Shown in pieces: positions 1 to 64,000 of a stretch of DNA of 64,000 nt. This DNA comes from Flavobacterium hydatis (GTDB lineage Bacteria > Bacteroidota > Bacteroidia > Flavobacteriales > Flavobacteriaceae), in assembly GCF_000737695.1 (NCBI RefSeq), contig NZ_JPRM01000051.1, positions 1 to 64,000 on the forward strand, given 5' to 3'. The translations under genes and the position numbers were made by a program. The notes beneath the pieces are model-generated. The model was not told where the DNA came from and did not search any database. It saw only the letters and a list, made by a program, of their open reading frames with translations. The first letter of the stretch is position 1; every line of letters begins with the position of its first letter.

Positions 1-993
1 TTTATTATGGTTCGTTAACAACGGGAATTTGCGAAAGCATTACACGTTTAGCCGTAACAGCAATTATAAATGATGCAGGAACACCAACAGGAAGTGCAAC
101 ACAAGAGTTTTGTTTAACATCAAACGCTTTGGTTTCAGATTTAGTTACAAACGAAAATAATGTGACTTGGTATGATGCTGCAAATGGCGGAAATGTAGTT
201 TCGGCAGGAACAACACTTGTAAACGGGACTATTTATTATGGATCATTAACAGCGGGAACTTGCGAAAGCATTACACGTTTAGCCGTAACAGCAATTATAA
301 ACGATGCAGCAACACCAACAGGAAGTGCGACACAAGAGTTTTGTTTAGCATCAAATGCTTTGGTTTCAGATTTAGTTACAAACGAAAATAATGTGACTTG
401 GTATGATGCTGCAAATGGCGGAAATGTAGTTTTGGCAGGAACAACGCTTGTAAACGGAACAGTTTATTATGGATCATTAACAGCGGGAACTTGTGAAAGC
501 ATTACACGTTTGGCTGTAACGGCAATGATAAACGATGCAGCAACGCCAACAGGAAATGCAATGCAAGAGTTTTGTTTAGCATCAAATGCTTTGGTTTCAG
601 ATTTAGTTACAAACGAAAATAATGTTACTTGGTATGATGCTGCAAATGGCGGAAATGTAGTTTCGGCAGGAACAACACTTGTAAACGGAACAGTTTATTA
701 TGGATCACTTACAGCGGGAACTTGCGAAAGCATTACACGTTTAGCCGTAACAGCAATTATAAATGATGCAGGAACACCAACAGGAAGTGCAACACAAGAA
801 TTCTGTTTAGCATCAAATGCTTTAGTTTCAGATTTAGTTACAAACGAAAGTAATGTAACTTGGTATGATGCTGCAAATGGCGGAAATATAGTTTCGGCAG
901 GAACAACTCTTGTAAACGGAACAGTTTATTATGGATCACTTACAGCGGGAACTTGTGAAAGCATTACACGTTTAGCCGTAACAGCAATAATAA
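1..993 (+). repeat. Tandem 231-bp coding repeats
   Basis: Units begin with the same TCAGATTTAGTTACAAACGA string at 135, 366, 597 and 828, an exact 231-bp (77-codon) spacing. A further partial copy precedes 135 and enters from outside the window. Copies differ at only scattered positions, which implies recent duplication or gene conversion. The last unit ends near 993, where the sequence leaves the pattern. Confidence 0.95.
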
Positions 994-1916
994 GAACCGA
1001 TTTACCAGGAGAAATCATTGGCTGGAAAGCTACAACATGCATTGCTGAAGAAGTAACGTATAAAACTACATCAGCAATGTCCGATTACAATTGGATGGTT
1101 ACAGGAGGTTCAATTAAAGCAGGAGGACAATTAAATGATGATTTTGTAACTGTTACATGGACAACAGCAGGAAATGGTTCTGTTGAGGTAGAATTTATAA
1201 ATTCTTCTAATTGTAATCCGATTGTAGCAATTCATTTTCCAGTATCAGTAACTGTTTGTTCAGATATTGCGATAGGAAAAACGGTAAACAATCCAACGCC
1301 AACTATTGGAGAAAATGTTATATTTACTATAACAGCAACAAATATTGGCACAAGTGATTTTCAGCATGTAAGCATAGACGAAATGTTGCCATCGGGATAT
1401 AGTTATGTAATATCAACAACAACTTCAGGAACATATACTAGTTCAAATGGAGTTTGGGATTTACCCGTTTTAGCCGCAGGAACAACCGAAATTTTAACGT
1501 TAACGGCAAAGGTAAAAGGAACAGGAGATTATCTTAATATTGCCTCTTTAAACGCTTCAACACCTGCAGATCCTAATCAGGATAACAATAGGGCAGAAGC
1601 AGCTGTTACACCTACAGGAGTAATAATATATAATGCCGTTTCGGCCAATGGTGATGGAATAAACGATTATTTCAAAATAGAAGGATTAGAACATTATCCA
1701 GACAATTCAGTCGAAATTTATAATCGTTGGGGAGTTAAAATCTATGAAACCAGCGGATATGGATCTAATGATAATGTATTTCGTGGTGTTTCCGACGGAA
1801 GAACGACTGTTCAAAAAGGGAATGTTGTACCCGCAGGAACGTATTTTTACATCCTGCGTTATCAAACAAATGCTGAAACAAGAACAGAAAAAAGTGGTTA
1901 CTTATATGTTAATTAA
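1..1916 (+). CDS. Type IX-secreted adhesin-like repeat protein, 5' end outside window
   Basis: The reading frame is open from base 3 to the stop at 1914-1916, so the true start lies upstream; the ATG at 129 falls inside a repeat and is not the start. In order the protein holds more than four near-identical 77-residue units, each with a WYDAANGG core and a conserved pair of cysteines. These resemble the Ig-like 'CHU_C-associated' domains. Then come a PKD/Ig-like segment with two cysteines (about 1000-1260), one DUF11 domain (about 1260-1600, motif IAIGKTVNNPTPTIGENV), and a gliding-motility-type C-terminal domain (about 1620-1913; NGDGINDYF, IYNRWG, PAGTYFYIL). That last domain is the type IX secretion signal of class B, so the product is expected on the cell surface. 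Probable role is adhesion, inferred from architecture only. A strong terminator follows directly. Confidence 0.88.
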   Translation, partial: YYGSLTTGICESITRLAVTAIINDAGTPTGSATQEFCLTSNALVSDLVTNENNVTWYDAANGGNVVSAGTTLVNGTIYYGSLTAGTCESITRLAVTAIINDAATPTGSATQEFCLASNALVSDLVTNENNVTWYDAANGGNVVLAGTTLVNGTVYYGSLTAGTCESITRLAVTAMINDAATPTGNAMQEFCLASNALVSDLVTNENNVTWYDAANGGNVVSAGTTLVNGTVYYGSLTAGTCESITRLAVTAIINDAGTPTGSATQEFCLASNALVSDLVTNESNVTWYDAANGGNIVSAGTTLVNGTVYYGSLTAGTCESITRLAVTAIIRTDLPGEIIGWKATTCIAEEVTYKTTSAMSDYNWMVTGGSIKAGGQLNDDFVTVTWTTAGNGSVEVEFINSSNCNPIVAIHFPVSVTVCSDIAIGKTVNNPTPTIGENVIFTITATNIGTSDFQHVSIDEMLPSGYSYVISTTTSGTYTSSNGVWDLPVLAAGTTEILTLTAKVKGTGDYLNIASLNASTPADPNQDNNRAEAAVTPTGVIIYNAVSANGDGINDYFKIEGLEHYPDNSVEIYNRWGVKIYETSGYGSNDNVFRGVSDGRTTVQKGNVVPAGTYFYILRYQTNAETRTEKSGYLYVN

Positions 1917-1946
1917 TCCTAAATAATAAAATTAGATTAATCAATT

Positions 1947-1984
1947 AAAAACTGCCCAGAATTATTCTCTGGGCAGTTTTTCTA
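1947..1984 (+). terminator. Rho-independent terminator after the adhesin gene
   Basis: A 14-bp stem (AAAAACTGCCCAGA at 1947-1960 with its complement at 1968-1981) closes a 7-nt loop and runs into T residues. It lies 31 bp after the stop codon. Confidence 0.9.
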
Positions 1985-2350
1985 TCTTTTATAAAAAGTA
2001 CTTTTTTAGAGTACGCACCATCAAGATAAACAAGAACTTAAATTGCAAATTACCTTAAAAAAAGTAGCTAAATACACTTTAAAAAAAGAAGCTTCAAAGG
2101 TTTTAAAATTTTTATTATAGGCTGATACGATAAAGTTAAATATCTTAATCCAATGCTTATTTGCTCCTTTTAAATAAAAAGAATGTGTTTATTTGCAAAA
2201 CACAGTTAATATTGGACAATCTGCTTCATATAAGATTTGTTCTAGAAAAAAGTTTAGAAGAACCAATTTTGGCAATCAAAATGTTGCTAAGATGTTCCAT
2301 TAAATAATACTTAAAAACCTCTTATTTTTAATAATAAACGTTTTAAAACG
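1985..2350. other. Intergenic stretch, nothing recognised
   Basis: AT-rich 366 bp between the adhesin terminator and the deaminase gene. No reading frame with coding character, RNA gene or clear TAnnTTTG promoter element was recognised; a promoter for the downstream gene is expected here but could not be placed. Confidence 0.5.
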
Positions 2351-2737
2351 ATGAATAAAGACTTAAAAGAAATCGCAATGCAATTTGCGAAGGCGACGAC
2401 TTTAAATAATTTTGTTGCCTATGGCGATGTTGCGGCAGCTATCGAAACAGTTCAAGGAAATATTTATACGGGCATTAGTATAGATACAGCCTGTTCAATG
2501 GGATTTTGTGCAGAGCATAGTGCTGTAGCCGAAATGCTCAAGCATAATGAGTATCAGATAAAATCATTTGTAGCAGTAGATGGTTCGGGTAACGCAGTCC
2601 CTCCGTGTGGTCGCTGTCGAGAATTGATTAGTCAATTAGCAGAAGAAAATCGTAATGCGATTGTAGAAGTCACAAATGGTGTCTTTACTACACTAGATAA
2701 ATTATTACCGTACGATTGGAAGAAAAATTTGAAATAA
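2351..2737 (+). CDS. Cytidine/blasticidin deaminase-like zinc enzyme
   Basis: A 128-residue protein, the usual length of a homotetrameric cytidine deaminase. Both halves of the deaminase zinc site are visible: C53-A-E55 in FCAEHSA (zinc ligand Cys plus the proton-shuttling Glu) and P85-C86-G-R-C89 in PPCGRCRE (the other two Cys ligands). The family hydrolyses the exocyclic amine of cytidine or deoxycytidine, or of cytosine-containing antibiotics such as blasticidin S. The sequence alone does not decide between salvage and drug inactivation. It is monocistronic, with 434 bp before it and 181 bp after. Assignment to the family is firm; the exact substrate is inferred. Confidence 0.85.
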   Translation: MNKDLKEIAMQFAKATTLNNFVAYGDVAAAIETVQGNIYTGISIDTACSMGFCAEHSAVAEMLKHNEYQIKSFVAVDGSGNAVPPCGRCRELISQLAEENRNAIVEVTNGVFTTLDKLLPYDWKKNLK

Positions 2738-2918
2738 TTTTTCTTAATAAATGCAGAAATACAATATTGTTTTGGTGACAACAAATAGTACCTATCTGAA
2801 TACTTTAAGAGAAAATTAAAATGACTGTAATTCTTATACAGTATATTGCATTACGTAAACGAGCTTCCTTTTTTTGTATCTAATATAAGAGGGTTAGCTA
2901 TAATAAAATTTGATTAGA

Positions 2919-4964
2919 ATGAAATTGAGGAGAAAACCAAAAATGACATTAAAATACTATTTTGAAAAAAACTTTAATAACGAACAGTTATGGGAATTTA
3001 ATAGCGAAAATGTAGAATTACTGGTAGAATTGGTAAATTTAGTTCGCCCTAAGAATCCAAAAACAGTAACTGTTGTTGATTTATCAGAACTAATTAATTT
3101 ACTTCAAGAGAATCAAAATTATCGTAATGGATTAATGGTTTGCATTAATGCTCACTTAGAAAATAAAAAGTTTAATAAAATCCTTTCGGACGCAGGTATT
3201 CTTCAGGATGCCAATTTCTTCTTTGAAGTACGCAAAAGGATTTTTGCCAAATTAATTCCTGAGCAACCAGAAAAGGACACTTTACAATTTATTTTAAATC
3301 AATTATTCTTTGTAAATACAGACCCAATATGGATAAAAAAAATACCTCAAGAACAAATTCTGGAGTTATTTTCTTTACTTAAATTTCGTTCTATTTATGG
3401 ATTAACGGATGAAAAATCCTCGTTTAATGAGCTCATTTTTGCGATGGAGGTTATTACGTACCGCATTTGTGGATCGGCAATGGAAACAGATGTAATCCAG
3501 ATGGTACCAGAATATGAAAATCTAGAGAGTCCATTTATTGCTTTTCAGCGAGAATTATTATTAATGAATGAAAAGCTGATTGAATCTCCTGAGAATTCTA
3601 TCGATGAAGAAGATTTAGGGTACAAACAATTAGTTATTCTGCATAAACAATGTGTTGCTTATATAGAAACAGCTTTTAAGAACAGCAACAAATTTGGTAT
3701 TTCGCTGCACGTAAATCAAAGTTTGCTACGAATCCGTCAGCAACTTCAAAGACTAAAATCGTTGTTGCCGCTTTTAATAAGAGGTAATGAAGAAGATGCC
3801 AAAAGAAATACTATTTCGTTATCATATAAATTGATTAAATACAATTGTGATAAAAACAATATTCAGAAATTAGTTAATGAGAGTACGCAACTTTTATCTT
3901 ATGAAATAACCCAACATACCGCTAATACGGGAGAACATTATATAACCAACAGTAGTAAAGAATATTATAAAATGCTTCTTTCAGCCGCTGGAGGAGGTTT
4001 TATCGTAGGGATATTATGTATTATCAAACTCTTATTAGGAAAAGTAGAAGCCAGCGGATTTGGACATGTTTTTTTATATAGCATGAATTATTCTATAGGA
4101 TTCATCATCATTTATATTCTTGGATTTACACTCGCAACAAAGCAACCTGCAATGACAGCTTCTGCATTGGTAAGAGCTTTACAAGAAGGGTTTAAGCAAA
4201 AAACACAAGATAAAAAAGATTATAAGTATAAAGAATTTGCCATATTTTTTGCCCGAGTATTCCGCTCACAGTTTATTGCTTTTGTAGGGAACGTAATTGT
4301 AGCTTTTCCTGTTTCATTACTTGGTATCTGGCTTATTGATCAAATATTTCATTATAATATAGCTCAGGAAAAGTGGCCAACTTTATTACAGGATTTAAAT
4401 CCGATTTATTCAGCAGCAATTTTTCATGCAGCCATAGCAGGAGTTTTTCTGTTTTTATCAGGAATTATTGCTGGTAGTATTGCTAATCGTGATAAACACA
4501 ATCATATTTACTATCGTATTCAGGAACACCCATTATTAAAATTAAGTTTAGGCAAGAAGTGGACTAAGAAATTGGCATCGTTATATGAAAAAAAATGGGC
4601 AGGGATTATTTCTAATTTCTGGTTTGGAGTTTTTATGGGAAGTACAGCTTTTATTGGGATATTCTTCGGGTTAAATATCGATGTTAGGCACATTACTTTT
4701 GCGAGTGGAAACTTCGCATTAGCGATATATGGCGCTGATTTTTATGTTGACCAATGGATGCTTATCTGGTCTGTGATTGGTATCGGTCTTATAGGTTTAG
4801 TCAATTTTATGGTAAGTTTCAGCTTGTCGCTGGGACTTGCATTTCGTTCCAGAAACATTCCGCTTTTGGAATTAAGACAAGTAGCAAGAGCAATCTTTAG
4901 GTATTTTTTAAGTAAGCCTTCACATTTCTTTTTTCCACCAAAAAACAATACTATTTCGCAATAG
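2919..4964 (+). CDS. 'Site-specific recombinase' (Gcr/SpecificRecomb) family membrane protein
   Basis: About 681 residues. The N-terminal ~350 residues are soluble and helical. The C-terminal ~300 residues hold about six strongly hydrophobic segments, beginning near KMLLSAAGGGFIVGILCII and ending near LIGLVNFMVSFSLSLGLAF. This layout matches the family historically named after gonococcal Gcr. I see no catalytic Tyr or Ser recombinase motif, and a multipass membrane protein is an unlikely recombinase, so the name is probably a misnomer and the function unknown. The ATG at 2919 is preferred over an in-frame TTG at 2910; an ATG at 2943 is also possible. It is monocistronic with a strong terminator. 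Confidence 0.75.
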   Translation: MKLRRKPKMTLKYYFEKNFNNEQLWEFNSENVELLVELVNLVRPKNPKTVTVVDLSELINLLQENQNYRNGLMVCINAHLENKKFNKILSDAGILQDANFFFEVRKRIFAKLIPEQPEKDTLQFILNQLFFVNTDPIWIKKIPQEQILELFSLLKFRSIYGLTDEKSSFNELIFAMEVITYRICGSAMETDVIQMVPEYENLESPFIAFQRELLLMNEKLIESPENSIDEEDLGYKQLVILHKQCVAYIETAFKNSNKFGISLHVNQSLLRIRQQLQRLKSLLPLLIRGNEEDAKRNTISLSYKLIKYNCDKNNIQKLVNESTQLLSYEITQHTANTGEHYITNSSKEYYKMLLSAAGGGFIVGILCIIKLLLGKVEASGFGHVFLYSMNYSIGFIIIYILGFTLATKQPAMTASALVRALQEGFKQKTQDKKDYKYKEFAIFFARVFRSQFIAFVGNVIVAFPVSLLGIWLIDQIFHYNIAQEKWPTLLQDLNPIYSAAIFHAAIAGVFLFLSGIIAGSIANRDKHNHIYYRIQEHPLLKLSLGKKWTKKLASLYEKKWAGIISNFWFGVFMGSTAFIGIFFGLNIDVRHITFASGNFALAIYGADFYVDQWMLIWSVIGIGLIGLVNFMVSFSLSLGLAFRSRNIPLLELRQVARAIFRYFLSKPSHFFFPPKNNTISQ

Positions 4965-5000
4965 CTATTTACAAAATTCACTATTTCTTAAGTAATATAA

Positions 5001-5037
5001 AAAAGGTGCTGTCTAATTTTGGACAGCACCTTTTTTT
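5001..5037. terminator. Terminator between convergent genes
   Basis: Stem AAAAGGTGCTGTC (5001-5013) pairs with GACAGCACCTTTT (5022-5034) around a short AT loop and is flanked by a T run on the plus side. It sits between the convergent recombinase-family gene and the serine hydrolase gene and can serve the plus-strand gene directly. Confidence 0.88.
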
Positions 5038-5130
5038 AGAAGTTTTAAAAAATTTGCAAGTAGGGTTAATGGCTAATTTTTTAAGCATAAAATCATCATG
5101 AAATTAAGCCTATTGTTTTTCAGTTTATAT

Positions 5131-6180
5131 CTATTTATTTAGGTCTTCATATAATTTATTAACCACTTTTTCCAAAATTTCTCCTGTTTCATTAAAGCTG
5201 GTATTTGTGAATATAGATATTCCCATATTTTTTTTAGGATAAATCACAAACCAATTTTGCATTCCGTATATGCCTCCGTGATGTCTATAAATTAATTCAT
5301 TATCATTTTCTAATATATACCAATGATAACCTTCCCAAAAATCTGAACCTTCTTTATATAATTTTTTATGAGATTCATTTACAACAAGATTTGACTTGTC
5401 AAGTTGCAATTTCATATATTTTACTAAATCCGCAGGCGTAGAGTGCAATCCTGAAATTCCTCCCCATAAAGTTCTATTGAAGTTTGGCATTAATTCGTTT
5501 TTATCATTGTAACCCTTTACTAAAATTGCTTTTTCATTATCATTTAAGGTGAATTTGGTTTGGTTCATTTTATTTGGTTTCAAAACAAATTCAGTTACCA
5601 ATTCCTCAAATGGCTTTTGATATACTTTTTCAAGTATATATGCTGTTAACTCTGGAGCTGTGTTTGAATAGGAATATATTTCTCCAGGTTTAGTTTCAAT
5701 TTTGATTAGTTTTAATCCTTCAAAAAAAGCTTCTTTATTTTCGCTTTTTATAGGGAAATTAGGAAACCCACTTGTATGCGTGAGAAGGTGTTTGATTGTT
5801 ATGGATTCCCCATTAAATTCTAAATTAGGATAAGGCTCGCTTAGATAGATTCTAATATCATCATCTAAATTTATTTTTTTATCAAGTACAGCTTTAGCGG
5901 CTACATAGCCCGTAAAAGTTTTAGTTACAGAAGCTAATTCATAAAGTGTAGAATCGTTTGGTTTGTTTCCTTTTCCGATAGATAATTCTCCAAAATGTTT
6001 TATTGTAGACTCTCCATCTTTAAACACAGTTATTGAAACAGAATGAAATCTTTTGTCCTCTAATAATTGTAAGGCATTTTTTGTAATAGCATTTTCAATA
6101 TTTTGCTTATTAATTTCCTGATTACTTTTACACCCAAGTAAGGCAAAAAACAAAAATGCCGTTAAATGTTTTATTGTCAT
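5131..6180 (-). CDS. Serine hydrolase, class C beta-lactamase/PBP-like lipoprotein
   Basis: A 349-residue protein with a lipoprotein signal (hydrophobic segment ending LLGC, Cys17), so it is probably anchored in a membrane facing the periplasm or surface. It has the three active-site elements of the beta-lactamase/D-Ala-D-Ala carboxypeptidase fold: S84-V-T-K87, Y171-S-N173, and an HHGG segment near the C terminus in place of KTG. Such family members hydrolyse esters, D-amino-acid peptides or beta-lactams. The family cannot be narrowed from sequence, and true cephalosporinase activity is not implied. The gene stands alone, with a candidate -7 element 74 bp upstream of the start. Confidence 0.85.
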   Translation of the reverse strand: MTIKHLTAFLFFALLGCKSNQEINKQNIENAITKNALQLLEDKRFHSVSITVFKDGESTIKHFGELSIGKGNKPNDSTLYELASVTKTFTGYVAAKAVLDKKINLDDDIRIYLSEPYPNLEFNGESITIKHLLTHTSGFPNFPIKSENKEAFFEGLKLIKIETKPGEIYSYSNTAPELTAYILEKVYQKPFEELVTEFVLKPNKMNQTKFTLNDNEKAILVKGYNDKNELMPNFNRTLWGGISGLHSTPADLVKYMKLQLDKSNLVVNESHKKLYKEGSDFWEGYHWYILENDNELIYRHHGGIYGMQNWFVIYPKKNMGISIFTNTSFNETGEILEKVVNKLYEDLNK

Positions 6181-6253
6181 AATTTTTGGTTTAATTGTTT
6201 GATTAAGTGGTTTATAATGTCAGCTTGTGAAAAAACTTTGGTTTTGTAGTAAA

Positions 6254-6261
6254 CAAATATA
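6254..6261 (-). promoter_or_regulatory. Candidate -7 element for the serine hydrolase gene
   Basis: On the minus strand it reads TATATTTG, an exact match to the Bacteroidota TAnnTTTG consensus. It would give a leader of roughly 65 nt before the ATG at 6180. No convincing TTG -33 element is seen at the expected distance. Confidence 0.4.
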
Positions 6262-6404
6262 TGAAAGTAATGTTTTTAAAAAAGTGTTTTTTGGGTACTT
6301 TAAGTGAGATAACATATACAAGGAATTTCCCGTAATTAAATGTGATTTTCAAGTTTAGAAGACACTATAACTCTCAGAAAGTTTTAGAAAATATGAAGTG
6401 AAAT

Positions 6405-6608
6405 TGCTCCATCGGAGCATCATGTTTATAGAAAATATGCAGGTTCTTGAGGTAAAGCTACAGCGTAGCGATATTTAGATTTTTCTGCGGATTCATATGC
6501 CACCCCCTACGGGGTTTTACAAAAAAAAACATGAATTTCTATAAATATAGCGTTCCTCTGGAACTTAGAATGATATCTTATATTTTGCAGTCACGGAAAG
6601 AATTTCCG
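6405..6608. repeat. Ladder of five short hairpins at ~47-bp spacing
   Basis: Five perfect palindromes sit in the 476-bp gap 6181-6656. They are TGCTCC/GGAGCA (6405-6419), GCTAC/GTAGC (6457-6469), ACCCC/GGGGT (6502-6515), GTTCC/GGAAC (6552-6564) and CGGAAA/TTTCCG (6594-6608). Each has a 5-6 bp stem and a 3-4 nt loop, and centres are 43-51 bp apart. The string TTTATAGAAA occurs near 6425 and, inverted, near 6535. The block is noncoding and resembles dispersed intergenic palindromic repeats I associate with flavobacterial genomes. Function is unknown. Confidence 0.75.
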
Positions 6609-6656
6609 CGCTAACGTTTTGTATATCTGTACAATCGGGTTAATAAATACAACTTT

Positions 6657-7637
6657 TTAGTTAAGAACCATTTTATTGTACTTATTACGGTATTCTATAG
6701 GGTTTAATCCAGTGACTTTCTTAAAAATACTACGAAATGCTTTGGTATCTGTATAGCCTACATCGTACATTACTTCGTTTATATTCTTACGGCTGGTTTC
6801 AAAGCTTTTTTTGGCAAATTCAATTTTCACTCTATTTATATATTCTAAAACAGAATTGTTGGTTGCGGCTTTAAATCGTCTTTCAAAACTTCTTCTGCCT
6901 AATGATACTAGTTCTGCCAATTCATCGATTGTAATTTTTTCCTGAATATTATCTTCAATAAATTCCTGCGTTTGCTTTATTGCCGTATCATTATGATTTT
7001 TTTGACCCTGAAACATGGCAAATGCTGCCTGACTATCTCTATCTATATCAATAGCAAAATATTTAGAAGCCAATATAGCGGTTTGTCTATCCGTATATTT
7101 TTCTACCAGATGCAACAACAAGTTCCAGTAAGAGTTTGCACCTCCGCTAGAATAAATACGCAATTCTTCGGTAATTATACTTCCGTCGACAACTTCTACT
7201 TCGGGAAACATTTCTCTAAACTCGTTTTGAAATCCCCAATGTGTAGAACATTTTTTATTATTCAATAATCCTGTAGAAGCCAGCAAGAATGCACCAACAC
7301 ATAAAGAAGCTACTTCGGCACCTTTATCATATTGTTCGTTTATCCAAGGCAAAAATTGTTGATTTAGTGCTATTGCATTCTTCATATCACCAAATAATGC
7401 AGGTATTACAATTAAATCAGTTGTTGTAATATCTTTTAAAAGGTGAGAGGCGTTTACAGAATATAACCCGTCATTTAGTTTTACTTCTTTCTTTAAGCCA
7501 ACTAACTGCACATCAAACAGCGGTTCTTTGCCAGAAGATAACATAAATTGGTTTACTGCCGAAAATAGATACTGAGGATCTGCAATGGCTTGCAAAACAG
7601 AGCTTTCAGGAACAAGGACACTTACTTTTTTTGTCAT
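6657..7637 (-). CDS. GlxA-type AraC-family transcriptional regulator
   Basis: About 326 residues. The N-terminal ~190 residues form a DJ-1/PfpI-like (class I glutamine amidotransferase-like) domain with the ASLCVGAFLLASTGLL cysteine loop. The C-terminal ~100 residues form a double helix-turn-helix AraC domain (ITIDELAELVSLGRRSFER, then NEVMYDVGYTDTKAFRSIFK and GLNPIEYR). The start at 7637 is preferred over the upstream ATG at 7688 because a TATCTTTG -7 element lies at 7659-7666, between the two. The gene diverges from the VOC gene pair and is a plausible regulator of it; this is inference from position. Confidence 0.87.
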   Translation of the reverse strand: MTKKVSVLVPESSVLQAIADPQYLFSAVNQFMLSSGKEPLFDVQLVGLKKEVKLNDGLYSVNASHLLKDITTTDLIVIPALFGDMKNAIALNQQFLPWINEQYDKGAEVASLCVGAFLLASTGLLNNKKCSTHWGFQNEFREMFPEVEVVDGSIITEELRIYSSGGANSYWNLLLHLVEKYTDRQTAILASKYFAIDIDRDSQAAFAMFQGQKNHNDTAIKQTQEFIEDNIQEKITIDELAELVSLGRRSFERRFKAATNNSVLEYINRVKIEFAKKSFETSRKNINEVMYDVGYTDTKAFRSIFKKVTGLNPIEYRNKYNKMVLN

Positions 7638-7658
7638 AGCTTTAATTTCATACCATTT

Positions 7659-7666
7659 CAAAGATA
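7659..7666 (-). promoter_or_regulatory. Candidate -7 element for the GlxA-type regulator
   Basis: The minus strand reads TATCTTTG, matching TAnnTTTG, about 22 bp before the ATG at 7637. It would give a leader of about 15 nt and helps decide the start codon. No clear -33 TTG is seen. Confidence 0.45.
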
Positions 7667-7714
7667 AATATAGTTTGTCGTAAAACACCCTTTTGTTGTC
7701 ATTTTTATATATTC

Positions 7715-7742
7715 TTGTTCTACTATTTCTGTTCGATCTTTG
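7715..7742 (+). promoter_or_regulatory. Candidate promoter for the VOC gene pair
   Basis: A TTG at 7715-7717 and GATCTTTG at 7735-7742 are separated by 17 bp. This approximates the flavobacterial TTG/TAnnTTTG arrangement, with G instead of T at the first -7 position. Transcription would start about 25-30 nt before the ATG at 7777. Confidence 0.35.
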
Positions 7743-7776
7743 TATTAATCAATTTAACAATTAAAAAATTAAACAA

Positions 7777-8184
7777 ATGGCAACTAAAATTTTTATCAAT
7801 CTGCCTGTAGCAGATTTACAAAAGGCAAAGTCTTTTTACACAGCAATCGGATTTACAAATAACCCACAGTTTACAGACGAAACTGCTGCTTGCATGGTTC
7901 TGACCGAAGAAATTTATGTAATGCTTTTAACGCATTCAAAATTTAATGAATTTACCAAAAAAGAAATCGGTAATACTCTTAAAACCGCTTCTGTTATTAA
8001 TTCTTTATCCCTAGATAGCACTCAAGAAGTTAATGCAACAATTGATAAAGCTTTAAGAGCAGGAGGTAAGGAATATGCCGAAGCTAAAGATTATGGTTTT
8101 ATGCAACAAAGATGCTTTGAGGATCTTGATGGTCATCTTTGGGATGTTCTATACATGGATATGGCTCAATTTCCGCAACAATAA
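7777..8184 (+). CDS. VOC (glyoxalase/bleomycin-resistance) family protein
   Basis: 135 residues with the paired beta-alpha-beta-beta-beta modules of the vicinal oxygen chelate fold. It starts with ATKIFINLPVADLQKAKSFY and has the C-terminal pattern FEDLDGHLWDVLYMD, whose DxDGHxW element is typical of the fold. The metal ligand set and substrate cannot be set from sequence. Such small cytosolic flavobacterial proteins are usually annotated only to fold. It is the first gene of a pair with the next VOC gene (13 bp apart) and is divergent from the GlxA-type regulator. Confidence 0.82.
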   Translation: MATKIFINLPVADLQKAKSFYTAIGFTNNPQFTDETAACMVLTEEIYVMLLTHSKFNEFTKKEIGNTLKTASVINSLSLDSTQEVNATIDKALRAGGKEYAEAKDYGFMQQRCFEDLDGHLWDVLYMDMAQFPQQ

Positions 8185-8197
8185 TAAAACAATAAAA

Positions 8198-8611
8198 ATG
8201 GTACAGCTTAATTCTTATTTAACATTTAATGGCAATTGTCGGGAAGCCATGACATTTTACAAAGCATGTCTTGGTGGTGAACTCGAGCTACAAACCATAG
8301 CCGATTCGCCAATGGCTGAAGATTTGCCACAAAAAATGAAAAAATGTATTTTGCACGCCACACTCAAAAGTGACTCTATTGTAATTATGGGATCAGATAT
8401 GGCACCAGAAAACTTTATTAAAGGAAATGCTGTCGCAATGATGCTTACTTTTAATAGTGAGGATGAAATAAGAAAAACTTATGCTCATCTGGCCAAAGAT
8501 GGCTATGCAACTCATTCATTAGAAATGACTTTTTTTGGAGCCCTATTTGGTCATCTTACAGATAAATTTGGACATCAATGGATGTTCTATTATTCATCTG
8601 CTAAAAATTAA
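8198..8611 (+). CDS. VOC family protein, PhnB/DUF899-like type
   Basis: 137 residues from the ATG at 8198. The longer frame upstream overlaps the preceding VOC gene and is not needed. It has the features of the PhnB/'3-demethylubiquinone methyltransferase-like' subgroup: NSYLTFNGNCREAMTFYKACLGG at the N terminus (EAMTFY), a central HATLKSDSIVIMGSD strand pair, and GHLTDKFGHQWMFYY at the C terminus. No methyltransferase fold is present, so the historic name is misleading. It probably binds a small metabolite in the cytosol and is likely cotranscribed with the first VOC gene. Confidence 0.82.
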   Translation: MVQLNSYLTFNGNCREAMTFYKACLGGELELQTIADSPMAEDLPQKMKKCILHATLKSDSIVIMGSDMAPENFIKGNAVAMMLTFNSEDEIRKTYAHLAKDGYATHSLEMTFFGALFGHLTDKFGHQWMFYYSSAKN

Positions 8612-8713
8612 TTTTTTATCTCAAGTATATTTATTGCAGACTAATCTTAGAAATTTTCTTGGGAATATTAGCTATTTATTATAAATTGTATCACAAACTA
8701 AATCTATAAAATT

Positions 8714-8932
8714 ATGTCATTTCAAGCGTATATAGACAACATTAAAACTAAAACGGGTAAAACACCAGCCCAGTTTAAAGAACTTGCTGAAAAGAAAGGA
8801 TTCGTGAAAGATGGGAATATTATCGAAACTGTAAAGGCTACCCAAATAACAAATTGGCTCAAAGAAGAGTTTGAATTGGGACATGGACATGCAATGGCGA
8901 TTTATGCAAGCTTTAAGGGAAAAACGGAATAA
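8714..8932 (+). CDS. DUF4287 small protein
   Basis: A 72-residue protein with the compact helical pattern of DUF4287: SFQAYIDNIKTKTGKTP, followed by a lysine-rich turn, ATQITNWLKEEFELGHGHAMAIY. This domain is often found alone or fused to a C-terminal partner; here it is alone. Function is unknown. It has its own 102-bp upstream gap and ends in a terminator at 8955-8988. Confidence 0.75.
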   Translation: MSFQAYIDNIKTKTGKTPAQFKELAEKKGFVKDGNIIETVKATQITNWLKEEFELGHGHAMAIYASFKGKTE

Positions 8933-8954
8933 AATTTTATCGCAGCTATCAAAC

Positions 8955-8988
8955 GGAGACTTTAGGGAAAAACTTAAAGTCTTTTTTT
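8955..8988 (+). terminator. Terminator after the DUF4287 gene
   Basis: Stem AGACTTTA (8957-8964) pairs with TAAAGTCT (8975-8982), followed by a run of seven T residues. Confidence 0.8.
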
Positions 8989-9358
8989 GTGCCTATAATT
9001 TAGGGATGTGCTGCAAAAGTTAAGGATTAGATATAATATTTTTTAAAATTCTTTATTGATGTTAATGCTTTGTTTGTCTCATATCCAAAATAGTATTGTT
9101 GCATTTAACTTGTTCCACATTGTAACATGAAACGTTTTTGGACACAGAACATAATTGATTGGGTTTTTATTTTTTTTAGTTTTGATTTAACCAATATTTT
9201 CTGCAATTCCTTAGTCAGAATAAAAAGTGCTTTTAGCATTTAAAAAAAAATAGCCAAATAGTCTGATTTTAAATAAATTCTAAGTTGCATAAGTTTCATA
9301 TCCAATAAATCAGATAAAATAATATTACCCCTTAATACTAATTTATCCCCAAAAAATT
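8989..9358. other. Intergenic stretch upstream of the sulfatase gene
   Basis: 370 bp of AT-rich DNA with no coding frame or RNA gene recognised. TAAGTTTC near 9289 is one base from the -7 consensus and could be part of the sulfatase promoter, but this is weak. Confidence 0.4.
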
Positions 9359-10981
9359 ATGAACACAAAAAAAGTACCTATTAAAAAATCAAACATTATT
9401 ACTGTTCTTACTGTGATATGTTTTTCTTTTGCGACTTTAATTGGATATTCCCAAAAGAGTCCAAATATTATTATTTTATTATCTGATGATACCGGATGGG
9501 GCGACTTAGGTCCCTATGGTGGAGGAGAGGGTCGTGGAGCTGCAACTCCTAATATTGATAAAATGGCTAAAGAAGGAATTCAATTTTGGTCATTTTACGG
9601 ACAGCCAAGCTGCACACCCGGAAGAGCAGCCTTAATAACTGGGCGAATCCCTAACCGAAGCGGTATGACAACTGTTGCATTTCCTGGAGATGGTGGTGGT
9701 TTGCCAAAAGCCGAATGGACGCTTGCTTCTTTGTTAAAACGCAAAAACTATAGTACTTTCTTTGCTGGAAAATGGCATCTTGGCGAAGAGGATTATTCGA
9801 TGCCAATCGCTCAGGGTTTTGATGTGATGAAAAACGTAACGTTATATCACTTAAATGCGTATACGTATACTGATCCTGAGTGGAATGCTGATATGCCTGA
9901 AAATATTAGAGCACAGTGGGTAAAAGGAACTAAAGGAGCTTTAGAAGGTGAGGCTGGAAAACCTTATAGAGAAGTTAGAAAAATAGATGGAAAAGTAATT
10001 CCATATCTAGACCAATATACCGAAGAGGAATCTATAAAATGGTTGAAAGAAAATGGGAAAAAAGATAAACCTTTTTTTATGGAAATATCTTTTGCCAAAA
10101 ATCATCAGCCAAACATACCACATCCTGATTTTGCAGGAAAATCATCTGGTAAAAACAAATATGCGGACTGTATTGTAGAGCTTGATACCAGAATAGGTCG
10201 CATTATGGATGAAGTACGAAATCTTGGAATCGCAGAAAATACTTTAATTATATATACAGTAGATAACGGAACATGGCAGGATGTTTATCCAGATTGTGGT
10301 TATACACCATTTAGAGGGACAAAGGGAACTGACCGTGAGGGAGGAAGCCGTATTCCGACATTAGCATGGTGGCCTGGTAAAATTAAAGCTGGAACTCAAA
10401 ACCATGATATTTTGGGAACGCTAGATTTTATGGCAACATTTGCAGCATTGTCTGGTCAGGAATTACCAACTATAGACAGAGAAGGCAAGCCAACTATTTT
10501 TGATAGTTACGATATGTCTCCAGTTTTATTTGGTACAGGAAAATCAAAAAGAGATATGTGGTTTTATTTTACAGAAGATGAGTTAACTCCTGGAGCTATC
10601 AGAATAGGTAAATTTAAAGCCGTATTTAATTTACGTGGTGATAATGGTGCAAGCACTGGAGGATTGGCCGTAGACTCTAATTTAGGGTGGAAAGGGGGAA
10701 GCAATTATGTAGCAACTGTGCCTCAGATATTTGATTTATGGGCAGATCCTCAAGAACGATATGATTTGTTTATGAATAACTTTACTGAAAAAACATGGTT
10801 TCTACCTACGATCCAAAATATAATTGGTGACTTTGTTAAAACATACGAAAAATATCCACCTCATGCAGTACAAAGTAATTTATATCCTGGGCCAACGACT
10901 ATTTCTGATTATTTAATGTTTAAAAATGTTCAGGATAAACTAAAAGCAACTACAACTGCAAAACGTAGTGGTGGTGGTTGA
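9359..10981 (+). CDS. Secreted sulfatase (formylglycine-dependent)
   Basis: 540 residues with an N-terminal signal peptide (hydrophobic segment at about residues 13-30, then SQ). The alkaline-phosphatase-superfamily sulfatase features are present: metal-binding D43-D44 in LLSDDTGWGDL, the formylglycine signature C85-T-P-G-R89, and the downstream KWHLGE and YTVDNGT motifs. It should hydrolyse a sulfate ester outside the cytoplasm after Cys85 is converted to formylglycine by a maturase; no maturase gene is in this window. The substrate is unknown. The gene is monocistronic and is not placed next to a polysaccharide-utilisation set. Confidence 0.88.
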   Translation: MNTKKVPIKKSNIITVLTVICFSFATLIGYSQKSPNIIILLSDDTGWGDLGPYGGGEGRGAATPNIDKMAKEGIQFWSFYGQPSCTPGRAALITGRIPNRSGMTTVAFPGDGGGLPKAEWTLASLLKRKNYSTFFAGKWHLGEEDYSMPIAQGFDVMKNVTLYHLNAYTYTDPEWNADMPENIRAQWVKGTKGALEGEAGKPYREVRKIDGKVIPYLDQYTEEESIKWLKENGKKDKPFFMEISFAKNHQPNIPHPDFAGKSSGKNKYADCIVELDTRIGRIMDEVRNLGIAENTLIIYTVDNGTWQDVYPDCGYTPFRGTKGTDREGGSRIPTLAWWPGKIKAGTQNHDILGTLDFMATFAALSGQELPTIDREGKPTIFDSYDMSPVLFGTGKSKRDMWFYFTEDELTPGAIRIGKFKAVFNLRGDNGASTGGLAVDSNLGWKGGSNYVATVPQIFDLWADPQERYDLFMNNFTEKTWFLPTIQNIIGDFVKTYEKYPPHAVQSNLYPGPTTISDYLMFKNVQDKLKATTTAKRSGGG

Positions 10982-11038
10982 TTAGAATAACTATTTTATA
11001 GTTTTAACTTCTATGAGATAGCTTAAGAATTTGAAAAT

Positions 11039-11074
11039 AAAACCTCCAGAATCTTCGGATTTTGGAGGTTTCTT
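11039..11074 (+). terminator. Terminator after the sulfatase gene
   Basis: Stem AAACCTCCAGAATC (from 11039) pairs with GATTTTGGAGGTTT around a stable TTCG tetraloop. T residues are interspersed after it. Confidence 0.85.
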
Positions 11075-11122
11075 ATTATTACTAATCAATCTTACGATGA
11101 GAAATGACAGATTGGGACGATG

Positions 11123-11156
11123 CATTGCGCTCCAACGGTTGAAACCGTTGACAATG
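11123..11156. repeat. Two-tier palindromic element
   Basis: Outer arms CATTG (11123-11127) and CAATG (11152-11156) enclose CAACGGTT (11133-11140) and AACCGTTG (11143-11150). It lies in the 297-bp gap before the ArsR gene, after the sulfatase terminator, and has no T run. It looks like another intergenic palindromic repeat unit, different in sequence from the hairpin ladder at 6405-6608. Confidence 0.6.
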
Positions 11157-11222
11157 TTTGTGGGGTGTTATTCTTTTATTCCTATTTTAACCGTGTGATA
11201 TAAATATTTTTTGTCAATTTTT

Positions 11223-11253
11223 TTGACAGTATAACTATTTATTAGTTTCTTTG
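11223..11253 (+). promoter_or_regulatory. Candidate promoter of the ArsR gene
   Basis: TTG at 11223-11225 and TTTCTTTG at 11246-11253 are 20 bp apart. This resembles the TTG/TAnnTTTG promoter with imperfect first bases in the -7 element. Transcription would begin about 20 nt before the start codon, next to the palindrome at 11267-11280. Confidence 0.4.
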
Positions 11254-11266
11254 TATCGATAATTAT

Positions 11267-11280
11267 AGATATCTAGATAT
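11267..11280. promoter_or_regulatory. Candidate autoregulatory operator of the ArsR-type regulator
   Basis: AGATATCTAGATAT contains the perfect 12-bp palindrome ATATCTAGATAT (11269-11280), which overlaps the ArsR start codon. Its core is shared with the inverted repeat before the downstream oxidoreductase gene (11686-11709), which suggests one regulator acts at both sites. Confidence 0.55.
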
Positions 11281-11578
11281 GATTGAATTGTTTAAAATGT
11301 TGTCAAACGAACACCGCATACTAATCTTGTCGTGGTTAAAAGATCCGCATGCTCATTTTGCTATTGAAGATATTGAACCTGAGGTAAAAGATTATGGGGT
11401 ATGCATGAGCGTTATACAAAAGAAAGCAGGTATTTCTCAATCTACAACGTCATCCTATTTGTCATCAATGGTAAGTGCTGGTTTATTAAAATCAGTGAGA
11501 GAAGGGCAGTGGACATATTATAAGCGTAACGAAGAAAAAATTCAAGAATTAGGAGATTATATTAAACAGGCGCTATAG
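11279..11578 (+). CDS. ArsR-family winged-helix transcriptional regulator
   Basis: 99 residues, the normal size for ArsR/SmtB repressors. The winged-helix pattern is clear: FKMLSNEHRILILSWL at the N terminus, recognition region KKAGISQSTTSSYLSSM, and wing LLKSVREGQWTYYKRNEE. A cysteine (YGVCMS) lies before the recognition helix, but no complete ArsR or SmtB metal site is evident, so a non-metal or redox ligand is possible. A palindrome covers its start, and a related one lies before the following luciferase-like gene. It therefore probably represses itself and that gene. Confidence 0.85.
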   Translation: MIELFKMLSNEHRILILSWLKDPHAHFAIEDIEPEVKDYGVCMSVIQKKAGISQSTTSSYLSSMVSAGLLKSVREGQWTYYKRNEEKIQELGDYIKQAL

Positions 11579-11685
11579 TTAGAAACTCCAATTTTAATGC
11601 AGATCAATAAATTAGGTGTTCAGTTATAATCTTAAAATGATTTAGGATGGATGCCTGAAAAGGTACTATTCTATTTTTTAAAACA

Positions 11686-11709
11686 AGATATCTATAATTC
11701 TAGATATCT
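11686..11709. promoter_or_regulatory. Candidate operator upstream of the luciferase-like gene
   Basis: Perfect inverted repeat: AGATATCTA (11686-11694), 6-nt spacer TAATTC, TAGATATCT (11701-11709). It lies 40 bp before the ATG at 11749. The half-site also occurs at the ArsR start codon (11267-11280). The shared motif in these two gaps is the basis for calling it an ArsR-type binding site. Confidence 0.6.
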
Positions 11710-11748
11710 AATATTCTATAAATACAAATAATTAAAAAATTACATTAC

Positions 11749-12732
11749 ATGGAAAATTCAATTCGAACTTTTGAAAATCACAAAGCATTCAATCGTATTT
11801 ATGCTCCAAACAAACTAACGCTTGGTATCTTTTTGCCTTTGGACCTCTATGCTGGCAATCTTAATATTTTTAATGAGCATACTAAGTATATCAAACAAAT
11901 TGACGATAAAAATTTTGGTGCTATTTGGGTACGTGATATTCCATTGTTTGATCCTGGTTTTGGAGACGCTGGTCAAGTATATGATGCGTTTACTTATCTG
12001 TCATTCCTTGCAGGACAAACCCAGAATGTTGCTCTAGGCACAGGAAGTATTGTATTACCTTTTTGGCATCCTATCTCATTAGCAAAAGTTACTGGATCAT
12101 TAGATCAATTATCTAACAACAGATTAATTATGGGAGTTGGTTCTGGAGATCGTGCAGCAGAATTTCCTGCATTCGGACAACCTTTTGAAAAGCGTGGGGA
12201 ACGTTTTAGACAAGTATTAGAAGAATTACGTAAGATAGGTCAGGAATCATTTCCTAGAATTAATTCTGAGCTAACTTCTCTAAATGGTTTGGATCTGATT
12301 CCTAAACCTATGGCAAAATCTATTCCTGCTCTTGTTACAGGATCAAGTCAGCAATCGTTAGAATGGATAGCAAATAATAGTGATGGTTGGATTACTTATC
12401 CTGGAGCAACCACTCATAAAAATGATACAATTAGACTGGGTGAAAAAATAAGTGTTTGGAGAGCTTTAATTCCTAATCAACAATTTAAGCCTCATATGAC
12501 CAATGAATGGATAGAATTGGCAGAAGATCCATATTTTCCCAGAACACCATTAAGAGGAGGGTTTGTGCTAAAAACTGGAAGATTAGGACTTATTGATTTG
12601 CTAAACGAATGGCAGGAAGCAGGAGTAAACCATGCTGCATTAGGAATTCAGTTTAGTAAACGACCAATACCCGAAATCATCAATGAATTAGCAGAAGAAG
12701 TCTTGCCACACTTTCCATCATTAAACATTTAA
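11749..12732 (+). CDS. Luciferase-like (LLM class) flavin-dependent oxidoreductase
   Basis: 327 residues with the TIM-barrel pattern of bacterial luciferase-like monooxygenases: TLGIFLPLDLYAG at the N terminus, FGAIWVRDIP, QNVALGTGSIVLPFWHPISLAKVTGSLDQLS (flavin-phosphate region), and RLIMGVGSGDRAAEF. The family uses reduced FMN or F420; FMN is likely here because F420 is not usual in Flavobacterium. Substrate is unknown. It follows the ArsR gene after 170 bp holding a candidate operator, and is followed 19 bp later by a small exported protein that may be cotranscribed. Confidence 0.85.
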   Translation: MENSIRTFENHKAFNRIYAPNKLTLGIFLPLDLYAGNLNIFNEHTKYIKQIDDKNFGAIWVRDIPLFDPGFGDAGQVYDAFTYLSFLAGQTQNVALGTGSIVLPFWHPISLAKVTGSLDQLSNNRLIMGVGSGDRAAEFPAFGQPFEKRGERFRQVLEELRKIGQESFPRINSELTSLNGLDLIPKPMAKSIPALVTGSSQQSLEWIANNSDGWITYPGATTHKNDTIRLGEKISVWRALIPNQQFKPHMTNEWIELAEDPYFPRTPLRGGFVLKTGRLGLIDLLNEWQEAGVNHAALGIQFSKRPIPEIINELAEEVLPHFPSLNI

Positions 12733-12751
12733 AAAATTTCAAAAATAAATT

Positions 12752-13429
12752 ATGTTTGATATTAAAATTGACTCTAATAATTACAAGCCAAAATATGTAT
12801 ATACACGAGTAGTTTTTTTTGTTTTATTTTTAACTGCAACTTCTTACAGTCAAAATCGTGACATTCCTGTAGAAGTTTTAGGAGGGAACAGAGCTTTTAC
12901 CCATCAAATGTATATGACTAAATATATGCATGATAAAAGTAGGTTTGGGTATTTTGGTTATTTGAGATATGAATCTCCTTATGCAAAATTTGAAGAAAGC
13001 TCAATCCTTGGGCAATCTCTTTTCTTTTATGATGTAGCGGGTTTAATTAGTGTAGGAGGAGGTGGTTACGCCACCAATTCGGGGTTTGTTCCACAAATAG
13101 CCATAGCATATAGTAAAGCGATTAGGAGTTTTTCATTTTTAGCTTTTGCAGCTGTTGAACCTATTAAATCACCTAACGGAGAAATTTTTACAATTATGAC
13201 CTATAATCCAACAATAAGTAAAAATGAAAATTGGAAATTATTCATGCAGTTTATAGGATCATTAAACTTTAATCTAAAGGGTAATGGCTATAATACTGCA
13301 AGTCAGTATTTACGGTTAGGATTGGAGAATAATGGATGGCAGTTTGGAATTGGAACTGACTTAATTCAGATAAGTACTACCAATGACTTTTCTGCAAATA
13401 CTGGGCTTTTTATAAGAAGGCTATTATGA
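12752..13429 (+). CDS. Exported protein of unknown function, possible outer-membrane barrel
   Basis: 225 residues. A hydrophobic N-terminal segment (TRVVFFVLFLTATSYSQ) looks like a signal peptide after an unusually long polar stretch of about 18 residues, so the true start may be later. The rest is rich in alternating aromatic and small residues (RFGYFGYLRYESPY, GLISVGGGGYATNSGFVPQIAIAYSK) and ends in an aromatic/hydrophobic strand, as expected for a small outer-membrane beta-barrel. No family is recognised. It lies 19 bp after the luciferase-like gene, so it is probably in that transcription unit. Confidence 0.65.
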   Translation: MFDIKIDSNNYKPKYVYTRVVFFVLFLTATSYSQNRDIPVEVLGGNRAFTHQMYMTKYMHDKSRFGYFGYLRYESPYAKFEESSILGQSLFFYDVAGLISVGGGGYATNSGFVPQIAIAYSKAIRSFSFLAFAAVEPIKSPNGEIFTIMTYNPTISKNENWKLFMQFIGSLNFNLKGNGYNTASQYLRLGLENNGWQFGIGTDLIQISTTNDFSANTGLFIRRLL

Positions 13430-13467
13430 TGAATTGTACTGTGAAGGATTGACTTGATTAATAAAAT

Positions 13468-13509
13468 AAAAGAAGCCGTATCAATGTAAGATTTGAGACG
13501 GCTTCTTTT
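13468..13509. terminator. Bidirectional terminator between convergent genes
   Basis: AAAAGAAGCCGT (13468-13479) pairs with ACGGCTTCTTTT (13498-13509). T-rich flanks on both strands suit both the exported-protein gene and the minus-strand OmpA gene. Confidence 0.85.
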
Positions 13510-13587
13510 GTGTTATACTATATCTTAATTCTTGATGTATAGGTTTTACTAAGTAATCAAGACTGCAATAATTTTATTTTTTTTAAA

Positions 13588-15516
13588 TTACATCTTAGTA
13601 ATAATAAACTCACTACGTCTGTTTATTTGATGTTGTGCTTCAGTACAAGGAACTCCGTTTGAGCAATTATTAAGAAGCTGTGTTTCTCCATAACCTATTG
13701 CGCTTTCGATTCTATCAGGAGCAATTCCCTGAGAAATTATATAATCTCTAGTCGCTTTAGCTCGTCGGTCAGAAAGCTCGAGATTGTATTGATCATTAGC
13801 TCTGGAATCGGTGTGGGATTCTATCTTTATAATTACACCTGGATATTGAGTCATTAGTAAAACTACCTTGTTTAACTCTATTGCGGCATCATAACGAATA
13901 TCTGATTTATTAAGATCAAAGAAAATAATACCAATTTTAATTTTCAATAAACCATCTTTACGCTCTATAAGTCCAGGATCAAGACCTATTGGAACTTGAA
14001 TAATCCCAGAGCTTTCGGCTGTAGTAATTGCTGTTGTATTGGTTGTAAAATTATCTTTTGCAGCCTCAATTGTATAAGATGTACTACAAGCAATGTTTCC
14101 ATCAAACTCAAAACTGCCATCAATTTTAGAAACCGTTTCGTCGATTTTTTGATTCTCTTTGTTTTTAAGCGTAACAATCGCACCAGCTATTTTTGCATTA
14201 GAAATAGCATCAAAAACATGCCCTTTAATAGTTTGTGTACAACTTCTTTCGAAAGAATAAATATCATCGTCACCTTTGCCTGTTTTTCTGTTAGAACATA
14301 CAAAACCTTTGTTCGTTTCTTCGTTTACAATATAACCAAAATCATCCAGACTACTATTTAGTGGAGCTCCAAGGTTAACAGGAATATTAAAAATTTCGTT
14401 GTTTAATCGGCTTTCAAATACATCAAGTCCGCCTAAACCCAGAAAACCATCAGATGAAAAGTATAAAGCTTTATCAGTTATAAAAGGGAACATTTCGCGC
14501 CCGCTAGTATTTACTTTTTCGCCTAAATTTTTAGGATTCGAATATTGATCTTCGCCTAAAATATCTACTACAAAAACATCCGTAGAACCTATTGTTCCGG
14601 GCATATCCGAAATAAAGTAGAGTTTCTTACCGTCTTTGCTTACAGATGGTTGTCCAACTGAATAATTATCGCTGTTAAAAGGAAGTTCCTTTATGTTTTC
14701 CCATTTTACAGTACCGTTTCCGTTTTCTACCGCTTTTGCTGAGTAAATTTTTAAATTATTAATTCCTTTAGAATCTCTTTTCAGTTTTCCGTTATAATTA
14801 TTTCTTGTAAAATATATTGTTTTTTCGTCAGGCGAAAAAGCCACACAAGCTTCATGATATTTTGTTGTAATCTCTTTTCCAAAACGTTCTTTAAAAGTCA
14901 CATCTGTTTGGGTAGGGCTTATTTTTCCTAACTGAAGGTTTAAAAATGGCTGATCGTTCCATCCGTATTTATCTGTTTTTAAATAAGAAGAATCTACGGT
15001 TGTCGAGTAAACTAAATCGCCTTTATAAAACATGGGACCAAAATCGGAGTACGCCGAGTTAATATCAAGATTTTCGAGTATAAACTGTGGTTTTATGGCT
15101 TTAATGTCTTCGAGTGTTATTGTTTTTAGTGAAAAATTCTCGGCTCTGGAATCTGATGTTTTTTGCTTTTCAGAAAAACTTTTTATCCATTTTTTAGCCA
15201 ATTCATAATTCTGGATTCCTTGTAAAGATTGTGCGTAACGGAAATAATATTCAGCCGAAACTTCATCAGAATAATCGGCAAGGAGCTTACCGTACCATTT
15301 ACTGGCGTTTTCCATTTGTGTATTAAAATAATAGGCATCACCAGCACGCTGCAAAATTTCTTTAGAAACATCGCCATTTTTTATTGACATTTCATACGAT
15401 TTTGCGGCTTCTATATAATACATTTTATCAAATAGAGCATCGGCAGTTTTGTTTTTCGTTTGCGAATAAACCAACTGCATGACTAATAATACAAGTATAA
15501 TAATCGTTCTTTTCAT
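13588..15516 (-). CDS. OmpA-family protein with TPR, beta-propeller and regulatory domain
   Basis: 642 residues with signal peptide (KRTIIILVLLVMQLVYSQ). Domains in order are TPR-like helices (~25-130), WD40-like/PD40 propeller blades (~200-420; YFTRNNYNGK, LYFISDMPG, ALYFSSDGFLG), a carboxypeptidase-regulatory-like fold (~425-515), and a C-terminal OmpA peptidoglycan-binding domain (~525-642; FFDLNKSDIR, SHTDSRANDQYN, LSDRRAKA). The architecture matches PorE-like periplasmic proteins that tie type IX outer-membrane parts to peptidoglycan. It is the last gene of the adhesin-PorP/SprF operon (11 bp gap), so it probably serves presentation of that adhesin rather than core secretion; this is inference. 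Confidence 0.87.
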   Translation of the reverse strand: MKRTIIILVLLVMQLVYSQTKNKTADALFDKMYYIEAAKSYEMSIKNGDVSKEILQRAGDAYYFNTQMENASKWYGKLLADYSDEVSAEYYFRYAQSLQGIQNYELAKKWIKSFSEKQKTSDSRAENFSLKTITLEDIKAIKPQFILENLDINSAYSDFGPMFYKGDLVYSTTVDSSYLKTDKYGWNDQPFLNLQLGKISPTQTDVTFKERFGKEITTKYHEACVAFSPDEKTIYFTRNNYNGKLKRDSKGINNLKIYSAKAVENGNGTVKWENIKELPFNSDNYSVGQPSVSKDGKKLYFISDMPGTIGSTDVFVVDILGEDQYSNPKNLGEKVNTSGREMFPFITDKALYFSSDGFLGLGGLDVFESRLNNEIFNIPVNLGAPLNSSLDDFGYIVNEETNKGFVCSNRKTGKGDDDIYSFERSCTQTIKGHVFDAISNAKIAGAIVTLKNKENQKIDETVSKIDGSFEFDGNIACSTSYTIEAAKDNFTTNTTAITTAESSGIIQVPIGLDPGLIERKDGLLKIKIGIIFFDLNKSDIRYDAAIELNKVVLLMTQYPGVIIKIESHTDSRANDQYNLELSDRRAKATRDYIISQGIAPDRIESAIGYGETQLLNNCSNGVPCTEAQHQINRRSEFIITKM

Positions 15517-15527
15517 ATAGCATAGTA

Positions 15528-16451
15528 TTAAAAGAATCTAGGCGATTTTAATCCTTTTTTGCGTGACACTAATTCAAATCTTAGCATAATTTCATGTGTA
15601 CCACTATTGTAATTTTGTAATTCGGTTGTGGTATAATCATACGCATAACCTACTAGTATTTGCGGTGATATTTGTAAAGAAACGAGTCCGCTTACAGAAT
15701 CTGAGGTACGATATGATGCGCCAAGAGTTAGACAATCGTTAAACATAAAGTTGGCCGAAAAATCAGCAATTAATGGTGCGCCTGCAACATATTTTATTAA
15801 AGTTGCTGGTTTAAATTTAGTGTTTGCCGATAAGTCAAAAACAATTCCACCAATAAGATATACGTGCATGCGTTGGTTTACAAGATCATCTGCAATGTCA
15901 TCATAATCATATCGTTCGCGTGTCATAAAATTTGGTATCGATAATCCGATGTAGTCTCTTTCTCCGTGCCAGTATAAACCTGCGCCAATAACTGGTAGAA
16001 ATTTGTTGGTAATGTTTTCACGGAACTGAGCATCGGGATCTCTGTAGCTTCCTTTTGTCCAATCTATATTTAATACACGTCCGCCGCCTTTTATACCAAA
16101 AGATAATTTATGAGTTAATCCTGATTGTATGGTATAAGAGAAATTAGCATCGATGTATTGTTCTTCAGATGGGCCGATTTCTTCACTAATTACAGATAAA
16201 CCTAATCCAACACGTTTTCCTACTGGTGTATCTAAACTAAATGAAGCCGTTTTTGGCGCTCCTTCAAGTCCAACCCATTGGGTTCTGTATATTCCGGTTA
16301 TGGCCAAATGTCCTAACGAGCCGGCATACGCAGAGTTTACGGTTAGCGTATTGTACATATACTGCGTGTATTGCGGATCTTGTTGTGCAAGAGCGCCAAA
16401 TACAGATAGCATCGTTATGAGGGTGAAAATCTTTTTTATATTTTGAATCAT
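15528..16451 (-). CDS. Type IX secretion PorP/SprF-family outer-membrane protein
   Basis: 307 residues from the ATG at 16451; a TTG two codons upstream is less likely. It has a signal peptide ending ALAQQ and the family hallmark DPQYTQYMYN directly after it, then YAGSLGHLAITGIYRTQW and the repeated beta-strand pattern of the PorP/SprF barrel, ending in a strand-like tail. In F. johnsoniae, SprF is needed to put SprB on the surface, and type B C-terminal-domain proteins are commonly paired with such a partner. Here it sits 26 bp after the giant adhesin, which is therefore its probable client. Confidence 0.92.
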   Translation of the reverse strand: MIQNIKKIFTLITMLSVFGALAQQDPQYTQYMYNTLTVNSAYAGSLGHLAITGIYRTQWVGLEGAPKTASFSLDTPVGKRVGLGLSVISEEIGPSEEQYIDANFSYTIQSGLTHKLSFGIKGGGRVLNIDWTKGSYRDPDAQFRENITNKFLPVIGAGLYWHGERDYIGLSIPNFMTRERYDYDDIADDLVNQRMHVYLIGGIVFDLSANTKFKPATLIKYVAGAPLIADFSANFMFNDCLTLGASYRTSDSVSGLVSLQISPQILVGYAYDYTTTELQNYNSGTHEIMLRFELVSRKKGLKSPRFF

Positions 16452-16477
16452 AGCCAATTTAATTTTGGTTATTCATT

Positions 16478-19400
16478 TTATTTTAAATAAAGCCATCCTG
16501 AGGTTTTAGCAGAACCATCTCCGAGATCAAGGATGTAGAAATATGTTCCTTCCGGAAGCACTTTCGCAGACCCATCTGCTTTTCCATCCCAAGTGTTGTT
16601 ATATCCTTTTTTATTATAAATTAAGTTCCCCCAACGATTAAATATTTGAAGGCGATTATCAGGATATTGTGAAATACAATCGATATAAAAAGTATCATTT
16701 TGTCCGTCGTCATTTGGGGAAAATTCGTTGTAAACTTTCAGGCAATTAGGAGCAATTGTTGCCGTATCCTGATTGTTTGACGAATTGGTATCTATCTGAT
16801 CCATTTTTATAAAACTTGCCGTATTCAAGTAATCCTTAAAGTCTAATACTTTAACATGGATGGTCAATGTTTGAGAACTTCCTGCATTTACACTTGGTAT
16901 TGTCCAGATTCCTGTTGTGCTATTGTACGCTCCAGATGTTACCGTAAAACTAGTTAATGCATATCCTTTTGGGAGAACATCCTGTACCTCAACATTTGTA
17001 GCTGTTAAGCCGCCAAGGTTTTCTGCTATAATTGTAAATATCACCTCGCTACCCATTGGAACATCTGTTTTATCTACTTCTTTATTTATGGCAATATCTG
17101 TTGATGGGATGTTTATGAATTCAGAATCTTCATCATCTTCACTTTGATCTCCATTATCATTATTTGGTTTACTATCCGGATCAAACTGATTACTAGCAGT
17201 AACCTGAGCAATGTTTAGATAATCGAAACTATCCAGCCCATGCGGATTCTCGACTGTTGCTTGATAAGTTAGCGTTATTCCGCCAACAGGCACGGTTAGA
17301 TTTACCCATTTTATGATGCTTTTGCTAAATATTCCACCGCTATTAATGCTCGTAATATTAGATAATCCTATAGGAATCATGTCTTCTACAGCAACTCCTG
17401 TAGCGATACTAGGCCCATCGTTGTTGAGTTGTATAGTATAAGTTACAACCTCATTTACATTTGCGTTTTTATTGCTAACAGTTTTCTCTAAACTTAAATC
17501 GGCAACAGCTACTTTAATCTGTAAACTGTCATAATCATCTTCTGTAACAACTCCGTTATTTGGCGTAGAGTCAGGATCAGGTAGGTTACTAGCAATTACC
17601 TCAGTTGTATTTGTGTACTCATTAGCAACTCCTGTTGGTGGATTTACTTTAGTGTATATATCCAGAGATTGATTGGTACCACTAGGAATAGATCCTACAT
17701 TCCAAACTCCCGTAATATAGTCGTAAAGACCACTTGTAGGACTGCTTGTTGCATACTCAAAACCAGGTGGCAATAAATCTTTAACTACTACACCGGTTGC
17801 ATCTGCCGGGCCATCGTTGGTAACAGTTACAGTAAAAATAACTTGTGAACCTACATCATGAGTAGCATTTTGATTTAATGCTGTTTTACTAATAGATAAA
17901 TCTGCCATAACAATTACTGGTGTTACTGATATGCTATCATAATCATCTTCTGTAGTGATTCCGTTACCTGGTGTACTATCAGGATCTAATTGATCTGAAG
18001 TCATTATTTCGGCAGTATTAAGATATTCATCTGTAGCTCCTGTTGGATTTTTTACATAAACATTGATTAATAAAGTATGGCTATTACCAGATAAAATCGT
18101 TCCTGGCGACCATATTCCGTTAAAGCGATTATAACTTCCGGATGTTACATTGTAGAATACAAAATCATATCCTGAAGGCAAAATGTCTTTTATCGTTACG
18201 CCAGTTGCTGTACTCGGCCCAGAATTAGTTACAGTAACCGAGAAAGTAATTAGAGATCCTACATTTGGCGTAAGGGTATTATTAACTACTTTTTTATCTA
18301 TCGAAAGATCTGCAACAGCGGCAACAGGAACAAGGGTAATGGTTGAGATATCATCTTCGTTAGGATCACCATTATTTGGCGTGCTATCCGGATCTAATAC
18401 GTTTGAAGCGTAAACTTCAGATGTATTAGTGTAATTGCCTGTTGTGTTAACTTTTGCAGTAACAAACAAAGAGGCAGAAGTACCATTAGAAACTGTTCCA
18501 ATATCCCAAATTCCAGTTGTATTAAGGTATTGCCCAACTGTTGAGCTATATGTGATGTATTGATATCCGCTTGGTAGTAAGTCTATTACTTTTACTCCAG
18601 TTGCCGTTTGTGGACCACTATTTCTTACCGTAATTTCAAAAGTAACCGTTGAGTCGAACACAGGATTCAAATTGCCTCCTAATACCGTTTTTACAAGCGA
18701 TAAATCAGCCAAAGGACTAGTTGGGGTAACTACGGCAGTTGCATAATCATCTTCGGTTACAACGCCATTATTAGGAGTTGAATTTGGATCTGGTAAACTG
18801 CTCGCTGTAACTTCGGCAACATTTACATAATTACCTGTTGCGTTTACAATAGCGGTAATTTGTAATGTTTGTGAATCTCCGTTTATCAAAGATCCAATAT
18901 TCCATTTTCCGTTGTTCTTATTATAAGTTCCTTTGGTAGCTGTAAAACTAGTGTAAGTATAGCCAGAAGGTAATAAATCGGTTACTTCTACACCTGTAAC
19001 ATTCTGAGGGCCACTATTAGTTACAATAACTTCAAAAGTTACTTGATTACCAATTAGCTGACTTAACTTATCTACAGTTTTAGTTAAAGATAAATTTGCA
19101 GTCTGATTGATAGGAGTAGTGGTTGCAGTTGCATAATCGTTTTCTGTTGGTACACCGTTGTTAGGTGTAGAATTAGGATCAGGAAGATCAGCTGCAGTTA
19201 CTTCGGCAACATTTACATAATTCCCTGTTGGGTTTACAGTTGCTGTTATCTCTAAGGTTTCAGATTTTCCATTAATTAAGCCACCTACAGTCCACAATCC
19301 TGTTGTAGAATTATAAGTTCCTGTTGAAAGCGAATAGCCATTAAAAGTATATCCAGTCGGAAGCTGATCTCGTACTTCAATACCTGTATTATCTAATGGG

Positions 19401-22400
19401 CCATTGTTTGTGATGATAACTTCAAAAACAATCTGTGAACCTACTAAAGGTGTTGCATTATTTACGGTTTTTGTTAACGATAAATCAGAATCATTTGCTT
19501 TCAATATTGGTGTTACAAATGCAGTTGCATAATCATCTTCTGTAGTAACCCCGTTATTTGGCGTAGAATCTGGATCAGGAAGATCTGCTGCTGTTACTTC
19601 GGCAACGTTAATGTAGTTTCCGGTAGGATTTACAATTGCGGTTATTTGTAAAGTTTCAGATGCTCCGTTGCGTAAATTACCTACTGTCCATATTCCTGTG
19701 GTTGGATTATAAGTTCCTGTTGAAATTGTAAAGCTATTGTAGGTATATCCTGTAGGGAGCAAATCACGTACCTCAACCCCCGTATTATCTTGTGGACCAC
19801 TATTAGTTACTACAATTTCAAAAGTATCGATTGTACCTACCAGCGGAGTTGAATTATTTACTTTTTTAGTCAATGATAAATCCGAAGACTGACTTGTTGG
19901 TGTTATTGTAGCCGTTGCATAATCATTTTCGGCAGTATTTCCGTTGTTTGGGGTAGAATTAGGGTCAGGAAGATTAGCTGCGGTTACTTCGGCAATATTA
20001 AGATAATCGCCTGTAGCTTTTACAGTTCCTGTTATCTGTAATGTTTCTGATGTTCCGTTGGCTAAATTACCAATTGTCCATAATCCTGTTACTGAATTGT
20101 ATGTTCCTCTTGAAACAGTAAATCCGTTATAGGTATATCCGTTTGGAAGTAAATCCGTTACTTGAACACCCGTATTATCTTGCGGACCATTATTGGTTAC
20201 CACAACAGCAAAAGTAACTTGTGAGCCAACCAATGGTGTTGCATTATTAACCGTTTTGGTTAATGATAAATCCGAAGATTGGTTTGTTGGTGTTACTGTA
20301 GCGGTTGCATAATCATCTTCAGTAGTATTTCCGTTATTTGGGGTAGAATTAGGGTCAGGAAGATTAGCTGCGGTTACTTCGGCAATATTTAGATAATTGC
20401 CTGTTGCATTTACGGTTCCTGTTATTTGCAGTGTTTCTGATGTTCCGTTGGCTAAATTACCAATTGTCCATAATCCTGATGTAGCATTATATGTTCCTCT
20501 TGAGACAGTAAATGTGTTGTAAGTATATCCATCAGGTAATAAGTCCGTTACTTGAACGCCTGTATTATCTTGCGGACCATTATTGGTTACCACAACAGCA
20601 AAAGTAACTTGTGAGCCAACTAATGGTGTTGCATTATTAACCGTTTTAGTTAATGATAAATCCGAAGATTGGTTTGTTGGTGTTATTGTAGCGGTTGCAT
20701 AATCATTTTCTGTAGGTAATCCGTTATTTGGTGTAGAATTAGGATCTGGAAGATCTGCTGCGGTTACTTCGGCAATATTTAGATAATCGCCTGTAGCTTT
20801 TACAGTTCCTGTTATTTGTAATGTTTCTGATTTTCCGTTAACTAAATTGCCAATTAACCACAATCCTGTTACTGAATTATATGTTCCTGTAGAAACTGTA
20901 AAACCGTTATAAGTATATCCATCAGGTAATAAATCCTTTACTTGTACGCCAGTATTGTCTTGTGGACCATTATTAGTTACAACTACAGCAAAAGTAACTT
21001 GTGAGCCAATTAAAGGCGTTGCATTATTAACCGTTTTGGTTAATGATAAATCCGAAGATTGGTTTGTTGGTGTTACTGTAGCGGTTGCATAATCGTCTTC
21101 GGCAGTATTTCCGTTATTTGGTGTAGAATCTGGATCAGTAAGTGCTGCTGCAGTTACTTCGGCAATATTTATATAATTACCTGTTGCTTTTACGGTTCCT
21201 GTTATCTGTAATGTTTCAGATTTTCCGTTAACTAAACTACCAACTATCCACAATCCTGTTGTTGGATTATATGTTCCTGTAGAAACTGTAAATCCGTTGT
21301 AGGTATATCCATCAGGAAGCAAATCTGTAATTTGTACGCCTGTATTATCTTGCGGACCACTATTGGTAACTACCACCTCAAAAGTAACTTGTGAGCCAAC
21401 TATTGGCGTTGCATTATTTACTGTTTTGGTTAATGATAAATCCGAAGATTGATTAATAGGAGTTGTGGTCGCTGTTCCATAATCGTTTTCTGTTGGTACT
21501 CCGTTATTTGGTGTAGAATTAGGATCAGGAAGATCAGACGCAGTAACTTCGGCAATATTTATATAATTACCAGTTGCTTTTACAGTTCCTGTTATTTGCA
21601 ATGTTTCTGATTTTCCGTTAATTATATTACCAATAGTCCACACTCCAGTTGTTGGATTATAAGTTCCTGTAGAAATTGTAAATCCGTTGTAGGTATATCC
21701 ATCAGGTAATAAATCTGTTACTTGTACACCTGAATCATTTTGCGGACCGTTATTGGTTACGATGACTTCAAAAGTAACTTGTGAGCCAACTAATGGTGTT
21801 GCATTATTTACTGTTTTGGTTAATGATAAATCTGTATAAGGCTGAATTGGGGTAACAAATACGCTACTTTCATCATCTTCATTCTGATTACCATCGTCAT
21901 TATTTGGTGTACTATCAGGATCAGGCAAATCACTTGCTGTAACCTGAGTCGTATTTAAATAAGTACCTGAAGGCAATACTTTTGCATCAATAATAAGAGA
22001 TTCTGAAACTCCTGTATCAATACTACCAATATTCCAGAAACCTGTAGTATCATTATAAAGACCAGCAGATGAGCTATAGTTTGTAAATTCGTAACCATCA
22101 GGCAACAAATCTTGTACCTGAACTCCTGTAGCATTGTTTGGCCCGCTATTAGTAATAATAAGTTCAAATGAAATCTGACTTCCTATCAATGGGCTTGTAT
22201 TTCCTGCAACTACATTTTTTACTAAAGATAAATCTGCAGATGGGCCAATAAAGATAATTTTAGCATTAGCTTCATCATCTTCACTCTGGTCGCCATCGTC
22301 ATTATTTGGTGTACTATCAGGATCTAGCAAATCACTTGCCGTTACTTGAGCTGTATTTAAATAATTACCTGTAGGATTTACAGTTGCATTAAATGTTAAA

Positions 22401-25400
22401 TTTGTAGTAGCACCGTTGGCCAATGCTAAGTTTTTCCACTCAAGTGTTGCACTAGCCACCTGATATATTCCGCCATTAGATACTGATCCCGGAACTAATG
22501 TATACCCAACCGGAATAACGTCTTGTATACTTACTCCTGTAGCATTTCCTGGACCTTTATTTACTAGAGTGAGCGTAAAGCCTACTACATCTCCAGCAGC
22601 TGCACTTGTAGGCAAGACGGTTTTACTAAGTTCTAAATCGGCTAATTTTAAAGTTATAGCGGCATCATCCATATCGTCCTCAGGAAGTCCATTACCAGGC
22701 GTACTATCCGGATCAAGTTGGCGCGCGGTTTGAATCTCGGCAACGTTTATATAATTAGCTGAGGTTGCTACATTAACCTTTGCTGTAATTTGGAGCGAGA
22801 TAGAGTTCCCGTTATTAAGATTACCAACATTCCAGATTCCTGTAGTGTTATTGTATTTACCTGCACCATTATCGCTCACGTAAGTATATCCCGGAGGTAA
22901 TTTGTCCAGAACAGTTATTCCGCTACCATTATTAGGACCACTATTGGTAACACTAATAGTAAATATTACATTGTCATTAATGCTCACGACTGCTGGTGAT
23001 ACTGATTTAGCAAGCGATAAATCGACAACATCCAGTATTATAGCAGCTTTATCCTGATCGTCTTCTGTTGGAACATGATTATTTGGGGTACTATCAGGAT
23101 CAAATTGGTTTGAAGCAACTATCTCGGCAACATTTACATAAGATCCTGTTGAATTAATGGTGGCTTTAAAAATTAAATTTAATCTGCCTCCGTTAGGAAC
23201 CATTAGATTAGACCATAAAATTGTATTATCACCAATATTGTATTGTCCCGCAAGATTTACAGAACCCGGCACTATAGTATAACCAGTTGGAAGGAAATCG
23301 CGAACAGCTACACCAGTAGCATCGACTGTACCACCCAATGAGTTGTTATTAAAAATCTGAATAGTAAAAGTTACAACATCACCTGCACTTCCTTTGCTAG
23401 GCGTAACAGATTTTGTTAGCTCCAAATCAGCAACAGCCAGAATAGTAAGAGTAACAGTATCTGTAGAAACAGCACAGTTACCATTGGTTACAGTCCATTG
23501 TAAAACATAAGTTCCAGAGATTGTTCCAGCAATTGCAGTTGTAGGAGATGTATCATCATCAAATCCTATTATTGTTGGGCCAGAAACCTGAGTCCAAACT
23601 CCTGTTCCTACAGTTGGCGGAACAGCATTTAGATTTACTGGTGAGAATTGCGGAATTGTTTGATCTGGTCCGGCATTAGCAGTTGACGGTAATTGATATA
23701 TTGTGACTTTAACAGAATCCTGAGAGATACATCCGTTTACATTAAGAGTCGTAGTTGTCCATAAAAATTCATACGTTCCAGGAATCAACCCTAACATTAG
23801 AGATTTTTCATTATTTGGTGATGCAATATTGGCTGTATTAGGACCGCCAGGAACTTGTGTCCAAGTCCCTAAACCTGAAGTTACTGCCACAGCATTCATA
23901 GTAGCAAGAGTAACATCGCATAATTCTTGATCAGGGCCAGCATTTGCAATAGAAGGAGGTATGTCATTAAATGTTATTTCAACCGTATCTGAGGTTGGCT
24001 GGCATAAAGACGGATTACTAAATGGACCATTTGTTACAGTCCACGTTAAGATATATGTTCCTAACGTTGTAATGTTAGATAAAGTTGTCACGGGGCTATT
24101 TGGGCTATCTATTACCACAGCGCCTGCAGATGGATCATCTGTTGGGGTGGCAAAAGACCAAGTTCCGATACCTACTGTAGGTGGTACAGCAGCAGTTTTA
24201 TATGTTGTTTGGCAAGCAGCTGTATCATCTGGACCTGCATTTGCAGTGCTTGGAGCAGCATTCATTTCTATTCTAACAATATCAGATAAGGTTCGGCAGC
24301 TATTACTTTCAAATACCCATTCTAAAATATAAAGTCCAGGAACTGTTAAACCCGAAAGAGTACTTTTGGGAGCAGTAGGAGTATCGATAACAGCAACGCT
24401 TCCCGTAGGCTGATAAGCAAATTGCCATTGAGCTAAAGAAACATCTGGAGGAGGAATGTTTCCATCTAGAGAGGTAACTCCTCCAACATCCTGAATACAT
24501 AAAATTTGATCTGCTCCAGCATTCGGATCTACACTTGCTCCGCTATAAACAGTGATATTTACTGAATCTGATGATCCGGGACAAACCGAACTATCAGGAT
24601 AAGTAACAGGATTGGTCGTATAAGTAAAAACATAACTATTTCCGGGTACAACTGTTGCATTTGCAATGTAACTGTCTGGCGGAGATTGTGTAATATTTAC
24701 ATCATTTACGTTTCCTGTTGTGCTAGTAAGAACCCATGTTCCTGTCGAATTATTATTTCCTATAAGTTGTATACTGCTTACATCGCAATAAGACTGATCA
24801 GGGCCTGCATTGGCAGCAGGAGCAACTACAACAGTCACATCATCAAAACTACCGCTACATAAATAAATATTTTTTGCTAAAATTGTCCATCTAAAAGTAT
24901 AAGTACCAGCTACAAGGCCATTAATGACAGTATTAGGATTAGATGGGCTTACAATATTTGGCTGATTAGGAGCTCCAGAGAGTAAAGTCCATTGTCCGCT
25001 TTCAAAAAAGTCATCATAATTATTTCCAGCCATAGTAACACTGTTATTACTACAGATATATTGATCTGGGCCTGCAACTGCTGCATGAGGAGGAATTCCA
25101 ATTGATAAGGTTACATCATCAAAAGCAACACCGCAAACATCGGCATTTATAGTCCATCTAAAAATATAATAACCGCTGTAAGCAAAGGTAAAAACTGCAT
25201 TAGGGTCATGTTCATCGCTTATGCTATAATTTCCTGCACCCGAAATTCTTGTCCAGGTTCCAATTCCACCGCTAGTAGCTGTTGCAGCCATCGTAATTGT
25301 ATTACCACATATTTCCTGATCAGGGCCTGCATTTGCCTCTGGTGGAGTATTTGCTATAGTTACAGAAACACTATTTTTGTTAGGTTCGCATAGTCTGGTC

Positions 25401-27715
25401 GCTGTTTCTATAGACCATGTAAAAACATAAGTTCCATTTCCGGGAACAGTTACCATTGTATTAGGATCATTTGGATTTGCAATTACAACTCCGGTTGTAG
25501 GAACAACAGTCCAAACTCCAGATTCTGTAAGAGTAGGAGTATTACCAGCAAGATTAAAAGTACTTGTACCAGATGGGTAACATGCATCTGGTCCTGCATC
25601 AGAATTTGACGCAGCCTGAGCATTATTTGTCGTAATTGTAACTGTATCAGAAATAGATGCACTACAGGCTGGACCAGGATGAAGATAGGATATTGTCCAT
25701 TCAAATGTATATGCAGAAGCCGTTGTGGCAAAACCTGTAGCAACAGCATTTGGATCATTAAGACTTGAAAAAATAACTATATTGGGGCCGCCTGTTTGAA
25801 TCCATTCTCCAATTTCGCCACTTAGCGGGGGTGAACCAGCCATAGTAACTTGCGAATTGGCACAAACAATCTGATCAGGCCCCGCATCTGTTGTTCCGAG
25901 ATTGCTTGCAGAAACATATATAGTTACCGAAGCTACAGAGAAACCACATGTTGCACCACCACCTTTTGTTATATATTGAAAAACGTATGTTCCCGGAATA
26001 AGTCCGCTTATTTGTGTATCGACAGCAAAAATATCTGCAATAGTAGCGGTATTAGGGCCACTTAACTGACTCCAAAAATGCAAACCATCATCTATTGCCA
26101 CTCCAGATAGCATTGTTGTTGTGTCTCCACAAGGCAAACTCACATCAGAACCTGCATTAGAAGGTGTTGGAGCTCCAGAAACTAAAATTGTCATCGTATC
26201 AAACCCAAAATCACAATTAACAGGAGATCCATTCTGACTCCTGATAAATTCGACACTATAATCTCCAGATGAGGTTAGGGTAAGAGTCAAAGAATTTCCA
26301 ATATCTTGTAAAGCAGTAGGAAATGGACCTAAAGGTGAACCACTTGGGCCACTTACAATCCTGTATTGATTTACGCCTGTTCCTGTAACTGTAAGCGGAA
26401 TTGTAAATACAGTTGCATTACAACTTCCCACCATATCTTCACCATTATTAGCTACAATTGTTCTTGTTGCGCCATTATATTGTACATTATAATCTTTGGT
26501 AAAAACACAACCTGTATTATTATTGGTTAAGGTATATCTAAATTTATATGGATTACCAGCATTTGATATATTAGTGACTAATGTTGTTGGATTGGTTGGT
26601 GAAACAATCATTGCACCAGGATCTCCCGCAATCTGAGTCCATTGTACTGTTTCACCTGCATACAAAGGAGTTTGAGCTACAAGAGTAACTTGAGTAATTG
26701 TGTTATTACAGAAATATATATTTTCATCTCCACCTGGTAAAGTAGTTACATTTTGCGTTGCAGCAGGAACAGCAATGGTAACCAAATCATTCCCAGAGGC
26801 ACATGGTCCAGTAACTGCCCATCTAAAAGTATAAATTCCCTGAACAAGGTTAGATATTTGAGTTTTATTAGAGTTTGGACTACTAATAGTTGGAGTATTA
26901 GGACCACTTACAAATGTCCATAGACCAGATTGCCCATTAATATTACATCCGCCATAAGAACCAGTAAGATTTGTAGTTTGTGTAGTAGTATAACAATTAC
27001 TTAAGGTTTGGTCTGCTCCAGCAGTAACTGGAGTAACTCCTCCATAATTAGTCACTGTGATTTGCGATGAAGTTCGGCATCGTTGTCCTGGCGAATATTC
27101 TGGCCCTTCTATAACCCACTCAAGCGTACTTGTACCACAACTCGTTTGCGGTAAGGTAATAGTTGATGTAGGTAGGTTTGGAAAATTAATTACAACTCCA
27201 GCATTATTAGCTCCAACAATATCCCAAAATCCTGTTTCTCCGGGGTTTTTTGGAGTATTTGCCATAATTGTAAGTGTCCCGTTACTATTAGGGCAACTTG
27301 ATATGTTATTACCAGCATTAGCAATCGTAATGGGTTGTACATTAACAACTTTGTCCTGATAGGTTGCAATTCCGTCAGCACAAGTGGCGCTATATCTAAA
27401 AATATAAGTATTACCGCCCGTATAACCGCCTACAGTTGTTGTTGGGCTATTAGGAGAATCTATAACTACAGTGGGCCCCGATATTTGAGTCCATAGTACA
27501 TTACCAGTAATAGGCGATGGTGTGTTTCCGGCAAGGATTAAATCGTCTGTTGCACATATAGTGACATTAAGTACACCTGCGTTTACAGAACAGTTTTGTC
27601 CATAAGACTTGGTAGTAAAAGAAATAACTACAAACGAAATAAAAATTAGTTTCCTAAAAAGAAACCTAAATAGTATAGATTGTTCCATAGACATTCTGGA
27701 TTGAAAGGTGGACAT
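16478..27715 (-). CDS. Giant type IX-secreted adhesin with PKD-like and DUF11 repeats
   Basis: About 3745 residues. An N-terminal hydrophobic signal (FRKLIFISFVVISF) is followed by ~14 PKD/Ig-like units of about 90 residues, most marked by (A/S)NAGPDQxxC. Then come 17 DUF11 units of about 130 residues (ADLSLTKTV...GSQVTFEVVVTN), many ending in DPDSTPNN, an acidic calcium-binding-like turn. A gliding-motility/type IX C-terminal domain closes it (FSPNDDGQNDTF, IFNRWGNLIY, LPEGTYFYIL). The ATG at 27715 is preferred to a GTG at 27733; ATGs at 27694 and 27688 give a more standard signal peptide. It heads the operon with PorP/SprF and OmpA genes. SprB-like surface adhesion is inferred. Confidence 0.93.
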   Translation of the reverse strand: MSTFQSRMSMEQSILFRFLFRKLIFISFVVISFTTKSYGQNCSVNAGVLNVTICATDDLILAGNTPSPITGNVLWTQISGPTVVIDSPNSPTTTVGGYTGGNTYIFRYSATCADGIATYQDKVVNVQPITIANAGNNISSCPNSNGTLTIMANTPKNPGETGFWDIVGANNAGVVINFPNLPTSTITLPQTSCGTSTLEWVIEGPEYSPGQRCRTSSQITVTNYGGVTPVTAGADQTLSNCYTTTQTTNLTGSYGGCNINGQSGLWTFVSGPNTPTISSPNSNKTQISNLVQGIYTFRWAVTGPCASGNDLVTIAVPAATQNVTTLPGGDENIYFCNNTITQVTLVAQTPLYAGETVQWTQIAGDPGAMIVSPTNPTTLVTNISNAGNPYKFRYTLTNNNTGCVFTKDYNVQYNGATRTIVANNGEDMVGSCNATVFTIPLTVTGTGVNQYRIVSGPSGSPLGPFPTALQDIGNSLTLTLTSSGDYSVEFIRSQNGSPVNCDFGFDTMTILVSGAPTPSNAGSDVSLPCGDTTTMLSGVAIDDGLHFWSQLSGPNTATIADIFAVDTQISGLIPGTYVFQYITKGGGATCGFSVASVTIYVSASNLGTTDAGPDQIVCANSQVTMAGSPPLSGEIGEWIQTGGPNIVIFSSLNDPNAVATGFATTASAYTFEWTISYLHPGPACSASISDTVTITTNNAQAASNSDAGPDACYPSGTSTFNLAGNTPTLTESGVWTVVPTTGVVIANPNDPNTMVTVPGNGTYVFTWSIETATRLCEPNKNSVSVTIANTPPEANAGPDQEICGNTITMAATATSGGIGTWTRISGAGNYSISDEHDPNAVFTFAYSGYYIFRWTINADVCGVAFDDVTLSIGIPPHAAVAGPDQYICSNNSVTMAGNNYDDFFESGQWTLLSGAPNQPNIVSPSNPNTVINGLVAGTYTFRWTILAKNIYLCSGSFDDVTVVVAPAANAGPDQSYCDVSSIQLIGNNNSTGTWVLTSTTGNVNDVNITQSPPDSYIANATVVPGNSYVFTYTTNPVTYPDSSVCPGSSDSVNITVYSGASVDPNAGADQILCIQDVGGVTSLDGNIPPPDVSLAQWQFAYQPTGSVAVIDTPTAPKSTLSGLTVPGLYILEWVFESNSCRTLSDIVRIEMNAAPSTANAGPDDTAACQTTYKTAAVPPTVGIGTWSFATPTDDPSAGAVVIDSPNSPVTTLSNITTLGTYILTWTVTNGPFSNPSLCQPTSDTVEITFNDIPPSIANAGPDQELCDVTLATMNAVAVTSGLGTWTQVPGGPNTANIASPNNEKSLMLGLIPGTYEFLWTTTTLNVNGCISQDSVKVTIYQLPSTANAGPDQTIPQFSPVNLNAVPPTVGTGVWTQVSGPTIIGFDDDTSPTTAIAGTISGTYVLQWTVTNGNCAVSTDTVTLTILAVADLELTKSVTPSKGSAGDVVTFTIQIFNNNSLGGTVDATGVAVRDFLPTGYTIVPGSVNLAGQYNIGDNTILWSNLMVPNGGRLNLIFKATINSTGSYVNVAEIVASNQFDPDSTPNNHVPTEDDQDKAAIILDVVDLSLAKSVSPAVVSINDNVIFTISVTNSGPNNGSGITVLDKLPPGYTYVSDNGAGKYNNTTGIWNVGNLNNGNSISLQITAKVNVATSANYINVAEIQTARQLDPDSTPGNGLPEDDMDDAAITLKLADLELSKTVLPTSAAAGDVVGFTLTLVNKGPGNATGVSIQDVIPVGYTLVPGSVSNGGIYQVASATLEWKNLALANGATTNLTFNATVNPTGNYLNTAQVTASDLLDPDSTPNNDDGDQSEDDEANAKIIFIGPSADLSLVKNVVAGNTSPLIGSQISFELIITNSGPNNATGVQVQDLLPDGYEFTNYSSSAGLYNDTTGFWNIGSIDTGVSESLIIDAKVLPSGTYLNTTQVTASDLPDPDSTPNNDDGNQNEDDESSVFVTPIQPYTDLSLTKTVNNATPLVGSQVTFEVIVTNNGPQNDSGVQVTDLLPDGYTYNGFTISTGTYNPTTGVWTIGNIINGKSETLQITGTVKATGNYINIAEVTASDLPDPNSTPNNGVPTENDYGTATTTPINQSSDLSLTKTVNNATPIVGSQVTFEVVVTNSGPQDNTGVQITDLLPDGYTYNGFTVSTGTYNPTTGLWIVGSLVNGKSETLQITGTVKATGNYINIAEVTAAALTDPDSTPNNGNTAEDDYATATVTPTNQSSDLSLTKTVNNATPLIGSQVTFAVVVTNNGPQDNTGVQVKDLLPDGYTYNGFTVSTGTYNSVTGLWLIGNLVNGKSETLQITGTVKATGDYLNIAEVTAADLPDPNSTPNNGLPTENDYATATITPTNQSSDLSLTKTVNNATPLVGSQVTFAVVVTNNGPQDNTGVQVTDLLPDGYTYNTFTVSRGTYNATSGLWTIGNLANGTSETLQITGTVNATGNYLNIAEVTAANLPDPNSTPNNGNTTEDDYATATVTPTNQSSDLSLTKTVNNATPLVGSQVTFAVVVTNNGPQDNTGVQVTDLLPNGYTYNGFTVSRGTYNSVTGLWTIGNLANGTSETLQITGTVKATGDYLNIAEVTAANLPDPNSTPNNGNTAENDYATATITPTSQSSDLSLTKKVNNSTPLVGTIDTFEIVVTNSGPQDNTGVEVRDLLPTGYTYNSFTISTGTYNPTTGIWTVGNLRNGASETLQITAIVNPTGNYINVAEVTAADLPDPDSTPNNGVTTEDDYATAFVTPILKANDSDLSLTKTVNNATPLVGSQIVFEVIITNNGPLDNTGIEVRDQLPTGYTFNGYSLSTGTYNSTTGLWTVGGLINGKSETLEITATVNPTGNYVNVAEVTAADLPDPNSTPNNGVPTENDYATATTTPINQTANLSLTKTVDKLSQLIGNQVTFEVIVTNSGPQNVTGVEVTDLLPSGYTYTSFTATKGTYNKNNGKWNIGSLINGDSQTLQITAIVNATGNYVNVAEVTASSLPDPNSTPNNGVVTEDDYATAVVTPTSPLADLSLVKTVLGGNLNPVFDSTVTFEITVRNSGPQTATGVKVIDLLPSGYQYITYSSTVGQYLNTTGIWDIGTVSNGTSASLFVTAKVNTTGNYTNTSEVYASNVLDPDSTPNNGDPNEDDISTITLVPVAAVADLSIDKKVVNNTLTPNVGSLITFSVTVTNSGPSTATGVTIKDILPSGYDFVFYNVTSGSYNRFNGIWSPGTILSGNSHTLLINVYVKNPTGATDEYLNTAEIMTSDQLDPDSTPGNGITTEDDYDSISVTPVIVMADLSISKTALNQNATHDVGSQVIFTVTVTNDGPADATGVVVKDLLPPGFEYATSSPTSGLYDYITGVWNVGSIPSGTNQSLDIYTKVNPPTGVANEYTNTTEVIASNLPDPDSTPNNGVVTEDDYDSLQIKVAVADLSLEKTVSNKNANVNEVVTYTIQLNNDGPSIATGVAVEDMIPIGLSNITSINSGGIFSKSIIKWVNLTVPVGGITLTYQATVENPHGLDSFDYLNIAQVTASNQFDPDSKPNNDNGDQSEDDEDSEFINIPSTDIAINKEVDKTDVPMGSEVIFTIIAENLGGLTATNVEVQDVLPKGYALTSFTVTSGAYNSTTGIWTIPSVNAGSSQTLTIHVKVLDFKDYLNTASFIKMDQIDTNSSNNQDTATIAPNCLKVYNEFSPNDDGQNDTFYIDCISQYPDNRLQIFNRWGNLIYNKKGYNNTWDGKADGSAKVLPEGTYFYILDLGDGSAKTSGWLYLK
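19085..21821 (-). repeat. 390-bp periodic DUF11 repeat block
   Basis: The anchor (T)TAATGATAAA or a close variant recurs at about 19085, 19475, 19871, 20261, 20651, 21041, 21431 and 21821. Spacing is exactly 390 bp (130 codons), except one 396-bp unit with a two-codon insertion. The copies between 19871 and 21821 are the most alike, including long identical nucleotide stretches. Confidence 0.93.
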
Positions 27716-27801
27716 GAACAATTTATTGACCACGATAACTTAAAATTTTAATACTGCTAAAATTTTAAATCTAAATGGGGATAAAGAAATATGTGGTCTC
27801 T

Positions 27802-27809
27802 CAAAATTA
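27802..27809 (-). promoter_or_regulatory. Candidate -7 element of the giant adhesin operon
   Basis: The minus strand reads TAATTTTG, matching TAnnTTTG. It lies about 87 bp before the ATG at 27715 and just downstream, in transcription order, of the 36-bp palindrome. A -33 TTG is not evident, which would fit an activator-dependent promoter. Confidence 0.4.
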
Positions 27810-27834
27810 GCGAAATATAAACTTGAGATGCCTG

Positions 27835-27870
27835 TTTATATGTTTCATATTATAATATGAAACATATAAA
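27835..27870. promoter_or_regulatory. Perfect 36-bp palindrome upstream of the adhesin operon
   Basis: The 18 bases 27835-27852 (TTTATATGTTTCATATTA) are exactly the reverse complement of 27853-27870, with no spacer. It lies 25 bp upstream of the candidate -7 element, covering and extending beyond the expected -33 position. There is no GC-rich stem, so an operator or cruciform-type regulatory site is more likely than a terminator. Confidence 0.6.
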
Positions 27871-28010
27871 ATAATAGTACAGATGTATTTTTATTCATGC
27901 AATCCAGAACCAAATGGCTTACTATGCCTTGTAAACGTTATGTTAAAACAACATTCAAAGTAATATTTTATAGAAAGTAAAAAAAATATTTCCCAAAATA
28001 ATGAACTGCA

Positions 28011-28045
28011 TAAAAAAAGCTCAAATTGGAGGGATTTGAGCTTTT
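28011..28045 (-). terminator. Terminator of the gene at 28099-29649
   Basis: AAAAGCTCAAAT (28015-28026) pairs with ATTTGAGCTTTT (28034-28045). Read on the minus strand, the stem-loop runs into a T tract. Confidence 0.88.
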
Positions 28046-28098
28046 AAACTAACACCAGAACACTTTAGCACAATGATGTAGTCGATTTTTATTAGATT

Positions 28099-29649
28099 TT
28101 ATTGCTTTTGATAAGGACATTCTGAAGCTGATCCAGAAGATTTAATTTTATTAGAATTAAATTGCTCATCGATTAAAAGTCTTTGCTCTTCAGAAACATC
28201 TTCTATTTTGCGTAGCGTGTTTATTTGTATATGTGGCCAACTTGTAGTACCGCCATCATCACCAAAATGAAATTCAAAAAGTATAACTTGTTCGTATTGC
28301 AACTGAAGAATTTCTTTTCCGTTTTCAATAACTGTTTCAACCCACATTTGCATATTCATTTCGACAGTAGGAGCAAAACGATTTACAAACGGCACATTTA
28401 ATATTCCGCCTTGAGCGCCCGTTTTATTTTTAGATGACATCTGGATATGCACATGGTCTTTTATGACTTCTCCTTTAATAGAGTCACGAAGGCGTAAATC
28501 AGGTCTTACGGAATAAGGATATAAATGATGCGCAAGTATACGCTGTGAATATATTTTATTTTCTCTAGGGTCATTATGCTTGTCAAGTTTTTGAGTTACC
28601 CAATCAGGCGCAGGTTTATCAAGATCTATAGGATTTGCTTTTGCATCAGCACCACCCATAGTTCTCGAAATCGAAAGATGATCAAAATCCCAGGCAGCTA
28701 GTCCTTTAGGGAAATTTGGAGCACCAGTATTTAAACAACTAGGTCCTGATTGAACCAAATCTCCTAATAAAGTGATGGTACTACCATGCGGAATCACTCC
28801 GCTTCGAGAAATAGAATAATCAGGTATAAAATAAGGCCCTTTTTGACCATCACCTGGTTTAAGCTCTTTGGCGGGAATAAATTGAGAATACTCTCGTCCG
28901 TTTAAATTTTCCTGAGTTACATATTCATTTTTGCCATCGGCGTTTGTAACCAAATAAAGAATTTCATCTTTATATCCACTTTTATATAGGTCTTTATATT
29001 TGTCATCTGGCTCTATAGGGTGTAAACCACGGTCTTCTTTAATAGATTTTTCGGTAGCTGCATGGTTAAAAATATCACTAAGCCATAAATACATACCGTT
29101 TTCCTCATGAATAGGAGTGTATTTTAGCGCTGTTTCACCTTCTATACGGTTTACACTTTTAATACTTTGTTCATATTTAACAGCACCACAAAATTGTTCA
29201 TTTGCACCACCACGATTACGTACGCCACCTTCAACTAGATTAAAAGTTAGTTTCTCTATATACTCTTCGCAATCAAAACTATATTTCCCCGGAATAGTAC
29301 CCAAATTTGTACCTGGCGAAGGCATAATAGTAGTATGTATTCCGCTTCCAATTAATTTATTTTTGCTTAGCTCATTATAATTATTGTTTTTATAACTTAC
29401 CCAAGTACCTTCTAATACTTTTAAAACACCGTATTTTACATTGTTTCCTATATTTTCTAAGTCACTTTCATGAAAGGCCCTAATTGGATCATTAATTTGA
29501 ACTTTTTCATATCCTGACATTAAATCAAACAATATATCTTTCTTGTTTTCTTCAGCAGACCTTAATAATGCGTCATTTCCCTTTTCTGTCAAAAAGGAAG
29601 ATGCCTGAAATAAATCATTTCCTTCTGTGGGGTCTTTACGTTTAAACAT
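28099..29649 (-). CDS. Conserved protein of unknown function
   Basis: 516 residues with no signal peptide or membrane segment. Visible blocks are GTWVSYKNNNYNELSKN followed by LGTIPGKYSFDCEEYIEKL (a small beta-barrel-like start), a middle HEENGMYLWLSDIFNH block, IPHGSTITLLGDLVQSGPSC, and a C-terminal FEFHFGDDGGTTSWPHIQINTLRK block. The composition suggests a large soluble beta-rich enzyme or ligand-binding protein. I have a weak memory of similar proteins annotated as heme-binding or peroxidase-like, but no heme motif can be pointed to here. It is a single gene between the adhesin operon and the ECF sigma locus, with its own terminator. Confidence 0.6.
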   Translation of the reverse strand: MFKRKDPTEGNDLFQASSFLTEKGNDALLRSAEENKKDILFDLMSGYEKVQINDPIRAFHESDLENIGNNVKYGVLKVLEGTWVSYKNNNYNELSKNKLIGSGIHTTIMPSPGTNLGTIPGKYSFDCEEYIEKLTFNLVEGGVRNRGGANEQFCGAVKYEQSIKSVNRIEGETALKYTPIHEENGMYLWLSDIFNHAATEKSIKEDRGLHPIEPDDKYKDLYKSGYKDEILYLVTNADGKNEYVTQENLNGREYSQFIPAKELKPGDGQKGPYFIPDYSISRSGVIPHGSTITLLGDLVQSGPSCLNTGAPNFPKGLAAWDFDHLSISRTMGGADAKANPIDLDKPAPDWVTQKLDKHNDPRENKIYSQRILAHHLYPYSVRPDLRLRDSIKGEVIKDHVHIQMSSKNKTGAQGGILNVPFVNRFAPTVEMNMQMWVETVIENGKEILQLQYEQVILFEFHFGDDGGTTSWPHIQINTLRKIEDVSEEQRLLIDEQFNSNKIKSSGSASECPYQKQ

Positions 29650-29860
29650 AATATTATTTTTTAAAGTTAATAGACTATTTATTAAAAAGTTACTCCTGCA
29701 TTATCTTGAACATTAGAAGGTTATTTCATTAAGAATAAACCGTTATTATCGTCTAACTTTTTCTAGAATTTTATTTCCACAATAATAAAGTTAAAATTCA
29801 AAAGCCAACTAGGTATTTTTACTCGTTTTTCATTTCATACTCAATATAAATGCAAATTCC

Positions 29861-29916
29861 TTGGGTGTAATTCTATCCCGAGGCTTCGGGACTATGTGTA
29901 AACAAATTACGCCCAA
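29861..29916. repeat. Nested 56-bp stem-loop, attC-like or dispersed repeat
   Basis: The 12-nt outer arm TTGGGTGTAATT (29861-29872) pairs with AATTACGCCCAA (29905-29916) with a single G:T position. Inside is a perfect 6-bp hairpin, TCCCGA/TCGGGA (29876-29891). The right end reads GCCCAAC, the RYYYAAC form of an integron attC R box. No integrase or cassette array is seen here, so it may instead be a dispersed flavobacterial repeat. Confidence 0.5.
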
Positions 29917-30198
29917 CGGGTTAAAAACAAAAAACAAAGAGAAAGAAGTATTTGCTAAAGAAAGGAGCGTACTGATAGAGGAGGAGAAGTCTGTTTTAGG
30001 TCATTTACTACAAGAATCTATATTAGAATGCATTTGTATTGGGAGTAATAATAGTGTTATGAATGCCGTGAGAAATTTTTTTTAAACTATTTTTTTCCTG
30101 TTAAATAATTTTAGAAGAAAATTTCTGTTCTTTGTACCTAAAGGTTTACTAAAAAAAATAAACCAGCCAGTCTTAGCTATTACTGTAAAGTGCCCTAT

Positions 30199-30206
30199 TA
30201 TTTTTG
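30199..30206 (+). promoter_or_regulatory. Candidate -7 element of the ECF sigma operon
   Basis: TATTTTTG matches TAnnTTTG, and the predicted start would fall about 30 nt before the ATG at 30242. No TTG at the -33 position. Confidence 0.3.
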
Positions 30207-30241
30207 GGCATTAGGTTTAAGATTAAGATCATATTTGCGTT

Positions 30242-30763
30242 ATGGACAACAGAAAGTTTATATTAAGTTTAAAAAATGGTAATGAAGCATCTTTCAAAGA
30301 GGCTTATCTTAATTACTATGATAAACTGATAAACATTGCCAAACGATTTAATTTTACAGTCCTTACTCCACAAGACTTTGTTCAGGAAACTTTTTTAAGA
30401 TTATATAATAAAAGAGAATTGCTTAATGAAGATGTTTTGTTTGATAAACAATTGTTTACCATATGCAAGAACATCATTATTAATCATGTTAACAGAGAAA
30501 ATAAGATTATTCAGCTTGATACTTTCCCTGTAAGAGTTGAAGAAGAAGATACAGAAGCAATAATTTTTGAAGAAAGAAAAGAAAAACTTTATAATTTCAT
30601 AAATCTTCTTCCTGAGCAACAACAAAAAATATACACTTTACATAAACTGGAAAGCCTTAGTTATAAGGAGATTGCAGAGATTACGGATCTTTCTGAAAAG
30701 ACCATTGCCAATCATATTTATCTCGCCAGTAAATTTATTCGAAAAAAAATCGAAGAGCATTAG
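30242..30763 (+). CDS. ECF-type RNA polymerase sigma factor
   Basis: 173 residues, the standard ECF length. Region 2 is at about residues 15-75 (DFVQETFLRLYNKRELL) and region 4 at about 115-170 (LLPEQQQKIYTLHKLESLSYKEIAEITDLSEKTIANHI, a clear helix-turn-helix). There is no fused sensor domain. The order sigma, small protein, FecR, TonB receptor is that of cell-surface signalling loci. There the FecR protein in the inner membrane relays receptor occupancy to the sigma factor, which then transcribes the uptake operon. The signal is not known. Confidence 0.92.
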   Translation: MDNRKFILSLKNGNEASFKEAYLNYYDKLINIAKRFNFTVLTPQDFVQETFLRLYNKRELLNEDVLFDKQLFTICKNIIINHVNRENKIIQLDTFPVRVEEEDTEAIIFEERKEKLYNFINLLPEQQQKIYTLHKLESLSYKEIAEITDLSEKTIANHIYLASKFIRKKIEEH

Positions 30764-30809
30764 GAACTTTTATGTTCTCGTTTGTTATAGATATAAACGG
30801 AAACATAAA

Positions 30810-31019
30810 ATGCGTACTGAATCTTATAAAACAGATGTTACAACCAAAGAAGATGCAAGCTTTATTGTAGTGCTTCTGCAGTTTATCATTTCTGATTGTA
30901 TAATGAATTTTGATTTGGATAATAGTGACCATATTCTAAGAATCGAAACCAATAGAGATATAAAAGAAATGGTTTATGGTGTTTTTAATAAACAAGGATT
31001 TTATTGTCAAAAACTTTAA
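30810..31019 (+). CDS. Small protein between sigma and anti-sigma genes
   Basis: 69 residues from the ATG at 30810; a longer frame from 30672 overlaps the sigma gene and is not coding-like. Features are FIVVLLQFIISDCIMNFDLDN, DHILRIETNRDIKEMVYGVFNKQGFYCQKL. The pattern (central DxDxxDxILRIE, C-terminal GFYCxxL) looks like a beta-alpha-beta ferredoxin-like mini-domain of the heavy-metal-associated type without the CxxC metal site. It lies 46 bp after the sigma gene and 12 bp before fecR. It could modulate the signalling pair, but this is speculative. Confidence 0.55.
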   Translation: MRTESYKTDVTTKEDASFIVVLLQFIISDCIMNFDLDNSDHILRIETNRDIKEMVYGVFNKQGFYCQKL

Positions 31020-31031
31020 CGCATAAAAGAT

Positions 31032-31874
31032 ATGGACGAAAAGAAATTAGATGAGGAATTAAAAAAATTATGGGACGAAACTCCCTTTTCACATTCCGAT
31101 ATTGAAAAAGAGAATTCTTGGGAAGAATTTCAACTAAAAGCATTCCCACCTAAAAAGCAAAAAAATAAACCATGGCGTTATTATGCAGCAGCCGCAGTTT
31201 TAATTTTTGCCCTTGTAGGAACAGGTCTATATTTTACTAATGATCCGATAAGTAACAATATCGAAATTGTCGAAAATACAATAGTAAATACTACTTCTAT
31301 AATCAAAATTGTATCCTTACCAGATAGTACAAAAGTAGAATTGAGTCCGAATTCTAAAATTATGTATGCCACTAATTTTGCTATCAATAGAAAAGTAGAG
31401 ATTAATGGAGAAGCTTACTTTAAAGTAAAAAAAGATAAAAAACATCCTTTTCAGGTGTTTTGCAACGAAACCACAACTACAGTATTAGGTACTGCTTTTA
31501 CAGTAAAAGGATATCCTAAAAAAGAAGTGGCGGTAGAACTTTATGAAGGAAGTGTTGAGATGAGTGTAAAAAATCAGACTCAAAAATGGATTTTGAAACC
31601 CGGAGAGAAATTCATCTACGGGAACGAAACTGCTTCAGTAACTGAATTTAGTAGGTTTGTAGATTTTGATGATGAAAAACTAAGCGTTATTAGTACTTAT
31701 ATCGAATCTAATTACGGTTACAAAGTGACAATCCCAAAAGAGTATTATAACCAACGAATTACTGTGCGAATAAATAAAAAGGAAGATTTAAAAACAATTA
31801 TTCTATTAATATCCGAAATGTATAACCTAAACTATGAAGTAAATGAAAAATTAAAGCAGATTACTTTTCAATAG
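31032..31874 (+). CDS. FecR-family anti-sigma factor
   Basis: 280 residues. It has a short cytoplasmic N-terminal region (DEELKKLWDETPF), one membrane segment (YYAAAAVLIFALVGTGLYF, about 50-70), then the periplasmic FecR domain (LPDSTKVELSPNSKIMY, VEINGEAYFKVKKDKKHPF, LGTAFTVKGYP, LYEGSVEM) and a C-terminal DUF4974-like signalling module. It is expected to hold the upstream ECF sigma factor and respond to the N-terminal signalling domain of the TonB receptor encoded next. Confidence 0.92.
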   Translation: MDEKKLDEELKKLWDETPFSHSDIEKENSWEEFQLKAFPPKKQKNKPWRYYAAAAVLIFALVGTGLYFTNDPISNNIEIVENTIVNTTSIIKIVSLPDSTKVELSPNSKIMYATNFAINRKVEINGEAYFKVKKDKKHPFQVFCNETTTTVLGTAFTVKGYPKKEVAVELYEGSVEMSVKNQTQKWILKPGEKFIYGNETASVTEFSRFVDFDDEKLSVISTYIESNYGYKVTIPKEYYNQRITVRINKKEDLKTIILLISEMYNLNYEVNEKLKQITFQ

Positions 31875-31973
31875 AAAAGAAAAGGATGCACTAGCCGCGA
31901 AACTAAACATCCTTCCTATAGTTAAGATAGTATGAAACTATCTATTTAATAATATTCAAAAATACAAAAATTC

Positions 31974-34583
31974 ATGAAGCATATAATTTCAACGTGCTTT
32001 TTTTTACTCAGTTGGAGTATGTTCTCTCAAAACATAACCGTAACTGTAGATCAAACCGTAACATTAAAGGAATTTTTTAAGCAAATTGAGAGTCAAACCG
32101 ACTTTAAATTTGCCTATACGGATCAGATTAATATAAGTCAAAAGTATTTTACCCAAAAAAAGACTTATACTAATATCGATATAAAACAACTTATAAATGA
32201 AATTAATAAGGCTGGTTCAATTCATTTTTCGATAGTAGGCAATAATATTTTTGTAAAACAAAAGGTTACAAAAGGAGCCAAAAAAAATAAATTAACAGGA
32301 CAAGTTCTTGATGAAAAAAGAGAACCCGTAATTGGCGCAAATGTATATGTTGAGGAAATCGAAAAAGGAGCAATAACCGATATAAACGGAAGATATTCTC
32401 TAGACTTAGATAACGGAATTTATACTATTTTGGTAAGTTACGTGGGGTTTAAGAATAAAAAAAGACAAGTTACTGTTTCTCAGGATGCAAAAATTGATTT
32501 TAGCGTAGAGTCAGACAGCCACGAGTTAGAGCAAGTAGTTATAACGACAAGCAAGGCGGTTGATGTAAAAAATACTCAGATGAGTGTTAATAAACTTTCG
32601 ATGGCAGAGATTAAAAGATTGCCAACTGCAATGGGTGAAGCAGATCCTTTAAAATCATTATTGACTTTGCCAGGTGTCACAAATGCAGGTGAAGCTTCAT
32701 CAGGATTTAATGTTCGTGGAGGAGCTGCAGATCAGAATTTGATTCTTTTAGATGGAGCTCCAGTATATGGAGATTCACATATGTTTGGTTTCTTTTCTAT
32801 TTTTAATGCAGATGTTGTTAGCGGATTAGACTTATATAAAGGAGGGATTCCGTCTAAATATGGAGGACGCGTTTCTTCAGTTTTGGATGTAACACAGCAA
32901 ACAGGAGATCTTAATGATTATAAAATAAACGGAGGTATTGGTCTTATATCAAGCCGCCTTTTGGTGCAAGGACCTCTAAAAAAAGATGTTGGTTCGTTTG
33001 TTATTGCAGGTCGTGCTTCTTATGCGCATTTATTTTTAAAACTTACCGATATTAAGAGTTCTGTTATGTTTTATGATATTAATGCCAAGCTTAATTATCG
33101 TTTAGGAGCCAATAACACAATTTCTTTTTCGGGTTATCTAGGAAATGATTTATTTGATATTAATAATTTTTTTGGCAGTACGTACGGTAATACTATGGGA
33201 ACGGTTAACTGGAAACATAAATTTTCTGAAAAGTTAAATACAAGCCTTTCTGTTTTTTACAGCGATTATAAATTTAATCTAGAAATACCATTTCAAAAGT
33301 TTCAATGGGATAGTAAGATTACTAACTACGGACTTAAATATAACTGGAATCATACGATATCAGATAATTTTAAACTTAACTATGGTATTGATGGTTTATA
33401 TTATGATTTTAATCCGGGAACTGTCCGTCCGTATGGTGTTAACTCGCAGTATAATTACAAACAATTAGATAAAAAATATGCTTTAGAAACTTCTGCATAT
33501 CTTGATATCGAAAATCAGATTACAGATAAACTGAATCTTCGTTACGGACTTCGTTACAGCACGTTTTATCGTTTAGGCGGCGAAACCATTAGCACTTATG
33601 AAAATGGAGAGTCAGTAGTATACAATCCGCTATATCATATTTACGAACAAGCTACACCAATAGGAAGTACATATTACGGAAAAGGAAAAACCATCAGTAA
33701 GTTTGGTAATTTTGAACCAAGATTAGCATTATCATATGCTTTTAATGATGAAACTTCAGTAAAAGCAAGCTACAACAGAATGGCGCAATATATCCATATG
33801 TTGTCTAATACCCGTGCGCCGTTGCCTATGACAATCTGGACTCCAAGCGGACCTTTTACAAAACCACAAATGTTGGATCAATATGCAGTAGGATATTTCC
33901 AAAACTTTAAGGAACGTGAGTATTCTTTTGAGGGAGAATTATTTTATAAAAAAATTAAAAACCGTATCGATTATATCGATGGTGCAAATTTATTGGGTAA
34001 CAATAATATAGAGCAGGATATCCTAAATGGAGAAGCAAGATCGTATGGTATGGAATTATTATTCAGAAAAAATACAGGACGTTTTACAGGATGGGTTGCT
34101 TATACGTTGTCTAAGGCAGAACAAAAAACACCTGGAAGAACTCCTCAAGAGCCGGGTATTGCTAATGGAGATTGGTATTTATCAGGATATGATAAATTGC
34201 ATAATCTGAATATTACTGCAAACTATGAGTTTAATCGCAAATGGTCTTTTAACGCTAATTTCACCTTACAATCAGGTCAGCCAGTAACATACCCAAATGG
34301 TTATTATGAATTTGCAGAAAGAAACGTACCTAATTATACGTTGAGAAACTCAAACAGACTTCCTGCATATCATCACTTGGATATTGGTGCAACTTATACT
34401 CCTAAACCAGATAAAAAGAAAGGATGGCAAAGCTACTGGGTATTTAGTATTTATAATATTTATAACAGGCAAAATGCTGCATCGATGATGTTTTCGCAAA
34501 ATAATAATACCGGAGCAAATGAGTCTAAACAATTGTCTATTTACGGATTAGTACCCGGTGTTTCTTATAATTTTAAATTTTAA
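31974..34583 (+). CDS. TonB-dependent receptor with signalling (STN) domain
   Basis: 869 residues. Signal peptide (~1-19, ending MFSQ) is followed by a secretin/TonB short N-terminal signalling domain (~22-95), a carboxypeptidase-regulatory-like fold (~105-185; GANVYVEEIEKGAITDINGRYSL), a plug (~200-310; SGFNVRGGAADQNLILLDGAPVY) and a 22-strand-type barrel ending in VSYNFKF. It is an outer-membrane transporter whose STN domain signals through FecR and the ECF sigma. The partner is a DUF4249 lipoprotein rather than SusD, which argues against a classical glycan system and leaves metal chelate or peptide substrates open. Two hairpins (31882-31914, 31926-31942) lie in the 99-bp gap before it. Confidence 0.92.
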   Translation: MKHIISTCFFLLSWSMFSQNITVTVDQTVTLKEFFKQIESQTDFKFAYTDQINISQKYFTQKKTYTNIDIKQLINEINKAGSIHFSIVGNNIFVKQKVTKGAKKNKLTGQVLDEKREPVIGANVYVEEIEKGAITDINGRYSLDLDNGIYTILVSYVGFKNKKRQVTVSQDAKIDFSVESDSHELEQVVITTSKAVDVKNTQMSVNKLSMAEIKRLPTAMGEADPLKSLLTLPGVTNAGEASSGFNVRGGAADQNLILLDGAPVYGDSHMFGFFSIFNADVVSGLDLYKGGIPSKYGGRVSSVLDVTQQTGDLNDYKINGGIGLISSRLLVQGPLKKDVGSFVIAGRASYAHLFLKLTDIKSSVMFYDINAKLNYRLGANNTISFSGYLGNDLFDINNFFGSTYGNTMGTVNWKHKFSEKLNTSLSVFYSDYKFNLEIPFQKFQWDSKITNYGLKYNWNHTISDNFKLNYGIDGLYYDFNPGTVRPYGVNSQYNYKQLDKKYALETSAYLDIENQITDKLNLRYGLRYSTFYRLGGETISTYENGESVVYNPLYHIYEQATPIGSTYYGKGKTISKFGNFEPRLALSYAFNDETSVKASYNRMAQYIHMLSNTRAPLPMTIWTPSGPFTKPQMLDQYAVGYFQNFKEREYSFEGELFYKKIKNRIDYIDGANLLGNNNIEQDILNGEARSYGMELLFRKNTGRFTGWVAYTLSKAEQKTPGRTPQEPGIANGDWYLSGYDKLHNLNITANYEFNRKWSFNANFTLQSGQPVTYPNGYYEFAERNVPNYTLRNSNRLPAYHHLDIGATYTPKPDKKKGWQSYWVFSIYNIYNRQNAASMMFSQNNNTGANESKQLSIYGLVPGVSYNFKF

Positions 34584-34587
34584 TAGC

Positions 34588-35427
34588 ATGCTAAGATTAA
34601 AAAAATATAATTTAAAAAGTAAAGCATTTACTTTATTTAGCCTTCTTTTTGTTTCCCTTTTTCTGTCCTGTGATAAGGTTGTTGAGCTAGATTTAGAAAC
34701 TGGAGAACCTAAAATTGTAATCGACGCCGAGATAGTTTGGGTAAAAGGAACTGACGGTAGCAAACAGACGATAAAAATAAGCAGAATGGCCCCTTATTAC
34801 AGTGCCACTACACCAAAGGTTTCTGGAGCGCAGGTAAGAGTTGAAAATAGTGATGGAGTTGTTTTTACATTTAATGAGTCTGAGCCGGGATTATATGTCT
34901 GTACTAATTTTGTTCCTGTAATTAATATGGAATACAAATTATTTGCACAAGTCGATGGACAAAGCTTAACGGCTGTTGAAAAATTAGTATCTGTGCCGGT
35001 AGTTGAAAAAATAGATCAGGAATTTATGCCAGATATATCTGGACCGGATCTTATTGTAGTATCATTTTATTATAAAGACCCAGCTGATCAGACTAATTAT
35101 TATCTGACAGATTATAAAAGTGTTTTGTCTCCTTTTCCGGAGTACACATCATCAAGTGACGAGTTTGCTAATGGGAATGAATTGGTTGAAAAATTTTCTG
35201 ATGCAGATCTTAAGCCAGGAATAACTCTTAACATAACACATCGTGGTATTTCTAAGAACTTTTATAATTATATGAATCTAATTTTAGAGGTTACAAATTC
35301 GAATCCTTTTGCTGCAGTACCAGGCAATATTAGAGGAAATATAATTAATACAACAGATACTAATAATTTTGCATTAGGCTATTTCAGACTTTGTGAAGCA
35401 AACCGTATGACGTATACAGTAAAATAA
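34588..35427 (+). CDS. DUF4249 surface lipoprotein
   Basis: 279 residues from the ATG at 34588, five bases after the receptor stop. The upstream in-frame ATG at 34558 lies inside the receptor gene. It has a lipoprotein signal (KAFTLFSLLFVSLFLSC). The family pattern DKVVELDLETGEPKIVIDAEI follows directly, then beta-rich Ig-like sequence (GAQVRVENSDGVVFTFNES, EYKLFAQVDG). DUF4249 lipoproteins regularly follow TonB receptors of this type and are thought to cap or assist them at the cell surface. The precise ligand is unknown. Confidence 0.88.
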   Translation: MLRLKKYNLKSKAFTLFSLLFVSLFLSCDKVVELDLETGEPKIVIDAEIVWVKGTDGSKQTIKISRMAPYYSATTPKVSGAQVRVENSDGVVFTFNESEPGLYVCTNFVPVINMEYKLFAQVDGQSLTAVEKLVSVPVVEKIDQEFMPDISGPDLIVVSFYYKDPADQTNYYLTDYKSVLSPFPEYTSSSDEFANGNELVEKFSDADLKPGITLNITHRGISKNFYNYMNLILEVTNSNPFAAVPGNIRGNIINTTDTNNFALGYFRLCEANRMTYTVK

Positions 35428-35540
35428 GAAATTAATTGAAGGTTGATTTGTAAACACTTCTTGTTAAGGTTTGAATCCCGTGGAGTTATCTTTGCGGGAC
35501 TTCGAGCTTTTTTTATTTTTAATATGAATAAAATTAAAGC

Positions 35541-35583
35541 AAAAAAGAGATAAAGAAGATTTTCTTCTTTATCTCTTTTTTTA
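35541..35583. terminator. Strong bidirectional terminator
   Basis: AGAGATAAAGAAGA (about 35546-35559) pairs with TCTTCTTTATCTCT, flanked by an A run and a T run on opposite sides. It separates the convergent DUF4249 and pgl genes. A weaker TCCCG/CGGGA hairpin with a T tract lies upstream at about 35476-35519. Confidence 0.9.
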
Positions 35584-35642
35584 TAGATATCCTAATTACT
35601 GTAAAGTATAATTTTTAGCAAAAGGCTAATAAAAACAATCTC

Positions 35643-36359
35643 TTAATTAGCGCCAGCAGCAACTTTATCTACAAGAAATAATAGTTCTCCCGATACTGGT
35701 TTAATTAATTGCATTGGGTAAAGCGTAGGATTGTATTCTCCGGTTGTTACTTCTTTTAATGCATGTGTTTTTTTCTCCCCAAAAGCCACTACAACAATCT
35801 TTTCTGCTTTATTTATTAATGGTGCAGTAAGTGTAATACGGTGCATTTTTTGAGGTTCTAGGTAATAGGCAGAAACCCATTTGTTTTGTTCCTCTAATAC
35901 TGCTTGATTAGGAAATAATGAAGCTGTATGTCCGTCGTCGCCCATTCCTAATAAAATAAGGTCAAACTTTCCTTCATTTCCTAAGACCTCTCTAATAGAC
36001 TCTTCATAAGTAACCGCATAATCTTCGGGTGTAACACCGTCTTTATACATTTCAAAAATATTTTCTGACGGAATAGGAACGTGGCTTAATAAAGCAGCAT
36101 AAGACATTTTCGCATTACTTAAGTCATCATTAAGAGGAACCCAACGTTCGTCACCCCAAAATATAAAAACTTTACTCCAGTCTATTTTATTTTTATAATC
36201 ATCAGAAGCTAATAATTTGTAAATCCCTGCAGGAGAAGAACCTCCTGTAAGTACAACTGTAAATTTACCTTTTTCTGTAATTGCTTTTTGTGCAGCTGCT
36301 ACAAAAAGATCTGCGGCTGCGGTATTAATTTCTTCTGTATTATTGTATATCTGTATCAT
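35643..36359 (-). CDS. pgl: 6-phosphogluconolactonase
   Basis: 238 residues, the DevB-type family length. Motifs are VVLTGGSSPAGIYKLLA (phosphate-binding glycine loop), IFWGDERWVPLNDDLSNAKM and ILLGMGDDGHTASLFP, the last two containing the active-site acidic residue and histidine region. It hydrolyses 6-phosphogluconolactone to 6-phosphogluconate in the oxidative pentose phosphate pathway. The gene overlaps the end of zwf by 20 bp and is the last of the gnd-zwf-pgl operon. Confidence 0.95.
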   Translation of the reverse strand: MIQIYNNTEEINTAAADLFVAAAQKAITEKGKFTVVLTGGSSPAGIYKLLASDDYKNKIDWSKVFIFWGDERWVPLNDDLSNAKMSYAALLSHVPIPSENIFEMYKDGVTPEDYAVTYEESIREVLGNEGKFDLILLGMGDDGHTASLFPNQAVLEEQNKWVSAYYLEPQKMHRITLTAPLINKAEKIVVVAFGEKKTHALKEVTTGEYNPTLYPMQLIKPVSGELLFLVDKVAAGAN

Positions 36360-37878
36360 CTGGAGTTACTTCATTTATTTTATTCTGTGTATTTCTAATC
36401 CAAGCATGACCTTGGCGAGCCAATAATTCGTCGGCTTCTTCAGGTCCCCAACTTCCAGCTTTGTAATTAGGGAAATTGGTTGGTGCTATAGTTTTCCAAA
36501 CTTGTTGAATAGTATCAATAGCATCCCAAGCTTGTTCTACCTGATCCCAACGCATAAATAGGGTAGGATCTCCTGCCAACGCATCGGCAATTAGTGTTTC
36601 GTAAGCTTCTGGTGACATTGTAGAGCAAGAAAAATAATCAAAAATCATTTCTGCTGGTTCTAGAGAAAGTGACAGTCCAGGTTTTTTGGTCATAAACTGC
36701 AACTTAATATCCATAGAAGGCTGAATATTAATAATAAGTCTGTTAGGTGTCATACCTTCTTTTCCATAAGAAAATGAAGAATGCGGAACAGGCTTAAACT
36801 GTATAATGATTGAAGATTGTTTTTCTTCCATTCTTTTTCCTGTGCGCAGGTAAAACGGAATTCCTTGCCATCTCCAGTTATCCAGATAAATTTTCATTGC
36901 TACGTACGTTTCCGTATTAGAATCTGGAGCAATTCCTTTATCCTGACGATATCCCGGAACTGGATTTCCTTTTATAAAACCTGCATCGTATTGACCTCTT
37001 ACAATGTAATGATCAACTTCATCGGGTTTAATACGTCGAATAGATTTTAAAACATCAGCTTTACGGTTTCGGATATCATCAGCTTCTAATGATGCAGGAG
37101 CTTCCATAGCTGTCATACATAAAATTTGAAGCAAATGGTTCTGAATCATATCTTTTAATGCACCAACTCCTTCATAAAATCCGCCACGTTCTTCAACACC
37201 AACTTCTTCTGCTACTGTAATTTGTACAAAATCAATAAAATTACGGCTCCATAAAGGTTCAAACATCGAATTTCCGAAACGGAAAGCAAGAATGTTCTGA
37301 ACGGTTTCTTTACCTAAATAATGATCAATTCTGTAAATCTGTTCTTCCTTAAAAGTGTGCGAAAGCATTTCATTAAGTTCAATCGCAGAAGTTTTATCGT
37401 AACCAAAAGGTTTTTCAATAATAATGCGGTCTTGTTTGGCATTAGCCGCAAGGCCAATTTTCTTAATATTACTAGAAATTGTAGTTATAAAAGAGGGCGT
37501 AATAGAAAGGTAGAAAAGACGATTAGCACGTTCTTCAAAGGCTTCATCAATACTATTTATTCTTTCATTTAATCTTTGATAAGAATCTTCTTTATCAATA
37601 TCAAAGCTTTGATAACTTATGTGCGAAAGAAATTTTTGAGTTTCTGAATCTGAAAGTCCTTTTTTTCTTGAAAAGGTATTTAGATTTTCTAATACATAGC
37701 TACGAAAGTCTTCATTGCTTTTTTCTGCTCTTCCTAGTGCGATTATCTGAAATTTTTCAGACATACGACCGTCCAGATACAGATTTTGAAATGCTGGAAA
37801 GAGTTTTCTCTTTGCCAAGTCACCGGTTCCTCCAAAAATAACAATGATTGTTGGATTTATATTCTTGAACTTATTCAT
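36340..37878 (-). CDS. zwf: Glucose-6-phosphate 1-dehydrogenase
   Basis: 512 residues. The N-terminal NADP-binding loop IVIFGGTGDLAKRKLFP, the active-site signature RIDHYLGKETVQN (catalytic His in RIDHYLGK) and EKPFGYD are all present. It oxidises glucose 6-phosphate to 6-phosphogluconolactone with reduction of NADP+. Its gene lies between gnd (28 bp upstream) and pgl (20 bp overlap), so the three oxidative-branch enzymes are made together and supply NADPH and ribulose 5-phosphate. Confidence 0.97.
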   Translation of the reverse strand: MNKFKNINPTIIVIFGGTGDLAKRKLFPAFQNLYLDGRMSEKFQIIALGRAEKSNEDFRSYVLENLNTFSRKKGLSDSETQKFLSHISYQSFDIDKEDSYQRLNERINSIDEAFEERANRLFYLSITPSFITTISSNIKKIGLAANAKQDRIIIEKPFGYDKTSAIELNEMLSHTFKEEQIYRIDHYLGKETVQNILAFRFGNSMFEPLWSRNFIDFVQITVAEEVGVEERGGFYEGVGALKDMIQNHLLQILCMTAMEAPASLEADDIRNRKADVLKSIRRIKPDEVDHYIVRGQYDAGFIKGNPVPGYRQDKGIAPDSNTETYVAMKIYLDNWRWQGIPFYLRTGKRMEEKQSSIIIQFKPVPHSSFSYGKEGMTPNRLIINIQPSMDIKLQFMTKKPGLSLSLEPAEMIFDYFSCSTMSPEAYETLIADALAGDPTLFMRWDQVEQAWDAIDTIQQVWKTIAPTNFPNYKAGSWGPEEADELLARQGHAWIRNTQNKINEVTPDDTDIQ

Positions 37879-37906
37879 TTTAGTGTGTTGTGTTGCTTAA
37901 AGTTCT

Positions 37907-39316
37907 TTATTCAGACCATTGTGTATGGAAAACACCTGTCGTATCAATACGTTCGTAGGTATGTGCTCCAAAATAATCACGTTGTGCCTGAATTAAATTT
38001 GTTGGTAGATTTTCTGATCTGTATGCATCAAAATAAGCCAATGAGTTCATGAGTCCAGCTACAGGCAATCCTTTTTGTACAGCAAATTGTATAACTGCTC
38101 TCATTCCTGATTGGTTTTCTGTTAATTTTGAAGCGATTCCAGCATCTAAAAGTAAGTTAGGTAAATCTGTTTTTGTAACATACGCTTTTCTGAAATCTTC
38201 TAAAATGTTGGCACGAATAATACATCCACCGCGCCATATTTTGGCAACAGTTTCAAGATTTAATCCGTAATTATATTCTTTAGAAGCAGTATGAAGCTGA
38301 GCTAATCCTTGTGCATAAGTTACCACTATAGAAAAGTATAATGCAGATTTTAATGCAGCAATTGCTTCGGTTGTATTTACATCGGTTTCGGCAGCATTCC
38401 AAACTAATTTTTTAGCGGCTTCAATTCTTTCTGGTTTTGTTTTAGACATATCGCGCATAACTACAGCAGCATCGATAGTTGGTACAGGAACTTGTAAATC
38501 CATTGCGTTTTGCGAAGTCCATTTTCCTGTTCCTTTAGATTTTGCCCAATCTGAAATTTTATTGATTAATCGGGTTCCGTCAGTATCTTTTTCTTTCAGA
38601 ATGTTTCCCGTAATTTCGATCAAATACGATTTAAGATCATCGGTTTGGTTCCATTCTTCAAAAGTTTTCTGAATCGTATCTTCATCAAGATTATAACCAC
38701 GTTTCATTAGGTCATAAATCTCAGAGATTAACTGCATGATTCCGTATTCAATTCCGTTGTGAACCATTTTTACATAGTTTCCGGCAGAACCGTTTCCTAA
38801 ATATTCTACACAAGGTTCACCATCTACTTTTGCAGCAATAGCTTCAAAAATTGGACGAAGTCTTTCGTATGCTTTCTGATCTCCACCAGGCATCATTGCA
38901 GGACCAAATCTTGCACCTTTTTCTCCACCAGAAATTCCCATTCCAAAAAAGTGAATTCCCTTAGCAGATAATTCTAAAAACCTTCTGTCAGTATCCGTAA
39001 AATAAGTGTTACCTCCATCAATTATAATATCTCCCTGATCTAAATGAGGCAGTAAACTTGCTATTGCGCTGTCTACAGGTTTTCCTGCAGGAACAAGTAG
39101 CATAATAGCTCTTGGCTTTTGTATAAGTTCTACAAAATGTTTAACATCTGTTGTAGCTTCAATGGTGTGATCAGAATCTGCTTCTTGTTGCAGAGAATTA
39201 ACTTTTTCGGTATCTAAATCTAAACCTGCAGCCGCAAAGTTATGGCTCGCAATGTTCAAAAGTAAGTTACGTCCCATAACACCTAGTCCTACGATTCCAA
39301 AATCAAATTTATTCAT
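37907..39316 (-). CDS. gnd: 6-phosphogluconate dehydrogenase, decarboxylating
   Basis: 469 residues from the ATG at 39316; an in-frame TTG at 39325 is less likely. Motifs are the NADP-binding GIVGLGVMGRNL, IIDGGNTYFTDTDRR, FFGMGISGGEKGARFGPAMMPGG (substrate loop) and the all-helical C-terminal dimerisation domain with GGCIIRA. The length of about 470 is that of the classical dimeric NADP enzyme. It converts 6-phosphogluconate to ribulose 5-phosphate, CO2 and NADPH. It is the first gene of the operon, although it acts last of the three. Confidence 0.96.
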   Translation of the reverse strand: MNKFDFGIVGLGVMGRNLLLNIASHNFAAAGLDLDTEKVNSLQQEADSDHTIEATTDVKHFVELIQKPRAIMLLVPAGKPVDSAIASLLPHLDQGDIIIDGGNTYFTDTDRRFLELSAKGIHFFGMGISGGEKGARFGPAMMPGGDQKAYERLRPIFEAIAAKVDGEPCVEYLGNGSAGNYVKMVHNGIEYGIMQLISEIYDLMKRGYNLDEDTIQKTFEEWNQTDDLKSYLIEITGNILKEKDTDGTRLINKISDWAKSKGTGKWTSQNAMDLQVPVPTIDAAVVMRDMSKTKPERIEAAKKLVWNAAETDVNTTEAIAALKSALYFSIVVTYAQGLAQLHTASKEYNYGLNLETVAKIWRGGCIIRANILEDFRKAYVTKTDLPNLLLDAGIASKLTENQSGMRAVIQFAVQKGLPVAGLMNSLAYFDAYRSENLPTNLIQAQRDYFGAHTYERIDTTGVFHTQWSE

Positions 39317-39325
39317 AGTTTTCAA

Positions 39326-39775
39326 TTAACTAAAATTATTATAAAAATGCTTTTCCAAAAAAATGTAAGAAAAAAATAAGTAACGTTTTTTCATTCAGTC
39401 GTTTGCAAAAAACAAAGTTTGTTTTAATCTTATAATTTAAGATTTACTGTGCTAAGTTAAAGAAAAATGATGAAACACTATATTATTTGCTACCCTCTTT
39501 AAGCCTTTATTGTGATAGTTTTTATCTGTTAAAAAAAATATTCTGAGGTTCTCTTAAAAAGATATTTAGATTGACGTGTTTCAGTTTCTTGTTTCATTTT
39601 ATAAGATGCAACAAAATACCTCTAGTAGCACTTTATACAATATGTAACTTTGATTTATACAGAATAAAAAATGGAAAGCAAAACAACTTAAGCAGCTCAA
39701 TCTTAATATGTTTTCTATGAGGCTGAAGCCAAGAATTTAGTTGATTTTAAAGACATGAATTAACAATAAACCTTT
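39326..39775. other. 450-bp divergent intergenic region
   Basis: Between gnd (minus) and the second sulfatase (plus). It contains a TAACTTTG element for the plus strand. No coding frame, RNA or strong hairpin was recognised. Confidence 0.45.
39645..39652 (+). promoter_or_regulatory. Candidate -7 element of the large sulfatase gene
   Basis: TAACTTTG matches TAnnTTTG; the implied leader is about 115-120 nt. No TTG is found 17-23 bp upstream, so the call is weak. Confidence 0.35.
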
Positions 39776-42178
39776 ATGATTATGAAACAAATCTTTAAAA
39801 ATTTAATTTTATTATGTTGCGTAACAGCAATGGCACAAAATCCTCCTAGCCAAGGAGATAAAACTTTTAAAGGGGATATCAAATTAGATATTCGTGATTC
39901 AAAAGGGGATTGGCCAGCATTTCTGGAAACTAAAGCACCAAAAGACGCTCCTAATGTATTAATTATATTGTATGATGATACTGGTTTTGCAGCTTGGTCT
40001 CCTTATGGCGGTCGTATTAATATGCCAACTATGGATGCTCTTGCAAAAGATGGTATAACCTATACCCAATGGCATACTACATCTGTATGTTCGCCTACAC
40101 GTTCTACACTATTAACAGGACGAAATCACCACCAAAACGGATTCGGTTCTATATCTGAGTCTGCTGTAGGATTCCCTGGTTATAGCGGACATATTCCTAA
40201 AGAAAATGCTACTCTTGCTACCGTTCTTCGTCAGGCAGGATGGTCTACCTTCTGGATTGGAAAAAACCACAATGTTCCTGTTGATGCGCTCGATATGGCT
40301 TCCTCCAAAGATCGTTGGCCTTTGGGACTAGGTTTTGATCGTTTTTACGGTTTTATAGGTGGCGAAACAAATCAATGGTATCCAGGTTTAATAGAAGATA
40401 ATCATTTTATAGAACAGCCTTATCAGCCTGAAGATGGTTATCATTTAAGTAAAGATCTTGCAGATAAAGCAATTGCATATATTCAGGACACAAAACAGTC
40501 TAAACCCGATAAACCTTGGTTTATGTGGTATAATCCGGGAGCAAATCATGCGCCGCATCACGCACCGGCTGATTATATTGCTAAATATAAAGGCAAATTT
40601 GATGATGGATATGAGGCATATAGAGATTGGGTATTAAAGCGAATGATTGATAAAGGAATTTTACCTAAAGACACTAAACTAACTCCTATAAACCCAATGC
40701 CAAAAGGAAAATTTTCTGAAGGGGATACGGTAAGACCATGGAATACGCTCACGGCAGATGAAAAAAAATTATTCAGCCGTATGGCCGAGGTTTACGCTGC
40801 TTACTCTGAATACACCGATTTTGAGGTGGGGCGTGTAATTAAATACCTAAAAGATTCAGGACAATTTGATAATACTTTAATCATGTATTGTGCAGATAAT
40901 GGTGCATCTGGAGAGGGTTCGCCAAATGGTTCTGTAAACGAAAACAATTTCTTTAATGCTTATCCAGACGATATGAAAGTTAATTTAAGCATGATTGATA
41001 AATTAGGTTCACAAGATACCTATAATCATTATCCTACGGGTTGGGCAGTTGCTTTTTCGACTCCGTTTAAAATGTTTAAGAGATATTCTGGATATAGTGG
41101 TGGTACTGCAGATCCGCTTGTTATTTGCTGGCCAAAAGGTATTAAAGCCAAAGGAGAAATTAGAAGTCAATACCACCATTGTACTGATATTGTACCAACT
41201 ATATTAGACGTTTGTGGGGTAAAAATGCCTGATGTTGTAGATGGTGTAAAACAAACTCCGCTAGTAGGTGTTTCTATGAAATATAGCTTTGATAATGGCA
41301 AAGCTGCAACAACCAAAAAAGTGCAATATTATGAAATGGTTGGAACCAGAGGAATCTGGAAAGATGGCTGGAAAGCCACAGCAATTCACGGTGCGCTTCC
41401 GGTAAATATAGGAAACTTTGATAAAGATCAATGGGAATTATATCATGTAGATGCAGATCGATCAGAATCTACAGATCTTGCAGCAAAATACCCAGATAAG
41501 GTTAAAGAACTAGAGCAAGTATGGATGGATGAAGCTAAAAAATATAATGTTTTACCATTAAATGACGTTTCGGTAAACGAATTTCATGCAATGGAATATC
41601 ATAAAGAAATTCCTGCTGACGGTAAATTTATTTATTATCCCGGAACAACTGAAATTCCAGAAGCTTCTGCAGCACCAACGCTTGGGCGTTCTTTTAAAAT
41701 TTTGGCCGAAGTAGATTTTACAAAAAACACAAAAGGTGTTATTGTTTCACAAGGTTCCCGTTTTGGTGGTTACAGTTTATTTGTTAGCGGAGGCAAACTA
41801 AATTATGTATACAACTTTTTGGGACTGGCTCCTGAGCAAGTTTTAAGTACATCATTGCCTGCAAGCGGACAACATATTGTTGGGGTTGAATTTATAAAAG
41901 AAAAAATGACCGATAAAAATGAAACTTTAGGAACAATGAAACTTTATGTAGATGGAAAAGTGGTAGAAGAAAAACCTTTCCGTACTCAGGCAGGTCATTA
42001 TGCGCTTTCAGGCGAAGGTTTGTGTATTGGTCGCGATTCTGGTGATCCAGTGAGCAAACAATACAAAGCCAAATATGATTTTGCAGGAGGAACTATTGCC
42101 AAAGTGGTCTATGATGTAAGTAATGATGCTTATCAAAATGTAGAGCATGAGTTTAAAGTAAAAATGGCAAGAGAGTAA
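39776..42178 (+). CDS. Large secreted arylsulfatase
   Basis: 800 residues with a short signal peptide (FKNLILLCCVTAMAQ); the ATG two codons later at 39782 is equally good. The sulfatase core has D67-D68 in IILYDDTGFAAW and the formylglycine signature C105-S-P-T-R109 in SVCSPTRSTLLTGRNHHQNG, matching the long PAS-type arylsulfatase subgroup. The last ~170 residues (VSQGSRFGGYSLFVSGGKLNYVY onward) look like a concanavalin/laminin-G-type beta-sandwich accessory domain. It hydrolyses an unknown sulfate ester in the periplasm or outside. It is monocistronic with no polysaccharide locus beside it. Confidence 0.9.
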   Translation: MIMKQIFKNLILLCCVTAMAQNPPSQGDKTFKGDIKLDIRDSKGDWPAFLETKAPKDAPNVLIILYDDTGFAAWSPYGGRINMPTMDALAKDGITYTQWHTTSVCSPTRSTLLTGRNHHQNGFGSISESAVGFPGYSGHIPKENATLATVLRQAGWSTFWIGKNHNVPVDALDMASSKDRWPLGLGFDRFYGFIGGETNQWYPGLIEDNHFIEQPYQPEDGYHLSKDLADKAIAYIQDTKQSKPDKPWFMWYNPGANHAPHHAPADYIAKYKGKFDDGYEAYRDWVLKRMIDKGILPKDTKLTPINPMPKGKFSEGDTVRPWNTLTADEKKLFSRMAEVYAAYSEYTDFEVGRVIKYLKDSGQFDNTLIMYCADNGASGEGSPNGSVNENNFFNAYPDDMKVNLSMIDKLGSQDTYNHYPTGWAVAFSTPFKMFKRYSGYSGGTADPLVICWPKGIKAKGEIRSQYHHCTDIVPTILDVCGVKMPDVVDGVKQTPLVGVSMKYSFDNGKAATTKKVQYYEMVGTRGIWKDGWKATAIHGALPVNIGNFDKDQWELYHVDADRSESTDLAAKYPDKVKELEQVWMDEAKKYNVLPLNDVSVNEFHAMEYHKEIPADGKFIYYPGTTEIPEASAAPTLGRSFKILAEVDFTKNTKGVIVSQGSRFGGYSLFVSGGKLNYVYNFLGLAPEQVLSTSLPASGQHIVGVEFIKEKMTDKNETLGTMKLYVDGKVVEEKPFRTQAGHYALSGEGLCIGRDSGDPVSKQYKAKYDFAGGTIAKVVYDVSNDAYQNVEHEFKVKMARE

Positions 42179-42206
42179 AACGAAGTTCAAAAACTATTTA
42201 GCTATA

Positions 42207-42243
42207 TAAAAAGCGATAAATCTCAGGGTTTATCGCTTTTTTA
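42207..42243. terminator. Bidirectional terminator
   Basis: AAAAAGCGATAAA pairs with TTTATCGCTTTTT around a CTCAGGG-type loop, with a T run on the plus side and an A run on the other. It lies between the convergent sulfatase and DUF1203 genes. Confidence 0.9.
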
Positions 42244-42289
42244 GGTATAATTAAAACGTTAATTTGAAATATTTACGGAATGTGTGTAA

Positions 42290-42769
42290 TTACACTCTTT
42301 CTATTTTACAGATAAAACATCCAGCTTCGGCGTTTCTTGCGTGCAGATACTCAATATTCTTTTCTTCTTTAAAAATTTCAGAAATCAATAAATCGACATC
42401 GTTATCACCAACCAATTTTGTGAAAATCATTTTTTGCTCCGAGTTATAACCAATTAATGTTAAAGGGAAACTTACTTTATCGGCTTTTATTTCTACAGGG
42501 AAATTGTAAATATCAGTATATTGTTCAACTTCATTTTTATGAATAAATATCGGCCCCGATTGATTAAAGGCATTCTGTATAGAAAATGGACTATGAGCAA
42601 AAACCAACCGCATATCTTCACCAACTTTAAATGGCTTTAAAGAAACCCTACACGGTCCTTTGCCTGATGCGAGTTGTTCGTACACTTGGTTTCCGAAATT
42701 ATCTGTATTCGATTTGCGAATCTTATCTGCAAATTCTTTTGTTAAAGGAACAATTTTAAAATTTTTCAT
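42290..42769 (-). CDS. DUF1203 family protein
   Basis: 159 residues, no signal peptide. The DUF1203 pattern is visible: GKGPCRVSLKPFKVGEDMRLV near the middle, then AFNQSGPIFIHKN, and the C-terminal YLHARNAEAGCFICKIERV with its conserved HARN-AxxGCF block. The family has no established function. The conserved cysteines and histidine suggest a small-molecule or redox role, but this is a guess. It stands alone, convergent with the sulfatase. Confidence 0.8.
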   Translation of the reverse strand: MKNFKIVPLTKEFADKIRKSNTDNFGNQVYEQLASGKGPCRVSLKPFKVGEDMRLVFAHSPFSIQNAFNQSGPIFIHKNEVEQYTDIYNFPVEIKADKVSFPLTLIGYNSEQKMIFTKLVGDNDVDLLISEIFKEEKNIEYLHARNAEAGCFICKIERV

Positions 42770-43050
42770 GACTTTTTATATTTACACAAATATAATTTCC
42801 GGCTGTCTTCTTAAAAATCCATTTCTTGCTAAATTAAGTTGCAAAAACTATGAGTGAGATTAGGCTTTTCAGTTTATTTCTTCTCAAAAAAACTCATACC
42901 CATTTTTTTCCTGTTTATACCTAAAAACACGGACTACATAACATTTTATCATGCCTGACTATTATGATAAATTAAATTTACTAGAGAAACCTACTTTCAA
43001 TCCGATTTATTTCAATAGTAATTTTTAATAATAGCTAAAACATTAAATTC

Positions 43051-44955
43051 ATGTCATACCTAAACGTCCCTCGTCTTACATTTTCTGGGCAATTTCAGGC
43101 CGATCCTTCGACTGTAAATAATGATCCCTCACATTTTAATAATGAAACATTCGAACCTGATTTTCAGGATTACAGTACGGCTGATACTCCAAACGGTTGG
43201 TGGAATCCAGATGGTACGGGCAATTGGAGATTTTTAGGTTGTAAAATTACAAGCGTTACCTATCAGGACGGAACAAGTACTGATGATTCATTATTAGATC
43301 CTGTTATTGGTATGACTATCATAGATACTAATGCACGTACAGCAGGTAAAATTGTAGATTTAGATAGTCAGCAACAAATGGTTTCTCAACTTTGGGGATT
43401 TATTGTACGAATTGTAAATAATGAGGGCGATACCCTTGTAAAAGGAGATTATGATGTAGCTGCCTTTAGCAATATTTGGTTTAACAGATCAGTTGATCAA
43501 TCAGCAGATTCAGCGGCAGGAGCAACTTATCAGTCCATTCTAAAAAATATCGAATGGAATTTTGAAATATCTAACTCAAGATATCTTAATGAGTTAAAAT
43601 CTGCCAGTGCAGATCAATTATCGATACAGTTTAATGTAGACAGATATAATGGAGATTACACCTCTCCACAATTTACCTTAGGAAGAATCACGGGTTCGAT
43701 AGGGCCTTCAAGTAACAGCGAGCCTAAGCATTTTGTGTTAGGGAGACAATTATTTCCTGCAGTACCAGGTTACAATTATGCTACTGCATTAGTAGATGAA
43801 AAATTGAATCAAGTTGTTCTTGATTTTGGTAATGCACTACAATTTTCTACAGGAGGAGTAGTAAACTCATTTGTAGATTTGCATCTAGTTATTGATACAA
43901 GTACTGCGGAAACAGTAAGTTATGTAGATATTGGGAAAATTGATTATTCAAATCCTGATTGGTATATGGGAACATCAGGAATCTTAACTTTTCCGTTGTC
44001 TGATGAGCAATTGAATCTCATTAACCAATACCCATTAGCTATTACGCAAATCCTTATTAGTCCAGACAATGTTTTTACTGTGACAAAAAATCAAACTTCA
44101 AGCGTAATTTATACAGAGTCTGTAGACTATGTGTGTGCAGATAAATTTGTATTCAGACTAGATCCTGATCAAGAGATTGACGACCCATTTGTTGTTAATT
44201 TTTACGCAACATCATTTGGGAAACCTTTGGCAAATACAGTAATTTCTATATTCCAGTCAGGTGTTAATGACAACGGCTATAAATCACATTTTAAAAATCC
44301 GCCTAGCGCCAATAACGCTCCGTTATTACCCCCATATTCATTTCAGAATTTAGCTCCAAGTCCAATAAATGGCACTCCGATAACAGCATTGGGTATTTCA
44401 GCAGACCAAAAAAATCCTTCTGCTACCCTGGCAACAGATAATAATGGATTTGTTTCCATTACTATTCCATATAGTGATCCAGGACTTGTGCGTGAATTTA
44501 AATATTATCAGTTAAATAGCGATAAAACAGAATATAACTTAATTGGTTATGACCCGCCACAGTTTATGGATGGACAATATTATAGTATTAATTATTGCTT
44601 ACAGAGTCAACTAGCAACTTTTCCAAATAACATAAATCCTTCTAATACTTTAAGTGTTCTAATTTTTAATGGACCTAAAACGCTTTCGGGAATTCAACCA
44701 GATTGGGAAAGCTTTATACAGCCTATCATGCAGCAATACGCCAATTTGTATCCGTTGATGTCCAAAGGAATTTTTAATCTGGCTGATAAAGCGGTGTTTG
44801 AAAATAACGCACAAATATTGCATTTAGTTTTTAGCAAAGATCCCGAAGATCCAAATTATATGCCTGCTACAAGAGATCTTTCTAAATATAAAAAGACGGT
44901 TATCTTAAACTACTTACAAGGTATTATTGATAATGGAACTGGAACTAAAGCATAG
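43051..44955 (+). CDS. VioB/RebD N-terminal-like protein (split chromopyrrolate-type synthase half)
   Basis: 634 residues, no signal peptide. The start MSYLNVPRLTFSGQFQADPS has the form of the VioB start (short motif with a proline-arginine pair, then F-G and a T-NxDP region). Near the C terminus LYPLMSKGIFNLADKA (about 563-580) and YMPATRDLS (about 603-611) resemble, in kind and spacing, the VioB stretch just before its ferritin-like domain, as I remember that sequence. VioB and RebD are about 1000-residue heme enzymes that couple two indole-3-pyruvate imines. This gene and the next sum to 983 residues, as if that enzyme were split in two. It is the first gene of the cluster. The homology is well supported by eye; the substrate is not. 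Confidence 0.8.
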   Translation: MSYLNVPRLTFSGQFQADPSTVNNDPSHFNNETFEPDFQDYSTADTPNGWWNPDGTGNWRFLGCKITSVTYQDGTSTDDSLLDPVIGMTIIDTNARTAGKIVDLDSQQQMVSQLWGFIVRIVNNEGDTLVKGDYDVAAFSNIWFNRSVDQSADSAAGATYQSILKNIEWNFEISNSRYLNELKSASADQLSIQFNVDRYNGDYTSPQFTLGRITGSIGPSSNSEPKHFVLGRQLFPAVPGYNYATALVDEKLNQVVLDFGNALQFSTGGVVNSFVDLHLVIDTSTAETVSYVDIGKIDYSNPDWYMGTSGILTFPLSDEQLNLINQYPLAITQILISPDNVFTVTKNQTSSVIYTESVDYVCADKFVFRLDPDQEIDDPFVVNFYATSFGKPLANTVISIFQSGVNDNGYKSHFKNPPSANNAPLLPPYSFQNLAPSPINGTPITALGISADQKNPSATLATDNNGFVSITIPYSDPGLVREFKYYQLNSDKTEYNLIGYDPPQFMDGQYYSINYCLQSQLATFPNNINPSNTLSVLIFNGPKTLSGIQPDWESFIQPIMQQYANLYPLMSKGIFNLADKAVFENNAQILHLVFSKDPEDPNYMPATRDLSKYKKTVILNYLQGIIDNGTGTKA

Positions 44956-44979
44956 TACTCATAAAATAAAAATCTAATT

Positions 44980-46029
44980 ATGATATTCTTAAAAACAATA
45001 AAAATAGAAACTCTTGCGGATCTTAAAGTGGCACTGCAAAATGCCATTGAATTAGAACATGCAACAATCCCTCCTTATCTAACGGCAAAATTTACACTTT
45101 TTGAAACGGGTAACGACCAGATAGCAAATTTAATAAGTTCTGTAGTTGGCGAAGAAATGTTACACATGTCAATAGCCTGTAATATATTAAATGCAATAGG
45201 AGGTAGTCCAGTTATTAATAAACCTGGTTTTATACCAACATATCCCGGACCATTACCAGGTTCTGTGGTAGATGGGCTACAGGTGCCAATTAAAAAATTC
45301 ACATTAGAACTTGTTAATGAGGTTTTTATGGCAATTGAAGAGCCTGAGAAACCAATTGATATTCATAATCGTATGGCAGTTTCTGATGTAATTACTATTG
45401 GAGTGTTTTATACTAGAATAAAGGAAATAATAAGTGAACTTGAAGCTGCTGCAAAAGCAGAAGGAAAGACAATATTTGTTGGAAATCCGAATTATCAAAT
45501 GACTTTTGAAAATTTTTATGATGCTTCTTTATTATTTCCAATTGTCGATGAAGAAACAGCTATACGAGGTATAGACATCATTATTGATCAGGGAGAAGGA
45601 ACAACAACAAATCCATTTGTAACTTCTGCAGATGATGGGAATGTTACTGAACTAGCACACTATTATCGTTTTGAAGAAATTTATAAAGGTAAAACAATAC
45701 AGCAAGATCCTACAGGAGGGTATATGTTTGGTGAACCTCTAATTCCTTTTAATCCGAAATTAGTACCTAATATGTGGCCAAATCCTAAAATGGACGATTA
45801 TCCAAAGGATTCTCAAGCATACATTAATAGCAAGTTTTTTAATTACAACTATACTTCATTACTTAATAGTTTACACGAAACATTTAATGGCGAACCAGAG
45901 AAAATTAATACTGCAATGGGGCTAATGTTCTCTTTGCGATTATATGCTATTAAGTTGTTGGCGATTCCAGATCCTAATCATCCGGGTTTTGTAGCTGGTC
46001 CTAGTTATGAATATGTTGTTGGAGAGTAA
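44980..46029 (+). CDS. Ferritin-like iminophenylpyruvate-dimer-synthase-type protein
   Basis: 349 residues. Carboxylate-bridge motifs are visible: E26-H27 in NAIELEHATIPPYL and E59-x-x-H62 in GEEMLHMSI, with a second EE pair in YYRFEEIYKGK. This is the domain found as the C-terminal part of VioB/RebD and as a stand-alone ferritin-like family named after iminophenylpyruvate dimer synthase. Directly after the VioB-N-like gene (24 bp) it probably forms a two-subunit counterpart of VioB. No amino-acid oxidase (VioA/RebO type) is in the window, so the source of the imine is unknown. Confidence 0.82.
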   Translation: MIFLKTIKIETLADLKVALQNAIELEHATIPPYLTAKFTLFETGNDQIANLISSVVGEEMLHMSIACNILNAIGGSPVINKPGFIPTYPGPLPGSVVDGLQVPIKKFTLELVNEVFMAIEEPEKPIDIHNRMAVSDVITIGVFYTRIKEIISELEAAAKAEGKTIFVGNPNYQMTFENFYDASLLFPIVDEETAIRGIDIIIDQGEGTTTNPFVTSADDGNVTELAHYYRFEEIYKGKTIQQDPTGGYMFGEPLIPFNPKLVPNMWPNPKMDDYPKDSQAYINSKFFNYNYTSLLNSLHETFNGEPEKINTAMGLMFSLRLYAIKLLAIPDPNHPGFVAGPSYEYVVGE

Positions 46030-46059
46030 TTTATTGGAATAAAAACAGAAAATTCTAAA

Positions 46060-46497
46060 ATGAAATTCAAGTCAAAAGCAGTAGTTATTAAATTATCAGT
46101 GAGTGATATTCTTGTGTCTCAAAAGTTTTATGAAGAAGTTCTGGCATTTAAGGTTGATGATAAATACACTCTTAATTCCGATGGAAATTATGGTATGGAG
46201 TCTTTTATACAATTGTATCTAAATCATAAAACCGAAAATGGTTTTATGCTTGGATTATATAAAGATATTGACTCGCCATTTTATCCATTGCCAGAAACGG
46301 GAACCGTACCAACTTTTATTGTAGATGATATACAGGCAACACTCGTTTATTTTAAATCCCAGAATGTAGTAATTGATGTAATAGATGGCGCAGAGATTAT
46401 CTCTAATATTTCAAACAAAGGATATGTAGATCAGTTTTTCTTTTTTAGAGATCCAGATAACAATTCTTTGGTTATTCGAGAGAACATCTTAAAGTAA
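46060..46497 (+). CDS. VOC family protein in the VioB-like/ebo cluster
   Basis: 145 residues of the vicinal oxygen chelate fold: KAVVIKLSVSDILVSQKFYEEVLAFKV at the N terminus and FFFRDPDNNSLVIRENI at the C terminus (DPDxN element). The substrate is unknown. It lies 30 bp after the ferritin-like gene and 37 bp before eboA. This suggests it works on the product of the dimerising pair, for example as a cyclase, isomerase or product-binding protein; that is inference from position. Confidence 0.8.
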   Translation: MKFKSKAVVIKLSVSDILVSQKFYEEVLAFKVDDKYTLNSDGNYGMESFIQLYLNHKTENGFMLGLYKDIDSPFYPLPETGTVPTFIVDDIQATLVYFKSQNVVIDVIDGAEIISNISNKGYVDQFFFFRDPDNNSLVIRENILK

Positions 46498-46534
46498 CAG
46501 CTTGTGATAGCGTAATTAGTAAAGTTATAAAACA

Positions 46535-47398
46535 ATGATAGCAACACCAACCAAAACAGATTCTGGAGAACTAATAAAAGAAATAATTCAGAGCAAACTT
46601 TCGGGATCTGAATTAGATTGGTTTAGAGGAAATATCATTTTTGAAAATTCCGCACAGTTTTTTCAAGTGTTTGGATTAATCTCTAGAAATATCTCTCCCG
46701 TTATTCCAGAATGGACTGAACAGGAAAAGGTACAACTAGAAGAATTATATCCTGGTTTTACACAGAGCAATTGGGATTTGCAACAGCTTTGTCGCTGTTT
46801 GTTAATGGTTCATTTACCAGTAGAGCAAAATGTTGAGATAATAAAAAATTTGGCCGAAATGGCCGCTATAAAAGAGCTTGTTTGTTTGTATAAAGGATTG
46901 TATTTCTTAAAGAATGCTCCCGATTTTGTCTTAATGGTTCAGGAAGGAATCAGAACAAATATGGTTGCCGTTTTTGATGCAATTGCATTAGCAAATCCAT
47001 TTCCTGCAAAATATTTGCCTACAGATCCTTGGAATCAATTGGTTTTAAAAGCCGTTTTTATGGGACGACCGTTGTATCAAATCATTGATTTAGACTTGCG
47101 TAAAAATGAAAAATTAGCCTTAATAGTTCATGATTACATTCACGAGCGTTGGTCGGCAGGCAGATTAGTAACACCCGAAATATGGAGATTAGTTGATGGT
47201 TATGTAAATCAGGAAATAGCTGCCGATTTGCTAAATGCTTTACAAACTGGGGATACATTAACCAAACAAGCGGCTATAAAAGTTTTAAAAGAAAGCTCGT
47301 TTTACAAAGAGAGCGAAATTCCTAATGAAGTACTATTAGAAAGTGCTATTACATGGAATGAAATAGGAACAAAATATTATTCACAATTAAAATCTTAG
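46535..47398 (+). CDS. eboA: EboA-like protein
   Basis: 287 residues, soluble, mostly helical. The EboA-type helical repeats include LQQLCRCLLMVHLPVEQNVEIIKNLAEMAAIKELVCLYKGLYFL, a pattern like HEAT repeats, and RTNMVAVFDAIALANPFPAKY. EboA is the first member of the conserved ebo cluster and has no known enzyme activity. The name rests on its sequence character plus exact position directly before eboB-eboF. A 3-bp gap to eboB indicates cotranscription and probably coupled translation. Confidence 0.82.
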   Translation: MIATPTKTDSGELIKEIIQSKLSGSELDWFRGNIIFENSAQFFQVFGLISRNISPVIPEWTEQEKVQLEELYPGFTQSNWDLQQLCRCLLMVHLPVEQNVEIIKNLAEMAAIKELVCLYKGLYFLKNAPDFVLMVQEGIRTNMVAVFDAIALANPFPAKYLPTDPWNQLVLKAVFMGRPLYQIIDLDLRKNEKLALIVHDYIHERWSAGRLVTPEIWRLVDGYVNQEIAADLLNALQTGDTLTKQAAIKVLKESSFYKESEIPNEVLLESAITWNEIGTKYYSQLKS

Positions 47399-47401
47399 TA
47401 T

Positions 47402-48310
47402 ATGTATTATATAGATCCACATATTCATATGGTATCCAGAACGACTGATGATTACCAAGCTATGCGTGCTGCAGGTATTGTAGCCGTTATAGAACCCGCT
47501 TTTTGGTTAGGACAAGCTAGAACAGAAGCTTCTTCATTCAAAGATTATTTTAGCACTTTGGTAGGTTGGGAAAGATTTAGAGCCTCACAATTCGGGATTA
47601 AGCATTATTGTACCATAGGTTTAAACTCTAAAGAAGCAAACAACGAAGCTCTTGCAGAAAAAGTAATGCACTTATTGCCATTATTTGCTGCCAAAGAAGG
47701 AGTTGTTGCTATTGGAGAGATTGGTTATGATGATCAAACTCCAGCTGAGGATAAATATTTTAGGTTACAGATTGAGCTGGCACTAAAATTTAATTTACCA
47801 GTAATGGTTCATACGCCACACCGAGATAAAAAGAACGGAACTATTAGAAGCATGGATGTGTTAGAAGAACACGGTATTGCGCCTCATATGGTAGTTATAG
47901 ATCATAATAATGAAGAAACCGCTAAACAAGTTCTGGATAGAGGATATTGGGCAGCTTTTACCATTTATCCTAATACAAAAATGGGAAATGAACGCATGGT
48001 TGAGGTTGTAAAACAATATGGTTCCGACCGTATTATTGTAGATAGTTCTGCCGATTGGGGTGTAAGTGATCCTTTATCAGTTCCTAAAACAGCAGCTTTA
48101 ATGCTCGAAAGAGGAATTGCCAAAGAAGATGTGCATTTAACCTGTTACAAAAATGCCCTTACAGCTTATGGGCAAAGCGGGCAAATGCATGAAGATGACT
48201 GGAAAAACGAAATGGTTATTACCCAAGACACCTTATTTGAAGGAAGTAGCGTGCTAAGAGGACAAGAAGCCCAAGAAATAGTATATCCTAATATTATTAT
48301 AGAAAACTAA
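47402..48310 (+). CDS. eboB: EboB-like TatD-family metal hydrolase
   Basis: 302 residues with the TatD amidohydrolase metal ligands in order: H7-x-H9 in YIDPHIHMV, Glu in AIGEIGYDD, His in PVMVHTPHRDKK, His in MVVIDHNNEET and Asp in IIVDSSADWG. It is a cytosolic TIM-barrel phosphoesterase or nuclease-like hydrolase of unknown natural substrate. It follows eboA by 3 bp and its stop codon directly abuts the start of eboC. Confidence 0.85.
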   Translation: MYYIDPHIHMVSRTTDDYQAMRAAGIVAVIEPAFWLGQARTEASSFKDYFSTLVGWERFRASQFGIKHYCTIGLNSKEANNEALAEKVMHLLPLFAAKEGVVAIGEIGYDDQTPAEDKYFRLQIELALKFNLPVMVHTPHRDKKNGTIRSMDVLEEHGIAPHMVVIDHNNEETAKQVLDRGYWAAFTIYPNTKMGNERMVEVVKQYGSDRIIVDSSADWGVSDPLSVPKTAALMLERGIAKEDVHLTCYKNALTAYGQSGQMHEDDWKNEMVITQDTLFEGSSVLRGQEAQEIVYPNIIIEN

Positions 48311-49207
48311 ATGTCTAGTAAATTATTTTATTTATTAACCTTATTGCGTCCCGCAAATATTGTTACAGCCGTGACAGATATTCTTGCGGGTATCGCTATT
48401 TCGGGAGTTTTAATTTTTTATAGTGACAATAATAATTTTATAATTAATGCATTATTGCTAATAACATCAACTATAGGTTTATACGGTGGCGGAATTGTAT
48501 TTAATGATATTTTCGATTTAAAATCAGATGCTATTAACCGCCCAGAAAGAATACTTCCGCGTGGATTAGTTAGCAAAAAAGAAGCTGTTTTTCTTGGATG
48601 CCTAATGTTACTTATGGGAGTTGGACTAGCTTTTATAGTATCAGTTCTTAGCGGAATTTTAGCTTTTATCATTAGTCTTCTCGCACTTAGTTATGATAAG
48701 ATAAGCAAACATTACCCAGTTATAGGCCCATTAAATATGGGACTTTGTCGGGGAGGGAATTTGCTTTTAGGAATGAGTATTAGTAATGATGCCGTTTATA
48801 ATTATTGGTACATTGGTATAATTCCTATTTTATTTATTGCAGCCATCACGCTTACTGCCAAAAAAGAAGCATCTGGTAATAATAAAGGATCTATACTTTT
48901 TGCCTTATTTCTAGATGCTATAGTTGTAGCACTATTTATTTATATAGGACAGTTACTCGGTTTTAGATTTTTGATCTTATTACCGTTTCTTCTTTTTTGG
49001 TACGGAATTAATTTTATTGCAAAATATAAAGCTTTCATTTATAACCAACCAGTTAATATACAAAAAGCTGTAAAAACAGGAGTACTATCTTTAATTCCGC
49101 TAAATGCCAGTTATGTAGCAGGCTCAGCAGGATTGGTTTATGCGCTATTTGTTCTGGCATTATTGCCATTGTCTATTTTATTATCCAAAAAATTTGCCGT
49201 TACCTGA
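48311..49207 (+). CDS. eboC: EboC-like UbiA-family prenyltransferase
   Basis: 298 residues with about eight or nine membrane segments. The UbiA aspartate motif is clear: NDIFDLKSDAINRPERILPRG (NDxxDxxxD, which binds Mg-prenyl diphosphate). A second conserved region, SYDKISKHYPVIGPLNMGLCRG, follows. UbiA enzymes attach isoprenoid chains to aromatic acceptors in the membrane, so with the VioB-like pair a prenylated aromatic product is conceivable. The ATG immediately follows the eboB stop. There is a 16-bp gap to eboD. Confidence 0.85.
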   Translation: MSSKLFYLLTLLRPANIVTAVTDILAGIAISGVLIFYSDNNNFIINALLLITSTIGLYGGGIVFNDIFDLKSDAINRPERILPRGLVSKKEAVFLGCLMLLMGVGLAFIVSVLSGILAFIISLLALSYDKISKHYPVIGPLNMGLCRGGNLLLGMSISNDAVYNYWYIGIIPILFIAAITLTAKKEASGNNKGSILFALFLDAIVVALFIYIGQLLGFRFLILLPFLLFWYGINFIAKYKAFIYNQPVNIQKAVKTGVLSLIPLNASYVAGSAGLVYALFVLALLPLSILLSKKFAVT

Positions 49208-49223
49208 ATATAAATTCCATAAA

Positions 49224-50396
49224 ATGAAACATCAACATATACTTCAGCAAAATTTTCAAGTCACATTTAATTATGACATCATATTTAGTCGTTCCTTATT
49301 TGAAGTAAACAATACATCACTTATCGATGTGATTAAAAAAGAACCAGGTTTTCAGCAACCCAAAGTAACAATAGTAATAGATAATGGAGTTGTAGATGCT
49401 ACAAGCCAGTTTATAACAAAAGTTATTCGGTATTTTAATGAGCATCAATTTGCTATTACCGAAGCTAATATACTTGTAGTACAAGGAGGAGAGGACGTAA
49501 AAAACAGCTCAGAATACATTGAAGCTGTATTAGAATTAATAAATAATAACAAAATAGACAGACATTCTTTTCTTATCGCAATAGGAGGAGGAGCAGTGCT
49601 AGATGCTGTAGGTTATGCTGCTGCAATTGCACATCGTGGCGTGCGCCTTATCAGAATACCTACAACTGTTTTATCGCAAAATGATTCGGGTGTAGGCGTA
49701 AAGAATAGCATGAATTATTTTGGTAAAAAGAACTTTCTGGGCACATTTGCTCCACCATACGCTGTACTTAATGATTCTGATTTTTTAACCACTTTAAGCG
49801 AGCGTAATTGGCGATCCGGAATATCCGAAGCTATAAAAGTGGCACTTATTAAAGACGCTTCTTTTTTTGATTGGATAGAAAACAATACACAAGCCCTCAA
49901 TAACAGGGATGTTTCGGTAATGGAAACACTTATTATCCGTTGTGCCGCTTTGCATACCGATCATATTTCTAAAAAAGGAGATCCATTTGAGAAAGGTTCA
50001 TCACGTCCGTTAGACTTTGGACATTGGGCAGCGCACAAAATGGAGCAACTTACTAATTACGAAATTACCCACGGAGAAGCCGTTGCAATAGGTATTGCTC
50101 TAGATGTTGCCTATTCTTATTTATCAAATAAAATAGATAAACCGAGTTTGGATCGAATCTTAAAATGTTTCTTAATCCTTGGCTTTGCCATAAATCACCC
50201 TATTCTTGACACTCATTTTGATGAGGTTATAAAAGGATTAGATGAGTTTAGAGAACACTTGGGAGGTCAGCTTACAATTATGTTATTAAGTGATATTGGT
50301 ACAGGAGAAGAAGTACATGCACTTGATAACAATCTAATTGCTGAATCTGTTCAATATCTGTATTCGTTTTGCCAATTAAATACCGAAGTATGCTAA
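49224..50396 (+). CDS. eboD: EboD-like sugar-phosphate cyclase (3-dehydroquinate synthase family)
   Basis: 390 residues from the ATG at 49224; the frame is open upstream to 49140 inside eboC. The 3-dehydroquinate synthase fold is clear: VIDNGVVDAT, GGGAVLDAVGYAAAIAHRGVRLIRIPTTVLSQNDSGVGVKN (NAD and phosphate binding), and zinc-site regions SGISEAIK, FGHWAAHKME and THGEAVAIG. The family makes cyclitols such as dehydroquinate or valiolone-type compounds. A second copy besides AroB in a biosynthetic setting points to secondary metabolism. Its end overlaps the eboE start by 7 bp. Confidence 0.87.
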   Translation: MKHQHILQQNFQVTFNYDIIFSRSLFEVNNTSLIDVIKKEPGFQQPKVTIVIDNGVVDATSQFITKVIRYFNEHQFAITEANILVVQGGEDVKNSSEYIEAVLELINNNKIDRHSFLIAIGGGAVLDAVGYAAAIAHRGVRLIRIPTTVLSQNDSGVGVKNSMNYFGKKNFLGTFAPPYAVLNDSDFLTTLSERNWRSGISEAIKVALIKDASFFDWIENNTQALNNRDVSVMETLIIRCAALHTDHISKKGDPFEKGSSRPLDFGHWAAHKMEQLTNYEITHGEAVAIGIALDVAYSYLSNKIDKPSLDRILKCFLILGFAINHPILDTHFDEVIKGLDEFREHLGGQLTIMLLSDIGTGEEVHALDNNLIAESVQYLYSFCQLNTEVC

Positions 50397-51637
50397 TTAG
50401 TACAAATGGTCATTTAAGCTATTGTACCAACATTCATGCAGGTGAATCTTGGGAAGCTGTTTTTAATAGCATCAAGACCTATTGTGTTCCTCTCAAAAAG
50501 AAAGTTTCACCAGATATGCCATTTGGTATAGGTTTACGTCTTTCATATCAAGCAGCAACTGAATTGGTATTAGATGACAATCTATCCCTTTTTAAAGATT
50601 GGTTAGCACAAAATGAAATGTATGTATTTACCATGAATGGTTTTCCGTATGGAAATTTTCATAATGAGCCAGTTAAAGATAAAGTTCATTTGCCTGATTG
50701 GACAAGTAGCGAAAGATTAAATTATACACAATTACTTTTTACCATTTTAGGACAACTTTTACCTTCAGGGATAGAAGGAGGGATTTCGACCTCACCACTT
50801 TCGTATAAACATTGGTATAAAACTGAAGCAGATTTAATTCAGGCCAAGCAAGTTGCTACAAAACAATTAATAACAGTCGTTACACAGTTAGTAGAATTTT
50901 ATGAAGCCAAAGGTATAATGATGCATCTGGATATAGAACCAGAACCTGATGGTATTATTGAAAACGGTGATGAATATATTGCCTTTTTTGAAGACTATTT
51001 ACTTAAAGAAGGCGCTTTATTATTAGCAATAAACCTTTCTTGCACTGTATCTCAGGCACAAGAATACATACGAAATCATATACAGCTTTGTTATGATGTT
51101 TGTCATTTTGCCATTGGGTTTGAAGAAAGTGAAGACGTAATTAAGAAAATGGAAAAGCATGGTTTAAAGATTGGAAAATTGCAAATTAGCGCAGCTCTAA
51201 AATGTACCGCTTCTGCAAATGTACCAATTGACGAATTGCAAAAATGCCTACATACTTTTGATGAACCTACGTATTTGCATCAGGCTGTAATTAAAACTAC
51301 AAATGATGAGTTACTAAAATTTAATGATTTAAAAAACGGAATAGAAGCCATGAAACGGGACGACTTTAAGGAGCTTCGCACGCATTTTCATGTCCCTATA
51401 TTTATAGAAGATTACCAACTATTACAATCTACACAAAATGATATCGTAAATGTTTTGGAAAATTGGCGTAAAACAGCATTTACCAAACATCTAGAGGTTG
51501 AGACTTATACGTGGCAAGTACTGCCAACTCATTTACAAACAGACTTAGAAAAATCTATCGAGAGAGAATTAAATTGGGTTATAAACAGAGTAACCAATAA
51601 TATAAAAGAGCCAGTTATACACCTAAGCTTACTTTAA
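50390..51637 (+). CDS. eboE: EboE-like TIM-barrel protein (metabolite traffic)
   Basis: 415 residues from the ATG at 50390, which overlaps the last codons of eboD (ATGCTAATTAG, where TAA ends eboD). It has the xylose-isomerase/AP-endonuclease-like barrel pattern: NGHLSYCTNIHAGESWEAV at the start, FTMNGFPYGNFHN, MMHLDIEPEPDG (acidic metal site), LCYDVCHFAIGFEE and LKIGKLQISAAL. The activity of EboE is not established. Start-stop overlap with eboD implies translational coupling. Confidence 0.85.
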   Translation: MLISTNGHLSYCTNIHAGESWEAVFNSIKTYCVPLKKKVSPDMPFGIGLRLSYQAATELVLDDNLSLFKDWLAQNEMYVFTMNGFPYGNFHNEPVKDKVHLPDWTSSERLNYTQLLFTILGQLLPSGIEGGISTSPLSYKHWYKTEADLIQAKQVATKQLITVVTQLVEFYEAKGIMMHLDIEPEPDGIIENGDEYIAFFEDYLLKEGALLLAINLSCTVSQAQEYIRNHIQLCYDVCHFAIGFEESEDVIKKMEKHGLKIGKLQISAALKCTASANVPIDELQKCLHTFDEPTYLHQAVIKTTNDELLKFNDLKNGIEAMKRDDFKELRTHFHVPIFIEDYQLLQSTQNDIVNVLENWRKTAFTKHLEVETYTWQVLPTHLQTDLEKSIERELNWVINRVTNNIKEPVIHLSLL

Positions 51638-51653
51638 ATACAAATACAAAACA

Positions 51654-53024
51654 ATGCAACAAACAGTCGTTATAAATGTGGTAGGGCTTACGACTACTTT
51701 ACTCGAGGATTCAGAACTTTTTTTGCACCAATGGTTTAAAAAAAATAATCATTTAAGCATTATAGAACCTGTACTTCCTGCTCTTACTTGCTCGGCTCAA
51801 ACTACTTATTTAACCGGAAAATGGCCTTCTGAACACGGAATCGTCGGCAATGGATGGTATGATAGAACTGATGCCGAAGTAAAAATGTGGAAACAATCAA
51901 ATAGACTAATACAGACTCCAAAAATATGGGATTTAGCACGAAAGATAGATCCAGCATTTACTTGCGCCAATATGTTTTGGTGGTACAATATGTATTCAGA
52001 TGCTAATTATACAGTAACACCACGTCCGCAATATTGGGCAGATGGACAGAAAAAACCAGATTGCTACTCCAAACCAGCCAATTTAAGAGATCGTTTGCAA
52101 GAGAGATTGGGAACATTTCCATTATTTGACTTTTGGGGACCAAAAACAACCATACGTTCCAGCCAATGGATTGCCGATGCATCAAAGTTGGTTTACGAAT
52201 GGTATAAACCCACGCTTACATTAATTTATTTGCCTCATTTAGATTATTGCTGTCAAAAATATGCTCCAAAATCGCCAGAAATAATCAAAGATGTAAAAGC
52301 TATAGATAAAGTATGCAAAGATTTAATTGAATTTTACGAAAGTAATGGAGTAGAAGTTATTGTTTTATCCGAGTATGGTATCACCAAGGTTACAAACCCT
52401 ATTCATATCAATAAATTTTTACGCTCTAATGGATATTTACAAATACGAGTTGAGCGAGGATTAGAATTATTAGACGCTGGAGAGTGCAGAGCTTTTGCAC
52501 TAGCAGATCATCAGATAGCGCATATATATGTAAAAGATAAAAATGATCTCCAAGAGCTTAAAGAATTATTCGAAAAGATTGCTGGAGTAGCTAAAGTTTT
52601 AGATGATGAAGGGAAAAAAGCACATCATCTTAATCATGAGCGTTCGGGTGATCTTGTACTTATTGCAAATCAAGACAGTTGGTTTACCTATTACTATTGG
52701 TTGGATGATAGTGATGCACCTGATTTTGCGCGTACTGTAGAAATTCATAAAAAAACAGGTTATGATCCCGTAGAACTTTTTCTTGATCCTAAAAAGAAGT
52801 TCATTTTGCCTCGAATCATTTTTAAATTAATTCGAAAAAAACTTGGCTTTCGTACCCTTATGAATGTGATTCCGCTTGACGCGACATTAGTTAAAGGCTC
52901 TCATGGATGCATTCCTGAAAGTGATGCCGATAAACCCGTATTTATAAGTAAAAATGGTAAATTAGATAAAATAGAAAGCAATACGGTTTGCCAATATATA
53001 CTCGATACTATCTTTAAAAATTAA
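51654..53024 (+). CDS. eboF: EboF-like alkaline phosphatase superfamily protein
   Basis: 456 residues, no signal peptide. The nucleotide-pyrophosphatase branch pattern is present: PALTCSAQTTYLTGKWPSEHGIVGNGWYD (nucleophile Thr region), LIYLPHLDYCCQKYAPKSPE (metal Asp/His) and VIVLSEYGIT. The N-terminal strand reads VINVVGLTTTLL, without the usual Asp that follows this strand as a first metal ligand, so the metal site may be altered. It is the last gene of the cluster, 16 bp after eboE, and is followed by a terminator. Confidence 0.83.
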   Translation: MQQTVVINVVGLTTTLLEDSELFLHQWFKKNNHLSIIEPVLPALTCSAQTTYLTGKWPSEHGIVGNGWYDRTDAEVKMWKQSNRLIQTPKIWDLARKIDPAFTCANMFWWYNMYSDANYTVTPRPQYWADGQKKPDCYSKPANLRDRLQERLGTFPLFDFWGPKTTIRSSQWIADASKLVYEWYKPTLTLIYLPHLDYCCQKYAPKSPEIIKDVKAIDKVCKDLIEFYESNGVEVIVLSEYGITKVTNPIHINKFLRSNGYLQIRVERGLELLDAGECRAFALADHQIAHIYVKDKNDLQELKELFEKIAGVAKVLDDEGKKAHHLNHERSGDLVLIANQDSWFTYYYWLDDSDAPDFARTVEIHKKTGYDPVELFLDPKKKFILPRIIFKLIRKKLGFRTLMNVIPLDATLVKGSHGCIPESDADKPVFISKNGKLDKIESNTVCQYILDTIFKN

Positions 53025-53092
53025 ATCTGTTTAAATAGATTTATTTAAACAAAACTGCTGATTTACTAATTAAAAAAGGAGTTAAACTTAAT

Positions 53093-53132
53093 AGAAAGCC
53101 CAATTCTTTATTACTAAGGATTGGGCTTTTTT
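53093..53132 (+). terminator. Terminator of the VioB-like/ebo cluster
   Basis: AAAGCCCAAT (53095-53104) pairs with ATTGGGCTTT (53120-53129) and extends into T residues. It is the only clear terminator between 43051 and 53132, which supports one long transcription unit. Confidence 0.88.
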
Positions 53133-53484
53133 GCTATTATCCCATTATTTACAACCTTAATTTCTAATTATTCCTATCCGTTTAGAAAAAATCTTACACA
53201 ATAAAAAAAGCGTATTCATGTATTAACTATTTTATTTTTAGCTGTTTAAAAGCTGAGTAAAAATTTAATTAACATTTTTTTACAAAAAAAACATTTAAAA
53301 TTTTATCCTTGTAAGAATTTATAAAAATACTTATTAATTAAGCATATTTATCTTGATATTATTTTTTTTAAAGAATAAATAAAGACATAATAAATTGGAA
53401 TAAAACTAGACGACGATGGATAAATTGGTTTGGTTTTAGAATAATCTACCACGCGTTTAGAAAGAATAAAATAGTTAAAAACAA
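53133..53484. other. Intergenic stretch between cluster ends
   Basis: About 350 bp of very AT-rich DNA between two convergent transcription units. No coding frame or RNA gene was recognised. Confidence 0.5.
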
Positions 53485-53512
53485 AAAAACGCTAAGGATA
53501 CTTAGCGTTTTT
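53485..53512 (-). terminator. Terminator after tssH
   Basis: AAAAACGCTAAG (53485-53496), GATA loop, CTTAGCGTTTTT (53501-53512). On the minus strand it is followed by a T tract and lies 22 bp after the tssH stop. Confidence 0.9.
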
Positions 53513-53533
53513 CATTTTATAAAATAGAATTAA

Positions 53534-55999
53534 TTAATTGTGAGAGTCAATTAACACTTCTTCTTTAATCCATTTTACTTCTTCGTTTTCGATTACGACA
53601 ATCATTTTATCTCCATCTTTTACTTCACCCGAAATTATTTTCTTGGCCAATGGTCTTCTTAAATGACTGCGAATAATGCTCTTGATAGGTCTTGCACCAT
53701 ATTTAGCATTATATCCATTTTCTGCCAAATGTAGTTTAGCTTCCATCGGGATTTCAACAGTTATATTGATGTTTTTTAGTAAATCCATGAACTCTTTTTT
53801 AAGATGGATTTCAAATATTTTTAATGCATTTTCTTTGCTAATAGGAGCAAAAGGAACAATTTCAGTTAATCGCCCTAAAAACTCAGGTCTGAAATAATTC
53901 CCCATAATTTCCATTAAGGAAGTTGAAGTTGGAATTTTACCACTATTAAAAGTTTCTACAATATGATCTGCACCAATGTTTGAAGTAAAAAGGATAATAG
54001 CATTAGAGAAATCCCCTTCTTTACCTAAACGATCATGAAGCTTTCCTTCGTCCATAATTTGCAAGAATACATCATAAACAGAAGTATGTGCTTTCTCGAT
54101 CTCATCAAATAATACGATAGAATATGGTTTTTGTCTTATCTTGTTCACCAATAATCCACCTTCTTCATAACCTACATATCCCGGAGGTGCTCCATAAAGT
54201 AATGCTGCCGAATGCTCTTCTTTAAATTCAGACATATCAAAGCGTATAATAGCATTTTCATCCTGAAAAAGGAATTCTGCTAAACTCTTTGCTAGTTCTG
54301 TTTTTCCTGTTCCTGTTGGCCCTAAAAAGAAGAATGATGCAATAGGTTGTCCTGCTTTACTTAAGCCTGATCTTGATTCTAAAATAGATCCTGCAACAGT
54401 AGCAATACAATGATCCTGACCAATTACTCTTCGGCCTAAAACCTCTTCAATATTGTTTAGTTTCTGTTTTTCTTCCTCTTTTAGTTTTCCTGCAGGAATG
54501 CCTGTTTTTTGAGCAATAATAAGCGATAAATCAAAAGCTTCAATATGTACACGTTTGTCTAAAGCTCTTTCTTCAATAGCACTTATCAGGCTTTCGATAT
54601 GATTGATGATAGACTCAGAAGTTTCAAATGTTTTATTGTCATTTTGCTCCTCAACAACCATTAAAAATGTTGTTTTATTGATTAAATCTATCAGAAACCA
54701 ATTCGCTTCTTTTATTAATTGTTCTTCAGATAAACCAGCTTCATTTTGTTTTAAAAGCTGTAATTTATCCAGAATAGATTGTTTTTCTTTAAGGAAAGTT
54801 TCACCAGAAGTTTTTAAAACCGACATGGTATGGTCGATAAGATTAATTGCTGATTCTGGAAGACTTTTTTCTTTTAAATATCTTTTAGATAGGCGAATAG
54901 ACTCTGTAATAGTCTCATCATCGATTTGTATTTTATGATGTTCCTGATATGTTTTAATCGACTCGCGAATCATTCGGAACAAAGTATCATCATCAGATTC
55001 TTCAAGTTTTACAATCTCAAACATACCCGATAAACCTTGTTCTTTCTCAATTCGTTTGGTGTATTCATCGATTGTAGATGTTGCAATAATGTTTAATCCT
55101 TTGGCTAATTCACCTTTTAAAACATTAGATACGCCTGAATCTCCACCGTTTTTATCTAGTAGAATATGAATTTCTTCGATAATAAGAATTGCTTTAGGAT
55201 ACTGTCTTAGTTCCTGAATACAATTTTTTAATCTGTCTTCGATTTCACCTTTATAAGAAGCTCCGGCAATTAGGGAAGATAAATCTAGTTCAAAAAGTTG
55301 TACTTTATTTAAAACATCCGGAACCTGATTTGCAATTACATTTTGAACGAGAGTATCAATTAAAATTGATTTTCCAATACCTCGATCACCAATCAATAAT
55401 ACATTGGGTTTAGAAAATCTGCAAAGAATTTCTTTAATCGTATTTAGTTCAGTTTCACGACCAATAGCGACTATTCTCTTTTTCTTTTTTTCAAGATTTT
55501 TATGGATGCAATATTTCCCCAAAAAGCCTTTTTTAACTTCCTGTTTTGCAACGTTTAGTTCCTGAGGTATGTTAGTTTGGTCTTCTAGTAGTTCGTTTCG
55601 AGAAATAGGATATGTTTTCATCTGGTCGAAATTAAATCCTACTCCAGGTGAGCTTAACGCTACTATAATAGCATAAAGACTAATTTCGTCTTCATTTAAT
55701 ATGGATCTTACCGATTCGGCTTCCTTGATGATTTCATCAATTACATCGCTCGGTTCTGCATTAAGAACTTGACTTGTTTTTGGTTCATCTTCCATTCGAA
55801 CTTCTGCCCATTCGTCAAGATAATAAACATCTTTTCCCATTGTTTCAAGTTGCTTCAAAAGAGATAAATCTCTGTTTAAAATAGCTTTTAATAAATGGGC
55901 TGCCGAGTAGTATTTGTTTGAATTGGTTTTAGCAATTTTTCTTGCTATTTCAAATGCACTTAGTAATTCTACGCTGAAAATGTTTTTTTCTTCTTCCAT
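53534..55999 (-). CDS. tssH: TssH/ClpV-type AAA+ ATPase of type VI secretion (subtype iii)
   Basis: 821 residues in the ClpB/ClpV layout. An N-terminal Clp repeat-like domain (~1-150) is followed by AAA-1 (~175-370) with Walker A GDRGIGKS (203-210) and Walker B-like ILIIEE (271-276). A helical middle region (~400-480) follows, then AAA-2 (~510-740) with Walker A GPTGTGKT (560-567) and VLFDEIEKAH, and a C-terminal D2-small domain. It is assigned to sheath disassembly in type VI secretion rather than general disaggregation because the neighbours are TssG-, TssN- and PAAR-like. The gene is 6 bp downstream of the PKD-protein gene in the same operon. Confidence 0.85.
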   Translation of the reverse strand: MEEEKNIFSVELLSAFEIARKIAKTNSNKYYSAAHLLKAILNRDLSLLKQLETMGKDVYYLDEWAEVRMEDEPKTSQVLNAEPSDVIDEIIKEAESVRSILNEDEISLYAIIVALSSPGVGFNFDQMKTYPISRNELLEDQTNIPQELNVAKQEVKKGFLGKYCIHKNLEKKKKRIVAIGRETELNTIKEILCRFSKPNVLLIGDRGIGKSILIDTLVQNVIANQVPDVLNKVQLFELDLSSLIAGASYKGEIEDRLKNCIQELRQYPKAILIIEEIHILLDKNGGDSGVSNVLKGELAKGLNIIATSTIDEYTKRIEKEQGLSGMFEIVKLEESDDDTLFRMIRESIKTYQEHHKIQIDDETITESIRLSKRYLKEKSLPESAINLIDHTMSVLKTSGETFLKEKQSILDKLQLLKQNEAGLSEEQLIKEANWFLIDLINKTTFLMVVEEQNDNKTFETSESIINHIESLISAIEERALDKRVHIEAFDLSLIIAQKTGIPAGKLKEEEKQKLNNIEEVLGRRVIGQDHCIATVAGSILESRSGLSKAGQPIASFFFLGPTGTGKTELAKSLAEFLFQDENAIIRFDMSEFKEEHSAALLYGAPPGYVGYEEGGLLVNKIRQKPYSIVLFDEIEKAHTSVYDVFLQIMDEGKLHDRLGKEGDFSNAIILFTSNIGADHIVETFNSGKIPTSTSLMEIMGNYFRPEFLGRLTEIVPFAPISKENALKIFEIHLKKEFMDLLKNINITVEIPMEAKLHLAENGYNAKYGARPIKSIIRSHLRRPLAKKIISGEVKDGDKMIVVIENEEVKWIKEEVLIDSHN

Positions 56000-56005
56000 A
56001 CTATT

Positions 56006-57061
56006 TTAATCTTTAGTCCAGATCAAGTATTTTTTTACTTTATAGCTAATATTTAATCCTTTAATGCAATTATTTTGTTTGTCTTTGTTTAATCGTATTG
56101 ATTCTATCTTTATTTTTTTGCCTTTAATAGCTGCACATAATTGTGAAAAAGTCAACAAATCTTTATCATTTTTTACAATCGGAATGTCTAAATCATCGCA
56201 TAAGTATTCAGAAAAATCATCTTTGACTTTACTTCCTTCGGCAACTTTAGTTAGTAAGATTTCGAACTGATCTTCGGATATTTTAGGTGCTTTTTTTACT
56301 GCGGCAACACTATCTTTTTGTGTTTTAGTTTTTGGAGCAACTGGCACATATTGTAGCATATCTTCCAGAGGGTCTTTTTTAACAGAACCTCTTGGTAATG
56401 AGAAAGCTTCTGCCTTTTTTTCATACACATAAGACGTTATATCCAGCGGATTTGTTTTCTTAATTACTCTGGTATGTACATAGATCGTTTTTTTGGCAAC
56501 AGTACTAAAATCTCCATTTATAATAAGCGTAATTGTTTTCTCACCTGGAGTTGAGAAAGTGTATACAGGATTTTCTGAAGTTTCGTCAATTCCTCTTCTA
56601 TTTTCCCCAAATGACCATTCCCATGTTTTTGCATCATCAGATACGGATCTAAAATAGGTAGGTTGTCCTGCGGTGATTATTTTTGGGACAATAATTTGTG
56701 GTGCTCCAAATTTATCTGCAGCATATTTATCCTTAATTACGAGTTCTCGAGTATGGGTACAATCCCCATTTATGGTTAATGTAATTTTATATTTTCCAGG
56801 TTTTTTATACACGTGAAAAGTATGTCTTCTTACATCTAATAAAGACCCATCTCCAAAATCCCATTCCCATGTTTTTGCATTATGTGTTCGGTCATAAAAC
56901 TCAATGGATTCCTCGCTTTGCGAGTGGTCAGAGAAAATATAGAACTTAACATCTTCGCAATCTACATGGTTGAAAAACTGTATTATAAATGCAACTATTC
57001 CTATCAATAATAAAACTGCAAAGAAGAATATAACCCTAATATCGATGTTTTTTTTATTCAT
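56006..57061 (-). CDS. Membrane-anchored PKD-domain protein of the type VI locus
   Basis: 351 residues. One membrane segment near the N terminus (about 8-28, VIFFFAVLLLIGIVAFII), then two PKD domains (about 35-112 and 118-198; KTWEWDFGDGS and KTWEWSFGENR are the paired hallmarks). A charged linker of about 60 residues and a small C-terminal domain of about 80 residues follow. It probably sits in the inner membrane with PKD domains in the periplasm. Subtype iii systems lack TssJLM and use other membrane proteins (TssN-TssR group); this may be one, but I cannot assign which. A good promoter lies just upstream. Confidence 0.7.
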   Translation of the reverse strand: MNKKNIDIRVIFFFAVLLLIGIVAFIIQFFNHVDCEDVKFYIFSDHSQSEESIEFYDRTHNAKTWEWDFGDGSLLDVRRHTFHVYKKPGKYKITLTINGDCTHTRELVIKDKYAADKFGAPQIIVPKIITAGQPTYFRSVSDDAKTWEWSFGENRRGIDETSENPVYTFSTPGEKTITLIINGDFSTVAKKTIYVHTRVIKKTNPLDITSYVYEKKAEAFSLPRGSVKKDPLEDMLQYVPVAPKTKTQKDSVAAVKKAPKISEDQFEILLTKVAEGSKVKDDFSEYLCDDLDIPIVKNDKDLLTFSQLCAAIKGKKIKIESIRLNKDKQNNCIKGLNISYKVKKYLIWTKD

Positions 57062-57114
57062 TTTTTATTTTTAAGAATTCACAAAAGTCAGAATATATTT
57101 TATAAAGTTGCTCG

Positions 57115-57146
57115 CAAAAATAGTTTTTATTATTTTAAGATTCCAA
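57115..57146 (-). promoter_or_regulatory. Promoter of the PKD-protein/tssH operon
   Basis: The minus strand has TTG (57146-57144), 21 bp, then TATTTTTG (57122-57115). Both elements of the flavobacterial consensus are present. The implied leader is about 45 nt before the ATG at 57061. Confidence 0.6.
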
Positions 57147-57252
57147 AAATTATTACTATAAAATTTACAAAAAATAATTTGTATTCTTACATAATAATTT
57201 ATTAGGTTTGCAACCGTGTGTTTATGAACATAAAAAAAATCATAATAAAAAG

Positions 57253-57373
57253 TGCCAGGCTAACAAATACCACAGCAGTTAGTATTTTGGCAAACTAAAA
57301 ATGAATCATAATTTCATTTTTAGTCATTGTAGATTTAATTAGAAAAAAGTAAAATACCTTAAAGTGGTATTTT
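57253..57373. repeat. Three consecutive stem-loops in the divergent type VI region
   Basis: (a) TGCCA/TGGCA arms (57253-57257, 57288-57292) enclosing AATAC/GTATT. (b) A perfect 11-bp stem, CTAAAAATGAA (57295-57305) with TTCATTTTTAG (57313-57323). (c) A perfect 8-bp stem, AAAATACC (57351-57358) with GGTATTTT (57366-57373). None has a clear terminator T run at the right place. Confidence 0.55.
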
Positions 57374-57638
57374 TAAAACTTTTTCAGCTTGTTTTCTATT
57401 CGATAGCGATATAGATTGCAGCTTTAAAATTTCAGAATAATTTTAGATTTATAAAGTTTGAAAATGTCGCACATCTTATGGAATGGGCATTTTTAAGAAA
57501 GATTACAATAAAAAACATAATTAGTTAGTAAATACCACATCAACTAGCTTTTGTAATTAACATAGATTTCAATAATTGAAAATCTACAGCCGTTGGTTTT
57601 TTTAAACTGAGGCAAAATAATATTTGATATTTTTTTTA

Positions 57639-58280
57639 ATGAAGCAAGTAATTTTATTAATACTAGCAATGTTGCTACAAGCAGAATGCAGGAGTCAGAG
57701 TTATATTTCTCAGATTCCCTTTAAATATGATTATTCCTTGGATTTGTTGAAAAAACAATCTCACATGGAAGAAGTCGGTTTGAAGAATAAAGTAGTTGTA
57801 AATGATAATTCGGAAAATTTAAGCGATGCTATTTTAGCTTTAAAAGAAAAGTATTCGATAGTTCTTGCTGTAACTCCTAATAAGATAACGAATTATAGTT
57901 TGTATTCTTATATAGATACTTGGATTAATACGCCATACAAGGAAAAAAGCTTTTCGAAAAAAGGAATCGATTGCTCTTATTTCTTGCAATCATTGTATAG
58001 TGATGTTTATAAAGTAACGCTTCCTAAAGATCCTGCTGGAATGTGGAAATCTAAATCAATCCAGATTTTTACAGGACGAAGTTTTTTGGCAGAAGGAGAT
58101 TTAGTTTTTTTTAGATACGACAAAGATCATCCTATCTCTGATGTTGGTTTATACCTTCATAACGATAGGATTTTGGCATGTACAGATAAAGGATTGGCGA
58201 TTTATAATTTCAATGACGACTATTTTCAATTGCGCTATATAGGAGCAGGAAGAATCAATGAAGATGCAAAGAAGAAATAA
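57639..58280 (+). CDS. NlpC/P60-like exported protein of the type VI locus
   Basis: 213 residues from the ATG at 57639, with an N-terminal signal (KQVILLILAMLLQAEC, possible lipobox Cys). The C-terminal half has the NlpC/P60 papain-like pattern: KKGIDCSYFLQSLYSDVY (catalytic Cys), LPKDPAGMWKSK, LAEGDLVFFRYDKD. At the usual catalytic His position the sequence reads SDVGLYLHND, with Asp where the common S-H-V-G-I-Y motif has His. It is either inactive, or uses a shifted His. It is probably periplasmic and may open peptidoglycan for the secretion apparatus. It overlaps the next gene by 23 bp. Confidence 0.75.
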   Translation: MKQVILLILAMLLQAECRSQSYISQIPFKYDYSLDLLKKQSHMEEVGLKNKVVVNDNSENLSDAILALKEKYSIVLAVTPNKITNYSLYSYIDTWINTPYKEKSFSKKGIDCSYFLQSLYSDVYKVTLPKDPAGMWKSKSIQIFTGRSFLAEGDLVFFRYDKDHPISDVGLYLHNDRILACTDKGLAIYNFNDDYFQLRYIGAGRINEDAKKK

Positions 58281-59208
58281 ACAGTCACTTGAAATTTTGG
58301 TAAAAGAAATAGAGAGTATTTCTTATGATATCAGAGCCGAAATCATAGCTAATGAACTCATTGAGAGCAGTAATGTTGTCTCGGAAGAAATTATTATTTC
58401 TAACAAAGGGCAATTCTCAAGAGCGTATAGGAGTGATGTTTTGGGCGCAACGATTCAGGATGATAACTACGATAAACAGGAATATCTTAATATATTCTTG
58501 TCTAGAGATAGTATCTATGATGCGCTGCCAGAGGGTTATGTTCATAGTTTAAGCGAGAACAATGCCGATAAGTCTGTTCGACAAATGATAAAAGAGCATA
58601 AGCATCAGAAAAAACAAGAAGCTGAAGCTCGTAACTTTTTTGTTCCTTTTGAGAATGAAATTTTTCATTATAGGACTAAGATTGAAAGTGTTGAGAGAGA
58701 TTTTTTATACAAATTAAACGGAAGTAAACCGCTAGATTTTTTTTATGACTTCTGGGGTTTACCACAAATTTATCCAGCAGTTTTGGTGTCTAAGTTTATT
58801 CAGCTTTTACCATACGCTTATAAAATTGTTGGAGATATTGATTTGGCATGTCGCTGTTTAGCTAGTATTATAGAAGAAAAAGTACAATATACAATAACAA
58901 GTTCTAAAGAATATAGTGATGAAAACGAGCAAATAAATTTAGGAGAGAATAGATTGGGAGTAGATTTTATTTGCGGGAACAAATACATGGATTACTCCAT
59001 GAATGTAACCGTAGAGATAGGACCTATAACCAATAAGCCTTTTCAAGATTATATTCATGAGGGTGGAGTTAAAAAATTTATAGATTGTTTTTATGAGCAT
59101 TTTTTCCCGATGGAGGTTGAGCTTAAAACAATCTTATTAATGAATGAAGAAACAGAAGCATTTAATTTTAGTAAACAACCTGTGTTGGGGTATACAACAC
59201 GAATTTAG
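58258..59208 (+). CDS. tssG: TssG-like baseplate protein of type VI secretion
   Basis: 316 residues; an ATG at 58264 is an alternative start. There is no signal peptide. The C-terminal half has the TssG-type pattern: NLGENRLGVDFICGNKY, TVEIGPITNKPFQDYIHEGG, then VLGYTTRI at the very end, comparable to the LG...LG, GPL and final LGxxxxL of TssG. TssG with TssF and TssE builds the baseplate wedge. Assignment is by pattern and neighbourhood, not by strong identity. It overlaps the NlpC/P60-like gene and ends 2 bp before the TssN-like gene. Confidence 0.65.
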   Translation: MKMQRRNKQSLEILVKEIESISYDIRAEIIANELIESSNVVSEEIIISNKGQFSRAYRSDVLGATIQDDNYDKQEYLNIFLSRDSIYDALPEGYVHSLSENNADKSVRQMIKEHKHQKKQEAEARNFFVPFENEIFHYRTKIESVERDFLYKLNGSKPLDFFYDFWGLPQIYPAVLVSKFIQLLPYAYKIVGDIDLACRCLASIIEEKVQYTITSSKEYSDENEQINLGENRLGVDFICGNKYMDYSMNVTVEIGPITNKPFQDYIHEGGVKKFIDCFYEHFFPMEVELKTILLMNEETEAFNFSKQPVLGYTTRI

Positions 59209-59210
59209 AA

Positions 59211-60197
59211 ATGGTAAAGAAACATTTATTAGCGCTTATAGATATTAGGCTCATTGTATTTCTGGTTGTAATTATAGCAGTAAGCGTTATTCTTACAATG
59301 GTATTTAGTGATAAGGTAAAAGAATTTGCAGTAAAATATAAGAGAAAATTTTACATCTATATATTTTCGTTTGTGCTTATTTACGCATTAGTAGCCTTTT
59401 TGGGTTATAACAAGTTATTTACAGAACTATCCGATGAATTTCTTTTTTATCAAATAGCTTCTTTATTGTTCGGATCACTCCATGTTTATTTATACCGATG
59501 GTATTTTGAAGAATTTAACGCCAAATCTGTTGGTATCGAATTGTTATTTTCATTACTAATTATTCTGTATTCGAGTGTACTGTTTATAATTATTTATACA
59601 GCACTTAATGGTATTGGACTTACTTTCTTAATGTGTTCCCACTTCTTGGTATTTATTGTTCCTACAGGAATTTACGCAGTATTTAATTATATGATGCAAA
59701 TTCCACCAAAAGAATATGTTACCTGGAGAATACCAAAGGGTAAAAATCCTTTTCCAGAAATTGATGGTGTAGAAATGAAGGATTTATTACTTATAACTTT
59801 ATTGATTCAGAAAAAATCTGATAGTGCAACTTATACTTCTCTTAGATCAAAAGGACCAGTACGAATTGATTTTGGAAACTTATTTTACCATACCGTTTCG
59901 GGATATAATGATCATAATGCAGAAAGTATAATAGAATTGGATCAAAATGGTGAAAACTACAATTGGGTATTTTTCTTGCAACCTAAATGGTATCAAAGTG
60001 CTAAGTATGTCGATGCCAAATATACTTTGGGTATGAATGGTATTACCGAAAACTCGGTTATTATTTGTAAAAGACAAAAAGAAAAAGAAATCAAAATAGA
60101 TAAAAAAACGAAGAAAGAGGATGAAGGCTTTATGTACGAGCCTACGGTAGAGGAAAAAAAAGAAAGTAAAAAAGAAGTTAAAGAGCCAGCATTATAA
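59211..60197 (+). CDS. tssN: TssN-like inner-membrane protein of type VI secretion (subtype iii)
   Basis: 328 residues. Five hydrophobic segments fill residues 1-165 (IRLIVFLVVIIAVSVILTMV, FYIYIFSFVLIYALVAFLGY, and three more). A cytoplasmic domain of about 160 residues follows, with a lysine/glutamate-rich tail. A multipass ~300-residue protein after TssG is the position and form of TssN, part of the membrane proteins that replace TssJLM in Bacteroidota systems. The cytosolic half contains WRIPKGKNPFPEIDGVEMKD. Confidence 0.68.
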   Translation: MVKKHLLALIDIRLIVFLVVIIAVSVILTMVFSDKVKEFAVKYKRKFYIYIFSFVLIYALVAFLGYNKLFTELSDEFLFYQIASLLFGSLHVYLYRWYFEEFNAKSVGIELLFSLLIILYSSVLFIIIYTALNGIGLTFLMCSHFLVFIVPTGIYAVFNYMMQIPPKEYVTWRIPKGKNPFPEIDGVEMKDLLLITLLIQKKSDSATYTSLRSKGPVRIDFGNLFYHTVSGYNDHNAESIIELDQNGENYNWVFFLQPKWYQSAKYVDAKYTLGMNGITENSVIICKRQKEKEIKIDKKTKKEDEGFMYEPTVEEKKESKKEVKEPAL

Positions 60198-60233
60198 GGT
60201 TACAGAATAAATTTTAAAATTAGCTAAGATACA

Positions 60234-61313
60234 ATGTACTATATAGAAGGTTCTGAAATGTCGTTATACGACAAACATCGCACTTATAGAATAAGGGAAG
60301 GAGATACGCTGGAAAGTGTTGCTCAAAAACTTGGTATAGATGCGAGAGAACTCAGACGATACCATAATATATATTGCCCTATTCCGGATTTAATTGAAGC
60401 CGATTTTAAAAGTCATTTAGAATTATTGATTTTAGCTCCTGAAAAAAGTGATAGTACAGAGAAAAAGGGCATTGAGAATACAACTGTAAAAGTTGTTTTA
60501 AAGAATGATTACACATTGCCATTCTTGCTTAGAGGGCTTGATAAGAAATATAAAGTACATTATATAAGTGAAGTAGGAGATCAAGTTGATACTATTACTA
60601 CAGAGGTAAATGTAAAATGGCTTGCTGTAGATAAGAATAAGTTTCAGCTCTTTGAAATAAACAAAGCATCTAATATTTATATAAATGCCGAAAAGCCAGA
60701 TTCTGTGATGGATGAATTGGGAGCAAAAACTGCCGAAATTTTATATCCATTAAAGATTGTTGTAGACGGATCAGGCAAATGGGTTGATATTTATAATTAT
60801 GACGAAATCATAAGCCGTTGGGAAGATACCAAGAGAGAAATTCTGGATTATTATGAAGGTGAGGTAACTCATGCTTATATAGAACATACAGAATATGCAT
60901 TAGAGAGTTCGGGAACATTACTGGAGTCTCTATCTTCTGATTATTTCTTGAGAGCTTTTTTTAGTGGTATTTATGTAGGTTATACTGCAAATTATTCTTT
61001 TGAGAATAAGGTTTATTTTCCGTTAGAAAAAAATGAAGAGTCTTTATTTAAAGTAGAGCAAAAGGTAAATCCTTATCTAGATGAATCTGGTTTAATTAAA
61101 GTAGAGCAAAACGGAGCTTATGTAGATACAGGTTTTGATGTGAGTTTTGGTTTTGAAGCTTGGGAAGGAAATTATAGTGCAACCTATTTTTTAGATTCTG
61201 ATACTTATAGTATAGAAAAAATAAATTTAGAATGTAGTGTTGACTATCATGAACCCATAAAATTAACTATAACAATCGATTCTTTAACAGAAGAAACGGA
61301 GACAGAAAGCTAA
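60234..61313 (+). CDS. LysM-domain protein of the type VI locus
   Basis: 359 residues, no signal peptide. A LysM motif lies at about residues 15-60 (HRTYRIREGDTLESVAQKLGIDARELRRYHNIYC). The rest is a large mixed domain with beta-rich sequence (ALESSGTLLESLSSDYFLRAFFSGIYVGY) and no family I recognise. Contractile systems often carry a LysM protein linked to the spike or baseplate hub, and the position before the PAAR-like gene fits that. It lies 36 bp after the TssN-like gene. Confidence 0.72.
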   Translation: MYYIEGSEMSLYDKHRTYRIREGDTLESVAQKLGIDARELRRYHNIYCPIPDLIEADFKSHLELLILAPEKSDSTEKKGIENTTVKVVLKNDYTLPFLLRGLDKKYKVHYISEVGDQVDTITTEVNVKWLAVDKNKFQLFEINKASNIYINAEKPDSVMDELGAKTAEILYPLKIVVDGSGKWVDIYNYDEIISRWEDTKREILDYYEGEVTHAYIEHTEYALESSGTLLESLSSDYFLRAFFSGIYVGYTANYSFENKVYFPLEKNEESLFKVEQKVNPYLDESGLIKVEQNGAYVDTGFDVSFGFEAWEGNYSATYFLDSDTYSIEKINLECSVDYHEPIKLTITIDSLTEETETES

Positions 61314-61401
61314 AAAAAAATAGAATAATTGATTTGAGTAAGATTTATAAAAAAGAAAACGGAATCAACAAGGATATTTAATATCCAAAAAAGGTAAAGC
61401 C

Positions 61402-61896
61402 ATGAGTGAGAAACATGTAGTAGTACAGGGAGCAACGGTAAAATGTAAGTTTAGTGTAGAGCCTAAGTTGGATAAACTTAAGGTGAAAACACAAAGTAAG
61501 CATTATGCCAATGACAAAGATGCCGAGAAAAAACTCATAGCAACCGATAAAGAAATTGGGCAAACATTAGAGAAAAATACCTTTGGTAAATGCAAAATGC
61601 AACCTAACGGAAGCGGAGATTACCTGCCTTGCAAAGCAACGATTACTAAATGGAGTGGTTTTTATGATAAAGTTACATTATCTAATAAAGGAAAAATTTT
61701 ATTAGAAAATAGTAAAGCAACTTGCCCAATAGGAGGACCAGATTGTATTACTGTAGATAAACATGGACAGAAGGCAGAGCCAGGAAAACAAAATGCAAAA
61801 AAGGCTAAACCACAGGTAAGTAATCAGATAAACCCATTGGTAGATACAGCTAAATTTCAAGAAAGTTTAGAAGAGAGTGATTCTATTTGTAAATAA
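61402..61896 (+). CDS. DUF4280 PAAR-like spike tip protein
   Basis: 164 residues. It starts KHVVVQGATVKCKFS, the PAAR-like beta-hairpin start of DUF4280. Further family features are a cysteine-containing core (FGKCKMQPNGSGDYLPCKATI), WSGFYDKVTLSNKGKILLENSKATCPIGGPDCI, and a lysine-rich tail. DUF4280 proteins cap the spike in subtype iii type VI and related contractile systems and often precede the effector gene. The next gene starts 11 bp later, so the pair is probably a tip and its cargo. Confidence 0.85.
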   Translation: MSEKHVVVQGATVKCKFSVEPKLDKLKVKTQSKHYANDKDAEKKLIATDKEIGQTLEKNTFGKCKMQPNGSGDYLPCKATITKWSGFYDKVTLSNKGKILLENSKATCPIGGPDCITVDKHGQKAEPGKQNAKKAKPQVSNQINPLVDTAKFQESLEESDSICK

Positions 61897-61907
61897 AACG
61901 AAGCAGT

Positions 61908-64000
61908 ATGTCAGATTTTAAAATAACTGGTAATCCTAATCCTGTAGTAGGAAAAGAAGAGTTTTACACGATAAATGCTCTTTTTGGTAGCTTGCTTCCA
62001 AATCCTCTTATGCCTAAGAGTTCATTTGGGCCTCCAGTTTCCTGGACAATACACGTATTGGAGCATGGTAAGTGGCGAAAAACAAAAGAGAATGACAAAA
62101 CAGGAGACAAAGTTTCCTATACTTTCTTGCATAAAAGCTTGGAAAGAAAAGGGATTCGTATCATGGCCAAAAGAGGGGAGCAAGTTGCTCGACTTGATGT
62201 AAAAACTCAAGCTGCCGGAACCCCAAAAATTGATAGCGTAGAATTACTGGACAAAAGCGGAAAAAAACCTGCCAAGCCGCTGTCTTATGGACAAACACTT
62301 AAAGCGAGAGTACATTGCTTGCATATGGAAAAACGTAAAGTGTATGTTACGCTTTGGGAGGATGATGCAAAAAAGGGAGGACACAATAAGGCAAATGAAA
62401 AAAATATAGTAGAAACACGTTTTGGAATTGTTAAAAATGGAAAAGCTGATGTTGATTTTCCTTTAAGACCAAGTTTTGCGAAAATTGCAACAAAAGCAGG
62501 GCCTGAAAGTGATAAAATTCATGAATACTATGTAACAACCGAGTTTAATAAAGAAAAAATACCTAGTAATAATGTTAATGTAAATGAGCTCGAAGCACCA
62601 GTAGCACCTTTTAAGGGTAAAACGACTTCTCCAGGACAAACACAACCAATTAAGAACAATGTGCCTGTGCAGAAACCTAAAACTTCAACTGTGCCAGCAC
62701 AGACAAAAGTAAAAGGAGTTATTAATAGTGTAAACATTACTGATGCTAATGGAAACAAAATAAAAGGTGTTTTTAAAGAAAACCGAATTAAAGTCTGGAT
62801 AAATTCTAAAGGACTTATCGGGAAAGAAGTTCGTCTTAAATTGTATGATGAAGATGTTGTTAGCGATGATGAATTACTTGATCAAAAGTTTACTATCAAG
62901 TCAGATTTACATGTTAGGCTAGTACCTCTAGATACAATACCAAGAAGCTTAGGAGGTGATTTCGGAGAAGGGCCTGAATTAGAGTTATTTGCACATGTTG
63001 AAGTATTACAAAGTGATGTGAATAAACCAAGTGAAGTAGTTAAGGTAGATGCTAAGGTATTTAAACCAGATCCTATTGAGCCTACGAATAATGTGATGAA
63101 GCAAGGCAAGAATGATAAAAAGGATGAGAAGAAGGATGAGAAAAAGGGAGGTTGTGAAAGATGTAAGACTTTGACAAAAAAGGAATTAGAGTTGATTTTT
63201 ACAGATGCAGATGATTCAATGTTGACAAATGTCGTTAATGCTTTTAATGAGGGAATTAATAAATTTGAAATAAATACTTGTTTAAGGAAAGCTCATTTTT
63301 TTGCTCAGGTTTTAAAAGAAGTTGGAACTAAACTAGAGTTAAAAAAACCAGAGAGTATGAATTATAGTGCTGGAGCACTTAAAGATGGTTATTGGTATAG
63401 TGAAGGAACAAATTGGATAAAAGGTAATCGACAAACAGGAGAAGGCGGCTATTTTGCAAATGGAACAAAAAAGAATTATTGTAATTTATCTTATTTTAGA
63501 ACTAATAAAGCTATAGCTGATTTATATGCTAGAAAAGATTTAAATGGTTATAATGATCGTGGTATTCAAAGTGCAAATCAGGATATGTTAGCTAATTATG
63601 CATATTCAAATAAATTTGGTAATAAAGGTTTTGAGACGGGAGACGGAAGTAAGTATAGAGGTAAAGGGTTAATACAATTAACATGGAAAGAAAATTATGA
63701 AAAAGTATATGAAAAAATAAAGCTAGTTGACCCTCTAGTTAATATTGTAAATAATCCAGAAAAGATTTTAACTGATATTAGATACGCAGTTTTTTCCGCA
63801 ATGGGATTCTGGCAATTAAAAAAAGTAAACAGTGTTATAGTAAATGATACTAATGAGTCTATAGCTAATTTGGTGACAGGTAAAATTAATCCTAATGATG
63901 ATGCTGATTCAAAAAAGAGGAGAAGAGAAAATTATAAAAATATAACTAAGAAAATATTTAAGGTTGATGATTGTGAAAATGGTAAAACAACTATAAAAGA
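61908..64000 (+). CDS. Putative type VI effector with GH19 chitinase/lysozyme-like domain, 3' end outside window
   Basis: Open from the ATG at 61908 to the window edge (697 codons, no stop). Residues ~1-240 and ~260-390 are beta-rich modules (YGQTLKARVHCLHMEKRKVYVTLWEDD; KGVFKENRIKVWINSKGLIGKEVRL) joined by a proline-rich linker, then a lysine-rich linker (~400-412) and a CERC pair. From ~415 on there is a GH19-like catalytic domain. It has LRKAHFFAQVLKEVG with a candidate catalytic Glu471, MNYSAGALK, ANYAYSNKFGNKG, and KYRGKGLIQLTWKENY near 582-597. GH19 enzymes cleave chitin or peptidoglycan glycan strands, and in this context peptidoglycan of a rival cell is likely. No signal peptide, so delivery via the preceding DUF4280 tip is inferred. 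Confidence 0.82.
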   Translation, partial: MSDFKITGNPNPVVGKEEFYTINALFGSLLPNPLMPKSSFGPPVSWTIHVLEHGKWRKTKENDKTGDKVSYTFLHKSLERKGIRIMAKRGEQVARLDVKTQAAGTPKIDSVELLDKSGKKPAKPLSYGQTLKARVHCLHMEKRKVYVTLWEDDAKKGGHNKANEKNIVETRFGIVKNGKADVDFPLRPSFAKIATKAGPESDKIHEYYVTTEFNKEKIPSNNVNVNELEAPVAPFKGKTTSPGQTQPIKNNVPVQKPKTSTVPAQTKVKGVINSVNITDANGNKIKGVFKENRIKVWINSKGLIGKEVRLKLYDEDVVSDDELLDQKFTIKSDLHVRLVPLDTIPRSLGGDFGEGPELELFAHVEVLQSDVNKPSEVVKVDAKVFKPDPIEPTNNVMKQGKNDKKDEKKDEKKGGCERCKTLTKKELELIFTDADDSMLTNVVNAFNEGINKFEINTCLRKAHFFAQVLKEVGTKLELKKPESMNYSAGALKDGYWYSEGTNWIKGNRQTGEGGYFANGTKKNYCNLSYFRTNKAIADLYARKDLNGYNDRGIQSANQDMLANYAYSNKFGNKGFETGDGSKYRGKGLIQLTWKENYEKVYEKIKLVDPLVNIVNNPEKILTDIRYAVFSAMGFWQLKKVNSVIVNDTNESIANLVTGKINPNDDADSKKRRRENYKNITKKIFKVDDCENGKTTIK

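Follow-up and report, generated by a model that had tools for sequence, protein, structure and literature searches.

A two-gene relative of VioB and its association with ebo genes in Flavobacterium hydatis

A pair of adjacent genes in Flavobacterium hydatis raises the question of whether an enzyme of the VioB type can be encoded in two pieces and, if so, what such a pair does. The genes lie in a 64,000-nt stretch of DNA (hereafter the window), which comprises positions 1 to 64,000 of contig NZ_JPRM01000051.1 (assembly GCF_000737695.1, genome size 5.88 Mb). The first gene, P1 (43051..44955, forward strand), codes for a VioB N-terminal-like protein of 634 aa, and the second, P2 (44980..46029, forward strand), for a ferritin-like protein of 349 aa with a PF12902 domain; both are ORFs with an ATG start. 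Near the end of P1, codons 44860..44883 (forward strand) specify MPATRDLS (residues 604-611), whose counterpart in VioB is MPSTRELS. The codons of six candidate di-metal ligands in P2 span 45055..45660 on the same strand. An initial annotation of this DNA had described the two ORFs as a VioB-type enzyme divided by natural fission, and their coordinates, lengths, ATG starts, motifs and 24-bp gap were all as it gave them.

Both genes are intact and co-directional. They share a reading frame and are separated by two stop codons alone, TAG and TAA, the second of which lies in the gap (44956..44979, forward strand), which made it necessary to consider read-through in frame or a nonsense mutation; a fused gene cut by stop codons, or an assembly error, would have this appearance. 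However, relatives exist in which the two ORFs occupy other relative frames, with gaps of 11 bp (L017) and 23 bp (L020) or an overlap of 20 bp (L018), and in-frame pairs make up 6 of 18 in the P1 clade, which equals the chance expectation. In comparison with four Flavobacterium relatives (4 of the 17 other members of the P1 clade), dN/dS was about 0.14-0.25 (P1) and 0.07-0.17 (P2), which indicates that purifying selection acts on both proteins. In addition, all eight plasmid-borne relatives are annotated with two separate genes. An origin by read-through or nonsense mutation is thus unlikely in view of the frames, the chance-level in-frame share and the low dN/dS, and a broken gene or assembly error is extremely improbable. 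A frameshift, against which the initial annotation had already argued, and a nonsense-split gene were ruled out by the same frames and dN/dS values.

We then compared the two proteins with VioB. P1 matched the NCBIfam VioB model (TIGR04492, cut-off 1250) over residues 551-625 only (E 5.9e-9, 34.3 bits) and P2 scored 10.1 bits, also below this cut-off; four canonical VioBs (L096-L099), taken from genomes in which relatives of the P1-P2 pair also occur, scored 1701-1856 bits. Profile alignments with hhalign extended the similarity to both halves. A 61-row P1-type profile aligned from 1-628 with VioB 1-588 (probability 98.7, E 3.6e-16), and a 52-row P2-type profile aligned from 7-342 with VioB 600-939 (probability 98.7, E 2e-16). 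A reversed VioB, used as a control, gave probabilities of 0.4 and 0.1 with the P1-type and P2-type profiles, respectively, and the two profiles matched each other with a probability of 0.4. HMMs of both halves built without VioB also matched a 997-aa VioB (56 and 31 bits). These alignments place the break between P1 and P2 at a domain boundary of VioB, between residues 588 and 600, where the initial annotation had located the junction of the VioB-like and ferritin-like parts. The identification of the pair as a VioB relative is therefore well supported by sequence comparison. The two halves are collinear with VioB and share with it all six di-metal ligands and the MPxTR(D/E)LS motif. In contrast to VioB, which is a single chain of about 1000 residues, the pair consists of two genes; identity in the profile alignments is 21% (P1) and 24% (P2), the C-terminal ~65 residues of VioB have no aligned counterpart in the pair, the CxC motif of VioB is missing from P1, and violacein genes were not found in the genome of the pair.

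The candidate ligands of P2 are strongly conserved. E26, E59 and H62, which had been proposed from the sequence, as well as E120, E206 and H227, are 98-100% identical in 52 rows and are present in 4/4 VioBs, where they correspond to E619, E679, H682, E735, E813 and H826 (L096 numbering). It may be inferred that these six residues bind metal. In P1, 36 columns, including M604 and R608, are invariant in 75 P1-type rows; at 21 of them (M604, R608, Y567 and M570 among these) the residue is shared by three or more of the four VioBs, and the MPATRDLS motif is kept in all four. No His or Cys of P1 was invariant across the P1-type rows. C64 is conserved in 95% of 61 rows, the four VioBs having Val or Ala at this position. 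H28 is not invariant; it is conserved as His in 77% of rows, and 4/4 VioBs have His there. H28 is a possible candidate for a heme ligand in P1.

Structural models were examined for both proteins. The P1 model (75 rows) was of high confidence (pLDDT 86.5, pTM 0.88) and consisted of beta domains followed by a helical end that carries the shared motif. No whole-length fold match for P1 was present among the 50 PDB rows listed by Foldseek (query TM-scores 0.07-0.14), and the VIA rows listed in a fold search reached Z-scores of up to 6.3, mostly for single beta domains. A likeness of P1 residues ~1-221 to the PyrI4/PloI4 Diels-Alderase barrel was too weak to pursue (Z 4.3), and so was the same likeness in the joined-chain model (Z 8.8 but rmsd 4.7). 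P2 matched PF12902 over the full model (227.4 bits, gathering cut-off 22.3). Within the joined-chain model it resembled in fold the Caulobacter ferritin-like protein CC_0557 (PDB 3hl1, PF12902; Z 26.7, rmsd 2.6, 262 residues), to which it is also similar in sequence (E 7.8e-12); P2, for its part, lies directly 3' of a VioB-N-like gene. The joined P1-P2 model itself had a pTM of 0.58, so that its domain arrangement is unsure and gives no basis for a claim about an interface. A sequence search of the PDB copy gave no VioB, and a 2021 review describes a structure of VioB as not available (PMC9705886).

Does the pair, then, carry out the reaction of VioB? RebD/StaD chromopyrrolic acid synthases are VioB relatives of similar length. 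Lysates containing RebO and RebD have been used to obtain chromopyrrolic acid from tryptophan (PMC10784701). VioB is described as an oxidase that depends on heme, has catalase activity and couples indolepyruvate imine (PMC9705886, PMC5577590). With this description, the homology over almost the full length and the shared His at the position of H28, a violacein- or indolocarbazole-type function proper, i.e., VioB/RebD-like dimerization of a tryptophan imine by a heme enzyme, might be considered. However, the scores fall short of the equivalog cut-off, P1 has no invariant His or Cys, and VioA and VioE gave no match in the F. hydatis genome at E 0.001 with one query each (these queries exceed their NCBIfam cut-offs, and both find themselves in G396), and a violacein pathway was accordingly rejected. 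Moreover, in four genomes an ebo-linked split pair occurs alongside a canonical VioB that passes the cut-off. Canonical VioB and the pair are thus separate systems, and we regard VioB/RebD function proper as quite improbable. The designation "VioB-type enzyme" in the initial annotation therefore stands as far as both halves are collinear homologs of VioB, but not as an assignment to VioB itself, whose family cut-off was missed and whose partners VioA and VioE were not matched. Because P1 has no established heme ligand, the interface is hypothetical and VioA and VioE gave no match, we refer to the pair as a VioB relative and not as VioB. The genomes in which VioB (L096-L099) and an ebo-linked pair occur together (L078, L080, L084 and L091) include Chromobacterium, Pseudoduganella and Massilia.

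To see how the two forms are distributed, we scanned one genome per species (84,980 species) with patterns drawn from five relatives, which biases the outcome toward close kin. The scan yielded 111 relatives, of which the best 80 were kept and 31 weaker ones left out; the tallies rest on 79 loci from these 80. Judged by the best P1-type ORF, 62 of the 79 loci were split, 13 were fused in one ORF and four had no called partner ORF. Among the latter, the P1-type gene of L032 is itself broken, with a P2-type gene behind it, L071 and L092 are at contig ends, and L081 has no P2-type gene in the locus. A further natural fusion of both domains, beyond these 13, is found in L012. By record titles, the 79 relatives span nine phyla, with MAGs included. 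On plasmids, 8 of 72,556 records matched, and all eight pairs are split and annotated as "hypothetical protein" followed by "ferritin-like protein". A P1-type match was present in 5 of 395 genomes of Bacteroidia and in 8 of 398 of the genus Flavobacterium, the own genome being counted in both cases; two of the five Bacteroidia matches (G210 and G369) have no adjoining ferritin-like gene. The nearest relatives of P1 are from Flavobacterium. The distribution of the pair is patchy, yet the two-gene form is widespread in bacteria, and two genes are the usual coding of this VioB relative among the relatives examined. The pair is also conserved as a unit: evolutionary distances of P1 and P2 were correlated over 69 split pairs (r 0.90, a value to which shared genome ancestry contributes), and none of 999 permutations gave a correlation as high. 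Five loci (L044, L072, L078, L080 and L093) contain two successive P1-P2-type pairs.

Natural fission, as originally proposed for this locus, was not demonstrated, since the split arrangement is the common one among the relatives examined, the fused relatives, VioB excepted, group in a single clade in each of three trees (P1, P2 and concatenated), and either direction of change is compatible with the AU test. A fission private to the window is excluded, because the split form is common to its relatives. An old fission of a fused VioB-like ancestor, common to many relatives, may be suggested by the fused state of VioB itself and by the short P1 tail that the P1 clade and the fused clade both have after the motif. 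In 18/18 of the P1 clade this tail measures 20-34 residues to the gene end, as against 55-87 residues in all but one of the 44 other split relatives whose motif is recognizable. In an AU test a single clade of all split rows was not rejected (p-AU 0.123), and the P2 tree (93 rows) places the split forms all on one side of a branch, which has no support. However, the fused clade is nested within split forms in the P1 tree (91 rows, omitting L032, L071, L092 and P1-type stretches under 450 residues; SH-aLRT 80-85), and the concatenated tree (85 rows, omitting also L073, L079 and rows lacking a P2-type partner) agrees, with support along the path of 87, 45 and 75. The split form is also far commoner than the fused one. 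A single old fission is thus conceivable, with the balance tilting slightly against it; a later fusion of the two genes is the alternative.

P1 heads a run of nine co-directional genes on the forward strand that ends at 53024, has no gap longer than 37 bp and consists of P1, P2, a VOC gene and eboA-F. The VOC (glyoxalase-superfamily) protein (46060..46497, 145 aa) matched PF00903 with 23.5 bits (cut-off 20.6). It is followed by eboA (46535..47398), which passes the cut-off for the EboA domain (NF035938, 143 bits, cut-off 50) but misses that of the stricter EboA family (NF035937, 174 bits, cut-off 320). The genes eboB (TatD-like hydrolase, 47402..48310; PF01026, 71 bits), eboD (3-dehydroquinate-synthase-like, 49140..50396; PF01761, 119 bits, and PF24621, 112 bits) and eboF (phosphodiesterase/pyrophosphatase, 51654..53024; PF01663, 226 bits) were called from general Pfam families together with gene position; the true start of eboD probably lies downstream of 49140. 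The UbiA-like prenyltransferase gene eboC (48311..49207; NF035940, 335 bits, cut-off 250) and the TIM barrel gene eboE (50369..51637, start uncertain; NF035939, 481.5 bits, cut-off 250) complete the set. The ebo cluster known from cyanobacteria and other bacteria is present here behind the pair, with its six genes in the order eboA to eboF. This cluster is found in many bacteria and some algal plastids, and its cargo is mostly unknown outside scytonemin (PMC6282210). The ebo genes of the window adjoin the ferritin-like P2, whereas the word "ferritin" is absent from the main text of three ebo papers (PMC6282210, PMC5133447, PMC9235831). Among the matches listed in our literature searches, we recognized no paper on the pair or its link to ebo.

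The linkage between the pair and ebo is recurrent. At least three ebo genes were present in the fetched stretch of 23 of the 79 scan loci (19 split and 4 fused; L013, which came from a separate search, is outside this count) and fewer than three in the other 56, some of which stop at contig ends. Bacteroidota, Burkholderiales, Chromobacterium, Azospirillum, Nitrospirillum and a cyanobacterium are among the ebo-linked organisms, and at 4 of the 8 plasmid loci the records annotate the complete set of six ebo genes next to the pair. EboE had one match in each of 15/15 ebo-linked genomes tested. The ebo genes follow the pair in Flavobacterium, precede it in Cupriavidus and flank it on both sides in Undibacterium and Azospirillum, and 11 changes of the ebo label were counted on an 81-row tree, a number that is possibly inflated as loci cut by contig ends were scored as lacking ebo. 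In view of these varied arrangements and label changes, the association has probably been re-formed. Conversely, 20 of 22 Bacteroidia genomes with EboE lacked P1- and P2-type genes in the DNA fetched around ebo, the two with the pair nearby being the window and L013. Thus, the pair is an optional partner of ebo, which does not need it.

Other genes also lie near the pair. A VOC gene was located within 3 kb in 31 of the 79 loci; 10 of the loci have an ABM domain. In Algoriphagus (L030:11691-13214) one 507-aa protein combines a P2-type part with a VOC domain, and this fusion ties the third gene of the run in the window to the pair. A LodA-type oxidase with a flavoprotein partner was found near 3 of the 79 relatives (L059, L061 and L094), and in two Mycetohabitans plasmids with similar records (L164, and L182 by annotation) a LodA-type oxidase and ebo are near the pair. 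PF12902 ferritin-like genes adjoin fungal lodA genes in a 2015 survey (PMC4417212). These LodA-type neighbors, together with the fungal survey, would favor an oxidized amino acid or other aromatic compound as the substrate. A LodA-type protein was rejected as a local amino-acid oxidase, since the own genome has no match.

Considering these data, we think it moderately likely that the pair forms a two-subunit, probably di-iron, VioB-related oxidative enzyme that makes or modifies an aromatic metabolite handled by Ebo. P1 and P2 would be the two subunits of one enzyme related to VioB (iminophenylpyruvate dimer synthase). In such an enzyme the ferritin-like di-metal, probably di-iron, center of P2 might activate O2 or peroxide, and P1, a beta-domain chain with a small helical end carrying MPxTR(D/E)LS, might bind the aromatic substrate and close over P2. 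The reaction of the two chains would be an oxidation, perhaps a coupling, of a compound that is aromatic or derived from an amino acid, and its product would then be processed and moved by Ebo proteins A-F, whose genes are co-directional with the pair, in this presumed order. This reading builds on the demonstrated homology and collinearity with VioB, the conserved ligand set, the conservation of the pair as a unit and its recurrent linkage to ebo. Against it count the 56 loci with fewer than three ebo genes, the Bacteroidia ebo clusters that lack the pair, the missing VioA, VioE and LodA matches in the own genome, the lack of a whole-length fold match for P1 among the rows listed and the unsure domain arrangement of the joined-chain model. 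It could be argued instead that the two proteins share an operon but never form one enzyme, with P2 acting on its own as a ferritin-like oxidoreductase and P1 serving separately in binding or as a scaffold. PF12902 proteins do occur without a P1-like partner, as in the second copy of the own genome, which is accompanied by a GMC oxidoreductase; P1-like proteins occur without a ferritin-like neighbor in L014, L015 and L081, and the pTM of the joined-chain model points in the same direction. However, the adjacency is repeated and its order constant, natural fusions unite both parts in a single chain, the distances of P1 and P2 are correlated, and the two proteins are collinear with single-chain VioB. 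Separate roles are therefore rather unlikely, and a two-subunit enzyme is preferred.

If P1 and P2 are such an enzyme, its linkage to ebo would offer a handle for finding the cargo of Ebo, and the natural split, which separates the halves of VioB, would supply smaller proteins with which to ask whether this chemistry uses a di-metal center, heme or both. More tentatively, one may suppose that an unnamed, widespread two-subunit di-iron enzyme is a recurrent metabolite-making partner of Ebo and that VioB, although treated as a heme enzyme, uses the same buried ferritin-like di-metal site for imine coupling, as the conserved ligand set would imply; this broader proposal is possible, though doubtful at present.

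Several additional observations were made. In the two Mycetohabitans records (L164:2498-5559 and L182:2498-5559), which are megaplasmids, a LodA/GoxA-type CTQ oxidase and a tryptophan-halogenase-like flavoprotein are located upstream of the pair and ebo. The second PF12902 protein of the F. hydatis genome (L016:8302-12285; contig C29, about 56.3-60.3 kb) adjoins an ABM protein, the GMC oxidoreductase and a 151-aa protein in a stretch from which a P1-type gene is absent, and a related GMC protein and small protein are found near the lone P1-type gene of another Bacteroidia genome (L015). In the window, a large sulfatase-family protein (PF00884) is encoded upstream of the pair on the same strand (39776-42178). 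The region 53534-61896 encodes a ClpB/ClpV-like ATPase and neighbors that, by reading alone, resemble a contractile secretion cluster of Bacteroidota or a type VI-like one. Kinase-like and two-component-like neighbors, also recognized by reading, were taken as background.
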